Source: Elusimicrobia bacterium GWA2_61_42
Lineage (GTDB): Bacteria > Elusimicrobiota > Elusimicrobia > Elusimicrobiales > UBA9959
Assembly (NCBI GenBank): GCA_001799615.1
Contig: MGTU01000008.1
Coordinates: forward strand, 124,001 to 188,000
Reading direction: 5' to 3'
DNA length: 64,000 bases
The position numbers were made by a program, and so were the translations under genes. The notes beneath the pieces are model-generated. The model was not told the origin of the DNA and did no database searches. It saw nothing but the letters and a program-made list of their open reading frames with translations. Positions within the stretch are counted from its first letter, which is position 1. Each line of letters starts with the position of its first letter. Of this stretch, positions 1 to 64,000 are shown one piece after another.

Positions 1-153
1 CAGGGGCTGAAGCGCAGGGCGGAACCGGCCGTCGAGGCTAAGGAGGGCGTAAAACCCCTTTGGGCCGTGGTCAACAAGCTGGCCGTCTACAGCGGCACCT
101 CCCTGCGGCTGGATTCGGCCGAGGACGCTCTAAAGGGCATTAACTTCCGATGA
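1..153 (+). CDS. C-terminal tail of upstream complex I subunit, probably NuoG (partial)
   Basis: An open frame enters from the left edge in frame 1 and stops at TGA 151-153. The 50 visible residues include LWAVVNKLAVYSGTSLR and carry no diagnostic cofactor motif. The gene overlaps nuoH and lies in the same operon, and in most nuo operons nuoG precedes nuoH, so NuoG is the likeliest identity. This rests on gene order, not on a recognised domain. Confidence 0.5.
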   Translation, partial: QGLKRRAEPAVEAKEGVKPLWAVVNKLAVYSGTSLRLDSAEDALKGINFR

Positions 154-1268
154 TGGAATTCTACGAAGCCAACAAGGACCTGCTCCTGTTCACCGCCGCC
201 GCCGGGGTGAAGGTGCTGGTATTCCTGGGCGGCGTCATGGGCCTGGCCGGGCTGCTGACGCTGGCCGAACGCAAGGTGAGCGCGCTGATGCAGGACCGCA
301 TCGGGCCCAACCGCGCCTCCGTGTTAGGCCTGGCTTTCAACGGCCTCTTCCACCCCTTAGCCGACGCCATTAAAATGATCCTGAAGGAAGACTTCGTGCC
401 CGGGCGGGCCGAGAAACTGCTTTTCACCCTGGCCCCTTTCTTCGCGCTGGTCCCGGTGCTGGCGCTCTTCGCCGTGATCCCTTTCGGCGATTACGTGATG
501 GTGTTCGGCTACCAGCTGGACCTGCTGATCGCCGACCTGCCGCTCGGCCTGTTCTTCGTGCTGGCGCTGTCGGGCCTGGCCATCTACGGCGTGTTCCTGG
601 GCGGCTGGGCCTCCAAGAACAACTTCGCCCTGCTGGGCGCCATGCGCGGCGCGGCGCAGATGATCTCCTACGAAGTGGTGCTGGGCCTGACCCTCGTGGG
701 CCTGCTGATGATCTACGGCTCGGCCAACCTGCAGGACATGGTGCGCGCGCAGGGCAGGCTGTTGTTCGGCTTTCTCCCGGCCTGGGGCGTGGTGTACCAG
801 CCTTTCGCCTTCCTCCTCTTCCTGACCGCCGCCATCGCCGAGAACAAGCGCACCCCTTTCGACCTGGTGGAGGGGGAATCCGAGATCATAGGCTACTTCA
901 TGGAATACAGTTCCATGCGCTTCGCGGCCTTCATGTTCTCCGAATTCGTAGAGATAATCCTGGTCTCCATGCTGGCCGCCACGCTCTTCTTCGGCGGCTG
1001 GCAGGTCCCGTATCTCTATGAAACCGGCTTCATCCTGCCCGGCGGCGCCGCGCTGCCGCTAAACCATTACCTGGTGGCGGCCCTGCAGGTAGGCGCTTTC
1101 TCCGTCAAAACCGTTTTCTTCTGCTGGCTGATGCTGGTCATACGCTGGACCTTGCCGCGCTTCCGCTTCGACCAGCTGATGGGCCTGTGCTGGAAAACTT
1201 TGCTGCCGCTGGCTTTGCTCAATATCCTGATAACCGGCGCCGTCCTGCTGGCCCTGGGGAAAATATGA
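150..1268 (+). CDS. nuoH: NADH-quinone oxidoreductase subunit H (NuoH)
   Basis: NuoH is the membrane-arm subunit of complex I that helps form the quinone chamber next to the peripheral arm. The 372-aa protein has about eight hydrophobic segments. It carries the family signatures LAERKVSALMQDRIGPNR near residue 40 and NKRTPFDLVEGESEIIGYF near residue 235, the loops that line the quinone site. Two adjacent ATG codons (150 and 153) are possible starts; the first gives a 4-base ATGA overlap with the upstream gene, as at several other junctions in this operon. The stop overlaps the next start. Length is normal, and the call is secure. Confidence 0.96.
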   Translation: MMEFYEANKDLLLFTAAAGVKVLVFLGGVMGLAGLLTLAERKVSALMQDRIGPNRASVLGLAFNGLFHPLADAIKMILKEDFVPGRAEKLLFTLAPFFALVPVLALFAVIPFGDYVMVFGYQLDLLIADLPLGLFFVLALSGLAIYGVFLGGWASKNNFALLGAMRGAAQMISYEVVLGLTLVGLLMIYGSANLQDMVRAQGRLLFGFLPAWGVVYQPFAFLLFLTAAIAENKRTPFDLVEGESEIIGYFMEYSSMRFAAFMFSEFVEIILVSMLAATLFFGGWQVPYLYETGFILPGGAALPLNHYLVAALQVGAFSVKTVFFCWLMLVIRWTLPRFRFDQLMGLCWKTLLPLALLNILITGAVLLALGKI

Positions 1269-2119
1269 CCAAGAAGATAGCGAAAGAAATACCCCTGGGA
1301 CTTTTCAACGCTGAATTCCAAAAACTGGCCAAGCTCCGGCACGTCCGGACGGAAGCGGATTATAAGGACGGCATTTCCGATTTTTACGACGCCCTGCAGG
1401 ACGGCTACCAGCAGGACGTGGTTTTCTTCCTGAAGAAACTGGGGAAGAAACCTTTAACGGTACTGGAACTCGGCGGCGGGACCGGCAGGATAACGATACC
1501 CCTCGCCAAGGCCGGGCATACCGTTTATACCCTGGATAATTCTCAAAGCATGCAGCGCGTGCTCATGTCGAAACTGGACGGCAAACTGAAGAAGCGCGTC
1601 GTACCGGTAAACGCGCCGATGACGGACTTCAGCCTGGACGCCAGGTTCGACCTCGTGATCCTGGGTTTAAACACGGTCTTCTACCTCTTAAAAGCGGAAG
1701 ACAGGCTGGCCTGCTTTAATCGCGTAAAGGCGCATCTCAAGAAGAACGGGCGCTTCATTATCGACCTGATGCTGCCCCGGGTCTCCGACCTGCAGAATAC
1801 CCGCGGGAAATACGATTTCTCGGTGCTGGACGGCCCCGGGAACACCAAGCGCCTTTCCCTGACTTTCACCAAATATGACAGGAAACGGCAGCTGCAGGCG
1901 CTTAACTTCCTGTCCATCGACATAAAACCCGACGGGAAAGCCGAGTTTTTCATCACGCCTTCCGCCGAGTATTACCCTTCGCCGGGAGAAATGAAGCTTT
2001 TGCTGGCCCAGTGCGGCTTCAAGATAGAGTCTTTCTGCGGCGATTACAAAGGAACTCCGTTCGAAGACGACGCGACAAAAGGCGACCTGGTCATAACCGC
2101 GCGGCCCAAAAACACATGA
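1265..2119 (+). CDS. class I SAM-dependent methyltransferase inside the nuo operon
   Basis: This 284-aa soluble protein has the Rossmann-type SAM-binding motif I, LTVLELGGGTGRITIPLA (about residues 65-85), an acidic motif II (HTVYTLDNS) and a later FDLVILGLNTVFYLL segment typical of the small-molecule/ubiE-like class. ATG 1265 was chosen because it forms ATGA with the nuoH stop, and the gene's own stop overlaps the nuoI start, so it is translationally coupled on both sides. Complex I operons normally run nuoH-nuoI with nothing between. The substrate is unknown. Quinone methylation or modification of a complex I subunit are ideas suggested only by position. Confidence 0.85.
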   Translation: MTKKIAKEIPLGLFNAEFQKLAKLRHVRTEADYKDGISDFYDALQDGYQQDVVFFLKKLGKKPLTVLELGGGTGRITIPLAKAGHTVYTLDNSQSMQRVLMSKLDGKLKKRVVPVNAPMTDFSLDARFDLVILGLNTVFYLLKAEDRLACFNRVKAHLKKNGRFIIDLMLPRVSDLQNTRGKYDFSVLDGPGNTKRLSLTFTKYDRKRQLQALNFLSIDIKPDGKAEFFITPSAEYYPSPGEMKLLLAQCGFKIESFCGDYKGTPFEDDATKGDLVITARPKNT

Positions 2120-2676
2120 TAAGCGTAAAGAAGGTCAACAATAAACCGCTGAACCTGCTGGAGAGGATCTATCTCTGGGAGATAGGCCGCGGCCTGCTGG
2201 TGACCATGCGCCATTTCTTCGTCAACCTTTTCAATCCCAAAGGCACGGTCACCGTGCAATACCCCGAGCAAATGATCCCGCTGGCCGGCAACGCCCGGCT
2301 GCGCACCCGCCACCGCCTCAAGGTCCGCGCCGACGGCTCGCCCAAGTGCGTGGCCTGCTTCATGTGCCAGACCGCCTGCCCCGCCTACTGCATACGCATA
2401 GAGGCCGCCGAGTACCCCGACAACGGCGTGGAGAAATACCCCGCCGTTTTCGATATAGACCTTTCGCGCTGCGTCATGTGCGGCATGTGCGTGGAGGCCT
2501 GCCCTGAGGACGCCATAGCCATGGATACCGCCGAGATCCCGGGCGGCGTGGAAACCCGCCAGGCGCTGCTGCTGACCAAAGAAAGCCTGCTGCGCAACCT
2601 GCCCGGAGAACCGTCCGTGACAGGCGCCGCCAACCGCCTGGCCAACGACTACCTGAGAGCGCGGGGGGAAGAATGA
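2116..2676 (+). CDS. nuoI: NADH-quinone oxidoreductase subunit I (NuoI), 2x[4Fe-4S]
   Basis: NuoI carries the two tetranuclear iron-sulfur clusters N6a and N6b that pass electrons towards the quinone. The 186-aa protein has two ferredoxin motifs: CVACFMCQTACP near residue 78 and CVMCGMCVEACP near residue 118, each CxxCxxCxxxCP. The start at 2116 overlaps the methyltransferase stop in ATGA form; an in-frame start further upstream would run far back into the methyltransferase gene. The stop overlaps nuoJ by four bases. Length and motifs are typical. Confidence 0.96.
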   Translation: MISVKKVNNKPLNLLERIYLWEIGRGLLVTMRHFFVNLFNPKGTVTVQYPEQMIPLAGNARLRTRHRLKVRADGSPKCVACFMCQTACPAYCIRIEAAEYPDNGVEKYPAVFDIDLSRCVMCGMCVEACPEDAIAMDTAEIPGGVETRQALLLTKESLLRNLPGEPSVTGAANRLANDYLRARGEE

Positions 2677-3173
2677 TAATCAACGCGGCTATTTACTTCT
2701 TCGGCGGCCTCGCCGCGCTGGCCACCCTGCTGATGCTCTTCCAGCGCGACCCGGTAAAGGCGGCCATGCTCATGCTGGCCGCGCTGCTCGCTACGGCCGG
2801 CCTCTACCTCGCCCTCAGCGCACAGCTGCTGGCCGTGCTGCAGGTGATACTTTACGCCGGGGCCATCATGACGCTTTTCATCGTCGCCCTCACCGTCACG
2901 CCGGCCGCGTGGAAGGATAAGCCCGCGCCCGCCCGCATAAAGCGCGTGCTGGGACTGGCGGCCGCGGCGGTCATTCTCGCCGAACTGCTTAAAGTTTCCA
3001 CCGCCCTCAAAACCGTAACAGCAGCGCCGGAATTCTCGGAAACCGGCACCCTGGAAATAGCGCGCCAGCTTTTCGGGCCTTTCGCGCTGCAGTTCGAACT
3101 GCTCTCCCTGGTCATACTGGCCTCCATCGTCGCCGCGGTGGCCCTGACCTCCAGGCGGAGGACCGCGCTATGA
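2673..3173 (+). CDS. nuoJ: NADH-quinone oxidoreductase subunit J (NuoJ)
   Basis: This 166-aa membrane protein has five predicted hydrophobic helices. It contains the family's third-helix signature, LLAVLQVILYAGAIMTLFIV near residue 50, whose pi-bulge helix couples quinone chemistry to proton transfer. Four-base ATGA overlaps join it to nuoI upstream and nuoK downstream. Size and order match the standard nuoI-J-K arrangement. Confidence 0.93.
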   Translation: MIINAAIYFFGGLAALATLLMLFQRDPVKAAMLMLAALLATAGLYLALSAQLLAVLQVILYAGAIMTLFIVALTVTPAAWKDKPAPARIKRVLGLAAAAVILAELLKVSTALKTVTAAPEFSETGTLEIARQLFGPFALQFELLSLVILASIVAAVALTSRRRTAL

Positions 3174-3459
3174 GCCAATACCACCTGGCGGCGATAAGTT
3201 TCGTGCTGTTCACGCTGGCGGCGGCGGGCTTCCTGACGGCGGGAGGGCTGGTGCGCATGCTGATGTTCCTGGAACTCATGCTTAACGCGGCCAACGTGGC
3301 CCTGGTGGCCCTCGGGCCGGCAGCGCCCTCCCAGGCTTACGCCGTCATGCTTTTCGCCATAGCGGCCGCCGAGGCCGGAGTGGGCCTGGCGCTGATAATC
3401 GCGCTGGCGTCCGCTTTCAAAACGCTGGAAGCCGGCGGCATAAAGGAGCTCAAGGGCTG

Positions 3460-3460
<1 letters not shown>
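3170..3460 (+). CDS. nuoK: NADH-quinone oxidoreductase subunit K (NuoK)
   Basis: This 96-aa, three-helix protein is the MrpC-like subunit of the complex I membrane arm. The typical segment LMFLELMLNAANVALVAL holds the conserved glutamate in helix 2, and EAGVGLALIIAL holds the conserved glutamate in helix 3; both lie on the hydrophilic proton axis. It overlaps nuoJ by four bases and nuoL by one (TGATG). Confidence 0.95.
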
Positions 3461-5352
<1,892 letters not shown>

Positions 5353-5355
5353 ACG

Positions 5356-6900
5356 ATGGAATTTATAACCAACCCCCTTTCACTGCTGATAATACTGCCG
5401 GCCGCCGCCGGACTGGCGCTGCTGTTAGTGCCGGCGGAAAGGACCGGCGCGCTTAAAGGGCTGGCCCTGGCCGCGGCGCTGGCCGCGTTCCTGGTCTCCC
5501 TCAAGCTGTACGCGGGCTTCGATCCCGCCGGGACCGCCATGCAGTTCCAGCTGAACCGGGCATGGCTGCCCTCCTTCGGCATAAACTATTTCCTCGGCAT
5601 AGACGGCATCAGCCTGCTGCTGATAATGCTCACCGCTCTGCTGATGCCGATCTCCGTGCTGGCTTCCTTCGGCTATATAAAGGAAAGCCCCCGCGCCTAC
5701 TACGCCACCCTGCTGTTCCTGGAGTCGGCCATGATAGGCGTATTCGCGGCGCTGGACCTGTTCGTTTTCTACCTGTTCTGGGAAGCCATGCTGATCCCGA
5801 TGTATTTCCTGATAGGCGTCTGGGGCGGCCCGCGCCGGATCTACGCCGCGCTGAAGTTCTTCATCTACACCATGGCCGGCTCGGTGCTGATGCTGGCGGC
5901 CATACTGTGGGTGGTGTCGGCGCAACACGACGCCACGGGCAGCTGGACCTTCGCCATCCCCGCGCTGTACGGCGGGGCGCTGACGGCCCAGGCCCAGTTC
6001 TGGCTGTTCGCGGCCTTCGCGCTGGCCTTCGCCGTCAAGGTGCCGCTTTTCCCTTTCCATACCTGGCTGCCCGACGCGCACGTGGAAGCGCCCACGGCGG
6101 GCTCCGTGCTGCTGGCCGGCGTGCTGCTGAAGATGGGCGTCTACGGCTACCTGCGCCTGGCGGTGCCGCTGTTCCCGCAGGCCGCGGCCGTTTTCGCGCC
6201 CTGGCTGGCGGGGCTGGGCGTCATAGGCGTGATCTACGGCTCGCTGGTGGCCTGGAGCCAGCGCGACATGAAGAAGATGGTGGCTTATTCCTCGGTGGCG
6301 CACCTGGGCCTCGTCATGCTGGGCGTAATGGCGTTCGAGCCGTCGGCCGTGGCCGGCGCGGTGCTGCAGATGGTGAACCACGGCCTTTCCACGGGCGCGC
6401 TGTTCCTGCTGGTGGGCGTGCTCTATGAGCGCCGCCACACGCGCCTGATAGAGGATTACGGCGGGCTGGCCAAGGTGATGCCGGGCTTCGCGGCGGTCTT
6501 CATGCTGGTTACGCTTTCCTCCATAGGCCTGCCGGGGCTCAACGGCTTCGTAGGAGAAGTGCTGGTGCTGTTCGGCTCCTTCAAGGTTTACCCGTGGCTG
6601 GCCGGGGCGGCGGTGGCCGGCGTGGTGCTGTCGGCGGTCTATATGCTGGGCATGTACCAGCAGGTGGTCTTCGGCCCGCTGCGCCACACGGAGAACAGGA
6701 TCCTGCCCGACCTGAACGCCAGGGAATGGCTTTACCTGCTGCCGCTGGTCATCCTCATAGCGCTGATCGGGGTGTGGCCCAACCCGCTGCTCAGACGCGC
6801 CATGCCGGCGGTGGTCGACTATATCGCCCTCTCGCGGCAGCAGGCCGCCCCCGCGCTGCCTGAAGTCAAGATAGTGCTTGGAGGGAAGGAACAAGAATGA
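5356..6900 (+). CDS. nuoM: NADH-quinone oxidoreductase subunit M (NuoM)
   Basis: A second antiporter-like proton-pumping subunit, 514 aa. Signatures are NYFLGIDGISLLLIMLTAL near residue 78, LFYLFWEAMLIPMYFLIG-type helix near residue 138, VPLFPFHTWLPDAHVEAPTA near residue 230 and RDMKKMVAYSSVAHLGLVML near residue 305. These carry the conserved Glu and Lys residues of the proton channel. Its stop overlaps the nuoN start by four bases. Length is usual for the family. Confidence 0.96.
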   Translation: MEFITNPLSLLIILPAAAGLALLLVPAERTGALKGLALAAALAAFLVSLKLYAGFDPAGTAMQFQLNRAWLPSFGINYFLGIDGISLLLIMLTALLMPISVLASFGYIKESPRAYYATLLFLESAMIGVFAALDLFVFYLFWEAMLIPMYFLIGVWGGPRRIYAALKFFIYTMAGSVLMLAAILWVVSAQHDATGSWTFAIPALYGGALTAQAQFWLFAAFALAFAVKVPLFPFHTWLPDAHVEAPTAGSVLLAGVLLKMGVYGYLRLAVPLFPQAAAVFAPWLAGLGVIGVIYGSLVAWSQRDMKKMVAYSSVAHLGLVMLGVMAFEPSAVAGAVLQMVNHGLSTGALFLLVGVLYERRHTRLIEDYGGLAKVMPGFAAVFMLVTLSSIGLPGLNGFVGEVLVLFGSFKVYPWLAGAAVAGVVLSAVYMLGMYQQVVFGPLRHTENRILPDLNAREWLYLLPLVILIALIGVWPNPLLRRAMPAVVDYIALSRQQAAPALPEVKIVLGGKEQE

Positions 6901-8306
6901 CGCCCGACCTTATAACTTTCTCCGCCTACGTTCTTTCCGTCCCGCTGCTGCTGGTGGCGGCCGCTTTCTTCTGCCTGCTGCTGCCGCTTTTTATCAAGCG
7001 CCTGCGCGGAACGCAGGGGCTGATGGCCCTTGGGTCCGTGCTGGCGGCGGTCGTCTTCCTGCGGCCGGCTCCCGCGGAAGAACTTTCATTTTTCAGCGGG
7101 GCGCTGCTCTTGAGCCCGCTTACGGTCTACTTGTGGGCCTTCGCCCTGGGCGTGCTGGCGCTGGTCATCCTGCTTTCCCTGTCCCGCCCGGCGGCGCCGG
7201 AGGAAAGCCAGGGGGAATACTATTTCCTGCTTTTCATGGCGGTCATCGGGCTGATGGCCCTGTTCGCGGCGGGCGACCTGTTCACGGCTTTTATCGCCCT
7301 GGAACTGCTGAGCCTGCCCGTGTACGCGCTGGCGGGCATAAGGCGCACAAAGCCGGGCCTGGAGGCGGCGTACAAATATTTCATGCTGGGGGCGTTCGGC
7401 TCGGGCATGACGGTGATGGGCATAGCCGTCCTTAACGCGCTATACCCGGCGCTGACCTTCACCGCGCTTAAAGCCGGCACGGCCCATCCGCTGGCGCTGG
7501 CCGGTTTCCTGCTGGTGATCTCGGGCTTCGCTTTCAAGACGGCGCTGGTGCCGTTCCACATGTGGGTGCCCGACGCTTACGAGGGGGCGCCGACACAGAT
7601 CTCGGCGTTCATGGGCGCGGCGGTCAAGGCCGGCGGCGTGATAGTGCTGTGGCGGCTGTTCAGCCTTTTCAACGGCGGCCCGGTACACGAGATCTTCTGG
7701 TGGCTGGCGGCGATCACGGCGGTGTCGGCCAACCTTATGGCGCTGGGGCAGCCGGGCCTGAAGCGCCTGCTGGCTTATTCCAGCGTGGCGCACGCGGGCT
7801 ACCTGGCGGTGGCTTTCTTCGGCGGGCGCCGGGGTTTCGAGGCGGTACTGTATTATCTGCCCGTCTACGCTATGGCGACCATCGGCGCTTTCGCTGTGGC
7901 GCTGGTGCTGGAGAAGGGGGAAAAGGGCCCGCTTATCGAGGAGCTGGCGGGGCTGGGCAAACGCCGCCCCTGGCTGGCGGGCGCGATGGCGGCGTTCATG
8001 TTCTCGCTGGCCGGCGTGCCGCCGCTGGCCGGTTTCTTCGCCAAGTTCTACGCTTTCTCGGGCGCGGTCAACTCCGGCTTCACCGGCCTGGTCGTCATCG
8101 CCATCCTCATGAGCGCCGTGTCCATGTACTACTATCTTAAAGTGACGGTAGTAATGTACATGAAGCCCGCCGTCGGCGAACACACCGAAGAAGCGCCCGG
8201 CGTCGCAGAAGCCGTCATCTTCCTCCTCGCCGCGGGCGTCATCCTCGCCGGCGTCTTCTCCCGCCCGCTCCTGGCCCTCGCCGCCGACGCCTCCCGCTGG
8301 TTTTAA
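6897..8306 (+). CDS. nuoN: NADH-quinone oxidoreductase subunit N (NuoN)
   Basis: The third antiporter-like subunit, 469 aa, and the last gene of the operon. Typical segments are LFTAFIALELLSLPVYALAG near residue 127, ALVPFHMWVPDAYEGAPTQI near residue 217 and LKRLLAYSSVAHAGYLAVAF near residue 285. After its TAA comes a 424-base gap filled by a large inverted-repeat element, with the riboflavin genes converging from the other side, so the complex I transcript must end here. Confidence 0.95.
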   Translation: MTPDLITFSAYVLSVPLLLVAAAFFCLLLPLFIKRLRGTQGLMALGSVLAAVVFLRPAPAEELSFFSGALLLSPLTVYLWAFALGVLALVILLSLSRPAAPEESQGEYYFLLFMAVIGLMALFAAGDLFTAFIALELLSLPVYALAGIRRTKPGLEAAYKYFMLGAFGSGMTVMGIAVLNALYPALTFTALKAGTAHPLALAGFLLVISGFAFKTALVPFHMWVPDAYEGAPTQISAFMGAAVKAGGVIVLWRLFSLFNGGPVHEIFWWLAAITAVSANLMALGQPGLKRLLAYSSVAHAGYLAVAFFGGRRGFEAVLYYLPVYAMATIGAFAVALVLEKGEKGPLIEELAGLGKRRPWLAGAMAAFMFSLAGVPPLAGFFAKFYAFSGAVNSGFTGLVVIAILMSAVSMYYYLKVTVVMYMKPAVGEHTEEAPGVAEAVIFLLAAGVILAGVFSRPLLALAADASRWF

Positions 8307-8365
8307 CTAAATAACTGCATAGCTTTGGGTTAGAGAACCGCGGGAAGCCCAGTCGGGTCGGCCAT

Positions 8366-8478
8366 GGGGGCCGGAACGCAAAAACAGGGTCTCGCACACC
8401 GTGCTCGCCCTTCCCCGTCTCGCCCTCCGCGCTTACGCAAGCGTCGGGCTCCGACAGGGTTTTGCTAACCCGGCCCCC
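8366..8478 (-). repeat. A-type module, reverse orientation (in composite element 1)
   Basis: Terminal stem GGGGGCCGGAACGCAAAA pairs with TTTTGCTAACCCGGCCCCC. Inside are a small hairpin around GCACACCGTGC and a second around CGCTTACGCAAGCG. It is the reverse complement of the layout at 43337-43448 and 55841-55950. Confidence 0.8.
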
Positions 8479-8573
8479 ACGTCCGGCCCTCCATATTAGT
8501 GAACGCTGATAACATTTCTTAGGCTGTAAACGAGAGGAGCTGTTTCTACGCTCACGACTACGGAGGGGGATGG

Positions 8574-8690
8574 CCGGGGTGTTGCCCCGCAAACCCTTTG
8601 GGGAAGGGGGGGCCCCGCCATAATTTCCCAAGGCGGGGGGAAACCGCGCAACGGTTTCCATCTTCCAGGGTTTGCGGGGTAATACCCCGG
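8574..8690. repeat. B-type module (in composite element 1)
   Basis: The terminal arms 8574-8596 and 8668-8690 pair at 21 of 23 positions. The core holds two hairpins, CCCCGCC/GGCGGGG (8613-8619 with 8632-8638) and AAACCG/CGGTTT (8641-8657). The core is nearly identical to that at 31498-31549. Confidence 0.8.
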
Positions 8691-8730
8691 ACGTCCCCCG
8701 ACTGGGCTTCTTGCGGCGCTATACCTAAAA

Positions 8731-9333
8731 CTATAGGAAGCCGTTTTCTTTGAGGAAGTCTCTGGTAATACCGGAGGACTTGGCGGAGGCGTATTTGCCG
8801 AGGATGTCGTATTCGATGTTGAGGAGGGCGCCGGGTTTGAGGGTTTTGAGGGCGGTGCTGGTCCAGGTGTGGGGGATGACGGCGGCTTTAAAGGAAGTGG
8901 GGGAGACGGCGTAGACGGTCAGGCTGATGCCGTCCAGGGCGACGGAGCCTTTCTCGACCATCACGGCGTCGGGCGCCTTCTCGACCTCTATCACGCGGCT
9001 GTTCCCGTCGTTACGGACGCACAGGAGCCGGGCAGTGCCGTCTATGTGACCGGTCACAAAATGACCGCCCAGGCGCGCGCCTGCCGCCAAGGCCCGCTCA
9101 AGATTTACGAGCGAGCCCGGTTTGGCGGAGCGCAGGGTGGTTTTAGCGATGGTCTCGGGACTCACGGCAAAGCATGCCAGGCCGGACTTAAAACCGGTAA
9201 CGGTAAGACAAGCCCCGTTCACCGCCACGCTCTCGCCTTCGGCAAGTTTCCAATCTTCAGGGACGGAAACCTCCAGCTTCCCAAGGGAAGCCGATTTGAT
9301 CTTCTCAACGGTTTCAATTATCCCTGTAAACAT
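8731..9333 (-). CDS. ribE: riboflavin synthase, alpha subunit
   Basis: This enzyme dismutates two 6,7-dimethyl-8-ribityllumazines to riboflavin, the last step of the pathway. The 200-aa protein starts with the family N-terminus MFTGIIETVEKI and has two tandem lumazine-binding barrels. The first holds VNGACLTVTGF near residue 38 and the second GGHFVTGHIDGTARL near residue 90 with VALDGISLTVYAV near residue 130. Its ATG shares one base with the ribD stop (TAATG). It is the last gene of the riboswitch-controlled operon and reads into composite element 1. Confidence 0.95.
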   Translation of the reverse strand: MFTGIIETVEKIKSASLGKLEVSVPEDWKLAEGESVAVNGACLTVTGFKSGLACFAVSPETIAKTTLRSAKPGSLVNLERALAAGARLGGHFVTGHIDGTARLLCVRNDGNSRVIEVEKAPDAVMVEKGSVALDGISLTVYAVSPTSFKAAVIPHTWTSTALKTLKPGALLNIEYDILGKYASAKSSGITRDFLKENGFL

Positions 9334-10430
9334 TAGAATTTCAGCTCCAGCATAAGGTCCGGGCCGGCCCGGCCTATAGAAACGATATCCGCCTTGATTC
9401 CCAGCTCTTTGCGCGCCGCGTTCAGAGCGTCGGGCCAGACCATGGAATTCTTCGAGTCAGTCCCGCCGATGAGCAGCGGCGACACGAAGCAGACGAACCT
9501 GTCGGCCAGGCCCTCGCTGATAAAAGACCCCACCACTTTGCCGCCGCCCTCCACCAGAATATGGCTTATCCCCAGCCCGCCCAACGCCTTAAGCAGGGCC
9601 TTCAGTGAAACCCTGCCTTTCTCCGAAGGCAGCACCAGGATCTTCACGTCGGCCGGGAACTTCTTCATCGCCGTGACCGAAGCCCGGCGCGTAGTTGCCA
9701 CCAGAACGCGCTCATTCTCGAAAATACGGGCCTTGCGCGGCACCCTGAACGAAGAATCCAGGGCGATGATCCACGGCTGCCGCTTTACCTTAACACCCCG
9801 GACGTTCAGCAGCGGGTCGTCGGCCAGCACCGTGCCGATGCCGGCCAGCACCGCGTCGGCCTGCGCCCTCAGTTTATGCGCCTCCACCCTGGCCTCGGGC
9901 GAAGAGATCCAGCGCGAGCGGCCGGCGGCGTCCGCGATCCTGCCGTCGAGGCTTTGCGCTATCTTGAGCGTCACGTAGGGCAGGCCGGTGCGCATGAACT
10001 TATTGAAAGCCGGGTTTAAAGCCTCGCATTCTTTTTTCAGCACCCCGGTCCTGACCCGGATGCCCGCGCGCCGCAGCGCGGCGGCGGCCTTGCCGCCGTT
10101 GGCGGGGTTGGGGTCCAAGGCCCCGATAAATACGCGCTTAATGCCGGCCTTAACCAGGGCTTCAGTGCAGGGCGGGGTCTTGCCGCGGGTGGAACAGGGC
10201 TCCAGCGTGACGTAGACAGCGGCGCCCGCGGGGCTCGCCTTGCAGGCGCGCAGCGCGTTTATCTCGGCGTGCGGCCCGCCGAAATGCAGGTGAGCGCCTT
10301 CCCCTATTATCTTCCCGTTCTTAACTATCACGGCGCCTACCATGGGATTAGGATGCGCGCCGTAAAGGCCCTTGCGCGCCAGCTCGACGGCGCGCGCTAT
10401 AAATATCTCAGCCGTATCCTTCAGGGGCAT
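9333..10430 (-). CDS. ribD: bifunctional riboflavin deaminase/reductase RibD
   Basis: RibD deaminates and then reduces the pyrimidine intermediate. The 365-aa protein has an N-terminal cytidine-deaminase-like domain (about 1-145) with the zinc motif PHAEINAL and CSTRGKTPPC, and a C-terminal reductase domain (about 148-365) containing YVTLKIAQSLDGRIA and a glycine-rich ILVEGGGKVVGSF. Both halves look complete. Eight bases separate it from ribH upstream; it shares one base with ribE. Confidence 0.95.
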   Translation of the reverse strand: MPLKDTAEIFIARAVELARKGLYGAHPNPMVGAVIVKNGKIIGEGAHLHFGGPHAEINALRACKASPAGAAVYVTLEPCSTRGKTPPCTEALVKAGIKRVFIGALDPNPANGGKAAAALRRAGIRVRTGVLKKECEALNPAFNKFMRTGLPYVTLKIAQSLDGRIADAAGRSRWISSPEARVEAHKLRAQADAVLAGIGTVLADDPLLNVRGVKVKRQPWIIALDSSFRVPRKARIFENERVLVATTRRASVTAMKKFPADVKILVLPSEKGRVSLKALLKALGGLGISHILVEGGGKVVGSFISEGLADRFVCFVSPLLIGGTDSKNSMVWPDALNAARKELGIKADIVSIGRAGPDLMLELKF

Positions 10431-10438
10431 TGAGGCCT

Positions 10439-10897
10439 TTACAGGTGCTTGAACAGGTTCGCCATCTCTATGGCCGAGACCGCGGCTTCGGCGCCCTTGT
10501 TGCCGTGCTTGACGCCGGCGCGCTCTATGGCCTGCTCCAGCGTGTCGGCTGTGATCACGCCGAAAGCCACCGGCACCTTGTGCTTCATGGAAACGGCCGC
10601 TATGCCCTTGGCGGTTTCCTGCGCCACGAAGTCGAAGTGGGGCGTCTCGCCTTTTATGACCGCGCCCAGGCAGATTATGGCGTGGTAGCCGCCGGGAGCC
10701 AGCTTTTCGCAGACCAAGGGGATCTCGTAAGCGCCAGGGGTCTTTACCACGGTGATGTCGCCGTCCGAAGCCCCGTGCCGTTTAAGCGAGTCCACGGCGC
10801 CCTCCAGCAGGCGCCCGGTGATAAAGTCATTGAACCGGGAGACCACTATGGCGAATTTCAGCTTGCCGGCCGTCAGGCCGCCTTCGATAGTTTTCAT
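10439..10897 (-). CDS. ribH: 6,7-dimethyl-8-ribityllumazine synthase
   Basis: RibH condenses the RibD product with 3,4-dihydroxybutanone 4-phosphate and usually assembles into pentamers or capsids. The 152-aa protein has the family motifs [18 protein letters not shown] near residue 20, [17 protein letters not shown] near residue 50 and [19 protein letters not shown] near residue 78 with the catalytic His. Nine bases lie between the ribBA stop and its ATG, and the leader GGAGAATAAC gives a good Shine-Dalgarno. Confidence 0.95.
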
Positions 10898-10906
10898 GTT
10901 ATTCTC

Positions 10907-12124
10907 CTATTTTCCGCGAACCGCTCCTATAAGATGTCCCATCTTCATTTCTTTGGTCTTCAGATAGCGGGCATTGTGCTTATTGGGATCGATGATAAGC
11001 GGCACCCGCTCCGTTATCTTCAGGCAGTAACCGCCCAGGCCCGCCAGCTTGCGGGGATTATTGGTTATCAGCCGCAGGCGCTTCAGGCCCAGGTCGCATA
11101 GGATCTGCGCCCCTATGCCGTAATCCCGCAGGTCGGCCGCAAAGCCCAGCGCCTCATTGGCGGTAACGGTGTCGTAGCCCTTGTCCTGCAGTTCATAGGC
11201 TTTTATTTTATTGGCCAGCCCTATGCCTCGGCCTTCCTGGCGCATGTACAAAATAACCCCGGAACCTTCCTTCGCAATAAGGCGCATGGCCGCGTGCAGC
11301 TGCGGCCCGCAGTCGCAGCGGCGCGACCCGAACACGTCGCCGGTAAGGCATTCGGAGTGAACGCGCACCAGGGCGGGGTCCCCGATCTTCCCGAGAGTAA
11401 GGGCCAGATGCTCGAGCCCGGTCAGGCGTTCCTTGTAGACGGCCATGGCAAAAGTACCGTACTCGGTGGGCAGGGTGGACTCCGCCGCCTTTTCCACAAG
11501 GCTTTCATTAAGGCGCCGGTAGGCGATCAGCGCGGCGATAGTGCCCAGCTTAAGGCCGTGCCGCGCCGCGAAGCGCGCGAGCTCGGGCAGGCGCGCCATG
11601 GTGCCGTCGGGATTCATGATCTCGCAGATGACGCCGGCGCCCGTGAGCCCCGCGAGCCGCACCAGGTCCGTGCAGGCCTCGGTATGGCCGGCGCGGGCCA
11701 GCACGCCGCCGGGGCGGGCCTTGAGGGGAAAAATATGACCCGGGCGCGTAAGGTCTCCGGGGCCGGAGGCGGGGGAAGCAAGGACCTTGAGGGTGCGCGC
11801 CCGGTCCGCCGCCGAGATGCCGGTGGTGACGCCTTTGGCGGCGTCCACCGAAATAAGCCAGTTGGTCTTGTACGGGTCGGTGTTTTCCCGTTCCATCTGG
11901 AACAGGTTCAGCGCGGCGGCCCGGGCCGCTTCCAGCGGGGCGCAGATGAGCCCGCGGCCGTACTTGGCCATGAAATTTATGCTGGCGGGGGTGGCGAACC
12001 TGCCGGCCATTACCAGGTCGCCCTCGTTCTCGCGGGCTTCGTCGTCGGTAAGCACTACCAGGCGCCCCAGCCTGATATCTTTTATGATGTCTTCTACCGG
12101 CGAGAACTTGATTTGTTTTTTCAT
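10907..12124 (-). CDS. ribBA: bifunctional DHBP synthase / GTP cyclohydrolase II
   Basis: RibBA makes both precursors of riboflavin. The N-terminal DHBP synthase domain (about 1-205) has DDEARENEGDLVMAGRF; the C-terminal GTP cyclohydrolase II domain (about 210-400) has the zinc motif CLTGDVFGSRRCDCGPQL and RQEGRGIGLANKI. A longer open frame starts at 12205, but that would place coding sequence over the terminator hairpin. ATG 12124 (MKKQIKFSPVEDI) fits the family N-terminus, giving 405 aa. It is the first gene of the operon and is controlled by the FMN riboswitch. Confidence 0.95.
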   Translation of the reverse strand: MKKQIKFSPVEDIIKDIRLGRLVVLTDDEARENEGDLVMAGRFATPASINFMAKYGRGLICAPLEAARAAALNLFQMERENTDPYKTNWLISVDAAKGVTTGISAADRARTLKVLASPASGPGDLTRPGHIFPLKARPGGVLARAGHTEACTDLVRLAGLTGAGVICEIMNPDGTMARLPELARFAARHGLKLGTIAALIAYRRLNESLVEKAAESTLPTEYGTFAMAVYKERLTGLEHLALTLGKIGDPALVRVHSECLTGDVFGSRRCDCGPQLHAAMRLIAKEGSGVILYMRQEGRGIGLANKIKAYELQDKGYDTVTANEALGFAADLRDYGIGAQILCDLGLKRLRLITNNPRKLAGLGGYCLKITERVPLIIDPNKHNARYLKTKEMKMGHLIGAVRGK

Positions 12125-12153
12125 AAAAAAACCCTGAAGTTGATCTTCAGGGC
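12125..12153 (-). terminator. intrinsic terminator of the FMN riboswitch, also covering the ribBA ribosome site
   Basis: On the minus strand CCCTGAAG, loop ATCAA, CTTCAGGG and seven T residues run directly into the ribBA ATG. The 8-bp stem is perfect. The 3' arm ends in AGGG seven bases before the ATG, the only Shine-Dalgarno candidate, so the hairpin would both end transcription and hide the ribosome site. Confidence 0.88.
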
Positions 12154-12233
12154 TTGTAGCGGAAGCATTGCGGCCGGCGACGGCGGTCAGCCGGCGGCTG
12201 ATCACAGGTCACTGAGCGCAAATCGCTTCCCTG

Positions 12234-12353
12234 GTTCTTCTTTCATCCGGACTTTACCGTCGACCCTGGAATTTCACCAGATCTGCCCGCGAACTCGGCC
12301 GCGGGCTTGCGGGTTATACCGCCGGTGGGGAATCTCGCCCCGCCCTGAAGAAC
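12234..12353 (-). promoter_or_regulatory. FMN riboswitch (RFN element) upstream of ribBA
   Basis: The minus strand shows the RFN consensus blocks in order: GGCGGGGCGAGATTCCCCACC, then CGGCGGTATAACCCGC, AAGCCCGCG, GGTGAAATTCCAGGG, TCGACGGTAAAGTCCGGATG and a closing GAAGAAC. Stem P1 is GTTCTTC (12347-12353) with GAAGAAC (12234-12240). CTTCAGGGC (12342-12350) is perfectly complementary to GCCCTGAAG, the 5' arm of the terminator (12145-12153), which gives a clear antiterminator. FMN binding should hold P1 closed and let the terminator form. Confidence 0.95.
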
Positions 12354-12371
12354 TGAAAAAAGTTTAGCAAA

Positions 12372-15300
12372 TTACTGACAGGGATTAACACCTCCGGCGC
12401 CCATGGCCGCCCAGCCGCCCCGCGTCGCCGCCGTGGAAACGCATAAGCTCATCAGGGTCGAGTTGCCCACGACCTGGCCGACCCCGGAAGGGGTGACGGT
12501 CCTGAGCGTGGCGGTGTCTATCCAGCGCGGCACCCAGAACCCCTGGGCGGTGAACGTGGATTTGTCCACGCCGGAACCGAACTGCGCGTCCCCGTTCACG
12601 TCCAAAGCGGCCTGCGGAGCTTCGGTGCGGATACCGACCTTGTACTGATGCACGTTGGCCGGGTCGATCAGGAAGGCGTAAGCCGTCGAGATCTTGAAAG
12701 TATTGAACGTATACCCCGCAGGATGCGTATCGTCGTACCCCCAGGCGAAAGTGCCTTTAGCGTCTGTATCGAGAAAGCTGTTGTAACCGCCGGCGAACCC
12801 GTAGGAGCTGAGAGCTACGTTGTACGCGCCGCCCGGGATCACGGAAGCCCTCCCGGTCAGGTAATTATTCTCGCCCGCGGCGACAACGCCGTCCATCCCC
12901 TGGGCAACGTTGTTATGCCCGCCGCCGATCAGGGAATACAGGCCGGCGACCGCGTTGTTGAAACCGCCGGTCACGGTGGATTCGCTGGCGGTGGCGCTGT
13001 TCCTGTTGCCGAAAGCCACCGAATAGCTGCCCACCGTATCCCATTCGGTGCCATTGACGGCTCCGGCCCTGATGGCGGCCAGCGAAGGGACCCACATGAA
13101 CCGAGTACCGGCCCCGGTCATCGGCAGGCTGCCGCCGGTGCCGTCGGCCAGGATAGTGCCGTTGGAAACCTCCAGCCGCGCCCGCGGATTTGCGGTGCCC
13201 ATGCCGATCCAGGCCGGGCCGGTGCTGACGTACAGCACGGCGCTGGCGTGGTCCGGGCCTACCAGGAAACTGGACGCCACGTGCATCCTTTCCTTGGGCG
13301 TCCCGGTGCTGATGCCCACCGAATTGGTGGTGGTGGAAATGTACATTATCGGGCTGGCCAGGGACGGGCCCACCAGCATATTCGACATTACATGGAATTT
13401 CTCCTGCGGAAGAGTCGCGGCCGTTGTACCGATGCCGAACCTCCACAGGCCGGCCCTGTCATTGCCGGTTATCCTGAAGGCCTCGTCGCCCCCGGCGATA
13501 TCCTCCGTATTCGTCTTATAGATCAGGTCCCTGTTGTTCGCCAGCATGCCCAGCGCGCCTTTAACGCCGTTGGTGTCGTCGCCCCAGCTTATGTAGGAAT
13601 TGGCCGCGCCCTGGTTGATATGAAAGCGCAGGGCTACGGGAGAAGTGCCGTCCTTATTATCGAGACGGGCGTTGCCGCGCACGTGCAGGTCGGCCGCCGG
13701 GGTAAACACCTGGCCCACCGCCAGCATGGCGTTCACGTAAGTGTTGGAGGTAAAGACCACCGCGCCGTAAGTGCTGTCGGACCTGGCGGCTATGGAGGAA
13801 ATGTCCACCTGGACCGGCAGGCCGCCGGCCGAGATATTAGTGATGCCCGCGCCGTCGCCGAAAAAGCCGCCCTGGGCGGTTATCGAAGAGACCGCCACTA
13901 TGCCGCCGTTCACGTAGAACTTGCGGTCCGGCGTCGTCGAACCTACGCCTACGCGCTGGGTAACGGTGCTGACATAGAGTATGGGGGTAGCGCCGGCGCT
14001 GACCAGCATATTGGCCCCCACATGGAACTTTTCGGTAGGGATGATCCCTATGCCGAATTTCCAGGAAGCCCCGTTCGTTTCATCCATGTCGGTTTTGATA
14101 CGGAAAACCTCCGTGCCGCCGCCCGCGCCGTCGGGGCGGGACCCCATGGCGCGAAAGGCGAAATCGCGGGTCAGGTTGGGCAGATACCCCATAGCTCCCA
14201 TCGTGCCCATAGCGCCGTCGCTCCAGTAAATATAGCCGGGGCCGTTCTGGGATTTCATGTGAATATTGGAAGAGACGTCGGCGTTGTTGTTGGTGATAAA
14301 TATCTGCTTATAAACGGTGAGAGGGGAGGAAGGGTCGGAAACCTGTATGCCGACGTTGCCGGCCGTAGAAACGGCGAAGCTGTAGGTGCCGGCGTCGGCC
14401 GCGGTAGCCACCGTCAGGGCATAGTTGTGGGCGCCCATGGAAATTATCGTTACGCTGGACGGGGTAATCGTCAGGTTGCCGGACATGGTGTCGCCGGCCT
14501 TGAGCAGCTTGGTCGCGTCCGTGCCCGTTACCGAGGTAAGTTTGGAACCGTTGCCTATGAAATACGGCGCGACCACGGCGCCCGCGTTCACCCTGATGCC
14601 CGTCGCCGTATCGATACTGAAGCTGGTGGCCGGGTCCGCGGAGCCGTTAGTGCCCCAGAACGTGGCGGAACCGATATACACGGAATTAAAACTGCCCGAG
14701 CCGCTGGCGCTGACGCTGTTGGAGTAAAGCCCGCCCTGCGCCGTTATGCTGGAGCTGGCGATGATCCCTCCGCCTACGGTAAGGCGCGCCTGGTAAGCGG
14801 CGCCGCCCAGGGCGGTATTGCCCCCGAACACGGAAAGGGTAGAGAGGCCCACGGAAAAAGCGTTGCCCGTGACGGTAAGGGTGGAATTTGCCAGCGTCAG
14901 CTGCCCGCTCATGGTATCGCCGGCCTTCAGCACCTTGCTGCCGTCCAGCGTCACCACGTTGGTCAGGCCGCTGCCGTCGCCGTAAAACCTGGTAGCGGAG
15001 GCGTACCCTATTACGTAAACGTGGCTGCTTACCAGGATACCGCCGGGGAACAGCGAGGCAAGAGCGGGAGATGAGGAGATAGTAACGCCGTCCAGGAGCT
15101 TTATCCTGGGGGTATTTATACCGTCCGCGGGCAGGGTCAGGGCCCCCGTCATGGTGTCGCCGGCCTTGGCGACTATGCCGGTCAGCGTCGAGCCGTCGCC
15201 GTAATAGCGGTTGCCGTAAACCTGGCCCAGGCCGTTCACGCGGAACACTGCCGCGGTGCCGGTAGAAAGAATAAGCAGGCTGCCGGTATCGCCGATGGCG

Positions 15301-16121
15301 CTGGACACATGCAGCCGGGCCAGCGGCGGGTTGCTGTACTCGCCTATGCCCACGTTGCCGGTGTTCTTATTGAAGAGGTGCGGCCCGTTCACGTCCCACT
15401 GTTCGCTGGCGGCCGCCTTATACTGGATAGAGCCGTCGGGGAAGCGGAAACCGCAGGTAGCGTCGAGGGAACAGGCGGGGAAGGTGCCCTTGCTTTCCAC
15501 CATGCCCGCCACCGAGAGCTGCTGGCCCGGGGAGATATTACCCACGGAAATGCCGCCCAGCACGAAAAGATTGGTGGAAATAGTAATAGCGCCGTTGCTG
15601 GTAAAAGGGAGGGCCGCTATAGTATCGGCCGCGAACACCGGCGTGCCGGCGGAAGCGGTGGAAGCGTAAAGAGAGTTGAAAGAGAAAGGGGAAGCCTGCA
15701 GGCGGATGCGCGGGGTCATGGCCTCATAGGTGCCGCTGCAGTTGCCGTCCGGGTCTACCTGGATCTCCAGCCACAGGTTCTGGTTATTTATGAAAGTCGC
15801 GGGCAGGTCGCCGCTGATATTCGGCCCCGAGCCTATTTCCACGTCGTAACGGCCTTTATTTACCGCCACGTTGCAGCGCGGGTCGGTGAACTGCACGGCA
15901 CCGCCGGTGGCCGCGTTATAAATGACAAAATTTATGTCCTGGGGAGTTTCCACCGGCAGGCTGTTGCCCTTGCTGAGCAGGAAGCCCTGGTAGTTTATGC
16001 TCTGCGGGATGCCCGCAAAAGCCGGCCGCGGGGTTACAGCCGCGATCCCGGCAAGAAGCAGAAGCAAGGCCGGGAGAAGCCTCACGGGAGAATAGCGCAG
16101 TTCGTTCTCAAAAGCCTTCAT
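12372..16121 (-). CDS. large exported fibre/adhesin-like protein, 1249 aa
   Basis: A signal peptide (about 1-36, ending RPAFA) precedes a conserved-looking N-terminal domain (IPQSINYQGFLLSKGN) and a long low-complexity body. KAGDTMSG/KAGDTMTG recurs at least four times, next to RFYGDGSGLTNV-like units. These resemble phage tail-fibre and collar repeats. Near residues 1055-1150 are YadA-head-like repeats (SVAFGNRNSA, STVTGGFNNA, YSLIGGGHNNVA). Two Cys lie near the C-terminus. No beta-barrel anchor or gliding-type C-terminal domain is present. A strong GGAGGAAC site precedes ATG 16121, 14 bases after the Fn3 gene. Probably a surface fibre; partner and ligand unknown. Confidence 0.8.
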   Translation of the reverse strand: MKAFENELRYSPVRLLPALLLLLAGIAAVTPRPAFAGIPQSINYQGFLLSKGNSLPVETPQDINFVIYNAATGGAVQFTDPRCNVAVNKGRYDVEIGSGPNISGDLPATFINNQNLWLEIQVDPDGNCSGTYEAMTPRIRLQASPFSFNSLYASTASAGTPVFAADTIAALPFTSNGAITISTNLFVLGGISVGNISPGQQLSVAGMVESKGTFPACSLDATCGFRFPDGSIQYKAAASEQWDVNGPHLFNKNTGNVGIGEYSNPPLARLHVSSAIGDTGSLLILSTGTAAVFRVNGLGQVYGNRYYGDGSTLTGIVAKAGDTMTGALTLPADGINTPRIKLLDGVTISSSPALASLFPGGILVSSHVYVIGYASATRFYGDGSGLTNVVTLDGSKVLKAGDTMSGQLTLANSTLTVTGNAFSVGLSTLSVFGGNTALGGAAYQARLTVGGGIIASSSITAQGGLYSNSVSASGSGSFNSVYIGSATFWGTNGSADPATSFSIDTATGIRVNAGAVVAPYFIGNGSKLTSVTGTDATKLLKAGDTMSGNLTITPSSVTIISMGAHNYALTVATAADAGTYSFAVSTAGNVGIQVSDPSSPLTVYKQIFITNNNADVSSNIHMKSQNGPGYIYWSDGAMGTMGAMGYLPNLTRDFAFRAMGSRPDGAGGGTEVFRIKTDMDETNGASWKFGIGIIPTEKFHVGANMLVSAGATPILYVSTVTQRVGVGSTTPDRKFYVNGGIVAVSSITAQGGFFGDGAGITNISAGGLPVQVDISSIAARSDSTYGAVVFTSNTYVNAMLAVGQVFTPAADLHVRGNARLDNKDGTSPVALRFHINQGAANSYISWGDDTNGVKGALGMLANNRDLIYKTNTEDIAGGDEAFRITGNDRAGLWRFGIGTTAATLPQEKFHVMSNMLVGPSLASPIMYISTTTNSVGISTGTPKERMHVASSFLVGPDHASAVLYVSTGPAWIGMGTANPRARLEVSNGTILADGTGGSLPMTGAGTRFMWVPSLAAIRAGAVNGTEWDTVGSYSVAFGNRNSATASESTVTGGFNNAVAGLYSLIGGGHNNVAQGMDGVVAAGENNYLTGRASVIPGGAYNVALSSYGFAGGYNSFLDTDAKGTFAWGYDDTHPAGYTFNTFKISTAYAFLIDPANVHQYKVGIRTEAPQAALDVNGDAQFGSGVDKSTFTAQGFWVPRWIDTATLRTVTPSGVGQVVGNSTLMSLCVSTAATRGGWAAMGAGGVNPCQ

Positions 16122-16135
16122 AGTTCCTCCGGGAA

Positions 16136-17758
16136 TCAGCGTATCACCGCTACCGTACCGTTATAAACCGTGCCCTGGGCCTCTATCTGGTAGATATAGA
16201 CGCCGCCGGGAACTACCTGCCCGCCCGACTTGGCGTCCCAGCTGAGCGCGTTGCCTACCGGGCCCGCCGCCATCACGGCCACCAGCGCGCCGCGCATGTC
16301 GAAGATCTTGCCCTTCACCTGCTTGTCCTGCGGGTTGTCGAAAATAAACACCATGGTATCATTTTTACCGTCGCCGTTTGGGGTTATCAGGCGGTTGCTC
16401 AGCCCGGCCCGGTCCGCCGCGAAGCCGCCGCTGCGCTCGGTGGTCCTGAGCTGGTAGCGGCCCAGCAGGGTGGTGTCCAGCTGTACGCTGCGCTCCGCGT
16501 CGTTGACGCGGCCGTACATCTGCATCCAGCGCGACCCGTTGTAAAAGTACATGCTCAGGGCCTTGGCGTCGGTGGCCGCGGAAGGAACGATGACCCCGCC
16601 CGCCTTGCGGTAAAAGAGCTTGAGCACGCCGTTCTTGGTAAGTTTGAAGGAATCGTCGGGCTGCAGGCCGCCGCGGTAGGCCCTGAAGCTCACCGACTTT
16701 ACCACGCGCCCGGCCAGGTCCTCGGGGTTGGTGGTGATCTCCACGCTGTAGGCGTCCATGGGGTCGTTTGACTCCGAGAAGAAAGACCCCGTGGCGTCCG
16801 CGGGGACTTCCAGGATGCTCTGGTTGTCCGGCGCCAGGAAGTACAGGCTGCCGGAAACGCTGTCGCGGGCGTAAGAAGGGATGGAGGTGCCGGCCTGGTT
16901 GATGGCGCGCGCGTGGTAGTAGTATTCGTCGCCCTCGCTGATATTGTCGGTCCAGGTGAAAGTGTCGGAGGAAACCTCGGCCAGGAACTGCCACTCGGCG
17001 TCGGCCGGGGCCGTGGCGCGGAACACCTGGTAGTTCTTCACTTCGTAGGGAGAGGTAGGCGAGAAGCGGTCGTTGAACCCCACGCGGTTCTGGTAGCCGG
17101 CGGGGGGGATCCAGGTCATCTTTACCGCCGGGCCGTCTATCATCACTATCTTGAAATTCATAGGGGCCAGCGGCACCAGGGCGAAGGACGCGGCGGCGTT
17201 GGACAGCTCCGAGCGCAGCTTATGGGTGTTGAGAGATTCCAGGGCGAAATAGTAGGTAGTGCCCGGATTGAACCCTTCTATGATCCTGGTCTCGGAGGCC
17301 CCGGCCGCCAGCGGCACCCAGTCCTGCGCGTAGGAATTCGCCGCGTAAAAAGCTTCGTCGGTCCTTATGAAGGCCGCGGTGCTGTGGCGCAGCAGGTAAT
17401 AATCCACCGCGCCGCTGGGCCGGCTGACGTCCACGGAAGGCGCGGTAAAAGTAACCTTTATGCTGTGGCTGGACACGATGACTACCTGCATGTCGCCTAT
17501 GGGCGCGGGCTGGGGGAAAAAGGCCAGTTTGCCGGCGCGCTGCGAGAAGCTGTCGGAGTTCTGCGTCGAGACGGCGACTTCCTGCAGGCTGCCGTTCATA
17601 ACGAAATTGGAGGAGATCATGGCGGCCGAGCCGAAGCCGTAGATGCCGCTGGTATCGGCGAAGCTGGCGGAATTCAGTTTGGCGGCGCAAAGCGGAGCCG
17701 CGGGCAGCCAGGCCGCCGCGAGGAGGAACAGAACCCGCGCTTTACCTTTAATAGTCAC
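16136..17758 (-). CDS. exported Fn3-domain protein with gliding-type C-terminal domain
   Basis: The 540-aa protein has a signal peptide (about 1-25) and two fibronectin type III-like domains (about 90-190 and 195-300; PGTTYYFALESLNTHKLRS and GDEYYYHARAINQAGTS). A beta-rich region follows, then a C-terminal domain (about 455-540) containing NRLITPNGDGKNDTMVF and GGVYIYQIEAQGTVYNGTV. That domain is of the CHU_C/FlgD-like class found on type IX-secreted or gliding proteins. The start is GTG 17758 with no Shine-Dalgarno; a TATAAT box ends six bases upstream, suggesting a leaderless message. It leads a two-gene operon with the fibre protein. Confidence 0.82.
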   Translation of the reverse strand: MTIKGKARVLFLLAAAWLPAAPLCAAKLNSASFADTSGIYGFGSAAMISSNFVMNGSLQEVAVSTQNSDSFSQRAGKLAFFPQPAPIGDMQVVIVSSHSIKVTFTAPSVDVSRPSGAVDYYLLRHSTAAFIRTDEAFYAANSYAQDWVPLAAGASETRIIEGFNPGTTYYFALESLNTHKLRSELSNAAASFALVPLAPMNFKIVMIDGPAVKMTWIPPAGYQNRVGFNDRFSPTSPYEVKNYQVFRATAPADAEWQFLAEVSSDTFTWTDNISEGDEYYYHARAINQAGTSIPSYARDSVSGSLYFLAPDNQSILEVPADATGSFFSESNDPMDAYSVEITTNPEDLAGRVVKSVSFRAYRGGLQPDDSFKLTKNGVLKLFYRKAGGVIVPSAATDAKALSMYFYNGSRWMQMYGRVNDAERSVQLDTTLLGRYQLRTTERSGGFAADRAGLSNRLITPNGDGKNDTMVFIFDNPQDKQVKGKIFDMRGALVAVMAAGPVGNALSWDAKSGGQVVPGGVYIYQIEAQGTVYNGTVAVIR

Positions 17759-17877
17759 GCTTTAATTATATCCGGCCCGTGCGACTAAAATATTACAAAG
17801 AGATTGCGATATTCCGGCGTTAAATCCACAAATCCGTAATAAAATAGTCACAATTGAAAAGTAGAATTGTCCTGTAT
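17759..17877. promoter_or_regulatory. divergent promoter region with -10 boxes hard against both start codons
   Basis: This AT-rich 119-bp gap separates the Fn3 gene (-) from the small C-terminal-domain gene (+). On the minus strand TATAAT lies at 17765-17770, six bases before GTG 17758. On the plus strand TAGAAT lies at 17862-17867, ten bases before ATG 17878. Neither gene has a Shine-Dalgarno. No convincing -35 is visible. Confidence 0.55.
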
Positions 17878-18252
17878 ATGAAACTTCGTACCGCCATCTC
17901 GCTCACGGCCGCGGCGCTGCTGCTCGCGCCCCTGGCGGCTTTATGTTCCTCGTCGGGGCTGGGCGAATCCAGGGTGCTGAACAGGCTGGTCACGCCCAAC
18001 GGCGATAACCGCAACGACACCTTCGTCTTCCGGTGTTATAACCCGCGCGACGCCGCGGTGGAGGCCAAGATCTACGACCTGGCGGGCAGGGAAATAGCCA
18101 TTATGCGGCTCAAGAGCATAGGAACCACCGACTATTTCTACAATTACGAATGGAACCCCAACTCCGGCGGGCACCATCCCGGGGGCGTGTATATTTACCA
18201 GGTGCGGGTGGAAACCAAGGTCTATAAGGGAACAGTAACAATAATAAGATGA
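17878..18252 (+). CDS. exported stand-alone gliding-type C-terminal domain protein
   Basis: This 124-aa protein is a signal peptide (about 1-24) plus a single domain. RLVTPNGDNRNDTFVF and GGVYIYQVRVETKVYKGTV align closely with the last 85 residues of the divergent Fn3 gene (RLITPNGDGKNDTMVF, GGVYIYQIEAQGTVYNGTV), so the two are paralogous domains facing each other across one promoter region. TTG 17854 would extend the frame but ATG 17878 starts a proper signal peptide. Its stop overlaps the PorV-like gene by four bases. In Bacteroidota such domains are type IX sorting signals on larger cargo; a domain with nothing attached suggests a structural subunit or decoy. Confidence 0.8.
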   Translation: MKLRTAISLTAAALLLAPLAALCSSSGLGESRVLNRLVTPNGDNRNDTFVFRCYNPRDAAVEAKIYDLAGREIAIMRLKSIGTTDYFYNYEWNPNSGGHHPGGVYIYQVRVETKVYKGTVTIIR

Positions 18253-20231
18253 CTACGAACGACCTGATGAGAACCGGTAAAGCGTGCGCCGCCGCGGCCT
18301 TGATGCTGCTGGCGCAGCTGCCGCCTGTGTTCGCCGCTTTCGAGGACCTGGGCTTCGGCGCCAGGGTCCCCGGCATGGGCGACGCTTTCACAGGCGTGGC
18401 GGACGACATCTCTTCCATTTATTACAACCCGGCAGGCCTGTCCAACCTGGAGCGTTCCAAGGTCATGGCCTCGCACTCCATGTTTTACAGCGGCCTCAGC
18501 GACGGCTCCAACCTGGGCCTCAGCGCCGTGGCGCTGGCCGTCCCGCTGTCCAGCGGCCGCGGCGGCACCCTGGGCGCGGTCTGGCAGCAGTTCTCGCTTT
18601 CCGGCGTGTATTCCGAGAAGACCGGCCAGGTCTCCTGGGGCTACCGCTTCGACAAGCGCTCAAGATACGAGAAGTTTTCGGTAGGCGCCTCTCTCAAATA
18701 CCTGTCGCACGGCTTTACCCGGCTGGACGAGACCTACAACGCCGTTGAGAACGGCGTTTTCCAGAACGGCAACACCGACCCGGTGCTGGCGGGGGCCAAC
18801 ACGCGCTCCGCGCTGGACGCCGACGTGGGCGCCCTCTACCGGCTGACCAAGCGCTGGACCCTGGGCCTCGCCCTGCTCAACGCCATGCAGGCGGACGTGG
18901 CTTTCAGCAGTTCCGACAAGGACAAGATCCCCATGAAAACCCGCCTGGGCGCCTCTTACAAGAGCCTCTGGCTGCTGCTGGCCTCCGACCTCCGCCTGCA
19001 GAAAGGCCCCGACGGCAAGAACGACAAGCAGTTCATTTTCGCCGCCGAGAAGGTGTTCCCCAGCCTCGACCGCGGCGACGTGTCGGTGCGCGCCTCGCTG
19101 GGCGTGGGCGACCGCGAATTCCGCCAGGCGACGGCCGGGCTTTCTTACAAGATACAGAAGATACAGCTGGACTACGGGTTCTCCCTGCCGATAGGCACCG
19201 TAAAGGAAACGGCCGGCAACCACAAGCTGGCGCTTACCTACCATTTCGGCTCCGCCACCCAGACGGAACTGGCCGAATCGGAACTGCTGGACCAGTACAA
19301 GCGCCTGCGCGAAGCCAAGGACTACAAGAGCCCCCGCGAGACCGCCAGCCTCAACGACCCGCGCCTGGCCGACGTGAAGGAACAGGTGCTGAAAGAGAAC
19401 TATTTCTCCGCCAACAAGCTGCTGCTGGATAAAGCCAACGAATTGCTGCCGGACGCCTCCGTGGTCAGCCTGACCAAGCGCCTCTCCACCGTGGCCGCCT
19501 TCTACCCTTCGCTGGCCGTGGAAGGGCGGCCGAAGCGGCGCTGGGAGCAGCTGCTCAGCGGCGGCACCAGGGACTTCATAAACGGCGCCGACCTGCGCGC
19601 GATGAAGCAGCTCGCCTACGCGCAGAGCCTTAACCAGCAGGATTCCTCGCTCTCCAACTTCCTGGACCGCATCGGCGAAATGACGCGCCTGACCCCGGAC
19701 CGCGTCCCCGCCGACTTCAGCCGCGGCTGGACCGAGTTCAAGATCACCGAGTCGGACGAGCTTTACACCAAGAAGCGCTACTCGGAAGCCCTGCGCAAGC
19801 TGGACGAGATGCTCGAGCTGGAGCCCAACGATCTGCTGGCCCTCAAGAAGAGCGGCTCCTGCAATTACATGCTGGGCAGCTACGCCAGGGCCGCGCACGA
19901 CTGGACAAAGGCCTCGACCCTGGAGTCGGACCCGCTGGAAAAAGCCAAGCTGGCGAAAATGATAGACGAAGCCCGCCTGAAGCAGGGCAAGGCCTCGGCC
20001 TGGGAACCCCCCGCGGGTACGGCCAGGGAAGCGGCGCCCGAGGAGAAGGTGGAGACCAAAGGGGAGAAGGACGCCCGGGAGATAGAGAGGCTTTACCAGG
20101 CCGGCGCCGATTACTACGCGAAAGGCGAGTACGGCAAAGCCGCGGACGCTTTCCGCAAGATCATGGGGATCGACCCGATGAACACGCAGGCCAAGAAGGC
20201 GCTGGAAAGGATAATCAGGCTGTCGAGATAA
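18249..20231 (+). CDS. PorV/PorQ-like outer-membrane barrel fused to TPR repeats
   Basis: The 660-aa protein has a signal peptide (about 1-30) and a UPF0164/PorV-PorQ type beta-barrel domain (about 31-345). The family opening is FGARVPGMGDAFTGVADDI and SIYYNPAGLSNL, with many alternating aromatic strands. The C-terminal third holds TPR-like helices: LYTKKRYSEALRKLDEMLEL near residue 510 and YYAKGEYGKAADAFRKI near residue 622. PorV is the outer-membrane shuttle of type IX secretion, but related barrels have other uses. It is translationally coupled to the preceding sorting-type domain gene, and the histidine kinase starts one base after its stop. Confidence 0.82.
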   Translation: MTTNDLMRTGKACAAAALMLLAQLPPVFAAFEDLGFGARVPGMGDAFTGVADDISSIYYNPAGLSNLERSKVMASHSMFYSGLSDGSNLGLSAVALAVPLSSGRGGTLGAVWQQFSLSGVYSEKTGQVSWGYRFDKRSRYEKFSVGASLKYLSHGFTRLDETYNAVENGVFQNGNTDPVLAGANTRSALDADVGALYRLTKRWTLGLALLNAMQADVAFSSSDKDKIPMKTRLGASYKSLWLLLASDLRLQKGPDGKNDKQFIFAAEKVFPSLDRGDVSVRASLGVGDREFRQATAGLSYKIQKIQLDYGFSLPIGTVKETAGNHKLALTYHFGSATQTELAESELLDQYKRLREAKDYKSPRETASLNDPRLADVKEQVLKENYFSANKLLLDKANELLPDASVVSLTKRLSTVAAFYPSLAVEGRPKRRWEQLLSGGTRDFINGADLRAMKQLAYAQSLNQQDSSLSNFLDRIGEMTRLTPDRVPADFSRGWTEFKITESDELYTKKRYSEALRKLDEMLELEPNDLLALKKSGSCNYMLGSYARAAHDWTKASTLESDPLEKAKLAKMIDEARLKQGKASAWEPPAGTAREAAPEEKVETKGEKDAREIERLYQAGADYYAKGEYGKAADAFRKIMGIDPMNTQAKKALERIIRLSR

Positions 20232-20232
20232 C

Positions 20233-21543
20233 ATGAACCTTTTCTATAAGTTCAGCGCGGCCTTGACGGCCGCGGCGCTGGCCGCGGCCTTGCTGCTGTC
20301 CGCTATCTTTTTCAGTTTCCAGCGCCGGACGGTGGCGGCCGCCCAGCAGGAGCGGCTCGACGCCATGGCTTCTTCCACGGCCAGCATACTGAAGGAGGCC
20401 GACCTGGCGGGGGACCCGCTGATGGCGGTGGACTACCTCTCGGGGCTCTGCTCTTCCCGGCCCGAACTGACGTCCTGCGAGCTGGATATAGGCCGGGGAA
20501 TGCGTGCGGTAAAGCACCGCGGCAAGGCCGCGGCGCCTCCCGGCAGAACGGAGCGGCGGGAAGCGAAGGGCGGCAAATTCTCGGCGCGCCTTAATTTTTC
20601 GGAAGCCAGGCTGGAGGGCGAGCGGCGTTCCGCCCTGGCCGGGGTCTACCGCGACCTGGCGGCCGCCTTCCTGGGCGCCGCCGCGGCGGCGGGCCTGCTC
20701 GGCCTGGGGCTGGCCTGGAGCCTGACCGGGCGCCTCAAACGACTGGCCGCCGAAGCGGCCGCCATCGGCGAAGGCCGCTTCGGGATAAAGACGGACGCGC
20801 GCGGCACGGACGAGGTGGCGGAACTGGCCAGGGCCTTCAACGCCATGTCCGACCGCCTGCTGGAACTGGAGACGATGAAAAAGAATTTCACGGCCTCCGT
20901 AACGCACGAGCTGCGCTCGCCGCTCGGCGTCATAGAGACCTACGCCGCCCTGCTCCTCAAGGAAGCGGACCGTTTCCACCCCGAGGACCTGGTTGTGTTC
21001 AGGCGCATAAAAGAGAACGCGGGGCGCCTGGCCAACTTCGTCACGGCCATGCTGGACCTCGCGAAGATAGAACGCGGAAAAATGGAACTGAGCCTCTCCT
21101 CCGAGGATCCGCTGGCCCTGACCGCGGACTCCGTAGATTTCCTGAAACCCAAAGCGGCGGAAAAGCGCGTCACCCTGGAGGCGCAGCCCGGCGCCGGCGC
21201 GGGGCGCGTAATGCTGGACCGGGAACTTATAACGCACGCCCTTACGAACCTTATCGCCAACGCGGTAAAATTCACGCCCGAAGGCGGCCGCGTGACGGTA
21301 CGCGCCTCCCTGGCGGGGGGGAAGTTCCGGGCGGAGGTCCAGGACAACGGCCCCGGCATAAAAGCGGGCGAGGCCGAAAAACTTTTTGCGCCGTATTCGC
21401 AGGGGTCCGCGGCCGCGGGGCACGGAGGGACCGGCCTGGGCCTGGCCCTGGCCAGGTCCATAGTGGAACTGCATAAGGGCACCATAGGCTGCGCCCCGGC
21501 CCCCGGCGGCGGCGCCCTCTTCTGGCTCGAAATCCCGCAATAA
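20233..21543 (+). CDS. membrane sensor histidine kinase (HAMP-HisKA-HATPase)
   Basis: The 436-aa protein has a transmembrane helix at about 8-30, a short periplasmic loop of about 105 residues and a second helix near 140-162. A HAMP linker follows, then HisKA with the phospho-acceptor His in SVTHELRSPLGVIE near residue 222 and a HATPase domain with NLIANAVKFTPEGG, DNGPGI and GGTGLGLALARSI. It is a complete kinase. It follows the PorV-TPR gene by one base. The only full response regulators nearby lie on the opposite strand at 25031-26462, so its partner is not certain. Confidence 0.92.
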   Translation: MNLFYKFSAALTAAALAAALLLSAIFFSFQRRTVAAAQQERLDAMASSTASILKEADLAGDPLMAVDYLSGLCSSRPELTSCELDIGRGMRAVKHRGKAAAPPGRTERREAKGGKFSARLNFSEARLEGERRSALAGVYRDLAAAFLGAAAAAGLLGLGLAWSLTGRLKRLAAEAAAIGEGRFGIKTDARGTDEVAELARAFNAMSDRLLELETMKKNFTASVTHELRSPLGVIETYAALLLKEADRFHPEDLVVFRRIKENAGRLANFVTAMLDLAKIERGKMELSLSSEDPLALTADSVDFLKPKAAEKRVTLEAQPGAGAGRVMLDRELITHALTNLIANAVKFTPEGGRVTVRASLAGGKFRAEVQDNGPGIKAGEAEKLFAPYSQGSAAAGHGGTGLGLALARSIVELHKGTIGCAPAPGGGALFWLEIPQ

Positions 21544-21580
21544 CTTTGTAACCTGCTTAAGATAGAATATCAGTGTGCCT

Positions 21581-23014
21581 ATGAAAACGATCTTGCGCCT
21601 TTTCGCCTTTATATTTATTTTCGCCGCCGTTGCCGCGCGCGCCCAGGAGACCCCGGCGCCTTCGCCCACCGCGCAGGCCGCGGAAATTTCCGCCCGCATG
21701 CAGGAAGACGTCTCCCGGCTGCTCGAGCAGCTGGTAGGCCGCGGCCGCGCCCGCTCTTTCGTCACGGTGGAGGGGGAGATCGTCCTCAAAAGCAAGACCG
21801 AATCCGGCACGCCCGCCGAAGACACCGTCACCCTGCCGGGCTACGCCTCCGTAAATATCCTGGAGAAGACCGGCGAGTACCTCAAGCAGCAGCGCGAGGA
21901 AAGCCAGCGCACCAGCGAATTCCGCATCAAGAAACTCAGCGTCTCCCTGGTCTTCGACCGGACCGTACCGGAAGCCAGGGTGAACGCCATAAAGCTCATG
22001 ATCTCCGACGTGCTGCGCCTGGCCGAAGCGCGCGGCGACAGCATCATCACCGCCAGGGCGGAGATGCAGCCCTGGTGGAAAAGCGCCCTGGAAGCCCCCG
22101 AGATCCGCCCCGTCCTGCTGGCCTCCGCGTTCGGCGCGCTGGCCCTGGCCGCCCTGCTGGCGCTGGGCTATATCCTGATCTCCCGCCTGCTCAGCGGCTT
22201 CGTGGAATACGCCCGGCTCAACGCTCCCGCCTCGCCCGCCGGGCCCGGCGGCGGCTACGGCCCCGGCCCCTCAGGCGAGCTGGAAGGCGGCGAGATGGGC
22301 GATATCATAGACGTGGAATCCCGCGCCGCTTCCGGCGGCGCCCTGCTTGAAGCCGGTTCGGCTTTCGAATTCCTGGAAAAACTGCCGCCCTCCGAAGCCG
22401 CCGACCTGCTGTCCGAAACCCCGGAGGAGGACGCAGCCATAATCATAGCCAACCTGGCGGACCGGAAACCCCACATTTCCTCCAAGATCCTGCTGGCGCT
22501 GCAGCCCGCTAAAAAGCAGGCGGTGAGCGCGCAGATGCTGGGGCTTAAACAGGTGGAACCTGAACGGGTATACGAAATTGAGAGCGACCTGCGCGCGAAG
22601 CTGGAGAAGAGCCTTAAGGGGGCGGAGAAGCTGGGCCGCCTGCTTTCACTGGTGGACGAATCGTCCCGGGCCGAAATAATGGACACCCTTTCCCGCTCCG
22701 ACCCCAAGGGCTCCGAAGAACTGCGCCGCAAGATGGTGACTTTCGACGATATCTGCCGGCTGGACGAAAAGAACCTGCGCCCGCTGGTGGTCTCGCTGCC
22801 CTACTCCGACTGGGCGGCCGCGCTGGCCGGGGCGGGAGATACCGCCGCGGGCAATGTTACGCGCCTGCTGCCCGAGGACATCCGCCTGATCGTCAAAGAC
22901 CTCATGGCGAACCGCCCCGAGGAAGAAAAGATCATAAGCGCCAGGGCGAAAATCATCTCGGCCGCGCTGGACCTCAACGCCAAGGGCCGCATCGTGGTGA
23001 AGGAGGGCGCGTGA
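21581..23014 (+). CDS. FliF-FliG fusion: periplasmic ring domain, one TM helix, cytoplasmic FliG
   Basis: The 477-aa protein has a signal peptide (about 1-22). Residues 35-165 match the last FliF ring-building domain: LLEQLVGRGRARSFVTVEG, then LPGYASVNILEK, KKLSVSLVFDRTVPEARV and EARGDSIITARAEM. A helix at about 176-200 matches FliF's second membrane helix. Residues 255-470 match FliG middle and C-terminal domains: LEKLPPSEAADLLSETPEE (ETPE where FliG usually has EHPQ), LALQPAKKQAVSAQML and KMVTFDDICRLDEKNLRPLV. By eye, several torque-helix charges of E. coli FliG are not kept. No rod, hook or filament genes are nearby. ATG 21581 was preferred to GTG 21575; TAGAAT lies 12 bases upstream with no Shine-Dalgarno. 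Confidence 0.85.
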   Translation: MKTILRLFAFIFIFAAVAARAQETPAPSPTAQAAEISARMQEDVSRLLEQLVGRGRARSFVTVEGEIVLKSKTESGTPAEDTVTLPGYASVNILEKTGEYLKQQREESQRTSEFRIKKLSVSLVFDRTVPEARVNAIKLMISDVLRLAEARGDSIITARAEMQPWWKSALEAPEIRPVLLASAFGALALAALLALGYILISRLLSGFVEYARLNAPASPAGPGGGYGPGPSGELEGGEMGDIIDVESRAASGGALLEAGSAFEFLEKLPPSEAADLLSETPEEDAAIIIANLADRKPHISSKILLALQPAKKQAVSAQMLGLKQVEPERVYEIESDLRAKLEKSLKGAEKLGRLLSLVDESSRAEIMDTLSRSDPKGSEELRRKMVTFDDICRLDEKNLRPLVVSLPYSDWAAALAGAGDTAAGNVTRLLPEDIRLIVKDLMANRPEEEKIISARAKIISAALDLNAKGRIVVKEGA

Positions 23015-25017
23015 GCGGCGCCTCCGACACCTTTCACACCGAGCTGGACTACCTCTGGCAGGCTGTGAAAACGGCCCAGGACGCGGAAGTCCGCTCCGAA
23101 GCGGAACGCTCCAAAGCGAGATCCGGGCTGGAGCACGCCGCTTCAAGAGTGAAGCACCTGGAAACGGAACTGGCGGGCAGCGCGGCGCGGGAGCGCCAGC
23201 TGCGCGAGGAAGCCGGGAAACTGAAAGCGGCTATAGAGGAAACCTCCCGGGCCCTTGCCCTGGCGGCCGCCCAGGCCGCGGAAGTGAGCGCCGCGGCGGA
23301 AACGCGCGCCGGGCTGGAAGCGAAGCTGCATCAAAAAGACGCGGAAACCTCCATGCTGGGCGCCGAAATAGCCCGTCTGCGCTCCGAAACCTCCACCCTG
23401 AAAGAAGCCCTGAAAGGCCGCGACGGCAACATAGGGGCGTTACAAGAAAAGATCTCCGGCCTGATGGCACTCCCCGAACTTTCGCGCGCCCTCGCGGAGG
23501 ATTCCAGACTTTCCGGCAAAGGACCGTCCGTCTACGAACACCTGCTGGAGCGCCTTGAAAAAGAAAAGCTCGAGGCCGCCGAAGCCGCGGCGGCCCTGGC
23601 CAGGGCTGAAGCCGGGACCTCGGAGTCCCGGGCGGCGCTGGCGGCTGCCGAAGAAGAAACCGCGGGCCTGCGCCTTGCTTTAGCCCGCGGCGGGCGCGAA
23701 CTGGAAGAGCTGCGGGCGGCCGTACGGGCGGCCTCCGACAGGACCGCGATATCGGAAGGGGAAAGGAGCGCGCTGGAAGAGCGCGCCGCCGCGCTGAAAG
23801 CGGCGCTGGGCGCGCGGGAGACGGCCCTGGAAACTTTTGCCGCCGAAGCCGCCGCCCTGCGGCGCGAGCTGGACGCGGCCAGAGCCGAATCCGACCGGGT
23901 CCGCGAGGGCGCCTCCGCCCAGGCCCTGAAGACCGAGGAACAGCGCGGGAATTTCACCGGCGCGGTAGCCCAGGTCTTCGATCTGCAGAAACGCGCGGCG
24001 GCCCTCAAGGCGGACCTCGCCGCCGCCCGGGAGAAAAACGCCGCCCTGGCCTCCGCCCTGGCCGAAAGGGACGCCGACCTGGAGAAGATCAACGGCCTGC
24101 TGCGCGAGGCCAAGAACGGGCTGGCCCAGGAAAAGGAAACGGCGAAAAGGGCCGTCGCCAGGGTAAAAGGCCTGGAAGCCGAAATAGAAGCTTTGAAAGT
24201 CAAAATAAACGCGGCCGGCGATTACTCGGCCAAGCTGCTGCGCGCCGTGCAGGAGCGGGACCTGCTGATGGGAGCCATGAAGGGCGACATGAGAAAGGTG
24301 GAAGCCCTGGAAATGGAGAACGAGGACCTCAGGCGCAAGAACGTGAAATTTACCGGCCTGGTCAGGCGGGAACAGGCCGATTTCAGCGCCAGGGTGATAA
24401 CCGCCATGGAGCGGGCCGCCAAAGACCTTAAAACTTTCAACCTGCGGCTGCCGGCCGCGGAGCGCAAGGGACTGGAACCGGCGATGAAGAACCTGCTGGC
24501 CTCGGTAAACCTCCTCAAGGGCTGGCAGGAATACATGGATCCGGAAACGCCGGAATTGCAGGACACCGACCTGGCCGGTTTCGTCTCGGGAGAAGCGGGC
24601 AAATGGGAGCGCGCCTTCAAGCAGCGCAAGATCTCTATTTCCGCGGCCATCGCGGCGCCCCGCCTGCGCGCGCGCCTCGACTCCGAGAGGATGAAGATGC
24701 TGTTCTACCAGCTGGTGAAGAACGCCTACGAACGCCTGCCTTCCGGGGCCAGCCTGCGCATAACGCTGAAAGCCTCAGAGGACGGCCGCCAGGCCGTACT
24801 GGCCTTCGAAGATACCGGCCCCGGCTTCACCCAGGAAACTCTCGGCAGGCTTTTCGCCCCTTTCAATACCACGGACAAAGGCAAGGCCGGCATAGGCCTG
24901 GCCGTGGCCCGGCGCATAGCGGAAAAACACGGGGGAACCCTGGAAGCGTCCAACAGGAAGGAGCGCGGGGCGCTGGTGGAAGTTAAACTGCCGCTGGGCG
25001 CGACGGCGCCCCAATAA
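23011..25017 (+). CDS. long coiled-coil protein with C-terminal histidine-kinase ATPase domain
   Basis: The 668-aa protein starts at GTG 23011, overlapping the FliF-FliG stop (GTGA). Residues about 15-460 are almost continuous Ala/Glu/Lys/Arg-rich coiled coil. The C-terminal 150 residues form a GHKL ATPase: YQLVKNAYERLPSG (N box), EDTGPGF (G1) and GIGLAVARRIAEKHGG (G2). The helical segment before the ATPase domain has no histidine where the phospho-acceptor should be, so autophosphorylation is doubtful. There is no membrane helix. Coupling to the FliG gene suggests a scaffold or regulator of that assembly. This is inferred from position. Confidence 0.8.
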   Translation: MSGASDTFHTELDYLWQAVKTAQDAEVRSEAERSKARSGLEHAASRVKHLETELAGSAARERQLREEAGKLKAAIEETSRALALAAAQAAEVSAAAETRAGLEAKLHQKDAETSMLGAEIARLRSETSTLKEALKGRDGNIGALQEKISGLMALPELSRALAEDSRLSGKGPSVYEHLLERLEKEKLEAAEAAAALARAEAGTSESRAALAAAEEETAGLRLALARGGRELEELRAAVRAASDRTAISEGERSALEERAAALKAALGARETALETFAAEAAALRRELDAARAESDRVREGASAQALKTEEQRGNFTGAVAQVFDLQKRAAALKADLAAAREKNAALASALAERDADLEKINGLLREAKNGLAQEKETAKRAVARVKGLEAEIEALKVKINAAGDYSAKLLRAVQERDLLMGAMKGDMRKVEALEMENEDLRRKNVKFTGLVRREQADFSARVITAMERAAKDLKTFNLRLPAAERKGLEPAMKNLLASVNLLKGWQEYMDPETPELQDTDLAGFVSGEAGKWERAFKQRKISISAAIAAPRLRARLDSERMKMLFYQLVKNAYERLPSGASLRITLKASEDGRQAVLAFEDTGPGFTQETLGRLFAPFNTTDKGKAGIGLAVARRIAEKHGGTLEASNRKERGALVEVKLPLGATAPQ

Positions 25018-25030
25018 CCGTGAAGCGGTC

Positions 25031-25717
25031 CTACAATTTGAAGATGTAGCCCAACCCGAAAACAGTCTTGATCTTGGAACCGAAAGGGCGCCCGAGTTTA
25101 TAACGGAGCGCCTCTATGCGCTTGTCCACGGAGCGCAGCCCGGCTTCCATGCCCTGCCGCCAGACCTGCTCCAGCAGCACGCTGCGCGAAACCACCCGCC
25201 CCTGGTTCCTCAGGAAATAAACAAGCAGGTCGAATTCCAGCGCGGTAAGTTTGAGCGCGGCCCTGCCGATCTGCGCCGTGCGGGCCTCCGGGGAGACCAG
25301 GAGGGCTTTGAACCTGTACTCCGCGGGCTTTTCGGCGGGCGCGGGGCCGGCGGCGCAGGACCGCGCGAGGAGATTGACGAGCCGGGCCCGGAAAAGCCGG
25401 GGCTCCGGGGGAAAGGCGAAGTATTCGTCCGCGCCGTTGTCGAAACAGACGGCGGCCGCGGCCGGAGAATACGGACCGGCGCCGGTCAGCACCAGGGACA
25501 AACGGCGGGTTTTTTGGTCGCCGCGCAGTACGGCCGCCAGGTCCCTGCCGCTCATGTCCGGCAGAAAGGCGTCTATGACGGCCAGGCCGCCGCCCGGGGC
25601 GGCGCGGAGGAACGCGCCTGCCGAGGGATAAAATTTAAGGCGGAAGCCTTTAAGGGCGGCCTTTAAGAAAGCCGAAACCCCGGCGTCGGAAGTGACGCAA
25701 TGCGCGGTGAGGGTCAT
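25031..25717 (-). CDS. OmpR-type DNA-binding regulator with degenerate receiver
   Basis: This 228-aa protein has a receiver-like domain (about 1-118) and a winged-helix output domain (about 130-228; LKLTALEFDLLVYFLRNQG, SVDKRIEALRYKLG, VFGLGYIF). The receiver keeps an Asp in LAVIDAFLPDMSG, but the N-terminal acidic pair is absent and the conserved Lys of the KPF motif is replaced (FAFPPEP). It may work without phosphorylation. It overlaps the preceding receiver gene by four bases. Only 13 bases separate its stop from the convergent coiled-coil gene. Confidence 0.85.
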   Translation of the reverse strand: MTLTAHCVTSDAGVSAFLKAALKGFRLKFYPSAGAFLRAAPGGGLAVIDAFLPDMSGRDLAAVLRGDQKTRRLSLVLTGAGPYSPAAAAVCFDNGADEYFAFPPEPRLFRARLVNLLARSCAAGPAPAEKPAEYRFKALLVSPEARTAQIGRAALKLTALEFDLLVYFLRNQGRVVSRSVLLEQVWRQGMEAGLRSVDKRIEALRYKLGRPFGSKIKTVFGLGYIFKL

Positions 25718-26091
25718 GCGGGGAGAACAGCCGCCTTTATGCGCCGTGACAGTTCGTCGGGGTCGAAAGGCTTGAGGACATAGCCGGCCGCGCCCAGTTT
25801 AAGGCCCTCGGCTACCATATCCAGTTCCGAACGCACGGTGAAGAATATAATGGGGACGGCGGCCAGGGCCGGGACCTTGCGGATGCGGCGCGCGGCCTCG
25901 AAGCCGCTTATGTCCGGCAGCCCCACGTCCAGCAGTATCATGTCCGGCTTCTGGGCCGAGGCCAGCGCCACGCCCTCCAACGCGGTGGCGGCGGTAAACA
26001 CCGCGCATCCCGCCCTGGCGGCGATGCGCGCGGCTATCTGGAGGTAATCGGGTTCGTCGTCTACGACGAGAACTTTGGGGCGGCGGGTCAT
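25714..26091 (-). CDS. single-domain CheY-like response regulator
   Basis: A 125-aa stand-alone receiver with all signature residues: VVDDEPD near residue 9, phospho-acceptor Asp in MILLDVGLPDISG near residue 55, Thr in FFTVRSE and Lys in VLKPFDPDEL near residue 108. It has no output domain, so it acts by binding a partner such as a motor or kinase. Four-base ATGA overlaps couple it to both neighbours. Confidence 0.9.
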   Translation of the reverse strand: MTRRPKVLVVDDEPDYLQIAARIAARAGCAVFTAATALEGVALASAQKPDMILLDVGLPDISGFEAARRIRKVPALAAVPIIFFTVRSELDMVAEGLKLGAAGYVLKPFDPDELSRRIKAAVLPA

Positions 26092-26462
26092 TTAACCGGG
26101 ACTAGGGCTTCCACTTTTTTCTGCAGGTAGGACATCTCCACGGTCTTGCTCATGAATTCGCGGCAGTTGGACTCCTGCCGGAACAGTTCGTTCATGTTCT
26201 TGTCGAAGAAGGTCCCGGTGATCACCAGGACGGGGATCTCGCGGGTGTCGTCCTCGGTCTGGAGATTGCGGAGCACCTCTATGCCGCCTATGTCGGGCAT
26301 CATCACGTCGAGCAGTATGATATTCGGTTTTATCGCCTTGGCTTTGGCCAGGCCTTCGCGGCCGTTCTCTGCGATCTGCACGGTAAACCCCAGGTCCGTG
26401 AAATAATCGGAAACCATCGTGCGGAACTCCACATTGTCGTCAACGATAAGCATCAGGCTCAT
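26088..26462 (-). CDS. single-domain CheY-like response regulator
   Basis: A 124-aa receiver. LIVDDNVEFR supplies the acidic pocket, IILLDVMMPDIGG the phospho-acceptor Asp, VLVITGTFF the switch Thr, and REFMSKTVEM the conserved Lys in an unusual context instead of KPF. The insertion NMNELFRQESNC before that Lys is longer than usual. It lies 56 bases after the hybrid of Cache and PAS kinase and overlaps the next receiver gene by four bases. Confidence 0.88.
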   Translation of the reverse strand: MSLMLIVDDNVEFRTMVSDYFTDLGFTVQIAENGREGLAKAKAIKPNIILLDVMMPDIGGIEVLRNLQTEDDTREIPVLVITGTFFDKNMNELFRQESNCREFMSKTVEMSYLQKKVEALVPVK

Positions 26463-26518
26463 TTTTCTCTCCGTAGTCGCTAGTTCATTTCAAGTATATG
26501 CTAAATTCGCCGGCAAGT

Positions 26519-28639
26519 TCAAGACGGGCTGGGAACCGGCGGGGGGGGCGCCGACATGCTCTTGGAAACGGTGAAAATGAACTTGCTGCCCTTGCCCACT
26601 TCGGACTCCACCCAGATGCGCCCCTTGTGGAGTTCTACCGTCATTTTACACATGGCCAGGCCCAGGCCGAAGCCCTGGCTCTTATGCTCTTCCATCTGGG
26701 AATACTTCTCGAAGATCTCTTTGCGCTTGGCTTCGGGGATCCCGGGACCGGTGTCCTCAACGGCGAAGAAGACTTCCTCGGGGGTCTCCCAGGCGGAAAG
26801 GGTAATGCTGCCGCCGGAGGGGGTGAACTTGAGGGAATTACCCATCAGGTTGGTGATAACGCGCTCCAGCAGTATCGGGTCCGCGGTCAGCTGTATCTTG
26901 GGCGAAGGAGCTTTCACGGACAGCTTTATGTTCTTGGGGCCGGCCACGGGCTCGTGGTTGTCGCGAATGCGCGCGATGATGGACTCCGCGTCGACGGTGT
27001 CCATCTGCAGAGACATCGTGCCGCGCTCGAGCTTGGTGGTATTGAGGATGTCGTCTATCATGCCGCGCAGGCGGCGCGACGAATAAAGCATGCTGGACAG
27101 GTACTTATCCGTGGCGGGGGACGGGCCGATCTTCTTCATCAGCAGCTCCGTGTAGCCCTGCAGGGTGGAAAGCGGGGCGCGCATGTCGTGCGTGATCATG
27201 TGGAAGAAATCTTCCTTGGCCTTCTCTATCTCTTTCTCGCTGGTGATGTCGCGCATGATGATGACGCGGCCGGGGCGCTTGAGCGTGGCCAGCAGGAACT
27301 GGTTGGAGATTATGCGGTAGCTCTTGAGCACCGTGGAAGTTTCGTTGGAGATGGGGGCGTCCACCTCGATGCGCAGGTACTTTTCCTTCAGGGCCAGCAT
27401 TTCCGTGAGCGCGTTGAAGAACGCCTCGTTCTTGACGGAACGGGGCACCGACACGTCGGGCGAGATCTTGGGGATGCCCAGCAGCTTCAGCGCCGTGGTG
27501 TTGGAATAGATCAGCGAGCCGCGGTCGTCCACCAGCAGCACGCCGTCGGAGATGGTGTCGATCAGCGCCTGGGCCTTGCCCTTTTCCTCCACTATCTGGT
27601 TCAGCTGGAACGCGCGGTAGGCCTGCAGCTCCAGCATCAGGCGGTTAAGAATGCCCACCAGCACCCTTATCTCGGGCCAGCCTTCCTGGGGAATGACGCT
27701 GTCGAGGTGCTGGGTCTTGAGGAACTGCTTTACGCCGTTCACCATGTTATTGATGGGGCGGATGATGCGGTTGGAAATAAGGAAGACCACCACCATGGTC
27801 ACGCCGAAGATAGCCACGGCGAGGATCCCGAACACCATGATGGACTTGCGCTGCTTGCCGTACAGCTCGTCCTCGGACTGCACGGAGACCGCAGCCCAGT
27901 CCAGCTTGTCTATGGCGGCGTAAGCCCCGGAGAAGTCTTCGCCCGAAAATTTAAACTTGGCCAGGGTCCCGGTGCGCCCGGCGCTGCGGAACACCTTCTT
28001 CAGTTCGTCGGGGGCATAGTCGACCCCCTTCATGTCCTGGCAGGGAAGGGGGCGGCCCTTGCCGTCGGCGATAAACACCCGGCCGGTGCGGCCTGTCTTC
28101 TGGGAGTTGATCTTGCCCAGGAGCTTGTCCATGGAGAAATGGAAGACCACCACGCGGCCGTCCACCAGCGGGTAGACGAGGGGGAAGAAGGCCTGGCCCT
28201 TGGCGCACAACACCTCGCCGGAAGCGACGATGCCGGTCTCCCTGGCCTCCGCTATCAGCGCGTCCTGGAACAGCGCGAGGGATTTCTTTTCCTTCACCTT
28301 CTCGCTCTGGAGGAAGAACTGTTCCTTCCCGTCGCGCGTGACCAGGCTCAGCGACATGATGTCGGAATTTATGCGGGCGGCCTGCTGGATAACGCGGGCC
28401 TCGTCCAGCTTTTTGGCCTGCAAAGGGTTCTCTATCTCGTAAAGGAAGGCCAGGTTGCGGTTGGTATTGAGGAACCACTCGTCGACATTGACGGCCGAAA
28501 GACTCGACAGGCCCCTATGCAGTTCGAAATAACTGGTCACGGAGGAATTATACTGGTAGATGTTCCAGCCGACCGACAGCATCAGCGGCAGCACCGCTAT
28601 CGCCAGCAGGATCAGCAAAAACCTCGTGGTCAGTTTCAT
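26519..28639 (-). CDS. membrane histidine kinase: Cache-HAMP-PAS-HisKA-HATPase
   Basis: The 706-aa kinase has a helix at about 7-28, a large extracytoplasmic Cache-like domain (about 30-270), and a second helix near 278-300. HAMP follows, then a PAS domain (about 365-480; LIDTISDGVLLVDDRGSLIY), HisKA with MITHDMRAPLSTLQGYTEL near residue 500 and HATPase with NLMGNSLKFTPSGG, EDTGPGIP and GFGLGLAMCKM. The tail is Pro-rich. It starts four bases after motB, so the same transcript should supply stator and kinase. The ligand sensed is unknown. Confidence 0.93.
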   Translation of the reverse strand: MKLTTRFLLILLAIAVLPLMLSVGWNIYQYNSSVTSYFELHRGLSSLSAVNVDEWFLNTNRNLAFLYEIENPLQAKKLDEARVIQQAARINSDIMSLSLVTRDGKEQFFLQSEKVKEKKSLALFQDALIAEARETGIVASGEVLCAKGQAFFPLVYPLVDGRVVVFHFSMDKLLGKINSQKTGRTGRVFIADGKGRPLPCQDMKGVDYAPDELKKVFRSAGRTGTLAKFKFSGEDFSGAYAAIDKLDWAAVSVQSEDELYGKQRKSIMVFGILAVAIFGVTMVVVFLISNRIIRPINNMVNGVKQFLKTQHLDSVIPQEGWPEIRVLVGILNRLMLELQAYRAFQLNQIVEEKGKAQALIDTISDGVLLVDDRGSLIYSNTTALKLLGIPKISPDVSVPRSVKNEAFFNALTEMLALKEKYLRIEVDAPISNETSTVLKSYRIISNQFLLATLKRPGRVIIMRDITSEKEIEKAKEDFFHMITHDMRAPLSTLQGYTELLMKKIGPSPATDKYLSSMLYSSRRLRGMIDDILNTTKLERGTMSLQMDTVDAESIIARIRDNHEPVAGPKNIKLSVKAPSPKIQLTADPILLERVITNLMGNSLKFTPSGGSITLSAWETPEEVFFAVEDTGPGIPEAKRKEIFEKYSQMEEHKSQGFGLGLAMCKMTVELHKGRIWVESEVGKGSKFIFTVSKSMSAPPPPVPSPS

Positions 28640-28643
28640 GGGT

Positions 28644-29270
28644 CTAGATCTCGTGCCTGATTATGTTTATCTCTATGCGCCGGTTGCCGGCCCGCCCTTC
28701 GGGCGTATCGTTGGATTTTATAGGCTTGAACTCGCCGTACCCGACCGCGGAAAGTTTTTCCGGGGCGATGCCTTCCCCGACGAAGAACTGCAGCACCGAG
28801 AACGCCCTGGCGGAAGACAGCTCCCAGTTGGACCGGAACCTGGTGGACCGGCCCAGCGGGCGGTTATCGGTATGCCCCTCTATCTGTATGGGGTTGGGCA
28901 GGTCCCGGAAGACGGCGGTCAGCCGGTGCAGGTGCTGGTAGGACGAGGGCTTCAGCACGTCGCTGCCGGGGGTGAAAAGGATGGGGTCCGAGAAATTAAT
29001 GCTGATCTTGTTGGCGGAGATCTCCACCTGGGCTATCTGCTGTATGCCGTGCTTGGAGAAAAGCGTGCTGGCTATCTGCGTGTCCTTGCCGAAAGTCTCC
29101 TCCAGGCCCTTCATGGAGAACTGCGAGGTGATGTTCTTGGAGCTGTAGAAAGCGAACAGGATCATGAAGAAGATCATGAGGTAGCTCATCATGTCGCCGT
29201 AGGTGATGGCCCACAGCGCGCCGCGGTTGAGCTCGTTCTCCAGTTCGTCTTCGCGTTCGTAAAAGCGCAT
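28644..29270 (-). CDS. motB: MotB-like stator protein
   Basis: MotB anchors the ion-driven stator to peptidoglycan. The 208-aa protein has a short cytoplasmic N-terminus and one helix at about 20-42, WAITYGDMMSYLMIFFMIL, holding the ion-carrying Asp (residue 26). The OmpA-like domain at about 95-205 includes IEGHTDNRPL, NWELSSARA and GNRRIEINI. It follows motA by five bases. Length is short for flagellar MotB but the plug-to-OmpA layout is complete. Exb/Tol-type motors are the alternative, but pairing with a true MotA-like partner favours MotB. Confidence 0.9.
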   Translation of the reverse strand: MRFYEREDELENELNRGALWAITYGDMMSYLMIFFMILFAFYSSKNITSQFSMKGLEETFGKDTQIASTLFSKHGIQQIAQVEISANKISINFSDPILFTPGSDVLKPSSYQHLHRLTAVFRDLPNPIQIEGHTDNRPLGRSTRFRSNWELSSARAFSVLQFFVGEGIAPEKLSAVGYGEFKPIKSNDTPEGRAGNRRIEINIIRHEI

Positions 29271-29275
29271 AAAGG

Positions 29276-30061
29276 TCAGGCCTTGGCCGGGCGGGGGCCG
29301 CCGGCGCGGGAGCCGTCCGCGGCCTGGTAGCCGCGCAGGTGGATCTCTATCAGGTGCGGCGTCTTGCCGCTCATGATGTCGATGACCCCTTCCAGGAGCA
29401 TCTGCAGCACCAGGGTCTCCTCCATCGCGCGCAGGCGGATCTTGTTGGCCACGGGCACAAAGAGCAGGTTGGAAAGGCCTATGCCGAAGAAGGCGGAGCT
29501 GATGGCCACGGCCATCGAACGGCCGATCATGGCCGGGTCGGAGATGTTGCTCAGGGTCTGGATGATGCCGAACAGCGTACCGATCAGGCCGAACATGGGG
29601 GAAAGCACGCCCATGGTGCGGTAGAAGTTGGAATCTTCCTGTATGTCCAGGCGGCGGCGGCGGATCTCCTCTTCGAGGATGTCCCGCGTTTCGCGCGATT
29701 CGGCGCTTACCATGGCGACGCTCACGGCGCGCTTGAGGAAACCGCCCGCGAAAGCCGGGTCGGTGTTGGAGAGCGCCATGATGCCGCCCTGCTTCTGGGC
29801 GGTCTCGGCCATTCCCACGATCATCCTGACCGCGGACTCCACGGACGGCGCCCGCGGAGCCATGAAGATATCCGCGAAAGCTTTTACGCCCGTAACGAAG
29901 CGCTTGAAAGAAGTGTTCACGATGGTGGCCGCCAGCGTGCCGCCCAGCACGATGATAATGCCGTGCGGGTCCGACAGCTTGTCGGCTATGCCCGAGGAAA
30001 AGATGCCCCAGCCCACCACGGCCGCGCCCAAAGCGAAACCGAATATCGTCATTATATCCAT
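29276..30061 (-). CDS. motA: MotA-like stator protein
   Basis: MotA forms the pentameric ion channel and torque-generating ring around MotB. The 261-aa protein has four hydrophobic helices. The two family prolines lie in VLSPMFGLIGTLFGIIQTL near residue 155 and LLFVPVANKIRLRAMEE near residue 205. The cytoplasmic loop between helices 2 and 3 is charged (DILEEEIRRRRLDIQEDS), where torque contacts with FliG occur. The order motA-motB-kinase-receivers lies 7 kb from the FliF-FliG fusion and there is no flagellar cluster in the window. Confidence 0.93.
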   Translation of the reverse strand: MDIMTIFGFALGAAVVGWGIFSSGIADKLSDPHGIIIVLGGTLAATIVNTSFKRFVTGVKAFADIFMAPRAPSVESAVRMIVGMAETAQKQGGIMALSNTDPAFAGGFLKRAVSVAMVSAESRETRDILEEEIRRRRLDIQEDSNFYRTMGVLSPMFGLIGTLFGIIQTLSNISDPAMIGRSMAVAISSAFFGIGLSNLLFVPVANKIRLRAMEETLVLQMLLEGVIDIMSGKTPHLIEIHLRGYQAADGSRAGGPRPAKA

Positions 30062-30276
30062 AAGTAAAATCTCCGGGAAACCGGCAACCTGCCGCCTTAT
30101 TATTGTAGCGCGGGCATGTTACCGAAACTTTGCGTATATATAATATAAAATTGCGTGCCCTTTTGGGTTTTTGATACCATTACTTGTCGCCTTCGAGCGA
30201 AAACCGGCAGGCAGCCGCGGGCCGCCCTGAAACCCGGCCTTTTCTTTTTCCGGAACTTACTACTAGGAGCTGACTC
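30062..30276. promoter_or_regulatory. divergent regulatory region between motA and the acyl-CoA dehydrogenase
   Basis: This 215-bp gap is AT-rich near 30130-30150 and contains TATAAT at 30139-30144 on the plus strand, with TATATT/TATATA on the minus strand. Neither has a convincing -35. Around 30215-30250 GGCCG and CGGCC could pair ahead of a T-rich run, a weak terminator-like leader. AGGAG at 30266-30270 is the ribosome site for the acyl-CoA dehydrogenase. Confidence 0.45.
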
Positions 30277-31431
30277 ATGGACTATTTACTGACCGAACAG
30301 CAGACGATGATCCGCGACCTCGCGAGGAAGATCGCGCAGGAGAAGATCAAGCCGGTGGCGGCGCATTACGACGAAACCGAGGAGTTCGCCTGGCCCATAA
30401 TGAAGATCCTGGCCGACAGCGACCTTTTTGGCGTCTACCTGCCGGAGCAGTACGGCGGCCTGGGCGGCGGCATCATGGATATGTGCCTCGTCACCGAAGA
30501 GCTCTCCCGCGCCTGCGGCGGCATAGCCCTGGGCTACGCCGGCACCGGCCTGGGCACCCTGCCGATACTCCTGCACGGCTCGGAAGAGCAGAAAAAGAAA
30601 TACCTCCCCGACATCGCCAAAGGCAAACGCCTGGCGGCTTTCTGCCTCACCGAAGCCGAAGCCGGCTCGGACGCAGGCGCCATGAGGACCAGCGCCCGCA
30701 AGGAAGGGGACAAATACATCCTCAACGGCACCAAGCAGTGGATCACCAACGCCGGAGAGGCCGAGATCTACACCGTAATAGCCATCACCGACAAGACCAA
30801 AGGCATACGGGGCGCCAGCGCCTTCATCGTAGAGAAAGGCGCCAAAGGCATGGAGTTCGGCAAAAAAGAGAAGAAAATGGGCATCCGCGCCTCCGCCACC
30901 CGCGAAGTTATTTTCACCGACTGCGAGATCCCGGCCGCCAACCTCATCTCAAAAGAAGGCATGGGCTTCATCGTCGCCCTGAAAACACTGGACACCTCCC
31001 GCCCCGGCGTGGCGTCCCAGGCGGTCGGCATAGCCCAGGGCGCGCTCGACTGCGCCCTGGACTACTCCAGGACCCGCGTGCAGTTCGGCCAGCCCATCTC
31101 CAGCTTCCAGGCCATCCAGCACATGCTGGCCGACATGGCCACCCAGCTGGAAGCCGCGCGCGCCCTCACCTACGCCACCGCCCGCATGTCCGACTCCGGG
31201 GCCAAGGCCATGTCCAAAGATTCCGCCATGTCCAAACTGTTCGCCAGCGAAATGGCCATGAAAGTCACCACCGACGCCGTGCAGATAATGGGCGGCTACG
31301 GCTACATGCGCGACTACCCCGCGGAAAAATTCATGCGCGACGCCAAGATCACCCAGATCTACGAAGGCACCAGCCAGATCCAGCGCAACGTCATCGCCGC
31401 CAACCTGATCAAGGAGACGCTGAAGAAGTAG
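30277..31431 (+). CDS. acyl-CoA dehydrogenase
   Basis: A flavin-dependent acyl-CoA dehydrogenase of 384 aa, the usual length. Signatures are CLTEAEAGSDAGAMRTSA near residue 128, GTKQWITNAGEAEIY near residue 150, RVQFGQPISSFQAIQHMLAD near residue 265 and MRDYPAEKFMRDAKITQIYE near residue 345, including the catalytic Glu in IYEG. It precedes etfB and etfA with a ferredoxin-bearing EtfA. That order matches clostridial and Acetobacterium systems that bifurcate electrons during butyryl- or caffeyl-CoA reduction, so it may work as an enoyl-CoA reductase. Substrate is not readable from sequence. Confidence 0.92.
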   Translation: MDYLLTEQQTMIRDLARKIAQEKIKPVAAHYDETEEFAWPIMKILADSDLFGVYLPEQYGGLGGGIMDMCLVTEELSRACGGIALGYAGTGLGTLPILLHGSEEQKKKYLPDIAKGKRLAAFCLTEAEAGSDAGAMRTSARKEGDKYILNGTKQWITNAGEAEIYTVIAITDKTKGIRGASAFIVEKGAKGMEFGKKEKKMGIRASATREVIFTDCEIPAANLISKEGMGFIVALKTLDTSRPGVASQAVGIAQGALDCALDYSRTRVQFGQPISSFQAIQHMLADMATQLEAARALTYATARMSDSGAKAMSKDSAMSKLFASEMAMKVTTDAVQIMGGYGYMRDYPAEKFMRDAKITQIYEGTSQIQRNVIAANLIKETLKK

Positions 31432-31460
31432 GATAAGAGGCCTGGAGGCGACTCGGAGGG

Positions 31461-31582
31461 CCCGGACGGGGTGTTGCCCTGAGCGCCCGTTGCGGAAAGG
31501 GGGCCCCGCCATAAATTCCCAAGGCGGGGGGAAACCGACGCAAGGGTTTCCTCGGTCCGGGCGAGCAGGGCAGCATCCCGGA
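31461..31582. repeat. B-type structured intergenic module (element 2)
   Basis: It lies between the acyl-CoA dehydrogenase and etfB, two genes in the same direction. Terminal arms 31467-31489 and 31560-31582 pair at 19 of 23 positions. The core from about 31498 to 31549 (GGGGGCCCCGCCATAAATTC onward) matches the B module at 8574-8690 almost base for base. The outer A/B composite arms are not clear here. Confidence 0.78.
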
Positions 31583-31638
31583 CGGGACCGACTGAACATC
31601 CCGCGATCTTAACCGCCGGAACGCACTATTTAAACCAC

Positions 31639-32421
31639 ATGAACATAATCGTCTGCATCAAACAGGTACCCAACACCACCGACGTACGGATCGACCCCGT
31701 CACCAACACCCTCATCCGCGACGGCGTCGAAAGCGTCATCAACCCCTTCGACGCCTACGCCATAGAAGAAGCCGTGCGCCTCAAGGAACGCTGCGGCGGC
31801 AAAGTCACCGCCCTCACCATGGGCCCGCCCCAGGCCGAAAACGCCCTCAAAGAAGCCATCTCCCTCGGCTGCGACGAAGGCATCCTCGTCAGCGACCGGA
31901 AATTCGCCGGCTCCGACACCTGGGCCACCAGCTATACCCTGGCCGCCGCCATAAAAAAAATAGGCGACTACGACGTTATCCTCTGCGGCAAACAGGCCTC
32001 CGACGGCGACACCGCCCAGGTAGGCCCCGGCATCTCCGCCCACCTCGACATCCCCCAGGTCACCTACGTCAAAAAGATCCGCGAGATCGACGAGAAGACG
32101 GCCAAGGTGGAACGCATGACCGAAGAAGGCTACGACGTGGTGGAGACCCCGCTGCCCTGCCTCCTTACCGTAGTAAAGGAAATAAATACCCCGCGCATGC
32201 CCTCGCTCAAAGGCCTGATGCGCGCCAAAGCCGCCAAGCCCCTCAAATGGACGGCCGACGACCTGGAAGCCGATCCCGCCGCTCTCGGGCTGGACGGTTC
32301 ACCCACCCGCGTAGTCAAGATCTTCACGCCCGAAACCCGCAAAGGCGGGGAACTGATCTCCGGCTCCTCCGCAGAAGTGGCTAAAGAACTCGCCGAACTG
32401 CTGAAAGGGGAGGTCATATAA
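31639..32421 (+). CDS. etfB: electron transfer flavoprotein beta subunit
   Basis: This 260-aa EtfB has the family start MNIIVCIKQVPNTTDVRIDP and the flavin/AMP site region GKQASDGDTAQVGPGISAHL near residue 115. It pairs with the EtfA encoded directly downstream (one-base TAATG overlap) to carry electrons between the acyl-CoA dehydrogenase and a second acceptor. In bifurcating Etf proteins this subunit binds the bifurcating FAD in place of AMP; the sequence is compatible, but I cannot prove it by eye. Confidence 0.94.
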   Translation: MNIIVCIKQVPNTTDVRIDPVTNTLIRDGVESVINPFDAYAIEEAVRLKERCGGKVTALTMGPPQAENALKEAISLGCDEGILVSDRKFAGSDTWATSYTLAAAIKKIGDYDVILCGKQASDGDTAQVGPGISAHLDIPQVTYVKKIREIDEKTAKVERMTEEGYDVVETPLPCLLTVVKEINTPRMPSLKGLMRAKAAKPLKWTADDLEADPAALGLDGSPTRVVKIFTPETRKGGELISGSSAEVAKELAELLKGEVI

Positions 32422-33620
32422 TGGCCTCCATAAAGATCCTGCTCGACAAATGCACCGGCTGCACGCTCTGCGTGAAGGCCTGCCCTTTCGGCGCCATCCA
32501 TATGGCCGACCGCAAAGCCGTGATAGACATGGCCAAATGCACGCTTTGCGGCGCCTGCGCCGCGGCCTGCAAGTTCAGCGCCATAGAACTCGCCAAGGCC
32601 GGCGGCCCCAAAAAGGACCTTTCCGCCTACAAAGACGTCTGGGTTTTCTGCGAGCAGAAGAAAGGCGTCGTCCAGTCCATCTCTTTCGAACTGCTGGGCG
32701 AAGGCCGCAAGCTGGCCGACAAGCTGGGCGTCAAACTGGCCGCCGTACTGCTGGGCGGCGGCATGGAAGAGGTTGCGGAGAAACTGGGCGAGCGCGGCGC
32801 CGACAAAGTCTACCTCGTCGACCACCCCGCGCTGAAAGCCTACCAGGACGACCCCTACACCGAAGTGCTGGTGAAACTGGCGGAAGAATATAAACCGGAA
32901 GTCATACTTTGCGGCGCCACCACCATAGGCCGCAGCCTGGTTTCCCGCGTAGCCATAAAAATAGGCGCCGGCCTTACCGCCGACTGCACGGAACTCGATA
33001 TCGACCCCAAAGAACGCCTGCTGCTGCAGACCCGCCCCGCCTTCGGCGGCAACATCATGGCCACCATCATCACGCCCAACCACAGGCCGCAGATGGCCAC
33101 GGTGCGCCACAAGGTGATGAAGGAAGCCCCTGTACAGCCCGGGCGCCAGGCCGAGATCGTAAGCAAGACCTACCCCGAAGAGACTTTCGCTTCCCGCACC
33201 AGGCTGCTCGACATCGTCGAGGAAATAGGCGCTACGGTCAATATTTCCGAAGCCGACATCATAGTGGCCGGCGGGCGCGGCATGGGCGGCAAGGAAAATT
33301 TCCCCCTGCTGGAAGAACTCGCCAAGGTACTCAACGGCGCGGTAGGCGCGTCCCGGAGCGCCGTGGACGCCGACTGGATCCCGTATTCCCACCAGGTGGG
33401 CCAGACCGGCAAGACCGTGGTCCCCAAGCTCTACATCGCCTGCGGCATCTCCGGCCAGATCCAGCACCTTATCGGCATGCAGTCCTCCAAGGTGATAGTC
33501 GCCATCAACAAGGACCCCGACGCGCCCATCTTCAAGGTAGCCACCTACGGCATCGTCGGCGACGTCAGCGAGATAGTCCCGGCCCTCACCAGGGAATTCA
33601 AGCGCGTCCTCAACAAATAG
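32421..33620 (+). CDS. etfA: electron transfer flavoprotein alpha subunit with N-terminal ferredoxin domain
   Basis: The 399-aa protein begins with about 60 residues holding two [4Fe-4S] motifs, [12 protein letters not shown] and [12 protein letters not shown]. The EtfA N-domain follows and then the FAD-binding C-domain ([40 protein letters not shown]). Ordinary EtfA is about 320 aa; the extra ferredoxin domain is known from bifurcating systems such as Acetobacterium CarE. This suggests that NADH oxidation drives both acyl-CoA reduction and ferredoxin reduction. The domain is seen; bifurcation is inference. Confidence 0.94.
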
Positions 33621-33638
33621 CCCCGGCAAAGGAACATT

Positions 33639-35294
33639 ATGTCTGACAATATCGCCCCGCTTACCCGGCTGAAAGAGTGGAAGGCGCTGGAAGGCCATTA
33701 CGCAAAAGTGAGCAAAGCGCACCTGCGCGACCTGTTCGCCGCCGATCCGAAGCGCGGCGAGAAATTCGTGATCGAGGCGGCCGGGATCTATTTCGACTAC
33801 TCCAAGCACCGCGTCACCTCGGGGACCGTGAACCATCTCTGCGACCTCGCCGAGGCCGCCGGCCTGCGCGAGAAAATAGAGGACATGTTCACCGGAGAGA
33901 AGATCAATATCACCGAGGGCAGGGCCGTGCTGCACACCGCCCTGCGCGCGCCGAAGAGCGCGGCTATCGTAGTGGACGGGGAAAATGTAGTGCCGCACGT
34001 ACACGCGGTACTGGAGAAGATGGAGCAGTTCGCCGAGAAAGTGCGGGGCGGCCACTGGAAAGGCCACACCGGCAAAACCATAAAGAACATCGTCAACATC
34101 GGCATAGGCGGCTCCGACCTGGGCCCGGTCATGGCCTACGAGGCTCTCAAGAACTATTCGCAGCGCGGCCTGGTCTTCCGTTTCGTTTCAAATGTCGACG
34201 GCGCGGATTTCGCCGAGGCGGTCATAAACCTCGACCCCGCCGAGACTCTTTTCATCGTGGCGTCCAAGACCTTCACCACGCAGGAGACCATGACCAACGC
34301 GGGCACCGCCCGCGACTGGGCGCTGAACGCCCTGAAGGAGGAGGCCGCCATCGCGAAGCATTTCGTCGCTGTCTCCACCAATGCCGCCAAGGTTTCCGCC
34401 TTCGGCATAGACACGGACAACATGTTCGGCTTCTGGGACTGGGTGGGGGGACGCTACTCCATGTTCTCGGCCATTGGCCTCTCGACGATGATAGCCATAG
34501 GCCCGAAGCATTTTCGCGAGATGCTCGCCGGGGCCCATGAGATGGACGAGCATTACCGCACCGCCGCCTTCGAGGAGAACATCCCCGCGCTGATGGGCCT
34601 GCTCGGGATCTGGTACAACAATTTCTTCGACGCGCAGGCCATAGCCGTGCTGCCCTATGAGCAGTACCTCAAGCGCTTCCCCGCCTATCTGCAGCAGCTC
34701 ACGATGGAGAGCAACGGCAAGCGCGTCACCACCGACGGCCGCGCCGTGGATTACCAGACCAGCCAGGTCTACTGGGGCGAGCCCGGCACCAACGGCCAGC
34801 ACTCTTTCTACCAGCTGATACACCAGGGCACAAAACTGATTCCCTGCGACTTCATCGCATTCTCAAAGACCCATCATAAGCTGGGCCGCCACCACGATTT
34901 ACTGATGGCCAATGTCTTCGCCCAGGCCGAGGCGCTGGCCTTCGGCAAGACGGCCGAGGAGCTGAAGGCGGAGGGGGTAAAAGACTGGCTGATACCCCAC
35001 AAAACCTTCGAGGGCAACCGCCCTTCCACCACCATGCTGCTGGACGAACTGACCCCGGCCGCGCTCGGCCGGCTGGTGGCGCTCTACGAGCACGCGGTCT
35101 TCACCCAGGGCATGATCTGGCAGGTGGGCCCCTTCGACCAGTGGGGGGTGGAACTGGGCAAGGCGCTGGCCGGCCGCATAGCCCCGGAGCTGGAGAGCGA
35201 AACGGAACCGGAGCTGAAGCACGACGCCTCGACCAACGCCCTGATCCGCCGCTACCGCAAGAGCAGGCAGGCGGAGGCCGCCCGGAAGAGCTAG
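33639..35294 (+). CDS. pgi: glucose-6-phosphate isomerase
   Basis: Interconverts glucose 6-phosphate and fructose 6-phosphate. The 551-aa protein has the family signatures [18 protein letters not shown] near residue 152, the phosphosugar-binding [13 protein letters not shown] near residue 208, [12 protein letters not shown] near residue 270 and the C-terminal signature [13 protein letters not shown] near residue 505. It is of the long enterobacterial/eukaryotic type. AGGAAC precedes ATG 33639, 18 bases after etfA, so it may share that transcript. Confidence 0.96.
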
Positions 35295-35365
35295 GTATTC
35301 TGTCCCCGGAATTATGCCCTTTCGGCTCATGGCGCGGGACTTTATTTATATTAGAATTAGTATGA

Positions 35366-36685
35366 ATGAACCACGCCATAACCCTGAAATTCGCTGCCCT
35401 GTTCCTTTTCTCCGCTGGCGGCGCCGCCGCTGAACTGAACTTCGACAAACCCCCGTCCCTGGCGGAGATCATCGAAACCGCCAAAGCCGCGCCCGCCGTG
35501 CCGGCTTCTCCGCAGAAAGCCGTTAAAGAGTGGACCATCCTGGTCTATATGAACGGCAAGAACGACCTTTATAATTTCGCCCTCAACGACCTCAATGAAA
35601 TGGAGCAGGCCGGAGCCCCGGCTGAAGCGAACCTGGTGGTGGAAGCAGGCAGAAGGGCGTACATACCGCCGCCTCCCGTCTCCGGCAATCCTTTCGGCAT
35701 TCCCAACTTCCCCGGTTTCCCCGGCATGATGACGGGCAAAGCCGCGGCGCCGGCGGCCTCCTGGTCGGGCATCAGGCGCTACCAGATACGCAAAGACTCC
35801 GATCCCTCGGCAGTGACCTCCCCCGTGCTGGAAGAATTCAACGCCGACATGGGGGACTGGAACCACCTGGCGGAGTTCGGCCTGTGGGCCAAGGCTAAAT
35901 TTCCCGCGCGGCGCTATATGCTGGTGGTCTGGAACCACGGCAGCGGCTGGAAATCCGTAGAAATCCTGCCGCGGGAGAAGGGAATCTCCTACGACGACGA
36001 GACCCGCAATTACATCAGCGGCGTGCAGCTGGGCCAGGCCCTGGCGAAAATGGGCGGCGTGGATGTCTACGCTTCGGACGCCTGCCTGATGCAGATGGCC
36101 GAGGTGGCCTATGAACTCAGGGACTCGGCGCCGCTTATTATCGGCTCCGAGGAGACCGAACCCGCCGAAGGCTGGGCCTACAATTACTTCCTGGAAGGCC
36201 TGGCGGGCGCTCAGCTTACGCCGGAGAACCTGGCCGCTTCCGCTGTACGCGGCTTCGCGCGGTATTACACGGAAAAAGCGCAGAAAACCACCATCTCGGC
36301 CCTGTATACCCGAAACCTGGTCACGCTCAAAACCCTGACCGACCAGTGGGCCGCCCTGGCCATGACCACCGACCGCGCCGCGCTGAAGGCCGCGCGCAAC
36401 GAGACCAAGACTTTCAAGGACATAGAATCCAAGGACTTCATACACTTTCTGACGCTTACGGCGGAGAAGACTCCCTCGCCGGAATTGAAAGCCAGAAGCC
36501 GGGAGCTGGCCGCCTTCGCCGCCTCCAGCGTACTGCTCTACAACGCCACCACCGGGGACGCGTATAAGAACGCCTACGGCCTGGGGATCTACATGCCTTA
36601 CACCATCCCCGACACCGGCTATAACGCCCTGGCCTGGGCCAAGGCCGGCAAATGGTTCGAATTCGTGAACTGGATACAGAAATAA
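35366..36685 (+). CDS. exported clostripain-family (C11) cysteine peptidase
   Basis: The 439-aa protein has a signal peptide (about 1-20, FSAGGAAA) and a C11 peptidase fold. WTILVYMNGKNDLYNFALND is the first strand, VVWNHGSGWKSVE carries the catalytic His, and VYASDACLMQMAEVAYEL carries the catalytic Cys. These peptidases cut after basic residues. No Shine-Dalgarno precedes ATG 35366 (or ATG 35362 in another frame); TAGAAT at 35352-35357 places transcription start almost at the ATG. A perfect bidirectional terminator follows. Confidence 0.88.
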   Translation: MNHAITLKFAALFLFSAGGAAAELNFDKPPSLAEIIETAKAAPAVPASPQKAVKEWTILVYMNGKNDLYNFALNDLNEMEQAGAPAEANLVVEAGRRAYIPPPPVSGNPFGIPNFPGFPGMMTGKAAAPAASWSGIRRYQIRKDSDPSAVTSPVLEEFNADMGDWNHLAEFGLWAKAKFPARRYMLVVWNHGSGWKSVEILPREKGISYDDETRNYISGVQLGQALAKMGGVDVYASDACLMQMAEVAYELRDSAPLIIGSEETEPAEGWAYNYFLEGLAGAQLTPENLAASAVRGFARYYTEKAQKTTISALYTRNLVTLKTLTDQWAALAMTTDRAALKAARNETKTFKDIESKDFIHFLTLTAEKTPSPELKARSRELAAFAASSVLLYNATTGDAYKNAYGLGIYMPYTIPDTGYNALAWAKAGKWFEFVNWIQK

Positions 36686-36708
36686 GGCCGGAGTGGAACT
36701 CCGCAAAA

Positions 36709-36740
36709 AAAGAGCCCGGGGCAGCTGCCCCGGGCTCTTT
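36709..36740. terminator. bidirectional intrinsic terminator
   Basis: A perfect 32-bp palindrome, AAAGAGCCCGGGGCAG with CTGCCCCGGGCTCTTT, lies between the convergent C11 peptidase and malic enzyme genes. A/T runs on both flanks serve as U tracts in each direction. Confidence 0.9.
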
Positions 36741-36756
36741 GTTCTGACCGCCCGGC

Positions 36757-38097
36757 TTAGGGCAGTTTGACTATGCCGTTCTTCTGGCGCACGTCCACGT
36801 CCTTGATGGCGCGCTTTATCAGGAACTCGGCGCTGGCGCGCAGTTCTTTCTCGCTCAGCGGCTTACGGGCCACGCCCTGCTCTATGGCCTTCAGGCCCAC
36901 CGCCACCGCTTCTTCTATATAAACCTGCGGCTCGTCCATGTGCGGCAGCAGGTAATCCTCGCCCATCTTGCCGGAAGTGACCGCGTAGCCGGCCAGCGCC
37001 TCGGCGGCCGCCACGCACATCTCGTCGGTGATGGTCTTGGCCTGCACGTCCAGGGCGCCCCGGAAGATGCCGGGGAAGCCCAGCGAATTGTTCACCTGGT
37101 TCGGGAAGTCGGAGCGGCCCGTGGCCACTACGCGCGCGCCGGCCTCTTTCGCGTCCCAGGGCCACATCTCCGGGATGGGATTGGCCGTCAGGAAGCAGAT
37201 GGCGTCCTTGTTCATGGTGGCCACCCACTCTTTCTTTATAACGTCGGGCCCGGGGGTGGAAGCCGCGCTCAGCACGTCCGCGCCCTTGAGCGCGTCCGCT
37301 ATCTTGCCCACGATCTGCCCGCCGTTGGTCACCTGGCACATATGCCACTTTTCACGGTGGTCCTTAAGGTCCGTGCGGCCCTTGTGCAGGGTGCCCTTGG
37401 AGTCCACGTAGACCAGGTTCTCCGGCTTGGCGCCGTAGTGCATGTAAAGCGTGCCGATGCGGATATTAGCCGCGCCGGCGCCGAACAGGACTATCTTCAC
37501 GTCCTTGATGTTCTTTTTGACTATCTTGAGGGCGTTGATGAGGCCGGCCAGGCACACGGTAGCCGTGCCCTGCTGGTCGTCGTGCCAGACGGGGATGGTC
37601 ATGGTGCGGCGCAGTTCGTCGAGGATGTCGAAGCACTTGGGCTGGGAAATGTCTTCGAGGTTAATGCCGCCGAAGGAGGGGGCGAGGTACTGGACCGTCT
37701 TTATGATCTCGGCCGGGTCCTTGGTATTGAGGCAGATAGGGAAGGCGTCCACGCCGCCCAGGTACTTGAAGATAAGGCCCTTGCCTTCCATGACCGGCAG
37801 CCCGGCCTCGGGGCCGATATCGCCCAGGCCCAGCACGCGGGTGCCGTCCGAGACCACGGCCACCATGTTGCCCTTATTAGTGTGCTCGTAGACCTTCTCC
37901 GGATGCGCCTGGATGTCCTTGCAGACCGCGGCCACTCCGGGGGTGTACCAGATGGCGAAATCGTCTATATTGCGCACGCAGCACTTGGGGACTATTTCCA
38001 CCTTCCCTTTATAGAAAGGATGCAGCTTCATGGACTCTTCCGCGGGCTTATTAGCCTTCTTCAGAAGCTCTTCTTTGGAAACTTTAATGTCGGACAT
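36757..38097 (-). CDS. malic enzyme (malate dehydrogenase, decarboxylating)
   Basis: Converts malate to pyruvate and CO2 with NAD(P)+. The 446-aa protein is of the short bacterial type without a phosphotransacetylase domain. It has YTPGVAAVCKDIQAHPEKV near residue 55, VVSDGTRVLGLGDIGPEAG near residue 82, the catalytic Lys in VMEGKGLIFKYLGGVDA and a Rossmann motif VKIVLFGAGAANIRIG near residue 198. AAGGGG precedes ATG 38097. A good promoter lies upstream at 38143-38171. Cofactor preference is not clear from sequence. Confidence 0.94.
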   Translation of the reverse strand: MSDIKVSKEELLKKANKPAEESMKLHPFYKGKVEIVPKCCVRNIDDFAIWYTPGVAAVCKDIQAHPEKVYEHTNKGNMVAVVSDGTRVLGLGDIGPEAGLPVMEGKGLIFKYLGGVDAFPICLNTKDPAEIIKTVQYLAPSFGGINLEDISQPKCFDILDELRRTMTIPVWHDDQQGTATVCLAGLINALKIVKKNIKDVKIVLFGAGAANIRIGTLYMHYGAKPENLVYVDSKGTLHKGRTDLKDHREKWHMCQVTNGGQIVGKIADALKGADVLSAASTPGPDVIKKEWVATMNKDAICFLTANPIPEMWPWDAKEAGARVVATGRSDFPNQVNNSLGFPGIFRGALDVQAKTITDEMCVAAAEALAGYAVTSGKMGEDYLLPHMDEPQVYIEEAVAVGLKAIEQGVARKPLSEKELRASAEFLIKRAIKDVDVRQKNGIVKLP

Positions 38098-38142
38098 TTT
38101 TAACCCCTTTTACCGGCGATTCCGGCTTAACTGGCTCGAAGA

Positions 38143-38171
38143 ATTATAGGAAACAAAATTTGTCTTTACAA
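38143..38171 (-). promoter_or_regulatory. sigma70-type promoter of the malic enzyme gene
   Basis: On the minus strand, -35 TTGTAA (38166-38171), a 17-base spacer and -10 TATAAT (38143-38148). Its -35 abuts the -35 of the divergent tRNA promoter at 38160-38165. Confidence 0.7.
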
Positions 38172-38188
38172 CAAGTTTTTGATATACT
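38160..38188 (+). promoter_or_regulatory. sigma70-type promoter of the tRNA-Met gene
   Basis: -35 TTGTCT (38160-38165), a 17-base spacer and -10 TATACT (38183-38188); transcription would start near 38195, about 50 bases before the tRNA. Confidence 0.65.
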
Positions 38189-38247
38189 TTTATTTCACCC
38201 GAGGACAAGGGTCTCCGGTGATGAAACCTGCCCGCCATGAATTTTAT

Positions 38248-38321
38248 GGCACCGTAGCTCAGATGGTAAGAGCGGGCGTTTCATAAGCGCTAGGTCGGAG
38301 GTTCGATTCCTCCCGGTGCCA
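38248..38321 (+). tRNA. tRNA-Met (anticodon CAT)
   Basis: A full cloverleaf: acceptor GGCACCG/CGGTGCC, D stem GCTC/GAGC, anticodon stem GGCGT/GCGCT with loop TTCATAA, variable loop AGGTC, T stem GGAGG/CCTCC with loop TTCGATT, discriminator A. CCA is not encoded. G1-C72 pairing and an anticodon stem without three G-C pairs argue against initiator tRNA. Elongator Met is the likeliest; a lysidine-modified tRNA-Ile (CAT) is the alternative. Confidence 0.95.
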
Positions 38322-38380
38322 CAGATTTCACGCAAGCCTATGGCTGTGCCGTATCAGGCACAATGCGTATCGGACGGCCA

Positions 38381-38427
38381 AGCCCTGTCCCGCCAGACAG
38401 CAGTGCAGACGCGGGACGGGCTTTTTT
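38381..38427 (+). terminator. intrinsic terminator after tRNA-Met
   Basis: AGCCCTGTCCCGC (38381-38393) pairs with GCGGGACGGGCT (38411-38422) around an 17-base loop, followed by a T run to 38427. A smaller hairpin, TGTGCC/GGCACA, lies just upstream near 38345-38362. Confidence 0.82.
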
Positions 38428-38453
38428 GTTAAGTGCAGGGGGGGGAACCATAC

Positions 38454-38927
38454 ATGTCAGACATTTATCTAACCAAAGACGGCTTTGAAAAGCTGCAAGC
38501 GGACCTGGCGGACATGAAACGCCAGAAGAACGAGCTTTCCGTTGAAATAAACGAAGCCCGCGAGCAGGGCGATCTCAAAGAGAACGCCGGCTACATCTAC
38601 GGCAAGCAGAAGCAGAGTCAGCTCATGTCCCGCATCAGCGAACTGGAACTCCGCCTGCGCTCCGCCAAGATAGTGGATAACACCCTCGCGATAAACAAGG
38701 ACGAGATACGCCTTGGCGCCACGGTGACCATGAAGGACGAGAACAACGGGGCCATCCTGACCTACACCCTTTCCAGCGCGGACGAGGCCGATCCCTCGGC
38801 CGGGAAGATCTCGGTAAGCTCGCCTCTGGCGCAGGGACTCCTGGGCTCCGGGGCCGGCGCCGCCGTAAAAGTGCGCCTGCCCAGCGGGGAAAAACACCTG
38901 TCCATCCTCAAAGTGGAATATAAATAA
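38454..38927 (+). CDS. greA: transcription elongation factor GreA
   Basis: GreA rescues backtracked RNA polymerase by stimulating transcript cleavage. The 157-aa protein has the N-terminal coiled coil with the acidic tip (INEAREQGDLKENAGYIYGK near residue 35) and the C-terminal FKBP-like domain (ISVSSPLAQGLLGSGAGAAV near residue 118). A longer frame from 38433 exists, but MSDIYLTKDGFEKL is the usual GreA start and a purine-rich GGGGGGAA lies just before it. It stands alone between the tRNA terminator and the PilB-type gene. Confidence 0.94.
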   Translation: MSDIYLTKDGFEKLQADLADMKRQKNELSVEINEAREQGDLKENAGYIYGKQKQSQLMSRISELELRLRSAKIVDNTLAINKDEIRLGATVTMKDENNGAILTYTLSSADEADPSAGKISVSSPLAQGLLGSGAGAAVKVRLPSGEKHLSILKVEYK

Positions 38928-38938
38928 TAGTTTTTTGT

Positions 38939-38983
38939 TATAATTATTTCAGGCGGGGAAACGCGCGATTTCAGGCGTTTCCC
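38939..38983 (+). promoter_or_regulatory. probable -10 box and leader hairpin of the PilB-type ATPase gene
   Basis: TATAAT lies at 38939-38944 with no good -35. In the expected leader GGGAAACGC (38956-38964) pairs perfectly with GCGTTTCCC (38975-38983). The hairpin lacks a T run, so it is not a terminator. TAGGAGA follows as the ribosome site. Confidence 0.5.
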
Positions 38984-39004
38984 TGAGGTTAGGAGACACG
39001 ATAT

Positions 39005-40345
39005 ATGGCATTCTGGGGAAACAAACAGGAAGGGGAAAGCGCCCAGCCGGGAGAGCAGGCCCAGGTGCAGGTGGCCGGCTCGCTGGAAGACGGCTATAAC
39101 GAGATCGTGAAAGCCAAGGGCAGGGCGCCCGGCATCGACCTGGCCATAAAACTCAGCGACCTTATCCTCGAGCACGCGGTAAAAGAGCGCGCCAGCGACG
39201 TGCACATCGAGTCGCAGGGCAGCAACCTGCGCGTCCGCTTCCGCGTGGACGGCATCCTGCAGGACATGCTCATTTCCCCCAAGAACGCCGACATCCCGCT
39301 GACCCAGCGCATCCGCGTGCTGGCCGGCTTCGACCCCGAACCCCCTACCTCTTTCCGCAACGAAGAAGGCCGCTTCCAGAAAATGCTGGCAGGCCGCGCC
39401 ATCCAGGTGCGCGTTTCCTCGTTCCCGACCGTCAACGGCGAAAAACTCGTGCTGCGCGTGCTGGACCGCCAGCAGCTCGGCCTGGACCTGGACCAGGTAG
39501 GCCTGGACCAGGACGCCCTGACCATCATAAAGAAACTGATCCGCAACCCTTACGGCATCTTCTTCATAACCGGCTCGACCGGCTCCGGCAAGACCACGTC
39601 GCTCTACGCGATACTCAAGAACATCAACACCCCGATGATAAACATCATCACCCTGGAAGACCCGGTAGAGTACCGGCTCGAGGGCATCAACCAGGCCCAG
39701 ATCAGCGCCAAGACCGGCTTTACCTGGGCCGAGGGGCTGCGCACCATACTGCGCCAGGACCCCGACGTCATCATGGTGGGCGAGATACGCGACTACGACA
39801 CCGCCGAGATCAGCCTGCGCTCCGCGCTGACGGGGCACCTGCTCTTCACCACCATCCACACCATCAACTCGGCCAGCATCATAGAGCGCCTTTTCGAGAT
39901 GGGCGTGCCGCCCTTCCTGATCGGCTCCTCCATGCTGGGCGCGATGAGCCAGCGCCTGGTGCGCAAGGTCTGTCCCAAGTGCTCGCAGACCGCGGCCGCC
40001 CCGTCGGAGCCCGTGGTCAACGAATTCATAAAGAACATGGACCCCGAGGAAGGCAAGATAGTAAAAGAACTCATCCTCAAGCCCGGCGCCAACTACAAAG
40101 TGGAGAAAGGCTGCTCCGAATGCCGCAACACGGGCTATATGGGCCGCACCGGGATTTTCGAGCTGATGCTGATGAACGAGGAGATCCGCAAACATATCCT
40201 CGACCACGCGCCCACCGACGTCATAAAGCGCACCGCGATCCGCACCGGCAAGATGCGCACGCTGCTGATGGACGGCATCATGAAGGCGCGCTCCGGCAGC
40301 ACCACGCTCTCGGAGATCATCCGCGTCACCGCGACGATGGTCTGA
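39005..40345 (+). CDS. PilB/GspE-type secretion or pilus ATPase
   Basis: The 446-aa ATPase has a short N-terminal segment, then the N2 domain (RASDVHIESQGSNLRVRFRVDG-type, about 60-85), Walker A GSTGSGKTTSLYAI near residue 197 and Walker B DPDVIMVGEIRDYDTAEI near residue 257. A His box LLFTTIHTINSA and the zinc-binding motif CPKC...CSEC near residues 325-375 follow. The zinc motif marks the PilB/GspE extension ATPases rather than PilT. The long N-terminal MshEN/GspE-N region of many homologues is missing. No pilus or type II secretion partners are in the window. Confidence 0.92.
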   Translation: MAFWGNKQEGESAQPGEQAQVQVAGSLEDGYNEIVKAKGRAPGIDLAIKLSDLILEHAVKERASDVHIESQGSNLRVRFRVDGILQDMLISPKNADIPLTQRIRVLAGFDPEPPTSFRNEEGRFQKMLAGRAIQVRVSSFPTVNGEKLVLRVLDRQQLGLDLDQVGLDQDALTIIKKLIRNPYGIFFITGSTGSGKTTSLYAILKNINTPMINIITLEDPVEYRLEGINQAQISAKTGFTWAEGLRTILRQDPDVIMVGEIRDYDTAEISLRSALTGHLLFTTIHTINSASIIERLFEMGVPPFLIGSSMLGAMSQRLVRKVCPKCSQTAAAPSEPVVNEFIKNMDPEEGKIVKELILKPGANYKVEKGCSECRNTGYMGRTGIFELMLMNEEIRKHILDHAPTDVIKRTAIRTGKMRTLLMDGIMKARSGSTTLSEIIRVTATMV

Positions 40346-40407
40346 CGCCGGCCGGGACGCCCCGCAGGCCCGGCCATCCGGAAACGGGGGCCGGGCTTAC
40401 TTTTAAG

Positions 40408-41388
40408 ATGAAAACCATAATTATAAAATTCGGCGGCAGCTCGCTGGCCGACCCGGGCAGGATCCGCCGGGCCGCGGCCATGGTCCTGGCGGCCGGGCGG
40501 CGCGGCCTGCGCCCGGTGGCCGTGGTCTCGGCCCCGGCCGACTCCACCGACGACCTCCTTAAACTGGCCGCCCTCGCCGGCGGGCCCAGGCTCTCCCCGC
40601 GCGAAACCGACGCCCTGCTGGCGGCCGGGGAACAGTTCAGCGCCGCCCTGCTGGCCATGGCCATAGAAGCGGAAGGCGGCAAGGCGGTCTCCCTTACCGG
40701 CTTCCAGGCCGGCATCCGCACGGACTCCGCTTTCACGGCGGCGGCCGTAAAGACCGTGGACGCGCGCCGCCTCAGACGGGAACTCGCGGCCGGCCGGATC
40801 CCCGTGGTAGCCGGCTTCCAGGGCCTCTCCCCGGCCGGCGACCTGACCACTTTGGGCCGGGGCGGGTCGGACCTGACGGCCGTGGTGATAGCCCGCGCCC
40901 TGGGGTCCGCGCTGTGCGAATTTCGCACCGACGTAAAGGGCGTCTATACCGCCCACCCGGCCGTAGTGCCGCAAGCGCGCAAGATCAAAGAGATCTCCTA
41001 CGCGGAAGTGATAGCGCTGGCCGAGCTCGGCGCCGAGGTCCGCCAGCTGCGCGCGGTCAGCTACGCCATGAAGTACGCCATCCCCCTGCACCTGCGCTCG
41101 TCTTTTCACGACGAGAGCGGCACGCTGGTCACCCGCGCCGGCGGGAAGACCGGGGTCTCCTGCCTCTCCTCCCGGAAGGAGGGGAAATACTCGCTGGTTT
41201 CCGCCATAGGGCGCGGCCTGTCAGGAACGCACGAAAAAAAAGCCCTGGCCGCCGCCGCCGCCGCCGGCCTCACCGCCCGGCTGCGATGCGCCCAAGTCGA
41301 CAGGCTCTGCTTCCGGGTCGCGGCGCACGAAACCGAAAGCCTGCTGAAAGCCCTGCACCAGGCTTTCTTCCGCCGTCCGCAACATTGA
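40408..41388 (+). CDS. lysC: aspartate kinase with shortened regulatory region
   Basis: Phosphorylates aspartate, entering lysine/threonine/methionine synthesis. The 326-aa protein starts at MKTIIIKFGGSSLADPGRI and has TTLGRGGSDLTAVVIARAL, FRTDVKGVYTAHPAVVP and a kinase-domain end SYAMKYAIPLHLRSSF near residue 240. Typical aspartokinases are about 400 aa or more with two ACT domains; here only about 75 residues follow the kinase domain, enough for one poor ACT unit. Feedback control may be reduced. The start was set at the ATG giving the KFGG motif, not at the longer overlapping frame. Confidence 0.9.
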   Translation: MKTIIIKFGGSSLADPGRIRRAAAMVLAAGRRGLRPVAVVSAPADSTDDLLKLAALAGGPRLSPRETDALLAAGEQFSAALLAMAIEAEGGKAVSLTGFQAGIRTDSAFTAAAVKTVDARRLRRELAAGRIPVVAGFQGLSPAGDLTTLGRGGSDLTAVVIARALGSALCEFRTDVKGVYTAHPAVVPQARKIKEISYAEVIALAELGAEVRQLRAVSYAMKYAIPLHLRSSFHDESGTLVTRAGGKTGVSCLSSRKEGKYSLVSAIGRGLSGTHEKKALAAAAAAGLTARLRCAQVDRLCFRVAAHETESLLKALHQAFFRRPQH

Positions 41389-41414
41389 CTTAATCCGGTC
41401 TTAAACTATAGAAT
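41385..41414 (+). promoter_or_regulatory. promoter directly abutting the start codon of the small membrane protein gene
   Basis: -35 TTGACT (41385-41390) overlaps the lysC stop; -10 is TATAGA (41407-41412, spacer 16) or TAGAAT (41409-41414, spacer 18). Transcription should start at about 41420, the same point as ATG 41421, with no Shine-Dalgarno. Confidence 0.65.
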
Positions 41415-41420
41415 CTTCCT

Positions 41421-41660
41421 ATGATAGCAAACACGATACGCGCCGTTTTCGCCCTGTTCTGGCTGGTCGCCGCGGGCTTTCTCGCTTTCCTCGCCTATAT
41501 AGTGGTTCAAACCGAGGCCGACCCGCAGATGCTCTGGGGCTGGCTGGTAATGTGCGCGTTCACGTTCGTTTCCGCCACCTTCCTCGCTTACAATATCATC
41601 TTCGGCCACACCCATAAAGCCGACGCTCCCCACCACCACACGCACCTGCAGAAATCCTGA
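41421..41660 (+). CDS. small two-helix membrane protein with His-rich tail
   Basis: A 79-aa protein with helices at about 5-28 and 38-60 and a short tail GHTHKADAPHHHTH that could bind metal. I do not recognise a family. Its stop shares a base with the next ATG (TGATG), which ties it to the dihydropyrimidinase-like gene. It appears to be translated from a leaderless message. Function unknown. Confidence 0.7.
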   Translation: MIANTIRAVFALFWLVAAGFLAFLAYIVVQTEADPQMLWGWLVMCAFTFVSATFLAYNIIFGHTHKADAPHHHTHLQKS

Positions 41661-43048
41661 TGACCGCCGACCTTCTGATTAAAGAAGGAACCATCGTTAG
41701 CGGCGGCCGCTCGGCCCTGCGGGACGTCTTCGTCCGCGGGGGGAAGATAGCCGCCGTACTCCCGGTTTCGGGCTCCTCCCGGGCCCGGCGCGTGATAGAC
41801 GCGCGCGGCCTGCTGGTGCTGCCCGGCGTCATAGACGCCCACGCCCATTTCCGGCTGCGCCTGGGGCCGGGCAAATATACCTCCGACGATTTCACTACCG
41901 GCTCCGCCGCCGCGGCGGCAGGGGGCACGACCACCTTCATCGACTATACCGGGCAGGGCCCCGGTGAAAGCCCGCTGCGAGGCCTGAAGGCGCGGATAAA
42001 GGAAGCGGCGGGCCGGACCTATACCGATTTTTCTTTCCACTGCATGCTGACCGGCTGGGAGCGCATGAAGAACCCGGCGGCGCGCATGGCGGAGGCGGTA
42101 AAGGCGGGCGCCCCCACTTTCAAGATGTTCACCGCTTACGGCGCGCGCGGCCTGCTGGCGGGAGACGGCGCCATTCTTTCCGCCCTGTCCGCGGCCAGGC
42201 GCCTGGGCGCCCTGATCTGCGTGCACGCCGAGGACGGCCCCGTAATAGACCTGCTTACCGAGACTTACGCCGGGCTCAGGAATATCAAGGCCCTGCCGCT
42301 TTCCCGCCCGGCGTTCACCGAAACCGGCTCCGTAGGGCGCGTGGCCGCCCTGGCGGCCGCTGCCGGCGGCCCCGTTTATTTCGTCCACCTCTCCGCCGCC
42401 GGTTCCGCCGCGCTGGTGACAGCGGCCAGGAAAGCCGGCCTCAAGGTGATGGGGGAAACCTGCCCGCATTACCTGGCCCTCGACGAGAGCTGTTTTAAGG
42501 GCAAGGACGGCTACCTTTACTCCTGCTGCCCTCCTATAAGGACAAAAGAGGACAACGCCCGGCTCTGGCAAGCCGTGAAGAAAGGACAGCTGCAGGTCAT
42601 AGCCACCGACAACTGTTCTTTCACGCGCGCGCAGAAGGACGCCTGGAAAGGGGACATCGGGAAACTCCCCATGGGCCTGCCCGGCGCCCAGACGCTGCTG
42701 GCCGCCGCCTACACCTACGGCGTTAAAGCCGGAAAGATATCTATTGAGAAGCTGGTTCAGGTACTCTGTGAAAACCCGGCCACTATCATGGGCCTCTCAA
42801 ACAAGGGCTTCATCCGCCCCGGCGCCGACGCCGACTTCGCCATCCTGGACCCGTCGGCCTCCGTCAAGGTAGACCATCGCGAACTGCAGCACAACACCGA
42901 TTTCTCCCCGTGGCAGGGCCGCAGACTCTGCGGCTTCCCCAAATACACCATCCTGCGCGGCGAGGTCATCGCCGAATCAGGCCAGCTCACCGCCCCCAAA
43001 ACCTTCACCGGCCGCTTCCAGCGCCGCACCAAACCGCAGATAATATAA
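41660..43048 (+). CDS. dihydropyrimidinase / hydantoinase-family cyclic amidohydrolase
   Basis: A 462-aa metal-dependent amidohydrolase that opens cyclic imides such as dihydropyrimidines or hydantoins to N-carbamoyl acids. It has the metal motif GVIDAHAHFRLRLG near residue 60, the carbamylated Lys in TFKMFTAYG near residue 155, a His in ICVHAEDG, YFVHLSAAG near residue 240 and the Asp in VIATDNCSF near residue 316. Length and motifs fit dihydropyrimidinase; allantoinase is less likely. It is coupled to the small His-rich membrane protein. It may feed the carbamoyltransferase-type cluster near 51-55 kb, but the two are not linked by operon. Confidence 0.9.
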   Translation: MTADLLIKEGTIVSGGRSALRDVFVRGGKIAAVLPVSGSSRARRVIDARGLLVLPGVIDAHAHFRLRLGPGKYTSDDFTTGSAAAAAGGTTTFIDYTGQGPGESPLRGLKARIKEAAGRTYTDFSFHCMLTGWERMKNPAARMAEAVKAGAPTFKMFTAYGARGLLAGDGAILSALSAARRLGALICVHAEDGPVIDLLTETYAGLRNIKALPLSRPAFTETGSVGRVAALAAAAGGPVYFVHLSAAGSAALVTAARKAGLKVMGETCPHYLALDESCFKGKDGYLYSCCPPIRTKEDNARLWQAVKKGQLQVIATDNCSFTRAQKDAWKGDIGKLPMGLPGAQTLLAAAYTYGVKAGKISIEKLVQVLCENPATIMGLSNKGFIRPGADADFAILDPSASVKVDHRELQHNTDFSPWQGRRLCGFPKYTILRGEVIAESGQLTAPKTFTGRFQRRTKPQII

Positions 43049-43104
43049 GCCCGGCTGGGATGCTTCGGGCATAGAGCCGCAAGATGCCCAGTCGGGGGCC
43101 TGCC

Positions 43105-43220
43105 GAGGGTATGGGGTTCTCGGGCACGGGGTCGCGCACACCGTGCGCGCCCCTCCTCTCTCAGTCGCCGCGCTTACGCAAGCGGCTCCTTCCGAGAGGG
43201 CCCTCAAACCCCATACCCTC
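43105..43220 (-). repeat. A-type module, reverse orientation, variant stem (in composite element 2)
   Basis: The terminal stem GAGGGTATGGGGTT pairs perfectly with AACCCCATACCCTC. The inner hairpins around GCACACCGTGC and CGCTTACGCAAGCG are those of the 8366-8478 module, but the stem sequence is different on both arms. Confidence 0.78.
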
Positions 43221-43336
43221 GTCACCCCTCCGTAGTAGTGAACGCTGGTTATTTACTGTCTTGGTATAAGAGTAAACATTAAGGTTGAAACCTATAGAAC
43301 CGGTTTCTATGTTCACTAACCTGGAGGGGCCTGACG

Positions 43337-43448
43337 GTGGGACCGGGTTAGCAAAACCGTCGTTGAGCCCGCCGCTTGCATAAGCGCGGCGGGCGAATAC
43401 CGAGTGAGGCCACGGTGTGGCCGAACGCGTTTTGCGTTCCGGTCCCAC
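43337..43448 (+). repeat. A-type module, forward orientation (in composite element 2)
   Basis: Terminal stem GTGGGACCGG/CCGGTCCCAC is perfect over 10 bp and continues through GTTAGCAAAAC with GTTTTGCGTT. Two inner hairpins are GCCCGCCGC/GCGCGGCGGGC and GGCCAC/GTGGCC. It is closely similar to 55841-55950. Confidence 0.82.
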
Positions 43449-43496
43449 TGGCAGGCCCCGACCGGGTTTCTGCAGACTAATATCGAAGTTAGGAGA

Positions 43497-44381
43497 TTAT
43501 TTAAAGAATTTGCGGGCGGCGGCGATGTCGGCCTGGATGTGGCGGACGAGGGAGTCGCGGGAGGAGAATTTCCGCTCGGGGCGGAGGTGTTTGAGGAAGG
43601 TGACTTCCAGCTTCTGGCCGTAGATGGTGCGGGAGAAGTCCAGCAAATGCGCTTCCAGGATCATCCTGCCGCCCAGGGTGTCCACGGTGGGGCGGCGCCC
43701 GACGTTGAGGACGGCGTTAAAGGTTTCATGCCCCACTTTTGCCCGGGCGGCGAATATCCCGGGCGGCAGGATCTTGGCCGCGGCCACGCCGATATTGGCC
43801 GTGCGGAACCCCAGTTTGCGGCCCAGGCCCGCGCCCTTAACCACAAGGCCGGCAGCGCCGTACTCCCAGCCCAGGCACAGGTTGGCCTCCTCCACCGCCC
43901 CGGCGCGCAGATGGGCGCGGATAAGGCTGGAGGAGATCTTGTGCCCGCCGCGGCGCGCGAAGGTCAGTGCTTTAAAGGCTATACCCGCCTTGCGGCTGGC
44001 CGCGCGCAGAAAATCCAGGTGGCCCTCCCTGGCCTGCCCCACGGCGAAATCGGGGCCCACGCAAAGACCGCCCGCCTGGTAGCCCTTCAGCACCACGCCG
44101 GCGAAGAAATCAGCCGCCCGCATGGCGGCGAGAGGGGCATTGAAGGGCAGGTGCTCGACGGAATCAGGCCGCAGGTCCTTCAAAAGGCGCTCCCGCTCTT
44201 CCGGCAGGGTTATAAGGCAGTTTTCCTTCTCGCCCGAAAAGAAGAACTTGGGGGGGAACGGGAAATAAACCACGCGGCTCTTCATCCCGCGCTTCAAAGC
44301 TTCGCGCACGGCGGCGCGGATGATCTTGCGGTGGCCCAGGTGCACCCCGTCGTAGGTGCCTATCGCCAGGAAATTAAGCAC
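43497..44381 (-). CDS. ribF: bifunctional riboflavin kinase / FAD synthetase
   Basis: RibF phosphorylates riboflavin to FMN and adenylates FMN to FAD. The 294-aa protein has the adenylyltransferase domain first (AIGTYDGVHLGHRKIIRAA near residue 6; SSSLIRAHLRAG near residue 152) and a riboflavin kinase barrel (about 175-290; LGFRTANIGVAAAKILPPGIFAA, VGRRPTV, LEAHLLDF). It overlaps truB by eight bases and is the last gene of the nusA-infB operon, ending 22 bases from composite element 2. It is separate from the riboswitch-controlled rib operon. Confidence 0.94.
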   Translation of the reverse strand: MLNFLAIGTYDGVHLGHRKIIRAAVREALKRGMKSRVVYFPFPPKFFFSGEKENCLITLPEERERLLKDLRPDSVEHLPFNAPLAAMRAADFFAGVVLKGYQAGGLCVGPDFAVGQAREGHLDFLRAASRKAGIAFKALTFARRGGHKISSSLIRAHLRAGAVEEANLCLGWEYGAAGLVVKGAGLGRKLGFRTANIGVAAAKILPPGIFAARAKVGHETFNAVLNVGRRPTVDTLGGRMILEAHLLDFSRTIYGQKLEVTFLKHLRPERKFSSRDSLVRHIQADIAAARKFFK

Positions 44382-45087
44382 CGGCCCCTCCCGGAACCGG
44401 GCGGAGCAGGGCCAGCGCTTCGGCGGCCGGCATAGCCGCCAGCGCGGAAGCCGTCACGGCATCTTTAACGCTGAAAGCCCCTATGCTGAGCCGCCGCAGC
44501 GCGGCCAGGTGCGCCCTGGACCCCAGCTGGCGGCCCATTTCATGGGCGATAGAGCGCACATAGGTCCCACCCGAGCACTCTATCTCGAAATCCAGCGCCG
44601 GCGGCCTGGCCGCCCAGGAAAGCCAGCGCACAAAAACCTCGCGCTTAACCTCGGGCATGGCCACGTTCTGGCGGGCCAGCTTGTACATATGTTTGCCGTT
44701 AAGGCGGATAGCGGAATAAGGGGGGACCTGCTGGATTATCTTGCCGTTGAACAGTTTTACAGCTTCCTCCAGGGCCTTGCCGTCCAGGGCGGGCGGAGGG
44801 GCTTCGGCCGTGACCTTGCCTTCGGCGTCCCAGGTGTCGGTTTCCGAGCCGAAAAGTATGGTGCCGCCGTACACCTTGGCCGCGCCCTGCATGGAGGCCT
44901 GTACCGAGGTAGCCGAACCGACCAGGAGGATAAGGAGCCCCGTGGCCATGGGATCCAGCGTGCCGGTATGCCCTATTTTCTTAATAAAAAGTTTACGGCG
45001 CAGCAGCTCTACCGCGTCGTGGGAGGTTATGCCCTTCGGCTTGTCGAAAAGGAACAGGCCCGAAGGCGGCTGGATCGGATTGTTCAT
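44374..45087 (-). CDS. truB: tRNA pseudouridine-55 synthase TruB
   Basis: Makes pseudouridine 55 in the T loop of tRNAs. The 237-aa protein has GLFLFDKPKGITSHDAV near residue 10, the catalytic Asp in HTGTLDPMATGLLILLVG near residue 40, and the motif CSGGTYVRSIAHEMGRQLG near residue 170. The C-terminal PUA domain of some homologues is absent, as in other short bacterial TruBs. It follows nrnA by four bases and overlaps ribF. Confidence 0.95.
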   Translation of the reverse strand: MNNPIQPPSGLFLFDKPKGITSHDAVELLRRKLFIKKIGHTGTLDPMATGLLILLVGSATSVQASMQGAAKVYGGTILFGSETDTWDAEGKVTAEAPPPALDGKALEEAVKLFNGKIIQQVPPYSAIRLNGKHMYKLARQNVAMPEVKREVFVRWLSWAARPPALDFEIECSGGTYVRSIAHEMGRQLGSRAHLAALRRLSIGAFSVKDAVTASALAAMPAAEALALLRPVPGGAGA

Positions 45088-45091
45088 GGCC

Positions 45092-46084
45092 TCAAGCCAG
45101 TAAACGGGTAAGCACGGAAAGGACTTTTTCCCTGGCGGCCGGCAGCCCGCCCTTCATGCGGCAGCCGGAAGCGTTGCGGTGCCCGCCGCCGCCGAAAGCC
45201 TTGGCCACTACGCTCACGTCGATGTGGCCGCGCGAGCGGAAGGTAACGCTGATGCGCCCGTCTTCCTCGCGGAACATTACCGCGGCCTTGACGCCGGGCG
45301 GCATCAGGCCGTAATTTATCACGTTCTCGCAGTGCTCCGAACGGGCTCCGAAATGTTTGAAATCCGAGGCCTTGAGCGTAAGCACGGCCAGTTTGCCGCC
45401 GGCTTTCAGCTCCAGGCTCTCGAGCGCCCGGCCGAGGATCTTAAGGCCTTCGCAGGCTTTCGTGGCGTAAAGCAGGTCGTTGACGCGGGAGAACTTGAAG
45501 CCGGTCTCCAGCAGGCGCGAGGCTATCTCCAGCGTGCGCGGGCTGGTGGCCGGAAAATGGAAACGGCCGGTATCGGTGACCATGCCGGTGTACAGGCAGG
45601 TGGCCTCGCGCCGGGTCACGTTTACCGTCATGTTATGGAAGAGCCGGTAGACGATCTCGGCGGTGGAGGAGGAATGCGGCTCCACGATATTGATGTCGCC
45701 GTAGAACTCGGAGGTCTTATGGTGGTCGATGTTGACCACTTTGCCGCAGCGCTTGAGCACCGGCTCCAGGTTGCCGCCGCGCGCCGGGTTGGAACACTCC
45801 AGCAGGATGGCGGCGTCGAACCTGGCCTTGGAAGAAGGGAGCCGGGAGCGGATGCTCTTGGCGTGCGGCAGGAACCGCAGGTTCTCGGGCACCGGGTCCT
45901 GGGAGAACAGGCGGACTTTCTTGCCCAGGCGCTTAAGCACCGAGGCGATGGCCAGCATGGAGCCTATGGTATCGCCGTCCGGGTTAAGGTGCCCGGCCAG
46001 GAAGAAAGTCTCGGAATTTACTATCAGGTCTTCGAGGCGCTTGAACTCAGTCTCGAGGTCCAGGGTTCTCATCGGGTTTGTCAT
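45092..46084 (-). CDS. nrnA: DHH-family phosphoesterase NrnA (nanoRNase / pAp phosphatase)
   Basis: Degrades short RNA oligomers and 3'-phosphoadenosine 5'-phosphate. The 330-aa protein has FLAGHLNPDGDTIGSMLAI near residue 25, the DHH motif VVNIDHHKTSEFYG near residue 112 and the DHHA1 motif FGGGGHRNASGCRMKGG near residue 300. Its start lies inside the rbfA end; ATG 46084 gives a 38-base overlap, while the internal Met at 46072 is also possible. The order rbfA-nrnA-truB-ribF is a common bacterial arrangement. Confidence 0.92.
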   Translation of the reverse strand: MTNPMRTLDLETEFKRLEDLIVNSETFFLAGHLNPDGDTIGSMLAIASVLKRLGKKVRLFSQDPVPENLRFLPHAKSIRSRLPSSKARFDAAILLECSNPARGGNLEPVLKRCGKVVNIDHHKTSEFYGDINIVEPHSSSTAEIVYRLFHNMTVNVTRREATCLYTGMVTDTGRFHFPATSPRTLEIASRLLETGFKFSRVNDLLYATKACEGLKILGRALESLELKAGGKLAVLTLKASDFKHFGARSEHCENVINYGLMPPGVKAAVMFREEDGRISVTFRSRGHIDVSVVAKAFGGGGHRNASGCRMKGGLPAAREKVLSVLTRLLA

Positions 46085-46457
46085 TGGTCTCTGATCTTTT
46101 AGGCTTCTCTCCGTCTTCAGAGCTCAGCCGCTTGAACAGGCTCTCTATATGGGCGGCCTTTTCAGGAGTCTCGTCGAACTTGAAGATGATCTCGGGGACG
46201 CTCTTCAGGCACAGCCGCTTGAACAGCTGCGTGCGGATGTCCCGGTTATTGGCCTTAAGGATATGCTCCTTGCGCTGGCGCTCGGCGTCGGTGCCCAGCA
46301 CCGAATAGTAGACGTACAGGGTCTTGCCGTCGCGCGTCAGCTCGGAACCGGTCAGCGTGAGGATCCCATTGGCGTTTATGCCGTTGATATTCCGGATCGC
46401 CGTGCTGATCTCGGCCAGGAAGAGCTCTTTGAGCCTTTCGTTTCGTTTTGCTCCCAT
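46047..46457 (-). CDS. rbfA: ribosome-binding factor A
   Basis: RbfA matures the 30S subunit at low temperature. The 136-aa protein has the KH-like core (RNERLKELFLAEISTAIRNI, GSELTRDGKTLYVYYSVLG, CLKSVPEIIFKFDE) and a charged, disordered tail that overlaps nrnA. It starts five bases after infB. Confidence 0.92.
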   Translation of the reverse strand: MGAKRNERLKELFLAEISTAIRNINGINANGILTLTGSELTRDGKTLYVYYSVLGTDAERQRKEHILKANNRDIRTQLFKRLCLKSVPEIIFKFDETPEKAAHIESLFKRLSSEDGEKPKRSETNDKPDENPGPRD

Positions 46458-46462
46458 AGGGG

Positions 46463-48994
46463 CTAAGCGCCCGGCGCCGCAAGGCGCCGTATGCGCTCCT
46501 CTTTAGTTATAACCTCGACGAAGTCGCCCACGCGGAAGTCCTTGAAGCCTTCCAGCAGGATGCCGCATTCAAGCCCTTTCTCCACTTCCTTCACGTCTTC
46601 CTTGAAGCGCTTGAGGCCGCTGATCTTGCCGGCGCCCACGATGTCCTTGCCGCGCAGCACGCGCATGACCTGGTTGCGGACCAGCTTGCCTTCGCGCACC
46701 AGCGACCCGGCCACCTTGCCGGAGCTGAGGTCGAAGATCTGCTGTATCTCGGCGCGGCCCGCCACGGTCTCGATCACTTCCGGGGCCAGCAGGCCGCTCA
46801 TCGCGGCGCGCACGTCTTCCAGCAGGTCGTAGATGATCTTGTAGTCGCGGATCTCCACGTCGGCGTCCTTGGCCGCCTCGCGCACCTTGCTGTCGGCTTC
46901 CACGTGGAAGCCGAGGATCACGGCGGAAGAGGCCTTGGCCAGCAGCACGTCGGATTCGGTAATGTTGCCGATGCCGGTGTGCAGCATCTGTATGGCCACC
47001 TCGTGCGTGCTCATCCTCTCGAGGGAGTCCTTTATGGCCTGCATCGAGCCGAACACGTCGGCCTTTAGCACTACGTTGAGGTTCCTGAGCAGCTTCTGGT
47101 CCACCTGGGACTTGAGCGACAGCAGGCTTACGTGGCGCTGGTGGGACAGGGCTTCCTCGCGGCGGTTCAGCTTGCGCTTATCGGCCACGTGGCGCGCTTC
47201 CTTCTCGTTCTCGGCGACTTTCATAACGTCGCCGGCGGTGGGGACTTCCCCGCTGATGCCCAGCACCTCGGCCGGCATGCTGGGTTTAAGCTCTTCGAGC
47301 CTGTTGCCGCGGTCGTCCACGAGGGCGCGCACTTTGCCGTGCGCCGCTCCGACGGTGAACGGGTCGCCTATGCGGATGGTCCCGGTCACGTTGATAATGG
47401 TGGCCACGATACCTTTCTTGGAGTCCAGGCGGGACTCTATCACTATGCCCTGCCCGGGCTTGTCGGGGTTAGCCTTGAGTTCCATCAGTTCGGCCTGGAT
47501 GCTCACTATCTCCAGCAGCTTGTCCAGGTTCAGGCGCTTCTTGGCGGAGATCTCCACCATGGGCGTCTTGCCGCCCCAATCTTCGGGCAGCAGGCCGTGG
47601 TTGGACAGCTGCTGCTTGATCTGCTGGGCGTTGGCCGTGGGCAGGTCTATTTTATTGATCGCCACTATGATGGGCGCGTCGGCGGCCTTGGCGTGGTTGA
47701 TGGCTTCCAGGGTCTGGGGCATGACGCCGTCGACCGCTGAAACTACCAGGACCACGATGTCCGTGATCTTTACGCCGTGGGCGCGCATGGCGGTGAACGC
47801 CTCGTGCCCCGGGGTGTCCAGCACGGTGATGTTGCCGCGCGGGGTCTTAACCATGTAGGCGCCGATATGCTGCGTTATCTGGCCGGCCTCGCTGCCGACC
47901 ACGTCGGATTCGCGCAGGGCGTCGAGCAGCGTGGTTTTGCCGTGGTCGACGTGGCCCATGATGGTGATGATGGGGTAGCGGGGCTTGAGGTCCTCGGACT
48001 TCTCGTGTTCGATCTCTTCCTTGAGCTCTTCCTCGCCGTACATCGGGATAAGTTCCAGGTCGTAGCCGTAATCAGCCGCGATCAGCATGGCGGCGTCCTC
48101 GTCCAGGCGCTGGTTGATGGTGGCGAACACGCCCATGCCCATCAGTTTCTTTATGAAGTCCGTGGTCTTAACACCCATCTTCTCGGCGAGCTCGCGCACG
48201 ATGACATTGGTAGAGACCTTCAGCTTGGGCATGGCCGGCTTTTCGCCTTCGGCGAGCGGCGGCTGCGCCGGGCCGGCCGGCTTGGCGGCCGGGGTCGGCG
48301 CTTTGGGCGCCTGGGGCTTGCCGGTGTTGAACTGGGGACGCGCCGGGGCCGGGTAGGCCGGGCGCAGGGACGGGGCCGGCGGCTTGGGCGCGGCGGGGCC
48401 GGGGCGCTGCGCGGGACCGGTGGGCCTTATGAGAGGAGGTATCACCAGCCTGGGGCCGGGAGCGGCCGGCCTGGCGGGCGGAACTACCGGAGGCCTGATC
48501 AGGAAATGGGGGGTCGCGGAGGGCCTGACCGGAGGCGTTAAGCCCGGCTTGACGGCGGGCGCCGGCGGCAGCGCGGCGGGCTTGGCCGGGGCCGCCGGGG
48601 CGGCAGCGGCGGGAGGCGGAGCGGCAGGCTTGGGCGGTTCCGCGGGCTTGGGCTCCTCCTTCTGGCCGGACGGACCGGCGGCGATGGTGCCTTCCGTGGT
48701 GGAATGCGAGAACATGAAGCGCTTGAGGTCCGGCTTCTTGGGAAGCTCGGGTTCCGGCGCCGGCGCCTCGGCCTTGGCCTTCTTGGCCTTCGCCGGGGCT
48801 TTCGCGGATTTTTCTTCTACGGGAGGATCGCCCTCCGCCTTTTTGGCTTTAGGCGCGGCTTTCTTCGCCGGCGTTTTCTTCTCGCCGGCGGGCTTGGCCT
48901 CCGCCTTCTTCTTAGGGGCCGGCTTCACTTCGTCAGCCGCCGCTTTGGTCTCCGCTTCTAAATTCTCATTTTCCTTCTGTTTTTTCGGGCTCAT
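46463..48994 (-). CDS. infB: translation initiation factor IF-2
   Basis: The GTPase that brings initiator tRNA to the ribosome. The 843-aa protein has a long disordered N-terminal extension (about 1-265), first Lys/Ala-rich, then Pro/Ala-rich, followed by an IF2_N domain. The G domain has G1 [14 protein letters not shown] near residue 352, G3 DTPGHEAF and G4 NKID; domains II-IV reach the C-terminus. Its ATG lies 29 bases inside the end of nusA with GAGGTG as ribosome site. The Pro-rich extension is about twice as long as in many bacteria. Confidence 0.96.
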
Positions 48995-50327
48995 TTTTCA
49001 CCTCTTCGGTCTTTGATGACTCTTCCTGCGCGGCAGCCTGCCCGTAGTTAGGGTTCTCTTCAATGAATTTCTTGGCGCCCGCGATTATCTTCTGGGCGGT
49101 CTTCTCGCCGATGCCCTCGAGGGAGCAGAGCTCTTCCTCGGTGAGGCCGGCCACCGTGCGGATATCCAGCACGTTCATGGTGATGAGGGTCTCGGCCACC
49201 TTGGCGCCGATGCCGTCGATCTTAAGGAGGTCCTGCATGGCTATGTCGGTCGTGCGCTTGTTCTCCTCGGAGCGCTGGCCCTCGGATTTCACCTCTATCT
49301 CCCAGCCCGTCAGGCGGCTGGCCAGGCGGATGTTCTGGCCTTCGCGGCCTATCGCCATCGCAAGCTGGTCGTCGGGGACGATGATCTGCGCCCGCTTGGC
49401 TTCCTTGTCCAGCACCTTCACGGAGCTGACCGTGGCGGGGGAGAAAGCCTTGGCGATCATGGTAAGCGTGTCCTCGATGTAGGGGATCAGGTCGATCTTC
49501 TCGTTGGAAAGCTCGCTCATGATGACGCGGATGCGCGAGCCGCGGATGCCCACGCAGGCGCCCACGGGGTCAACCTTGGGGGAATTGCTGCGCACCAGCA
49601 CCTTGGCGCGGAAGCCGGGATCGCGGACCACGTCCACGATCTCTATGACCTTCTCGGCGATCTCGGGCACTTCGGCCTCGAACAGGGCCTTCAGGAAATT
49701 GCCGGAGGCGCGGGAGAGGACGATCTGCAGGCCCTTGTTCTCTTTGTCCACGCGGTGGATGATGGCGCGCACGCGCTGGTTGACGCTGTAATGCTCGCGG
49801 CGGATCTGCTCCGAGAAGGGCAGGATCGCTTCGGCCTTGCCGAGGTCCACGAAGATGTCGCGGCCGGCCACGTGGTGGACCAGGCCGGTGACAATCTCGC
49901 CTTCGCGGGGCTTATACTCGTCGAACACGCGGACCTTCTCGATCTCGCGGATCTTCTGTATCAGCACCTGCTTGGCGGTCTGCGCCGCGATGCGGGAGAA
50001 ATCCTGGATCGGCACGGGGATGTGCACGTCGTCGCCCAGTTTGGCTTCGGGCTGGTGCTTCTGCGCGTCCTCCAGCGTTATTTCCAGTTCCGGGGTCACC
50101 ACGGCCTCGGACACTTTCTTTACCAGGAAGCCGGCCATTTCGCCGGTCTCGGGGTCGATGCCGGCCATGATCTGGGCGGTCTTGCCGAAATACTTGCGCA
50201 GCGCGCTCACCAGCGAGTCGGTGATGGTCTTGAAGACGTCCTCGCGCTTTATGTTCTTCTCGCGCTCCAGCTGCTCGAGCGCCAATAAGAGATCCGATTT
50301 GTTCTTCTGTTCCTTGTTAGTGGTCAT
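48966..50327 (-). CDS. nusA: transcription termination/antitermination factor NusA
   Basis: NusA binds RNA polymerase and nascent RNA in pausing, termination and antitermination. The 453-aa protein has the N-terminal polymerase-binding domain, S1 (EGEIVTGLVHHVAGRDIFVD near residue 140), KH1 and KH2 (GACVGIRGSRIRVIMSEL; AIGREGQNIRLASRLTGWE) and C-terminal helix-hairpin-helix repeats (LLKIDGIGAKVAETLITMNV; LCSLEGIGEKTAQKIIAGA). ATG 50327 follows AGGGG; a longer frame upstream is not family-like. Confidence 0.95.
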   Translation of the reverse strand: MTTNKEQKNKSDLLLALEQLEREKNIKREDVFKTITDSLVSALRKYFGKTAQIMAGIDPETGEMAGFLVKKVSEAVVTPELEITLEDAQKHQPEAKLGDDVHIPVPIQDFSRIAAQTAKQVLIQKIREIEKVRVFDEYKPREGEIVTGLVHHVAGRDIFVDLGKAEAILPFSEQIRREHYSVNQRVRAIIHRVDKENKGLQIVLSRASGNFLKALFEAEVPEIAEKVIEIVDVVRDPGFRAKVLVRSNSPKVDPVGACVGIRGSRIRVIMSELSNEKIDLIPYIEDTLTMIAKAFSPATVSSVKVLDKEAKRAQIIVPDDQLAMAIGREGQNIRLASRLTGWEIEVKSEGQRSEENKRTTDIAMQDLLKIDGIGAKVAETLITMNVLDIRTVAGLTEEELCSLEGIGEKTAQKIIAGAKKFIEENPNYGQAAAQEESSKTEEVKNEPEKTEGK

Positions 50328-50343
50328 TTTCTTTACCCCTGTG

Positions 50344-50808
50344 TTATTTTCGCTTGAAGATCTCGTCGTCGGCCGGGTGAAGCCTGGCCTCTTCGATCTC
50401 CTCAAGGCTGAATTTTAAGTCTCCGGACAGGAGAACCTGCCCGTTTTCAAAGCCGGTGATGACGCCGTAATACACGCGCGAGCCGTTCACCGGACGCTTA
50501 AGGCGGACCTTCAACTGCTGGCCCGCGAAGCGCTTGAAATCTTTTTCCTTTTTCACCACGCGGTCCACGCCCGGGGAGGAAACCTCCAGGAAGTAGCCGT
50601 CCGCGTAAAAATTATTCGTGTCCAGGCATTCGCCGAGCTTCTCGCTGAGGGCGCCGCAGTCGTCCAGGAGCACGCCGCCGGCTTCCCGGTCCACATAGAC
50701 CTGCAGCAGGGGCTTGCCGTTGTGGCTGGCCATGCGCAGGTCCACCAGCTCAAAGCCGTTGCTGGCCACGGTGTTCTCTACTTCGCTCTCGATCTTGGAC
50801 TTATCCAT
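50344..50808 (-). CDS. rimP: ribosome maturation factor RimP
   Basis: RimP assists 30S assembly. The 154-aa protein has the alpha/beta N-domain (EVENTVASNGFELVDLRMAS; VYVDREAGGVLLDDCGALSE) with LEVSSPGVDRVVKKEKDFKR near residue 82, and the Sm-like C-domain (LKVRLKRPVNGSRVYYGVI). ATG 50808 follows GAGGG; the longer frame from 50883 would run through the leader hairpin. It is the first gene of the rimP-nusA-infB operon. Confidence 0.94.
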   Translation of the reverse strand: MDKSKIESEVENTVASNGFELVDLRMASHNGKPLLQVYVDREAGGVLLDDCGALSEKLGECLDTNNFYADGYFLEVSSPGVDRVVKKEKDFKRFAGQQLKVRLKRPVNGSRVYYGVITGFENGQVLLSGDLKFSLEEIEEARLHPADDEIFKRK

Positions 50809-50835
50809 ATATCCCTCAAAAAACGCGCCTGATAC

Positions 50836-50860
50836 AAAAAAAAGCGGCTGAACTTCAGCC
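50836..50860 (-). terminator. terminator-like hairpin in the rimP leader (possible attenuator)
   Basis: On the minus strand GGCTGAAGTTCAGCC is followed by GC and eight T residues. The practical stem is 5 bp with a 5-base loop. It lies downstream of the promoter at 50874-50902, so it would sit in the rimP-nusA-infB leader. It could also end read-through from the catabolic cluster. Confidence 0.6.
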
Positions 50861-50873
50861 ACCTTCCATATAT

Positions 50874-50902
50874 ATAATAACAATTCCTCCAGGAAAACAC
50901 AA
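50874..50902 (-). promoter_or_regulatory. sigma70-type promoter of the rimP-nusA-infB operon
   Basis: On the minus strand -35 TTGTGT (50897-50902), 17-base spacer, -10 TATTAT (50874-50879). Predicted transcription start is near 50866, just before the leader hairpin. Confidence 0.65.
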
Positions 50903-50918
50903 GGGAAATAAGGGTTTT

Positions 50919-51176
50919 TCAGGGGGAGAGGGGGGCGGCGGCCGCGGCGCCCGGAAGCACCGGGGCGGTGGAAACGCCGGCGAAAAAATCCCGGAGGACC
51001 TGCTGCCGGAGGTCCTCAACGTTAGCGCGCTCGATCTCCATGGTAAGGGGCTCGATGCGGGGGTTGAGCCTTTGGGGCGGGGGGAGGGGCGGCGTTTCGC
51101 GCCGCAAAAGCAGGAAAGCGGCCAGCCCCAGGGCCATCGCCCCGAGGCCCGCCAGCAAGATCAGCCTGCCGCGCAT
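50919..51176 (-). CDS. small single-helix membrane-anchored protein, unknown
   Basis: An 85-aa protein with a helix at about 4-24 (LILLAGLGAMALGLAAFLLL), a Pro-rich linker (PPLPPPQR) and an Ala/Pro-rich tail. I do not recognise a family. It starts 12 bases after the AllG-like gene and is the last gene of the catabolic cluster. It could be a genuine small membrane protein or a weakly supported frame. Confidence 0.5.
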   Translation of the reverse strand: MRGRLILLAGLGAMALGLAAFLLLRRETPPLPPPQRLNPRIEPLTMEIERANVEDLRQQVLRDFFAGVSTAPVLPGAAAAAPLSP

Positions 51177-51188
51177 AACGTCCTCCCC

Positions 51189-52580
51189 TTAAAGCTTGCG
51201 GGCGAAATATTCGAAAGCCCTGGCAAAAGGCTCCGGCGGCGCGCTCAGCACGCCCGCCCCCACCTGGCCCACGCCGGCCTTCTTGTGCGCCACGCCGGTG
51301 TCTATGAACGGCAGGATCCCGGTCCTGGCCGCTTTTATTACGTCGATGCCGGTAGGCGTGCCCCTGAAATTCAGGTAGGGGATCTTGTAGATATTATTCT
51401 CGCCGACGGTGATCTCGTACATGGCCAGGGTATAGCTGACCGCGTCCGCCGCCGTGCCGCCCACGAACTGCACGATAGCCGGCGCCGCCGCGATGGCGAA
51501 GCCGCCCAGGCCGTTGGTCTCGGTGATGGCCGAGTCGCCGATGTCGGGGTTGGCGTCCGCTTTGGTGTAGCCGGGGAAGTAAAGCGCGTCCGGCACGGGG
51601 GCCGGGCCGGTGAACCAGTGCCCACCGGTGCCGGAGAGCTGCACGCCGAAGTCGGTGCCGTTCCTGGCCATGACCACCACCAGGCTGGAATCCTTGACGC
51701 CGCGGCCCGCGTCCAGCGAAGCCTTGGAGAGGGCCATGGAGAGGTTCAGGAAGAAATGGTCGTTGCCGTTTATGAATTCCAGCGCCGCGGCCGCGGTCTC
51801 TTTATCCCGCGCGGTCTTTATGACGGCGGGCGCGATGGCGCGGTAGAACAGCGATGTGCCGGCGCGGTTGCGGTTATGCACTTCGTCGCCCATGTGCAGA
51901 GCCTGCGCCACGATGGACTTCAGGTCTATGCGGCCCAGCGAGGAGATAGCGGCTTTCAGCGTCGGGTAAAGCGCGCTCTCCATCCACTTGAGGCGCTCTA
52001 TGACCTCGGGGGAGTAGGCCCCGTAGCGCAGCACCTTGCCCAGCCCCTCGTTCTGCGTGGCGTAGGCGTAGTTGCCGCCGGCCTCGTTCTTGACGATAAA
52101 GACCGGCATGGACGCCGAGATGATGCCGGCCATCGGGCCCACGGCGCCGTGCTCGTGGCAGGGCGCGTACTTGATCCTGCCGGAAGCCGCCAGTTTTTCC
52201 GCCGCCTTGGGATTCTTCGCCAGCCCCTCGTACATCAGCGCCGCCATGATGCCGCCGCGCATGGGGCCGCACATCCGGGCCCAGGTAATGGGGGGACCGG
52301 CGTGCAGTATCAGATCTTTTTTCATGCCGGGGATCACGTCCAGGGCCAGGCCCATGCCGACCAGCGCCGGCTGGGCGGCCAGCACGCGGGCCAGCGCCTT
52401 CTGATTGGCCTTGTCTATGCGCGCGGCGTTTTTGGACGTCTTGGCGAAAAGCGCCGCCTCGCCGGAGAGCGGCGGCCTGAACTGCGCCTGCACGCTTTTA
52501 ACGCCGGAGTCGGTAAGCCCCTGACGAAAAGATTCCAGCCCGATATTGACCACCTTAAGTTCGCTTTCAAAAAGTTTCAT
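51189..52580 (-). CDS. allG: DUF1116 protein, AllG/YlbE-like (carbamoyltransferase complex subunit)
   Basis: The 463-aa protein matches the DUF1116 family by its segments GPPITWARMCGPMRGGIMAA near residue 95, KYAPCHEHGAVGPMAGIISA near residue 138, ARNGTDFGVQLSGTGGHWFT near residue 308 and ETNGLGGFAIAAAPAIVQF near residue 358. In E. coli the YlbE homologue (AllG) works with FdrA (AllF) and YlbF (AllH) as oxamate carbamoyltransferase, making carbamoyl phosphate from oxalurate. All three homologues lie together here. Overlaps the AllF-like gene by four bases. Confidence 0.85.
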   Translation of the reverse strand: MKLFESELKVVNIGLESFRQGLTDSGVKSVQAQFRPPLSGEAALFAKTSKNAARIDKANQKALARVLAAQPALVGMGLALDVIPGMKKDLILHAGPPITWARMCGPMRGGIMAALMYEGLAKNPKAAEKLAASGRIKYAPCHEHGAVGPMAGIISASMPVFIVKNEAGGNYAYATQNEGLGKVLRYGAYSPEVIERLKWMESALYPTLKAAISSLGRIDLKSIVAQALHMGDEVHNRNRAGTSLFYRAIAPAVIKTARDKETAAAALEFINGNDHFFLNLSMALSKASLDAGRGVKDSSLVVVMARNGTDFGVQLSGTGGHWFTGPAPVPDALYFPGYTKADANPDIGDSAITETNGLGGFAIAAAPAIVQFVGGTAADAVSYTLAMYEITVGENNIYKIPYLNFRGTPTGIDVIKAARTGILPFIDTGVAHKKAGVGQVGAGVLSAPPEPFARAFEYFARKL

Positions 52581-54148
52581 AGAAGATCTCCCTGCTGTTT
52601 CCTGGCGGCCAGCCTGACTATTTCCCCGGCCAGGCGGCAGGCCCCGGCGTTGGACGGCATCACTATCACGCCGGCGGCTTCCAGCCCCTTTACGACTTTA
52701 AACCGGGCCTGGGGGTCCGTCTCGGTGCCGGTCACGGAAGTCACTATGGACAGCTCCCGGTTCTGAATGAAAGCCTCGACGATGGACGGGAGGAGGTCCT
52801 CCAGCGGGCGCAGGTTGGCTCCATAGCCCAGCACCAGGTCCAGCAGCAGCACGGAGACCTCGGGTTTTTTCGCCTCGGAAACTATCAGCTTGTTGCGCAG
52901 GCTGAAGTCTATCATCGGGTGAGGACGCCCCATCGTAAATTCGTCCTCGCCCAGGTCGATCACGGCGTGGCCGCGCAGTTCCATGGAATTCTTCAGCTTG
53001 AATTTCTTGTCGAGCGGGGCGTTGGAAAGAACCTCGCCGATCATCTCCGGCAGGATCACCTGCGCCTCGCTGACGAAGGTGCCGCCGGAGAAAAGCCCGC
53101 GCAGACGGGTGCTTTTCTTTTTTTTGGCCGCCTCGCGCTTGGCGAGTTCCTCGGCCTTGAGGTTCATGTCGTAGATTATTTCGCGCGCGCGGCCAAGTTT
53201 CCAGCCTTTGCCCAGGCAGACGGCCTTGTAGGCCGCTTCCTCCAGCGTTTTGGCCGGGTAAAAATTTTCCTTGATCTTTTCTTTGATCACTCCGCCCAGG
53301 AATACGGCCACCACCGGTTTTTCTATTTTTTTGATCTCGGCGGAGATCTTTTTAAGTATCAGCGGGTGGGGGGGCTTGGAAACTATCAGGATGACGTCGG
53401 TGCCGGGATCTTCAGCCAGCATTTTCAGCGCCTGGATAAGGGTCAGCGCCCCGACCTCCAGCTTAACGTCGCGCGAACCGGTGCCGATGGCCTGCGAGAT
53501 GCCCGCGCCCTCGTTGGAGATAAGCGTCGTAACTTCCTGCAGACCGGTGCCCGAGGCGGCCACGACGCCGATATTCCCGCGGCGCACAGAGTTGGCGAAG
53601 GCGATGGGCGCCCCGTTTATGATAGCGGTCCCGCAGTCGGGCCCCATCACCAGCAGTTTTTTCCTGACGGCGGCGCGCTTCAGCGCCACCTCGGTCTCCA
53701 CCGGCACGTTGTCGGAGAAGATCATTACGTTGAGATTCTTGTCGAGGCATTCGGCGGCCAGCGCGCCGGCAAAGCGGCCCGCCACCGAGATGACGGCCAG
53801 GTTCGCGCCTTCCAGGGCTTTGACCGCGTCGCCCAGGCCGGCGGCCTTGCGGTCGGCGCCGCCCTGCGCCGCGGCCGGTTTTTTATTCAGCAGTTCGTCG
53901 GCCGCCTTGAAGGCGGCGGCCGCCGCTTCCGGAGTTTTGGCGCTGACGGCGATGGCGAGGTCGCTGTCGCCGGCCTTCAGGACCTCGGGGGTCAGCAGGC
54001 CGGAAGCCTTTATGATGCCCTTGTTCTCCCTGGTGGCCATCACCACGGCCGAGTCGATGATCCCTGGCACGGCGTTAAGCTTTTTAGCCACCTGCATGAG
54101 GGAGACGGAATCGAAATAAGCGCCTTTCTTTATAATGGTCTTTATCAT
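52577..54148 (-). CDS. allF: FdrA/AllF-like protein (succinyl-CoA synthetase fold)
   Basis: The 523-aa protein has an N-terminal region typical of FdrA (YFDSVSLMQVAKKLNAVPGI) and a CoA-ligase alpha-like core with LLVMGPDCGTAIINGAPIAF near residue 188 and VVAASGTGLQEVTTLISNEG near residue 220. A loop resembling the phosphohistidine region of CoA ligases lies near IIVSKPPHP-type positions, but I cannot identify an active His with confidence. E. coli FdrA is AllF of oxamate carbamoyltransferase. It overlaps the AllG-like gene by four bases and follows the AllH-like gene after 49 bases. Confidence 0.87.
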   Translation of the reverse strand: MIKTIIKKGAYFDSVSLMQVAKKLNAVPGIIDSAVVMATRENKGIIKASGLLTPEVLKAGDSDLAIAVSAKTPEAAAAAFKAADELLNKKPAAAQGGADRKAAGLGDAVKALEGANLAVISVAGRFAGALAAECLDKNLNVMIFSDNVPVETEVALKRAAVRKKLLVMGPDCGTAIINGAPIAFANSVRRGNIGVVAASGTGLQEVTTLISNEGAGISQAIGTGSRDVKLEVGALTLIQALKMLAEDPGTDVILIVSKPPHPLILKKISAEIKKIEKPVVAVFLGGVIKEKIKENFYPAKTLEEAAYKAVCLGKGWKLGRAREIIYDMNLKAEELAKREAAKKKKSTRLRGLFSGGTFVSEAQVILPEMIGEVLSNAPLDKKFKLKNSMELRGHAVIDLGEDEFTMGRPHPMIDFSLRNKLIVSEAKKPEVSVLLLDLVLGYGANLRPLEDLLPSIVEAFIQNRELSIVTSVTGTETDPQARFKVVKGLEAAGVIVMPSNAGACRLAGEIVRLAARKQQGDLL

Positions 54149-54197
54149 AATGTCCTTGGAAACGCTCCTCGTCGGCCTTCTACGGGCGAAGTGCCGG

Positions 54198-55034
54198 CTA
54201 CTGCTGGTCCGCAGGCCAGGAAAAAACGTCGTACAGCGCGAAAACCAGCCCCGCGCAAAAATCGGCTCCCGAGGTATGGCCGCTTTCCAGCGCGGCGGCC
54301 GCCGCCGCCGCCAGGTCCCTGCCGCCGCCGGCGGACAGGGCGCGCAGCAGCCGCCCGACCTTGGCGTTCACCTTGCCTTCGTAAGAAGCCTGCAGGAAAT
54401 TATTGGAGATCAGGTTCTTACCGGTGGCGCTGTAATACAGCAGTTCCAGCTTGAGCAGGGCGTCGAAGCGCAGGTTGAGGATCGCGTAGTTGAACCCGGT
54501 CATCATCCCGCTCAGGAAGTCGTCGCCAGACGGAGTGAGGCCCAGGCCCAGGCCGCGCATGGTGGCGGCGCCTTTGCGGTAATCTCCGGCCCTGAAATAC
54601 CCGACGGCTTTTTTGAACCTGGCCAGCAGGTGCTTGTCGAAAGTCCTGGAAAAATCCCTCTCCAGCGCCGGAGAGAAAATAAAGGCCAGGCTTTTGGCCG
54701 GCGCGCCGCCGGCCAGCAGGCGGGTCAGGGCGATGGTATTGAAAAGCACCACCTCGGGATCCGCGTTGAGCTCGGGGATGGAGGAAGAATAAAGGGAATC
54801 CGGCTCCTTGCGCAGGCGGTTCTCGTCGACGTAAAAGTAGAACCTGGAGACCCGCAGGCGCTTGGCGCCCAGGGGCAGCTGTTTGAGCACGAGGTTGAGC
54901 GGCCCGGCGCCCGTACGCGGGGGGACCAGCGAAACTATCAGCTTGCCCCTGCGGAAGTTTATGGCGTTGGCAAAAGCCGAGTGCAGGCGGTAATCGCCCT
55001 CGGGAATGCTGTCGCCGTATGAGATCAGGTCCAT
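54198..55034 (-). CDS. allH: DUF2877 protein, AllH/YlbF-like
   Basis: The 278-aa protein has the DUF2877 signature LTPSGDDFLSGMMTGFNYAI near residue 165 and GHTSGADFCAGLVFALYDVF at its end. The E. coli homologue YlbF (AllH) is the third subunit of oxamate carbamoyltransferase. It starts one base after the omega-amidase-like gene, which suggests that the amidase acts on the product or substrate of this complex. Confidence 0.84.
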   Translation of the reverse strand: MDLISYGDSIPEGDYRLHSAFANAINFRRGKLIVSLVPPRTGAGPLNLVLKQLPLGAKRLRVSRFYFYVDENRLRKEPDSLYSSSIPELNADPEVVLFNTIALTRLLAGGAPAKSLAFIFSPALERDFSRTFDKHLLARFKKAVGYFRAGDYRKGAATMRGLGLGLTPSGDDFLSGMMTGFNYAILNLRFDALLKLELLYYSATGKNLISNNFLQASYEGKVNAKVGRLLRALSAGGGRDLAAAAAAALESGHTSGADFCAGLVFALYDVFSWPADQQ

Positions 55035-55035
55035 A

Positions 55036-55797
55036 TTACTGCCAGGGGAAAGCTTTCCGTTCGCCGAGAAATGGGAACCGCTCCCGCGTTTTGGCCACCA
55101 GGTCTTTCTCCAGCGGGGTCCCGGCGATAAAGATGCCTTCGGCCGTGCCGCAGTCCAGCACGGGTTTGCCGAGCGGATCGTAGCACACGGAGTTCCCGGA
55201 ATACTCCACCTTGCCCTCCAGGCCCAGGCGGTCCACGCCTATGCAGTAGGCCTGGTTCTCAACCGCGCGCGCCCGCAGCAGCGTCATCCACTGTTCGGCC
55301 CGGCGCATGGGCCAGGCGGCTATCACCAGGTAAACGTCCACGGCGGGCGCCTGGTTCCAGAACAGGTAGGGGAAGCGCAGGTCGAAGCAGACCGCCGGCA
55401 TCACGCGCAGCCCTTCCATCCCGAACAGTTCCTGCTTCGCGCCGGCTTTATAGTGCTTGTCCTCGCCGCCGAAGGCGTAAAGGTGGACCTTGGAATAGGT
55501 ATTAATGCGGTTTCCCCGGCGGTCCAGCGTGATAAGGTTGTTATAGCCCTTCTCCACGCCGCCGTAGGAAATGTTGATATTATGCTCGGCCGCCAGGCCG
55601 GAGAAGAAAGCCCGGTCCGAATCGTCGAGTTCGGACACGGCGGTGTTCATGGTGAAGCCGCTGAGCGTCATTTCGGAGAAGACCAGCCAGTCGATCTCCC
55701 CGCGGCGCTGGCAGTTCTCAAGCAAAGTCTCTATCTTGCTTTTGTTGGCTTCCTTGTCTTCCCACTTGATGTCGTACTGGCACAAAGCTACTTTCAT
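55036..55797 (-). CDS. nitrilase-superfamily amidase, omega-amidase-like
   Basis: The 253-aa enzyme has the Glu-Lys-Cys triad of carbon-nitrogen hydrolases: Glu in WLVFSEMTLSGFTMN near residue 42, Lys in TYSKVHLYAFGGEDKHY near residue 108 and Cys in VMPAVCFDLRFPYLFWNQ near residue 145. The last motif, with CFDLRFP, is that of omega-amidases, which hydrolyse alpha-keto-acid amides. Oxamate, the product of an AllFGH-type reaction, is such an amide, so oxamate to oxalate plus ammonia is a reasonable guess. N-carbamoyl amino acid hydrolysis is the alternative. Confidence 0.87.
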   Translation of the reverse strand: MKVALCQYDIKWEDKEANKSKIETLLENCQRRGEIDWLVFSEMTLSGFTMNTAVSELDDSDRAFFSGLAAEHNINISYGGVEKGYNNLITLDRRGNRINTYSKVHLYAFGGEDKHYKAGAKQELFGMEGLRVMPAVCFDLRFPYLFWNQAPAVDVYLVIAAWPMRRAEQWMTLLRARAVENQAYCIGVDRLGLEGKVEYSGNSVCYDPLGKPVLDCGTAEGIFIAGTPLEKDLVAKTRERFPFLGERKAFPWQ

Positions 55798-55831
55798 GAT
55801 GTCTCCTTAAAATTAGCGCCACAGACGCTTA

Positions 55832-55959
55832 GGGCTGGCGCAGGGACCGGGTTAGCAAAACCTTCTTGAGCCCGAGGCTTGCACAGCGCCGAGGGCGAGA
55901 GATGAGGGAGGCCACGGTGTGGCCGACCGCGTTTTGCGTTCCGGTCCCTGTGACAGCCC
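55832..55959 (+). repeat. A-type structured intergenic module (element 4)
   Basis: It lies between the molybdenum subunit gene and the amidase gene, both on the minus strand. Outer arms 55832-55850 and 55941-55959 pair at 16 of 19 positions (GGGCT...CAGGGACCGG). The interior GGTTAGCAAAACC, GCCCGAGGC hairpin and GGCCACGGTGTGGCC match the module at 43337-43448 closely. Confidence 0.8.
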
Positions 55960-55974
55960 GCCACAACCCAAAAG

Positions 55975-58377
55975 CTACTTTTTGCCCGCGGCTTTGACCG
56001 CGAGCGCCACTTTTTCCTTGGTGACCGGCATGGACTTGATGCGCACGCCCAGCGCGTCCGCCACCGCGTTGGCGACCAGCGGCGCGCAGGGGATCATGGT
56101 GTGCTCGCCCACACCGCGCGCGCCGTAAGGCCCGTCGGGCTGGGCCACCTCTATGATGATCGGCACCACCTGCTCCGGCATGTCCATGGACGTGGGGATC
56201 TTGTAGTCCGAGAAGTTGGGGTTCAGCAGCCGGCCCTTGGCGTCGTAGCGCATGTCCTCGTAAAGCACGGTGGCGAAGCCCTGCAGCAGGCCGCCCACTA
56301 TCTGCCCCTTCACCAGGTCCGGGTTGATGGCCTTGCCGCAGTCCACGGCCAGCGCCACCTTCTTGATCTTCATCTTGCCGGTCTCGCGGTCCACTTCCAG
56401 GATGATGCCCGCCGAACCCGTCGTATAATGCACGTTGGGGTGGCCGCCCTGGCCGGTCTCCGGGTTGCTGATGGCCGAAGCGAACTCGGGCATGAACACG
56501 CCGGACCCCATGATGGGCCCGCCCTTGAAGGTGTGGTCCTCGGCCTGGATGCCGTTGATGACGAAATCCCTGAACGGCAGCGCGAAGTCAGGCTTGGTGC
56601 GGCATTTCACGCATTCGTCCTGCAGGTACAGCGTGCTCTTGTCCAGGCAGTGCACGCGCTGCACCAGGTCGAAGATGCGCTCGCGGGCCTCGAGGGCGGC
56701 GCGCTTGACGGCGTTGCCGCAGCCCCAGGTCACGTGGGACCCGACGGTCTGCCACTCGTACGGGTTGCGGTCGGTGTCGGGGGTCTCCACGCGGATCTTG
56801 GACACAGGCAGGGCCAGCACCTCGCCGGCTATCTGCGCCATCACGGTCAGCAGGCCCTGGCCTATCTCCATGCCGGAGACCAAAATATTGACGCTGCCGT
56901 CCTCGTTGAACTTCAGAAAAGCGCTGGAACTGGCGTTCGGCGGCATGGCGGGGGACTTCCAGAAGCAGACCACGGCCTTGCCGATGGCTTTGTTCGGGTC
57001 CTTCGATTTTTCCTTCACGCCCCAGTTGATCTCTTTTTCGACTTTTTCAATGGCCTCGCGTATGCCGTTGGGGTTCATGTGCGCGCCGTAGGGCAGGGTG
57101 TCGCCCTCTTTAATGGCGTTCTTCTTGCGGAACTCCACGGGGTCTATCCCCAGTTCGGTCGCCATGCGCGTGATATGGGACTCGAGCCCGAAGAGGAACT
57201 CGGAATAGCCGAAGCCGCGGTAGGCGCCGCAAGGCGGCAGGTTGGTATAGGTGCACATCGAGTCGACGCTGAGGTTGTCGACGCGGTAAGGCCCGCTGGC
57301 CGACAGGCCTGCCGCGTTCACGACGTTGGCGCCGTATTCCACGTAGGCGCCGGCGTCCCAATGCAGCTTGAAATCCAGCGCGGTGATCTTGCCGGCCTTG
57401 GACACGCCCATCTTTATCTTGGCGGTACAGCCCAGGCGCTGATAGGTATTGTAGAACTCCTGCGCGCGGTTCCACAGCAGCTTGACGGGCCTGCCGGGCA
57501 CGGCGATGGCCAGCGCGGCCGCGAGGATTTCCATGGTGACGCCGGCCTTGCCGCCGAAGCCGCCGCCGATATAGGTGCTGATCACGCGCACGTCCTTGTG
57601 GCTGAGGCCGAAGGACTTGAGCGTCTCGGCGAACACGTGGCGCTGGGTGAAGGGGGACTGGGAGGAGGTCCACATCGTCAGCCGGCCGGAGGCGTCGTAG
57701 AGGCCGATGGCGGAATGCGGCTCGATGGCGCAATGCGCGTAGCGCGGCACTATATAGGTGTCTTCCAGCACCAGGTCCGCGTCCTTGAAGCCTTTGGCCA
57801 GATCGCCCTTGCGGATCTTGCGCCAATGCGCGATATTCGTGCCGGGCTTGGGAAAGAACCAGGGGACGTGGGTGTAGCTGCCCAGGTTCGGGTGCACCAG
57901 GGGGGAGTCCTTCTCCAGCGCCTTCACGGCATCCATCACGGCCGGCAGCTCCTCGTACACCACCTTAACCAGCGCGGCGCCGCGCAGGGCGATTTTAGGG
58001 TCGGTGGCCACCACGGCGGCCACCTGCTCGCCCACGAAGCGCACGATGTCGGTGGCGAAAACATAGCGGTCGTTCATGTACAGGCCGAACTTCTGCGTGA
58101 AGTTGCGCCCGGTGACCACCTTTACCACTCCGCCGAGCTTCTCGGCGGCCGAGATGTCCACGGATTTGATGCGCGCGTGGGCGTGAGGGCTTTCCACCAG
58201 GGCGGCGTAAAGCAGGCCCGGGCCGAACTGCAGGTCGTCGGTATACTGCGCCGCGCCTTTGATCTTTTCCCAGCCGTCGATGCGCTGCACGGACTTGCCG
58301 ACCACTTCCAGGCCGTCGCCGCCAGTTTTAGGCCTGGCGCTTTTTTTAGGCTTAGCTATAAGTTTCTGAAGATCCAT
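55975..58377 (-). CDS. xanthine dehydrogenase-family molybdopterin subunit
   Basis: The 800-aa protein is the molybdenum-binding subunit of a three-subunit hydroxylase. The first domain (about 20-140; GKSVQRIDGWEKIKGAAQYT) and the cofactor-binding domains (YIGGGFGGKAGVTMEILAAA near residue 268, CGAYRGFGYSEFLFGLESH near residue 388, VSGMEIGQGLLTVMAQIAGE near residue 510) are complete. The catalytic Glu lies in YGARGVGEHTMIP near residue 757. Substrate cannot be assigned: purines, pyrimidines, nicotinate and other N-heterocycles are all used by this family. It forms one operon direction with the iron-sulfur and FAD subunit genes, but a lipoprotein gene intervenes. Confidence 0.93.
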   Translation of the reverse strand: MDLQKLIAKPKKSARPKTGGDGLEVVGKSVQRIDGWEKIKGAAQYTDDLQFGPGLLYAALVESPHAHARIKSVDISAAEKLGGVVKVVTGRNFTQKFGLYMNDRYVFATDIVRFVGEQVAAVVATDPKIALRGAALVKVVYEELPAVMDAVKALEKDSPLVHPNLGSYTHVPWFFPKPGTNIAHWRKIRKGDLAKGFKDADLVLEDTYIVPRYAHCAIEPHSAIGLYDASGRLTMWTSSQSPFTQRHVFAETLKSFGLSHKDVRVISTYIGGGFGGKAGVTMEILAAALAIAVPGRPVKLLWNRAQEFYNTYQRLGCTAKIKMGVSKAGKITALDFKLHWDAGAYVEYGANVVNAAGLSASGPYRVDNLSVDSMCTYTNLPPCGAYRGFGYSEFLFGLESHITRMATELGIDPVEFRKKNAIKEGDTLPYGAHMNPNGIREAIEKVEKEINWGVKEKSKDPNKAIGKAVVCFWKSPAMPPNASSSAFLKFNEDGSVNILVSGMEIGQGLLTVMAQIAGEVLALPVSKIRVETPDTDRNPYEWQTVGSHVTWGCGNAVKRAALEARERIFDLVQRVHCLDKSTLYLQDECVKCRTKPDFALPFRDFVINGIQAEDHTFKGGPIMGSGVFMPEFASAISNPETGQGGHPNVHYTTGSAGIILEVDRETGKMKIKKVALAVDCGKAINPDLVKGQIVGGLLQGFATVLYEDMRYDAKGRLLNPNFSDYKIPTSMDMPEQVVPIIIEVAQPDGPYGARGVGEHTMIPCAPLVANAVADALGVRIKSMPVTKEKVALAVKAAGKK

Positions 58378-58410
58378 AGTTACCTCTCGATAGGGAACGC
58401 CTTAAATCGT

Positions 58411-58827
58411 CTACTTCTTACCGGCCGGCCGGGTTGCGGCGCAGTTGGTCATGGGGAAACGCACGGGGGACTGGACCTGCAGGTTGTTCTGGCCGAACAG
58501 CCCGCTCTGCACGCACTGGCCGCCGGCCACGGGGAAGGCCTCGATCTTCACCAGGTCGAGCACCATGTTGCCGGGGGTGCCGCTCCAGATCCTGCGCACC
58601 GCGGCTTTAACCGGGGCATAGCCGACAAAACCGTCGTTCACGTGCACGCGCGCGCCGGGAGGCGAGGTAATGACCTCCACGGTCTCCTCCACGAAAGGCT
58701 GCGTTTCCTGCGCCGGCTGCCCCAGGTTCCCGAAAAGCCCGACGCCGCCGGAACGCTTCATGCCGCCCTGCGGCACGGCGCAGGCCGCCAGCATGGTCAC
58801 CGCGCACAGGAGTGTTAAGTTTTTCAT
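58411..58827 (-). CDS. PEGA-like lipoprotein
   Basis: The 138-aa protein has a lipoprotein signal (CAVTMLAACAVPQGG; lipobox LAAC with Cys near residue 16) and a short domain with VITSPPGARVHVNDGFVGYA near residue 55, like the PEGA surface domain. It lies between the iron-sulfur and molybdenum subunit genes, where an envelope protein is unexpected because those subunits are usually cytoplasmic. Two further Cys residues lie near the C-terminus. Function unknown. Confidence 0.75.
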   Translation of the reverse strand: MKNLTLLCAVTMLAACAVPQGGMKRSGGVGLFGNLGQPAQETQPFVEETVEVITSPPGARVHVNDGFVGYAPVKAAVRRIWSGTPGNMVLDLVKIEAFPVAGGQCVQSGLFGQNNLQVQSPVRFPMTNCAATRPAGKK

Positions 58828-58844
58828 AAAGTTCCTTATTTTGC

Positions 58845-59312
58845 CTATTTACCCTTGGCCGCTTCGTCGATGGCCTCCACGATGGGCTCGTAGCCCGTGC
58901 AGCGGCAGAGGTTGCCCGCGATGGCTTCCTTGATATCGTGCATGGAAGGCTTGGCGTTCTTCTCCAGGAGTTCGGTGGCCGAAAGGATAACGCCCGGCGC
59001 GCAGAAGCCGCACTGGAAAGCGTTCTTCTCGTGGAATTTCTTCTGCAGCTTCTGGGTCCACTTGCGGGTATTGGCTCCCTCCAGCGTGACGATCTCCGTC
59101 CCGTCGGCCTCCACCGCCAGCGCCAGGCAGGAGCGGATGGTTTTGCCGTTCATCAGCACCGTGCAGGTGCCGCAGTCGCCGCGGTCGCAGCCCACCTTGG
59201 GGCTCTTGATGCCGAGCTTGCCGCGCAGCACGTCCAGCAGCACGTCGCTGGGTTCCACCTCCAGCGACACCTTTTCGCCGTTCAAACCGAAAGTTATCCT
59301 GTGCATTTTCAT
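58845..59312 (-). CDS. xanthine dehydrogenase-family [2Fe-2S] subunit
   Basis: This 155-aa protein has the plant-ferredoxin-type cluster motif VGCDRGDCGTCTVLMNGK near residue 40 (with CLAL following) and the second cluster in the helical domain, QCGFCAPGVILSA near residue 98 and GNLCRCTGYEPIVEAI near residue 133. It passes electrons from the molybdenum centre to the FAD subunit. Twenty-one bases separate it from the FAD subunit gene upstream. Confidence 0.95.
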   Translation of the reverse strand: MKMHRITFGLNGEKVSLEVEPSDVLLDVLRGKLGIKSPKVGCDRGDCGTCTVLMNGKTIRSCLALAVEADGTEIVTLEGANTRKWTQKLQKKFHEKNAFQCGFCAPGVILSATELLEKNAKPSMHDIKEAIAGNLCRCTGYEPIVEAIDEAAKGK

Positions 59313-59333
59313 AATTGAACCCCTGGTCGCCGG

Positions 59334-60227
59334 TTAAGCGATATTCTCCGTGCCGTATTTCGGGCCTTTGCCGAACAGGCGGGCTACCGCCTTTTCCAAC
59401 GCGCGGCCCAGCATCACCTGGGTCATGTGCAGGCGGTATTCTTTGGAGGAGCGGATATCGGTGATGGGGGAGACTTCCTGCAGGATGGTCTCTTTGGCCC
59501 TGGAAAGCAGTTTATCTTCGAGCTTGTTGCCGTTTAGCAGCGCCTCGGTCTTGGGGCAGCGGGCGGGCTTGGGCCCCAGGGCGCAGACCGCCACGCGGTA
59601 GGTGTGGTCGGCGAAAACCAGCACGGCGATGCCGCCCTGCGCCAGGTCCTCGCCCTCGTAGCGGGAAAGTTTCATATAGCAGCCGGCGTGCTTGCCGGCC
59701 GGCAGCCGCATCTCCACGGCGGTAACTATCTCGTCGGGCTCGAGCACGGTCTTCTTGGGCCCGGCGAACCACGCGCCGATCGGCACGCGGCGCTCGCCCC
59801 TTATGCTGCGGGTCAGCACCTCGGCGTCATAAACCGCCAGCACCGGCGCGGAATCCGCGGACGGCACGGCCGAGCAGATGTTCCCAGCCACCGTGGCGCG
59901 GTTACGCACTCCGACCGACGCCACCGTCAGCGAAGCTTCCCAGAGCAGCGGGAACTTATTCTTGATCACGGGGGAAGCTATCAGGTCCCCGAAAGTCACC
60001 AGCGCACCCAGGCGCAGCACGTTGCCCTTGAGCGTAAAGCCGGCCAGTTCTTCCAGGGCCTTTATGTCCACCACCACTTCGGGGCGCGCCAGGTTCTCCT
60101 TAAGGTGCACTATCAGGTCCGTGCCGCCGGCCAGGGCTCTCGCCTTCTCCCGGTAAAGCGAAAAGACATGGAGGGCTTCGTCCATGTCTTTCGGCTTGAC
60201 GTATTCAAACTCGGTAGTAATCGGCAT
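59334..60227 (-). CDS. xanthine dehydrogenase-family FAD subunit
   Basis: The 297-aa protein has the FAD-binding motifs RALAGGTDLIVHLKE near residue 33 and RATVAGNICSAVPSADSAPV near residue 110, and a C-terminal CO-dehydrogenase flavoprotein domain. It pairs with the iron-sulfur and molybdenum subunits in this cluster. Order here (FAD, then Fe-S, then Mo) is one of the common arrangements. Confidence 0.93.
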   Translation of the reverse strand: MPITTEFEYVKPKDMDEALHVFSLYREKARALAGGTDLIVHLKENLARPEVVVDIKALEELAGFTLKGNVLRLGALVTFGDLIASPVIKNKFPLLWEASLTVASVGVRNRATVAGNICSAVPSADSAPVLAVYDAEVLTRSIRGERRVPIGAWFAGPKKTVLEPDEIVTAVEMRLPAGKHAGCYMKLSRYEGEDLAQGGIAVLVFADHTYRVAVCALGPKPARCPKTEALLNGNKLEDKLLSRAKETILQEVSPITDIRSSKEYRLHMTQVMLGRALEKAVARLFGKGPKYGTENIA

Positions 60228-60261
60228 AGGTTACCTCCAGGCTGAAACTGTCGGTGCGGAG

Positions 60262-60280
60262 GGCGGGGTACTGCCCCGCC
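60262..60280 (-). promoter_or_regulatory. intercistronic hairpin between the cyclase and FAD-subunit genes
   Basis: GGCGGGG and CCCCGCC form a perfect 7-bp stem around a 5-base loop in the 65-base gap. There is no T run, so it is not an intrinsic terminator; it may stabilise or separate the two mRNA parts. The sequence recalls the arm of the B-type modules. Confidence 0.45.
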
Positions 60281-60292
60281 CCCGTTGAAGGC

Positions 60293-61108
60293 TTACGCTG
60301 TCCAGGCCACTACGCGGCCCATGGCCGACTCGAGTTCTATGCCCTTGAGCGGGAAGAAACCGAGCCAGCACCGCTTGTTGGAAAGCTTGTCGATCTCGCC
60401 GCCTATGTTCTCCGCGTGGACCAGGCGCTTGGGGAACAGCTTGAGGTGCATCACCTGGTAGTAAACGTCCTGGGGGAACAGCTCGTCCCATTTCTTGCCG
60501 TAGTTACTGACCAGTTTGTTCTCGGCTTCCGTGAAAAGCTTCGGGTGCCAGTTGCGGATAATGGTGTTCATCGGGTGGTCGGCGGAACCGCAGTCCACGC
60601 CTATCCACTTGAATTTCATGTCCAGCGCCCATTTGTGGAAGCGGGGGCCGGGGCCGGGATGCTTGCAGAAGTAGCGCACCTCGTCGCAGGTGCCCTTTTC
60701 GTACCAGGCGTACTTATGGTAGCCGGTATTGATGATCAGGATGTCGCCTTTGCGGATGTCGGCGCGCTTCATCAGCAGTTCCGGTTCGTAAAGATCGTAG
60801 TCGCCCACGTCCTTGGAAATATCCACGACTACCGCGTTGCCCACCCATTCCTTCATCGGAACTTCGCCGATGGTGCGGCCGGCGCTGTAAAAGTGGATCT
60901 CGCCGTCCATGTGAGTGCCCACATGGTTGGAGGTGGTCATGATCTGGCCGTTGGCGCCCTGGCCCATGTGCGCGCCGGCTATGCGCTTGAAATACTGAAG
61001 CTGCAGCGGCATGTAGCTGGGCCACGGGGGGGTGTGGATGCTCAGCGGCTGGGTCAGGTCGTACATCCTGGCCTTTTCCATGAATTTCATAAAGTCGTTA
61101 GGTTTCAT
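60293..61108 (-). CDS. cyclase-family metal-dependent hydrolase
   Basis: The 271-aa protein belongs to the cyclase/kynurenine-formamidase-like family. The metal motif is TTSNHVGTHMDGEIHFYSAG near residue 52 (HxGTHxD), with YDLTQPLSIHTPPWPSY at the start and ILIINTGYHKYAW plus GVDCGSADHP later. Family members cleave amide bonds of formyl- and cyclic amides, for example kynurenine formamidase and isatin hydrolase. It is the first gene behind the promoter at 61165-61193, so it probably opens a ring or amide in the pathway of the Mo-hydroxylase below it. Substrate unknown. Confidence 0.85.
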   Translation of the reverse strand: MKPNDFMKFMEKARMYDLTQPLSIHTPPWPSYMPLQLQYFKRIAGAHMGQGANGQIMTTSNHVGTHMDGEIHFYSAGRTIGEVPMKEWVGNAVVVDISKDVGDYDLYEPELLMKRADIRKGDILIINTGYHKYAWYEKGTCDEVRYFCKHPGPGPRFHKWALDMKFKWIGVDCGSADHPMNTIIRNWHPKLFTEAENKLVSNYGKKWDELFPQDVYYQVMHLKLFPKRLVHAENIGGEIDKLSNKRCWLGFFPLKGIELESAMGRVVAWTA

Positions 61109-61164
61109 TTGAGGGTCCTCCGGAGCTGCGGCCGGCCGCTAACGGGCGGGCTTTCTATAGCTAA

Positions 61165-61193
61165 ATTCTAACAAATGCGGGGGGGGTATTCAA
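61165..61193 (-). promoter_or_regulatory. sigma70-type promoter of the catabolic cluster, with an 8-base poly-C spacer tract
   Basis: On the minus strand -35 TTGAAT (61188-61193), 17-base spacer, -10 TAGAAT (61165-61170). The spacer contains eight consecutive C (G on the plus strand, 61179-61186). Transcription should start near 61158, about 50 bases before the cyclase gene, which has GGAGGACC as its ribosome site. Confidence 0.65.
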
Positions 61194-61280
61194 TGCGGAG
61201 AGAAGCGGGCGCGGCGGGCCTGCGGCCGGGGCGGCGGGGCCCGGCAAAAGCGGCGCCGGCGGCCTCCGCTTACCGGCGTT

Positions 61281-61865
61281 TTAGTCGGAGTGGCCGGGGT
61301 AAAGTTTTTTGGCGCAGGCGGGGCAGAGCCCGTGGCTGAGGTTGACCTGGGGGACGTTGCGCTCTATATAGGTCTCCACTTTTTCCCACTGGCCTTCGCT
61401 GGTGCGTATCTTCTTGCAGCCCGAGCAGATGGGGAGCAGGGCGCGAAGCTCCGCCAGTTCGGAAATATCCTCTATGACCATAAGAGAATAGAGCTTGTCT
61501 TCGAAAGTGAAGGGAGAAACGGAGATCAGGGCCGGGATGTCGAGGGTTTTCTGCTCCGCCCGGATAGTAATGTCGGTTCGCTGGCGATAGACGTTCCTGC
61601 CGGAGAAAGCGGAGGCCACCGAGTTGCGCACGACGCAGCCGGCGCAATGCGGGCCGGAGCCGCAGCCGCCCGCCGCGTCCGCGGCATGGATGCAGTGCAT
61701 GACGTCGCCGGCCTTGCCGCCGTAGATCTTCTCTCCGGAGAGCAGCCCCCGGGCGGCCTTGTTCCTGTAAAGGATGCGCACGTCCTCGTCGGTCACCAGC
61801 ACCAGCGAAGGGATAGCGTCCAGGGCGTGCCGCATAAAGACCGCGCTGTCAAAAAGGCTGTCCAT
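61281..61865 (-). CDS. PAS-domain protein with two cysteine clusters
   Basis: The 194-aa protein has a PAS domain (about 5-140) carrying an inserted cysteine group, MHCIHAADAAGGCGSGPHCA followed by GCVVR, and a C-terminal segment with CSGCKKIR and HGLCPACAKKLYP. The latter motif occurs at the end of many PAS sensor proteins and looks like a zinc ribbon. No kinase, cyclase or DNA-binding output domain follows. A redox- or metal-sensing role is inference. It starts five bases after proS. Confidence 0.82.
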   Translation of the reverse strand: MDSLFDSAVFMRHALDAIPSLVLVTDEDVRILYRNKAARGLLSGEKIYGGKAGDVMHCIHAADAAGGCGSGPHCAGCVVRNSVASAFSGRNVYRQRTDITIRAEQKTLDIPALISVSPFTFEDKLYSLMVIEDISELAELRALLPICSGCKKIRTSEGQWEKVETYIERNVPQVNLSHGLCPACAKKLYPGHSD

Positions 61866-61870
61866 GGCTT

Positions 61871-63619
61871 TTACTTTATTTCGGCCTTAAGCTCCGCGAG
61901 CTTCGCGGGCAATTCCGCCAGCTTCCAGCGGGCGGCGCTCTTTTCCGCGCGCCGCTTGAACTCGCATTCGCCGTCGGCCAGCGTCTTGGTGCTGACCACG
62001 ATGCGCCAGGGGAGGCCTATCAGGTCCGCGTCCTTGAACTTTACGCCGGGGCGTTCGTCGCGCTCGTCCCAGAGCGCGTCCATGCCCGCGGCCTTTATGG
62101 CCGCGTAAACCGAGGCCGAAGCGTCCGCCACCGCCTTATCCTCGCTCTCTATGCTGACCAGGGAGAATTCGAAAGGGGCTATGGCGGGAGGCCAGATTAT
62201 GCCCCAGTCGTCGTGGCTGGCTTCTATGGCGGCGGCCACCGTGCGCGTGACGCCAATGCCGTAGCAGCCCATCACCATCGGCACCTCCTTCTGGTGCTCG
62301 TCGAGGAAGTTGCAGTTGAGGGATTTGGAATACTTGGTGCCCAGCTTGAAGGTCTGGCCGACTTCGATGCCGCGCTTGAAGCCCAGGGGTTTGGAGCATT
62401 TCGGGCAGAGGTCGCCGGCCGCCGCCACGTGGATATCGGCGAAAGCGTCCGGGGTATAGTCGCGGCCGACGTTGATGCCGGTGGAGTGGGTGTCGTTCTT
62501 GTTGGCTCCCGAGACGCCGTTGAAAACGTTCTTCAGCGCGTTGTCCGCTATCACCCTGGACAGCGGCTTGGTATCCTTGCCGGGCACGTATTTGTTCTTG
62601 ATATCCACCGGGCCGGCGAAACCCGCGGGACAGCCGGCGATGGCCTCGTAAATATGCTCGGGAGCCTTCTCCAGTTCGGCCGCGCCCAGGAAGCGGCGCA
62701 GCTTGTTCTCGTTCAGCTCGTGGTCGCCGCGCACCAGCGCCATCACCGGCTGGCCGTCGGCCACGAAGAACAGGGTCTTGATGAACTGTTTAGGGTTCTT
62801 CTTGAGGAACCTGGCCACGTCCTCCACGGTATAGAGGCCGGGGGTGGGAACGTCCTTGGCCGCCTCCAGCTTGGACGGATCCGCCTGCCGGGCCGGGGCC
62901 TCCGCCACGTCGGCCTTCTCGGTATTGGCGGCGTAGCCGCAATCCGGGCAGAGGGCGATCTCGGCTTCGCCGGTGTCGGCTATGACCATGAATTCATGGG
63001 ACTGGTTGCCGCCGATGGGGCCGCTGTCGGCCTCTACCGGCTTAAAGGAAAGGCCGCAGCGGGTGAAGATCCTCTCGTACGCGCTATAAAGGATGCCGTA
63101 CCATTTCTGCGCGTCCTCGTCGGAGGCGTGGAAGGAGTAAGCGTCCTTCATCATGAACTCGCGCGACCGCATCACGCCGAAGCGGGGGCGGATCTCGTCG
63201 CGGAACTTCAGGCCGAACTGGTAGAGCATTATGGGCAGCTGCCGGTAGGAGCTGACGTCGCGGCGCACCATGTTGGTTATCACTTCTTCGGCCGTCGGCG
63301 CGAAACAGAACTCGGAATCCTTGCGGTCCGTGATGCGCAGCAGTTCCTTGCCGTAAACCTGCCAGCGGCCGGTCTCCATCCACAACTCCTTGGGCTGGAT
63401 GACGGGCAGCCGCACTTCCAGGCCGTCCACGCGGTTCAGCTCGTCGCGCACGATCCCTTCCACTTTCTGCAGCACGCGCAGGCCCAGCGGCAGCCATTCG
63501 TAGATGCCGCTGGCCAGCTTGCGGATCATGCCGGCGCGGAACATCAGCTTTACCGACACGTTGTCGGCGTCCTGCGGGGCCTCGCGCAGCGTGGGGAGAA
63601 AATAATTGGAGAGTTTCAT
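61871..63619 (-). CDS. proS: prolyl-tRNA synthetase
   Basis: Charges tRNA-Pro. The 582-aa protein is the bacterial long type. Motif 2 is found around FRDEIRPRFGVMRSREFMMK near residue 135. An editing (INS) domain lies between about 225 and 395, and motif 3 lies around MGCYGIGVTRTVAAAIE near residue 440, with an anticodon-binding domain at the end. It starts 18 bases after ispG and precedes the PAS gene. Confidence 0.96.
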   Translation of the reverse strand: MKLSNYFLPTLREAPQDADNVSVKLMFRAGMIRKLASGIYEWLPLGLRVLQKVEGIVRDELNRVDGLEVRLPVIQPKELWMETGRWQVYGKELLRITDRKDSEFCFAPTAEEVITNMVRRDVSSYRQLPIMLYQFGLKFRDEIRPRFGVMRSREFMMKDAYSFHASDEDAQKWYGILYSAYERIFTRCGLSFKPVEADSGPIGGNQSHEFMVIADTGEAEIALCPDCGYAANTEKADVAEAPARQADPSKLEAAKDVPTPGLYTVEDVARFLKKNPKQFIKTLFFVADGQPVMALVRGDHELNENKLRRFLGAAELEKAPEHIYEAIAGCPAGFAGPVDIKNKYVPGKDTKPLSRVIADNALKNVFNGVSGANKNDTHSTGINVGRDYTPDAFADIHVAAAGDLCPKCSKPLGFKRGIEVGQTFKLGTKYSKSLNCNFLDEHQKEVPMVMGCYGIGVTRTVAAAIEASHDDWGIIWPPAIAPFEFSLVSIESEDKAVADASASVYAAIKAAGMDALWDERDERPGVKFKDADLIGLPWRIVVSTKTLADGECEFKRRAEKSAARWKLAELPAKLAELKAEIK

Positions 63620-63637
63620 CGGGGCGTCCTTTGTAAA

Positions 63638-64000
63638 TTATTTGGAATTTCTGATCTTGCGGATTACTTCGTTCACCCATTCCGATTCGTTGATAACTTT
63701 GATCTGTTTGCCTTTCTCTATCCAGACGCCGCGGCCTTTGCCGCCGGCCACGCCGAAATCGGCGGAGCGGGCCTCGCCCGGGCCGTTAACCACGCAGCCC
63801 ATCACGGCGATCTTCATGCCTTCGGATTTTTTCAGCAGTTCCCGGTCGGAATAGATCCTGTCTTCCAGTTCGTGGATCACCTTGCCCACGTTCACCTGGC
63901 AGCGCCCGCAGGTGGGGCAGGAGACGAGGTCCGGCCCGTAGCGGCGCAGGCCCAGACTTTTGAGGATCTCGTAGGCCGCGCGCACCTGCATGGCGGGGTC
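63638..64000 (-). CDS. ispG: 4-hydroxy-3-methylbut-2-enyl diphosphate synthase IspG (C-terminal part, cut by window edge)
   Basis: IspG carries out the sixth step of the MEP isoprenoid pathway with a [4Fe-4S] cluster. The visible C-terminal 120 residues have the cluster ligands in VSCPTCGRCQVN and in MGCVVNGPGEARSADFGVAG. The frame stays open to the right edge (the residues before the first Met are DPA), so this is a truncated view, not a short gene. Confidence 0.94.
   Translation of the reverse strand, partial: DPAMQVRAAYEILKSLGLRRYGPDLVSCPTCGRCQVNVGKVIHELEDRIYSDRELLKKSEGMKIAVMGCVVNGPGEARSADFGVAGGKGRGVWIEKGKQIKVINESEWVNEVIRKIRNSK

Follow-up and report, generated by a model that had tools for sequence, protein, structure and literature searches.

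What does a bacterium that appears to build no flagellum do with the ring and the rotor of a flagellar motor, joined in one protein? The question is raised by a gene in the stretch of DNA analysed here, a window of 64,000 nucleotides (contig MGTU01000008.1, positions 124,001 to 188,000, assembly GCA_001799615.1) from Elusimicrobia bacterium GWA2_61_42. Its product, of 477 residues (479 counted from GTG), unites the ring-building domain of FliF, a membrane helix and the middle and C-terminal domains of FliG (Table 1). This composition had been proposed by a sequence-only reading of the gene, and it is now backed by profiles, structure prediction and many relatives, so that we consider it nearly certain that the fusion and its homology to FliF and FliG are real. 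The present analysis adds what that reading did not contain: a MotA/MotB pair (28644-30061), paralogous cassettes, PorV/PorP-like and type IX-like neighbours, and wide conservation.

The reading had asked for profile searches of both halves of the protein. In these, FliG_C and FliG_M score over the Pfam cut-off and YscJ_FliF_C just under it; profiles, an AF2 model and structure alignment together identify the RBM3/collar domain of FliF and the membrane helix that follows it, while the two FliG domains occupy residues 259-473. The Pfam FliF match is absent from one paralog, that of the core cassette at locus L006. Against the FliG equivalog model TIGR00207 (curated cut-off 226.7) the window fusion reaches 59 bits and five relatives 68 to 159, all below the cut-off.

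Table 1. Domains of the fusion and neighbouring genes in the window (window coordinates).
Feature	Position	Strand	Evidence
FN3 protein with type IX-like C-terminal domain	16136..17758	-	CHU_C 1.2e-8 and fn3 2.1e-8, over cut-off; T9SS type B 4.2e-7, under
132-aa protein, mostly type IX-like C-terminal domain	17854..18252	+	CHU_C 1.7e-7, over cut-off
PorV/PorQ - PorP/SprF family outer-membrane protein, TPR tail	18249..20231	+	PorP_SprF 3.2e-10, over cut-off; PorV_fam 1.9e-16 and PorP family 1.9e-8, under
HAMP histidine kinase	20233..21543	+	
FliF(RBM3)-membrane helix-FliG(M+C) fusion, 477 aa	21581..23014	+	Pfam, AF2, structure alignment, dN/dS
FliF RBM3/collar-like periplasmic domain, residues 23-162	21647..22066	+	
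Membrane helix, residues 175-214	22103..22222	+	AF2 helix; hydrophobicity by reading
FliG middle domain, residues 259-345	22355..22615	+	
FliG C-terminal (torque) domain, residues 369-472	22685..22996	+	
Long coiled coil (by reading) and histidine-kinase-type ATPase domain	23011..25017	+	HATPase_c 1.7e-19; same position in most W-type loci
OmpR-type response regulator	25031..25717	-	Trans_reg_C 7.4e-18; receiver by reading
Single-domain response regulator	25714..26091	-	by reading of translation
Single-domain response regulator	26088..26462	-	PF00072 4.8e-20
dCache/PAS histidine kinase, adjoins MotB	26519..28639	-	
MotB, plug and OmpA-type domain	28644..29270	-	OmpA 1.1e-19, MotB_plug 1.2e-9; ion-binding Asp by reading (YGDMMSYL)
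MotA, flagellar type	29276..30061	-	PF01618 9.8e-21

Distribution of the fusion and its cassettes

The genome to which the window belongs (2.95 Mb in 34 contigs) contains five FliG_C genes, and all five are fusions (479, 649, 498, 504 and 522 aa) with a start that reads like a signal peptide. The same fusion was also sought in related genomes, as the sequence-only reading had proposed. A profile of five rows matched 48 of 149 genomes drawn from Elusimicrobiota, with one to seven matches per genome when partial ones are counted. At least one fusion is present in 47 of the 149, including a genome (G134) where it is found as two pieces in one frame; the 48th genome, G032, matches in the FliG part only. 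A second survey, a short-pattern scan with one genome per species, retained 80 of 108 confirmed loci. Records titled Elusimicrobi-, Endomicrobi- or plain 'bacterium' account for 71 of the 80, and 69 of these 71 gave a full fusion frame. The other nine loci match in the FliG part only; one of them is from the MAG CSMAG_2843, titled Clostridia, and a full fusion is found in its genome (4.5e-75). This MAG belongs to a second phylum-level group, five of whose six genomes match the profile at 1e-40, four over nearly its whole length; in the fifth, G153, the match covers positions 1-392 and stops where the contig ends. Core-like and D-like cassettes, described below, occur in this second group as well (loci L239, L238 and L235; genomes G154 and G149), and the closed chromosome CP096137.1 also carries a fusion cassette.

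Most of the named genomes are metagenome assemblies, but an assembly or binning error as the origin of the join has a negligible probability and is disposed of by the five separate loci in the window's genome, the 47 of 149 genomes, the closed chromosome and the second phylum-level group. Two unusual frames were seen on the way: a frame of 840 aa (L028, G126:C49) whose kinase-like N-terminal stretch is apparently joined to the fusion, and a 189-aa frame in the window's genome that weakly matches (3.6e-6) the FliF-like half, with the FliG part absent (L199:6709-7278, G000:C9).

No report of a natural FliF-FliG fusion or of its cassette was found in the portions of the literature reached by our searches, and no record of gliding was found for fusion bearers. 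We know of no cultured representative.

Gene maps labelled with profiles built in this analysis separate the loci into four types, assigned by a rule of our own (a tree groups one locus labelled W, L185, with the D type). The core set consists of a PorV-like gene, a fusion with a TPR tail and a proline-rich coiled coil, joined in many loci by FlbD, MotA, MotB and a lipoprotein and in some by a large secreted protein upstream. In the W set, to which the window belongs, a type IX-tail protein, the PorV/PorP-TPR protein, a kinase, the fusion and the coiled-coil HATPase protein are followed on the opposite strand by response regulators, a kinase, MotB and MotA. The C2 set comprises PorV-TPR, a kinase, MotA, the fusion, a coiled coil and MotB, and the D set the fusion, MotA and two MotB-like genes, often with a PorV-like gene nearby.

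Within 10 kb, a PorV-like gene was found in 47, MotA in 35 and MotB in 35 of 54 fusion loci of a first set, and in 64, 41 and 39, respectively, of the 69 from the pattern scan; the two sets share genomes, so their counts are not to be summed. PorV, MotA and MotB are all absent from 11 stretches (130 kb, a non-random sample) that had not been chosen for a fusion. Many of the loci that have no nearby MotA are contig ends or 8-kb flanks. The core loci of several genomes, many of them titled Endomicrobia, are devoid of a local MotAB; in nine of ten such genomes checked, another fusion locus has MotAB, and the tenth case is a 3.3-kb contig. Genome G043 (L073) has a single fusion match, of the core type, and MotAB is absent from the roughly 9 kb around it.

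Two further genes of the window are recorded here. A Clostripain-family (C11) peptidase (35366-36682, + strand) has paralogs near other cassettes (L007, L008), and a 1249-aa repeat protein (12372-16121, - strand) has a signal-peptide-like start by reading and a Chlorovi_GP_rpt match.

The stator pair and the apparent lack of a flagellum

In the window, 5.6 kb with kinases and response regulators separate the MotA/MotB pair from the fusion. For this MotA, NCBIfam ranks a flagellar motor protein model first (6.9e-49, below that model's cut-off); TolQ (4e-5) and exbB (0.0074) follow at a great distance. Seven genes of the MotA/ExbB family occur in the genome; the five long ones are near the five fusions and the two short ones (frames of 211 and 213 aa) are elsewhere, and each of the five fusions has a MotA, a MotB and a PorV-like gene nearby. 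The residues on which a stator depends are retained across the family: the ion-binding Asp of MotB (D32 equivalent) in 71 of 73 aligned sequences (71 distinct), and the equivalents of MotA P173 and P222 each in 73 of 75 (72 distinct), the other two being gaps. Among W-type MotA, both prolines are present in 10 of 10. When compared with five same-genus orthologs, dN/dS is 0.12-0.22 for the window fusion, 0.14-0.23 for MotA and 0.07-0.13 for MotB, so that all three are under purifying selection. Because of the conserved residues, the pairing and the selection, the fusion and MotA/MotB very probably constitute an ion-driven rotor-stator pair.

The suggestion that the contacts with a stator may differ is supported, as the interface residues of both rotor and stator vary with the cassette type. 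With positions numbered by mapping on E. coli FliG and MotA, the core type has E at FliG 288 in 76 of 76 sequences (65 distinct) and K or R at MotA 90 in 48 of 48, and a pair of the R90-D288 type would thus be kept; 66 of the 76 have G in place of R281. In the C2 type, FliG 281 is K (6 of 6) and MotA 98 is K or R (5 of 5), while in the W type FliG 281 is D in 10 of 12 and MotA 90 is Q in 9 of 10. Rotor and stator surfaces thus both vary between the types, as would be expected if the rotor-stator pairs were insulated from each other.

The sequence-only reading had also noted that the outer domains of FliF and the rest of the flagellum are missing. This applies to the whole genome, as YscJ_FliF (the outer domains RBM1/RBM2), FliM/FliN and FlhA are absent from it. 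Across the 149 genomes, FliM/FliN (FliMN_C), the export gate FlhA and YscJ_FliF score over the cut-off in a single genome each, in all three cases G032; for YscJ_FliF there is one further, weak match (5.3e-5, in G089). Four flagellate control genomes were positive for all three profiles. G032 (L078, G032:C2) is an Elusimicrobiota genome with flagellar genes, namely FlhA, FliM/N, FliF and a separate FliG. The fusion-bearing bacteria appear to be without a flagellum.

Such losses, and the interface residues of the window type that are unlike those of E. coli, might suggest that the fusion has no motor function and is a remnant, now decaying, of a flagellum since lost. We think this very improbable, as it is opposed by the low dN/dS of the fusion, by the conserved Asp of MotB and prolines of MotA, by the presence of five cassettes in one genome and by a similar gene order in two phylum-level groups.

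Type IX-like neighbours and the probable load of the proposed motor

If the fusion is part of a working motor, its neighbours may tell what it serves. Besides three response regulators, the window cassette encodes two kinases and a coiled-coil HATPase protein, which are found again in W-type loci. The assembly could accordingly be seen as a mechanosensor, in which a stator-driven ring senses how heavily a surface adhesin is loaded and signals this to the cassette's kinases and response regulators. However, a kinase is rarely found in core loci (one kinase profile was used), and sensing and driving are not mutually exclusive; as the function proper of the assembly, we consider sensing improbable.

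Other neighbours resemble the type IX secretion system, which several abstracts call confined or specific to Bacteroidetes. PorV_fam scores over its cut-off for a gene of the core cassette (L006:6524-8137), as does PorP_SprF for the window gene at 18249-20231, and the type IX sorting domain TIGR04183 is over the cut-off on a protein beside another cassette (L008:180-4757). Upstream of the core cassette of the window's genome is a frame of 11,824 residues (G000:C21:36767-72241; L205, L204, L198, L006). A giant frame of this kind was looked for in 12 core loci. It is complete in three (11,824, 11,827 and, in G110, 14,428 aa), continues past the end of the fetched DNA in eight, after 4,609 to 10,805 residues, and is missing from one, G028, whose longest frame does not exceed 1,460 aa. 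Elusimicrobiota are described as rich in huge proteins (PMC11573180), which fits these frames. The tail of the 11,824-residue frame matches FlgD_ig (2e-5) and TIGR04183 (1.4e-4), all under the cut-off. Among loci for which at least 5 kb of upstream DNA is available, 11 of 49 and 24 of 51 show a strict ending pattern there.

A SprA homolog is encoded elsewhere in the window's genome (L197:8372-13810, - strand; TIGR04189 1.1e-33, 115.7 bits against a cut-off of 200). Like this SprA match, those of the giant's tail and of the window's PorV model to type IX families stay below curated cut-offs. A SprA profile made for the phylum matches 131 of the 149 genomes, a few as fragments or broken genes; Pfam SprA_N alone finds 29, and the window's genome is not among them. 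SprA occurs in all 48 genomes positive for the fusion profile (G032 included) and in 83 of the 101 others (Fisher p 0.0008), but the 18 genomes that lack it all belong to one family (f10) that is without fusions; the association is therefore not independent of kinship, and kinship rather than function may explain it. GldL was over the cut-off in none of the 149 genomes (one weak match) and GldM in none, an absence that weighs little because the control genomes were negative for both.

One use of the motor would be to power secretion instead of movement, by supplying the energy to free cargo from the SprA-like translocon, with a cargo and a carrier of its own for each cassette. The PorV/PorP-like carriers and type IX-tailed proteins in or beside the cassettes are compatible with this, as is the SprA found in every profile-positive genome, and in Flavobacterium johnsoniae lacking GldL, substrates are reported to be trapped on SprA (PMC10994853). 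On the other hand, SprA is present without a fusion in 83 genomes, where it does not need the motor and export must proceed without one. We regard secretion as the strongest of the alternatives, yet still as unlikely.

We favour, as the probable reading, that the fusion and MotA/MotB form a minimal flagellum-derived, ion-driven rotary motor that is coupled to type IX-type surface proteins and probably moves adhesins for gliding. Exported by way of the signal peptide, which was recognised by reading, the RBM3 domain would lie in the periplasm and assemble into a ring there, as FliF does. One helix of the fusion would span the inner membrane, leaving the FliG middle and C-terminal domains in the cytoplasm as the track pushed by the MotA pentamer; a one-piece ring with a rotor face, as had been suggested, fits the domains of the fusion. 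MotA and MotB, usually from the same cassette, would be the ion-driven stator that sets the ring in rotation, with the OmpA-type domain of MotB as its anchor in peptidoglycan. As neither FliM/FliN nor an export gate was found, the ring would turn something other than a flagellum, and the PorV/PorP companions, the type IX-like tails, among them those of frames exceeding 11,000 residues next to some core cassettes, and SprA make type IX-type surface proteins its most likely load. Such a coupling across to the outer membrane, to which the gene context points, is rather more probable than not in our estimate. That the motor would move adhesins for gliding, the job of GldL/GldM in Bacteroidota, instead of serving secretion or sensing, is a more tentative step, to which we give slightly less than an even chance. 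A genome has several cassettes, the surface residues of rotor and stator are type-specific and the window type has two-component regulators, which together suggest that different surface proteins are served by motors under separate control.

Relation to known motors

With the flagellar motor the system shares the RBM3/collar domain, the FliG middle and C-terminal domains and a MotA/MotB of the flagellar type, all homologous over whole domains; the Asp of MotB and the prolines of MotA are kept, and FlbD stands beside MotA in many core cassettes. It differs in that ring and rotor are one protein, devoid of RBM1, RBM2 and the first membrane helix of FliF, in that the Elusimicrobiota genomes searched (G032 apart) have no FliM/FliN or FlhA, and in that up to five fusions were read in one genome. 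We know of no stator for SpoIIIAG of endospore formers, which is another case of an RBM3/collar-like domain outside the flagellum. The matches to it are weak (E 0.019, and E 0.02 for 5wc3), and the FliG part is not matched.

The same two proteins have been joined by hand in Vibrio (PDB 8z4d), where purification of the engineered FliF-FliG fusion yielded a ring and the structure of its S-ring was determined (PMC11481574). Those constructs were made from flagellar proteins, whereas the fusion described here is natural, shortened and outside a flagellum.

The resemblance to type IX gliding in Bacteroidota (SprA, PorV, SprB/SprF, GldLM) consists of the SprA-like translocon, a PorV/PorP-like partner beside type IX-like tails and an ion-driven motor nearby. 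In Flavobacterium, the 669-kDa adhesin SprB is reported to bind the PorP-like SprF, with which it is co-expressed (PMC9143113), and to be moved by the GldLM proton motor (PMC8986121). The gene layout seen here would copy the SprB/SprF/GldLM logic with a different engine, since the motor is FliF-FliG with MotAB and GldL/GldM gave no match over the cut-off in the 149 genomes, the controls being negative too. A stator-like ion channel is likewise described as being used for gliding by the AglRQS motor of Myxococcus (PMC13104615), a likeness by description to what is proposed here; FliG and FliF appear nowhere in the text of that 2026 review of gliding (PMC13104615).

It is conceivable, although we put it at somewhat under an even chance, that in at least two phylum-level groups a self-contained flagellum-derived rotary engine, a FliF-FliG ring with MotAB, has replaced GldLM for moving type IX-type adhesins, and that one cell holds several rotor-stator pairs, insulated from each other and each serving its own surface protein. 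The fusion offers a natural one-protein ring and rotor for structural and biophysical work, and its relatives offer natural variation in the rotor-stator interface. If the interpretation is true, there is a non-flagellar machine built on the FliG rotor, which bears on the roles of rotor proteins in species without filaments, and flagellar motors would be linked to type IX gliding: these bacteria would glide on a flagellar motor without a flagellum.
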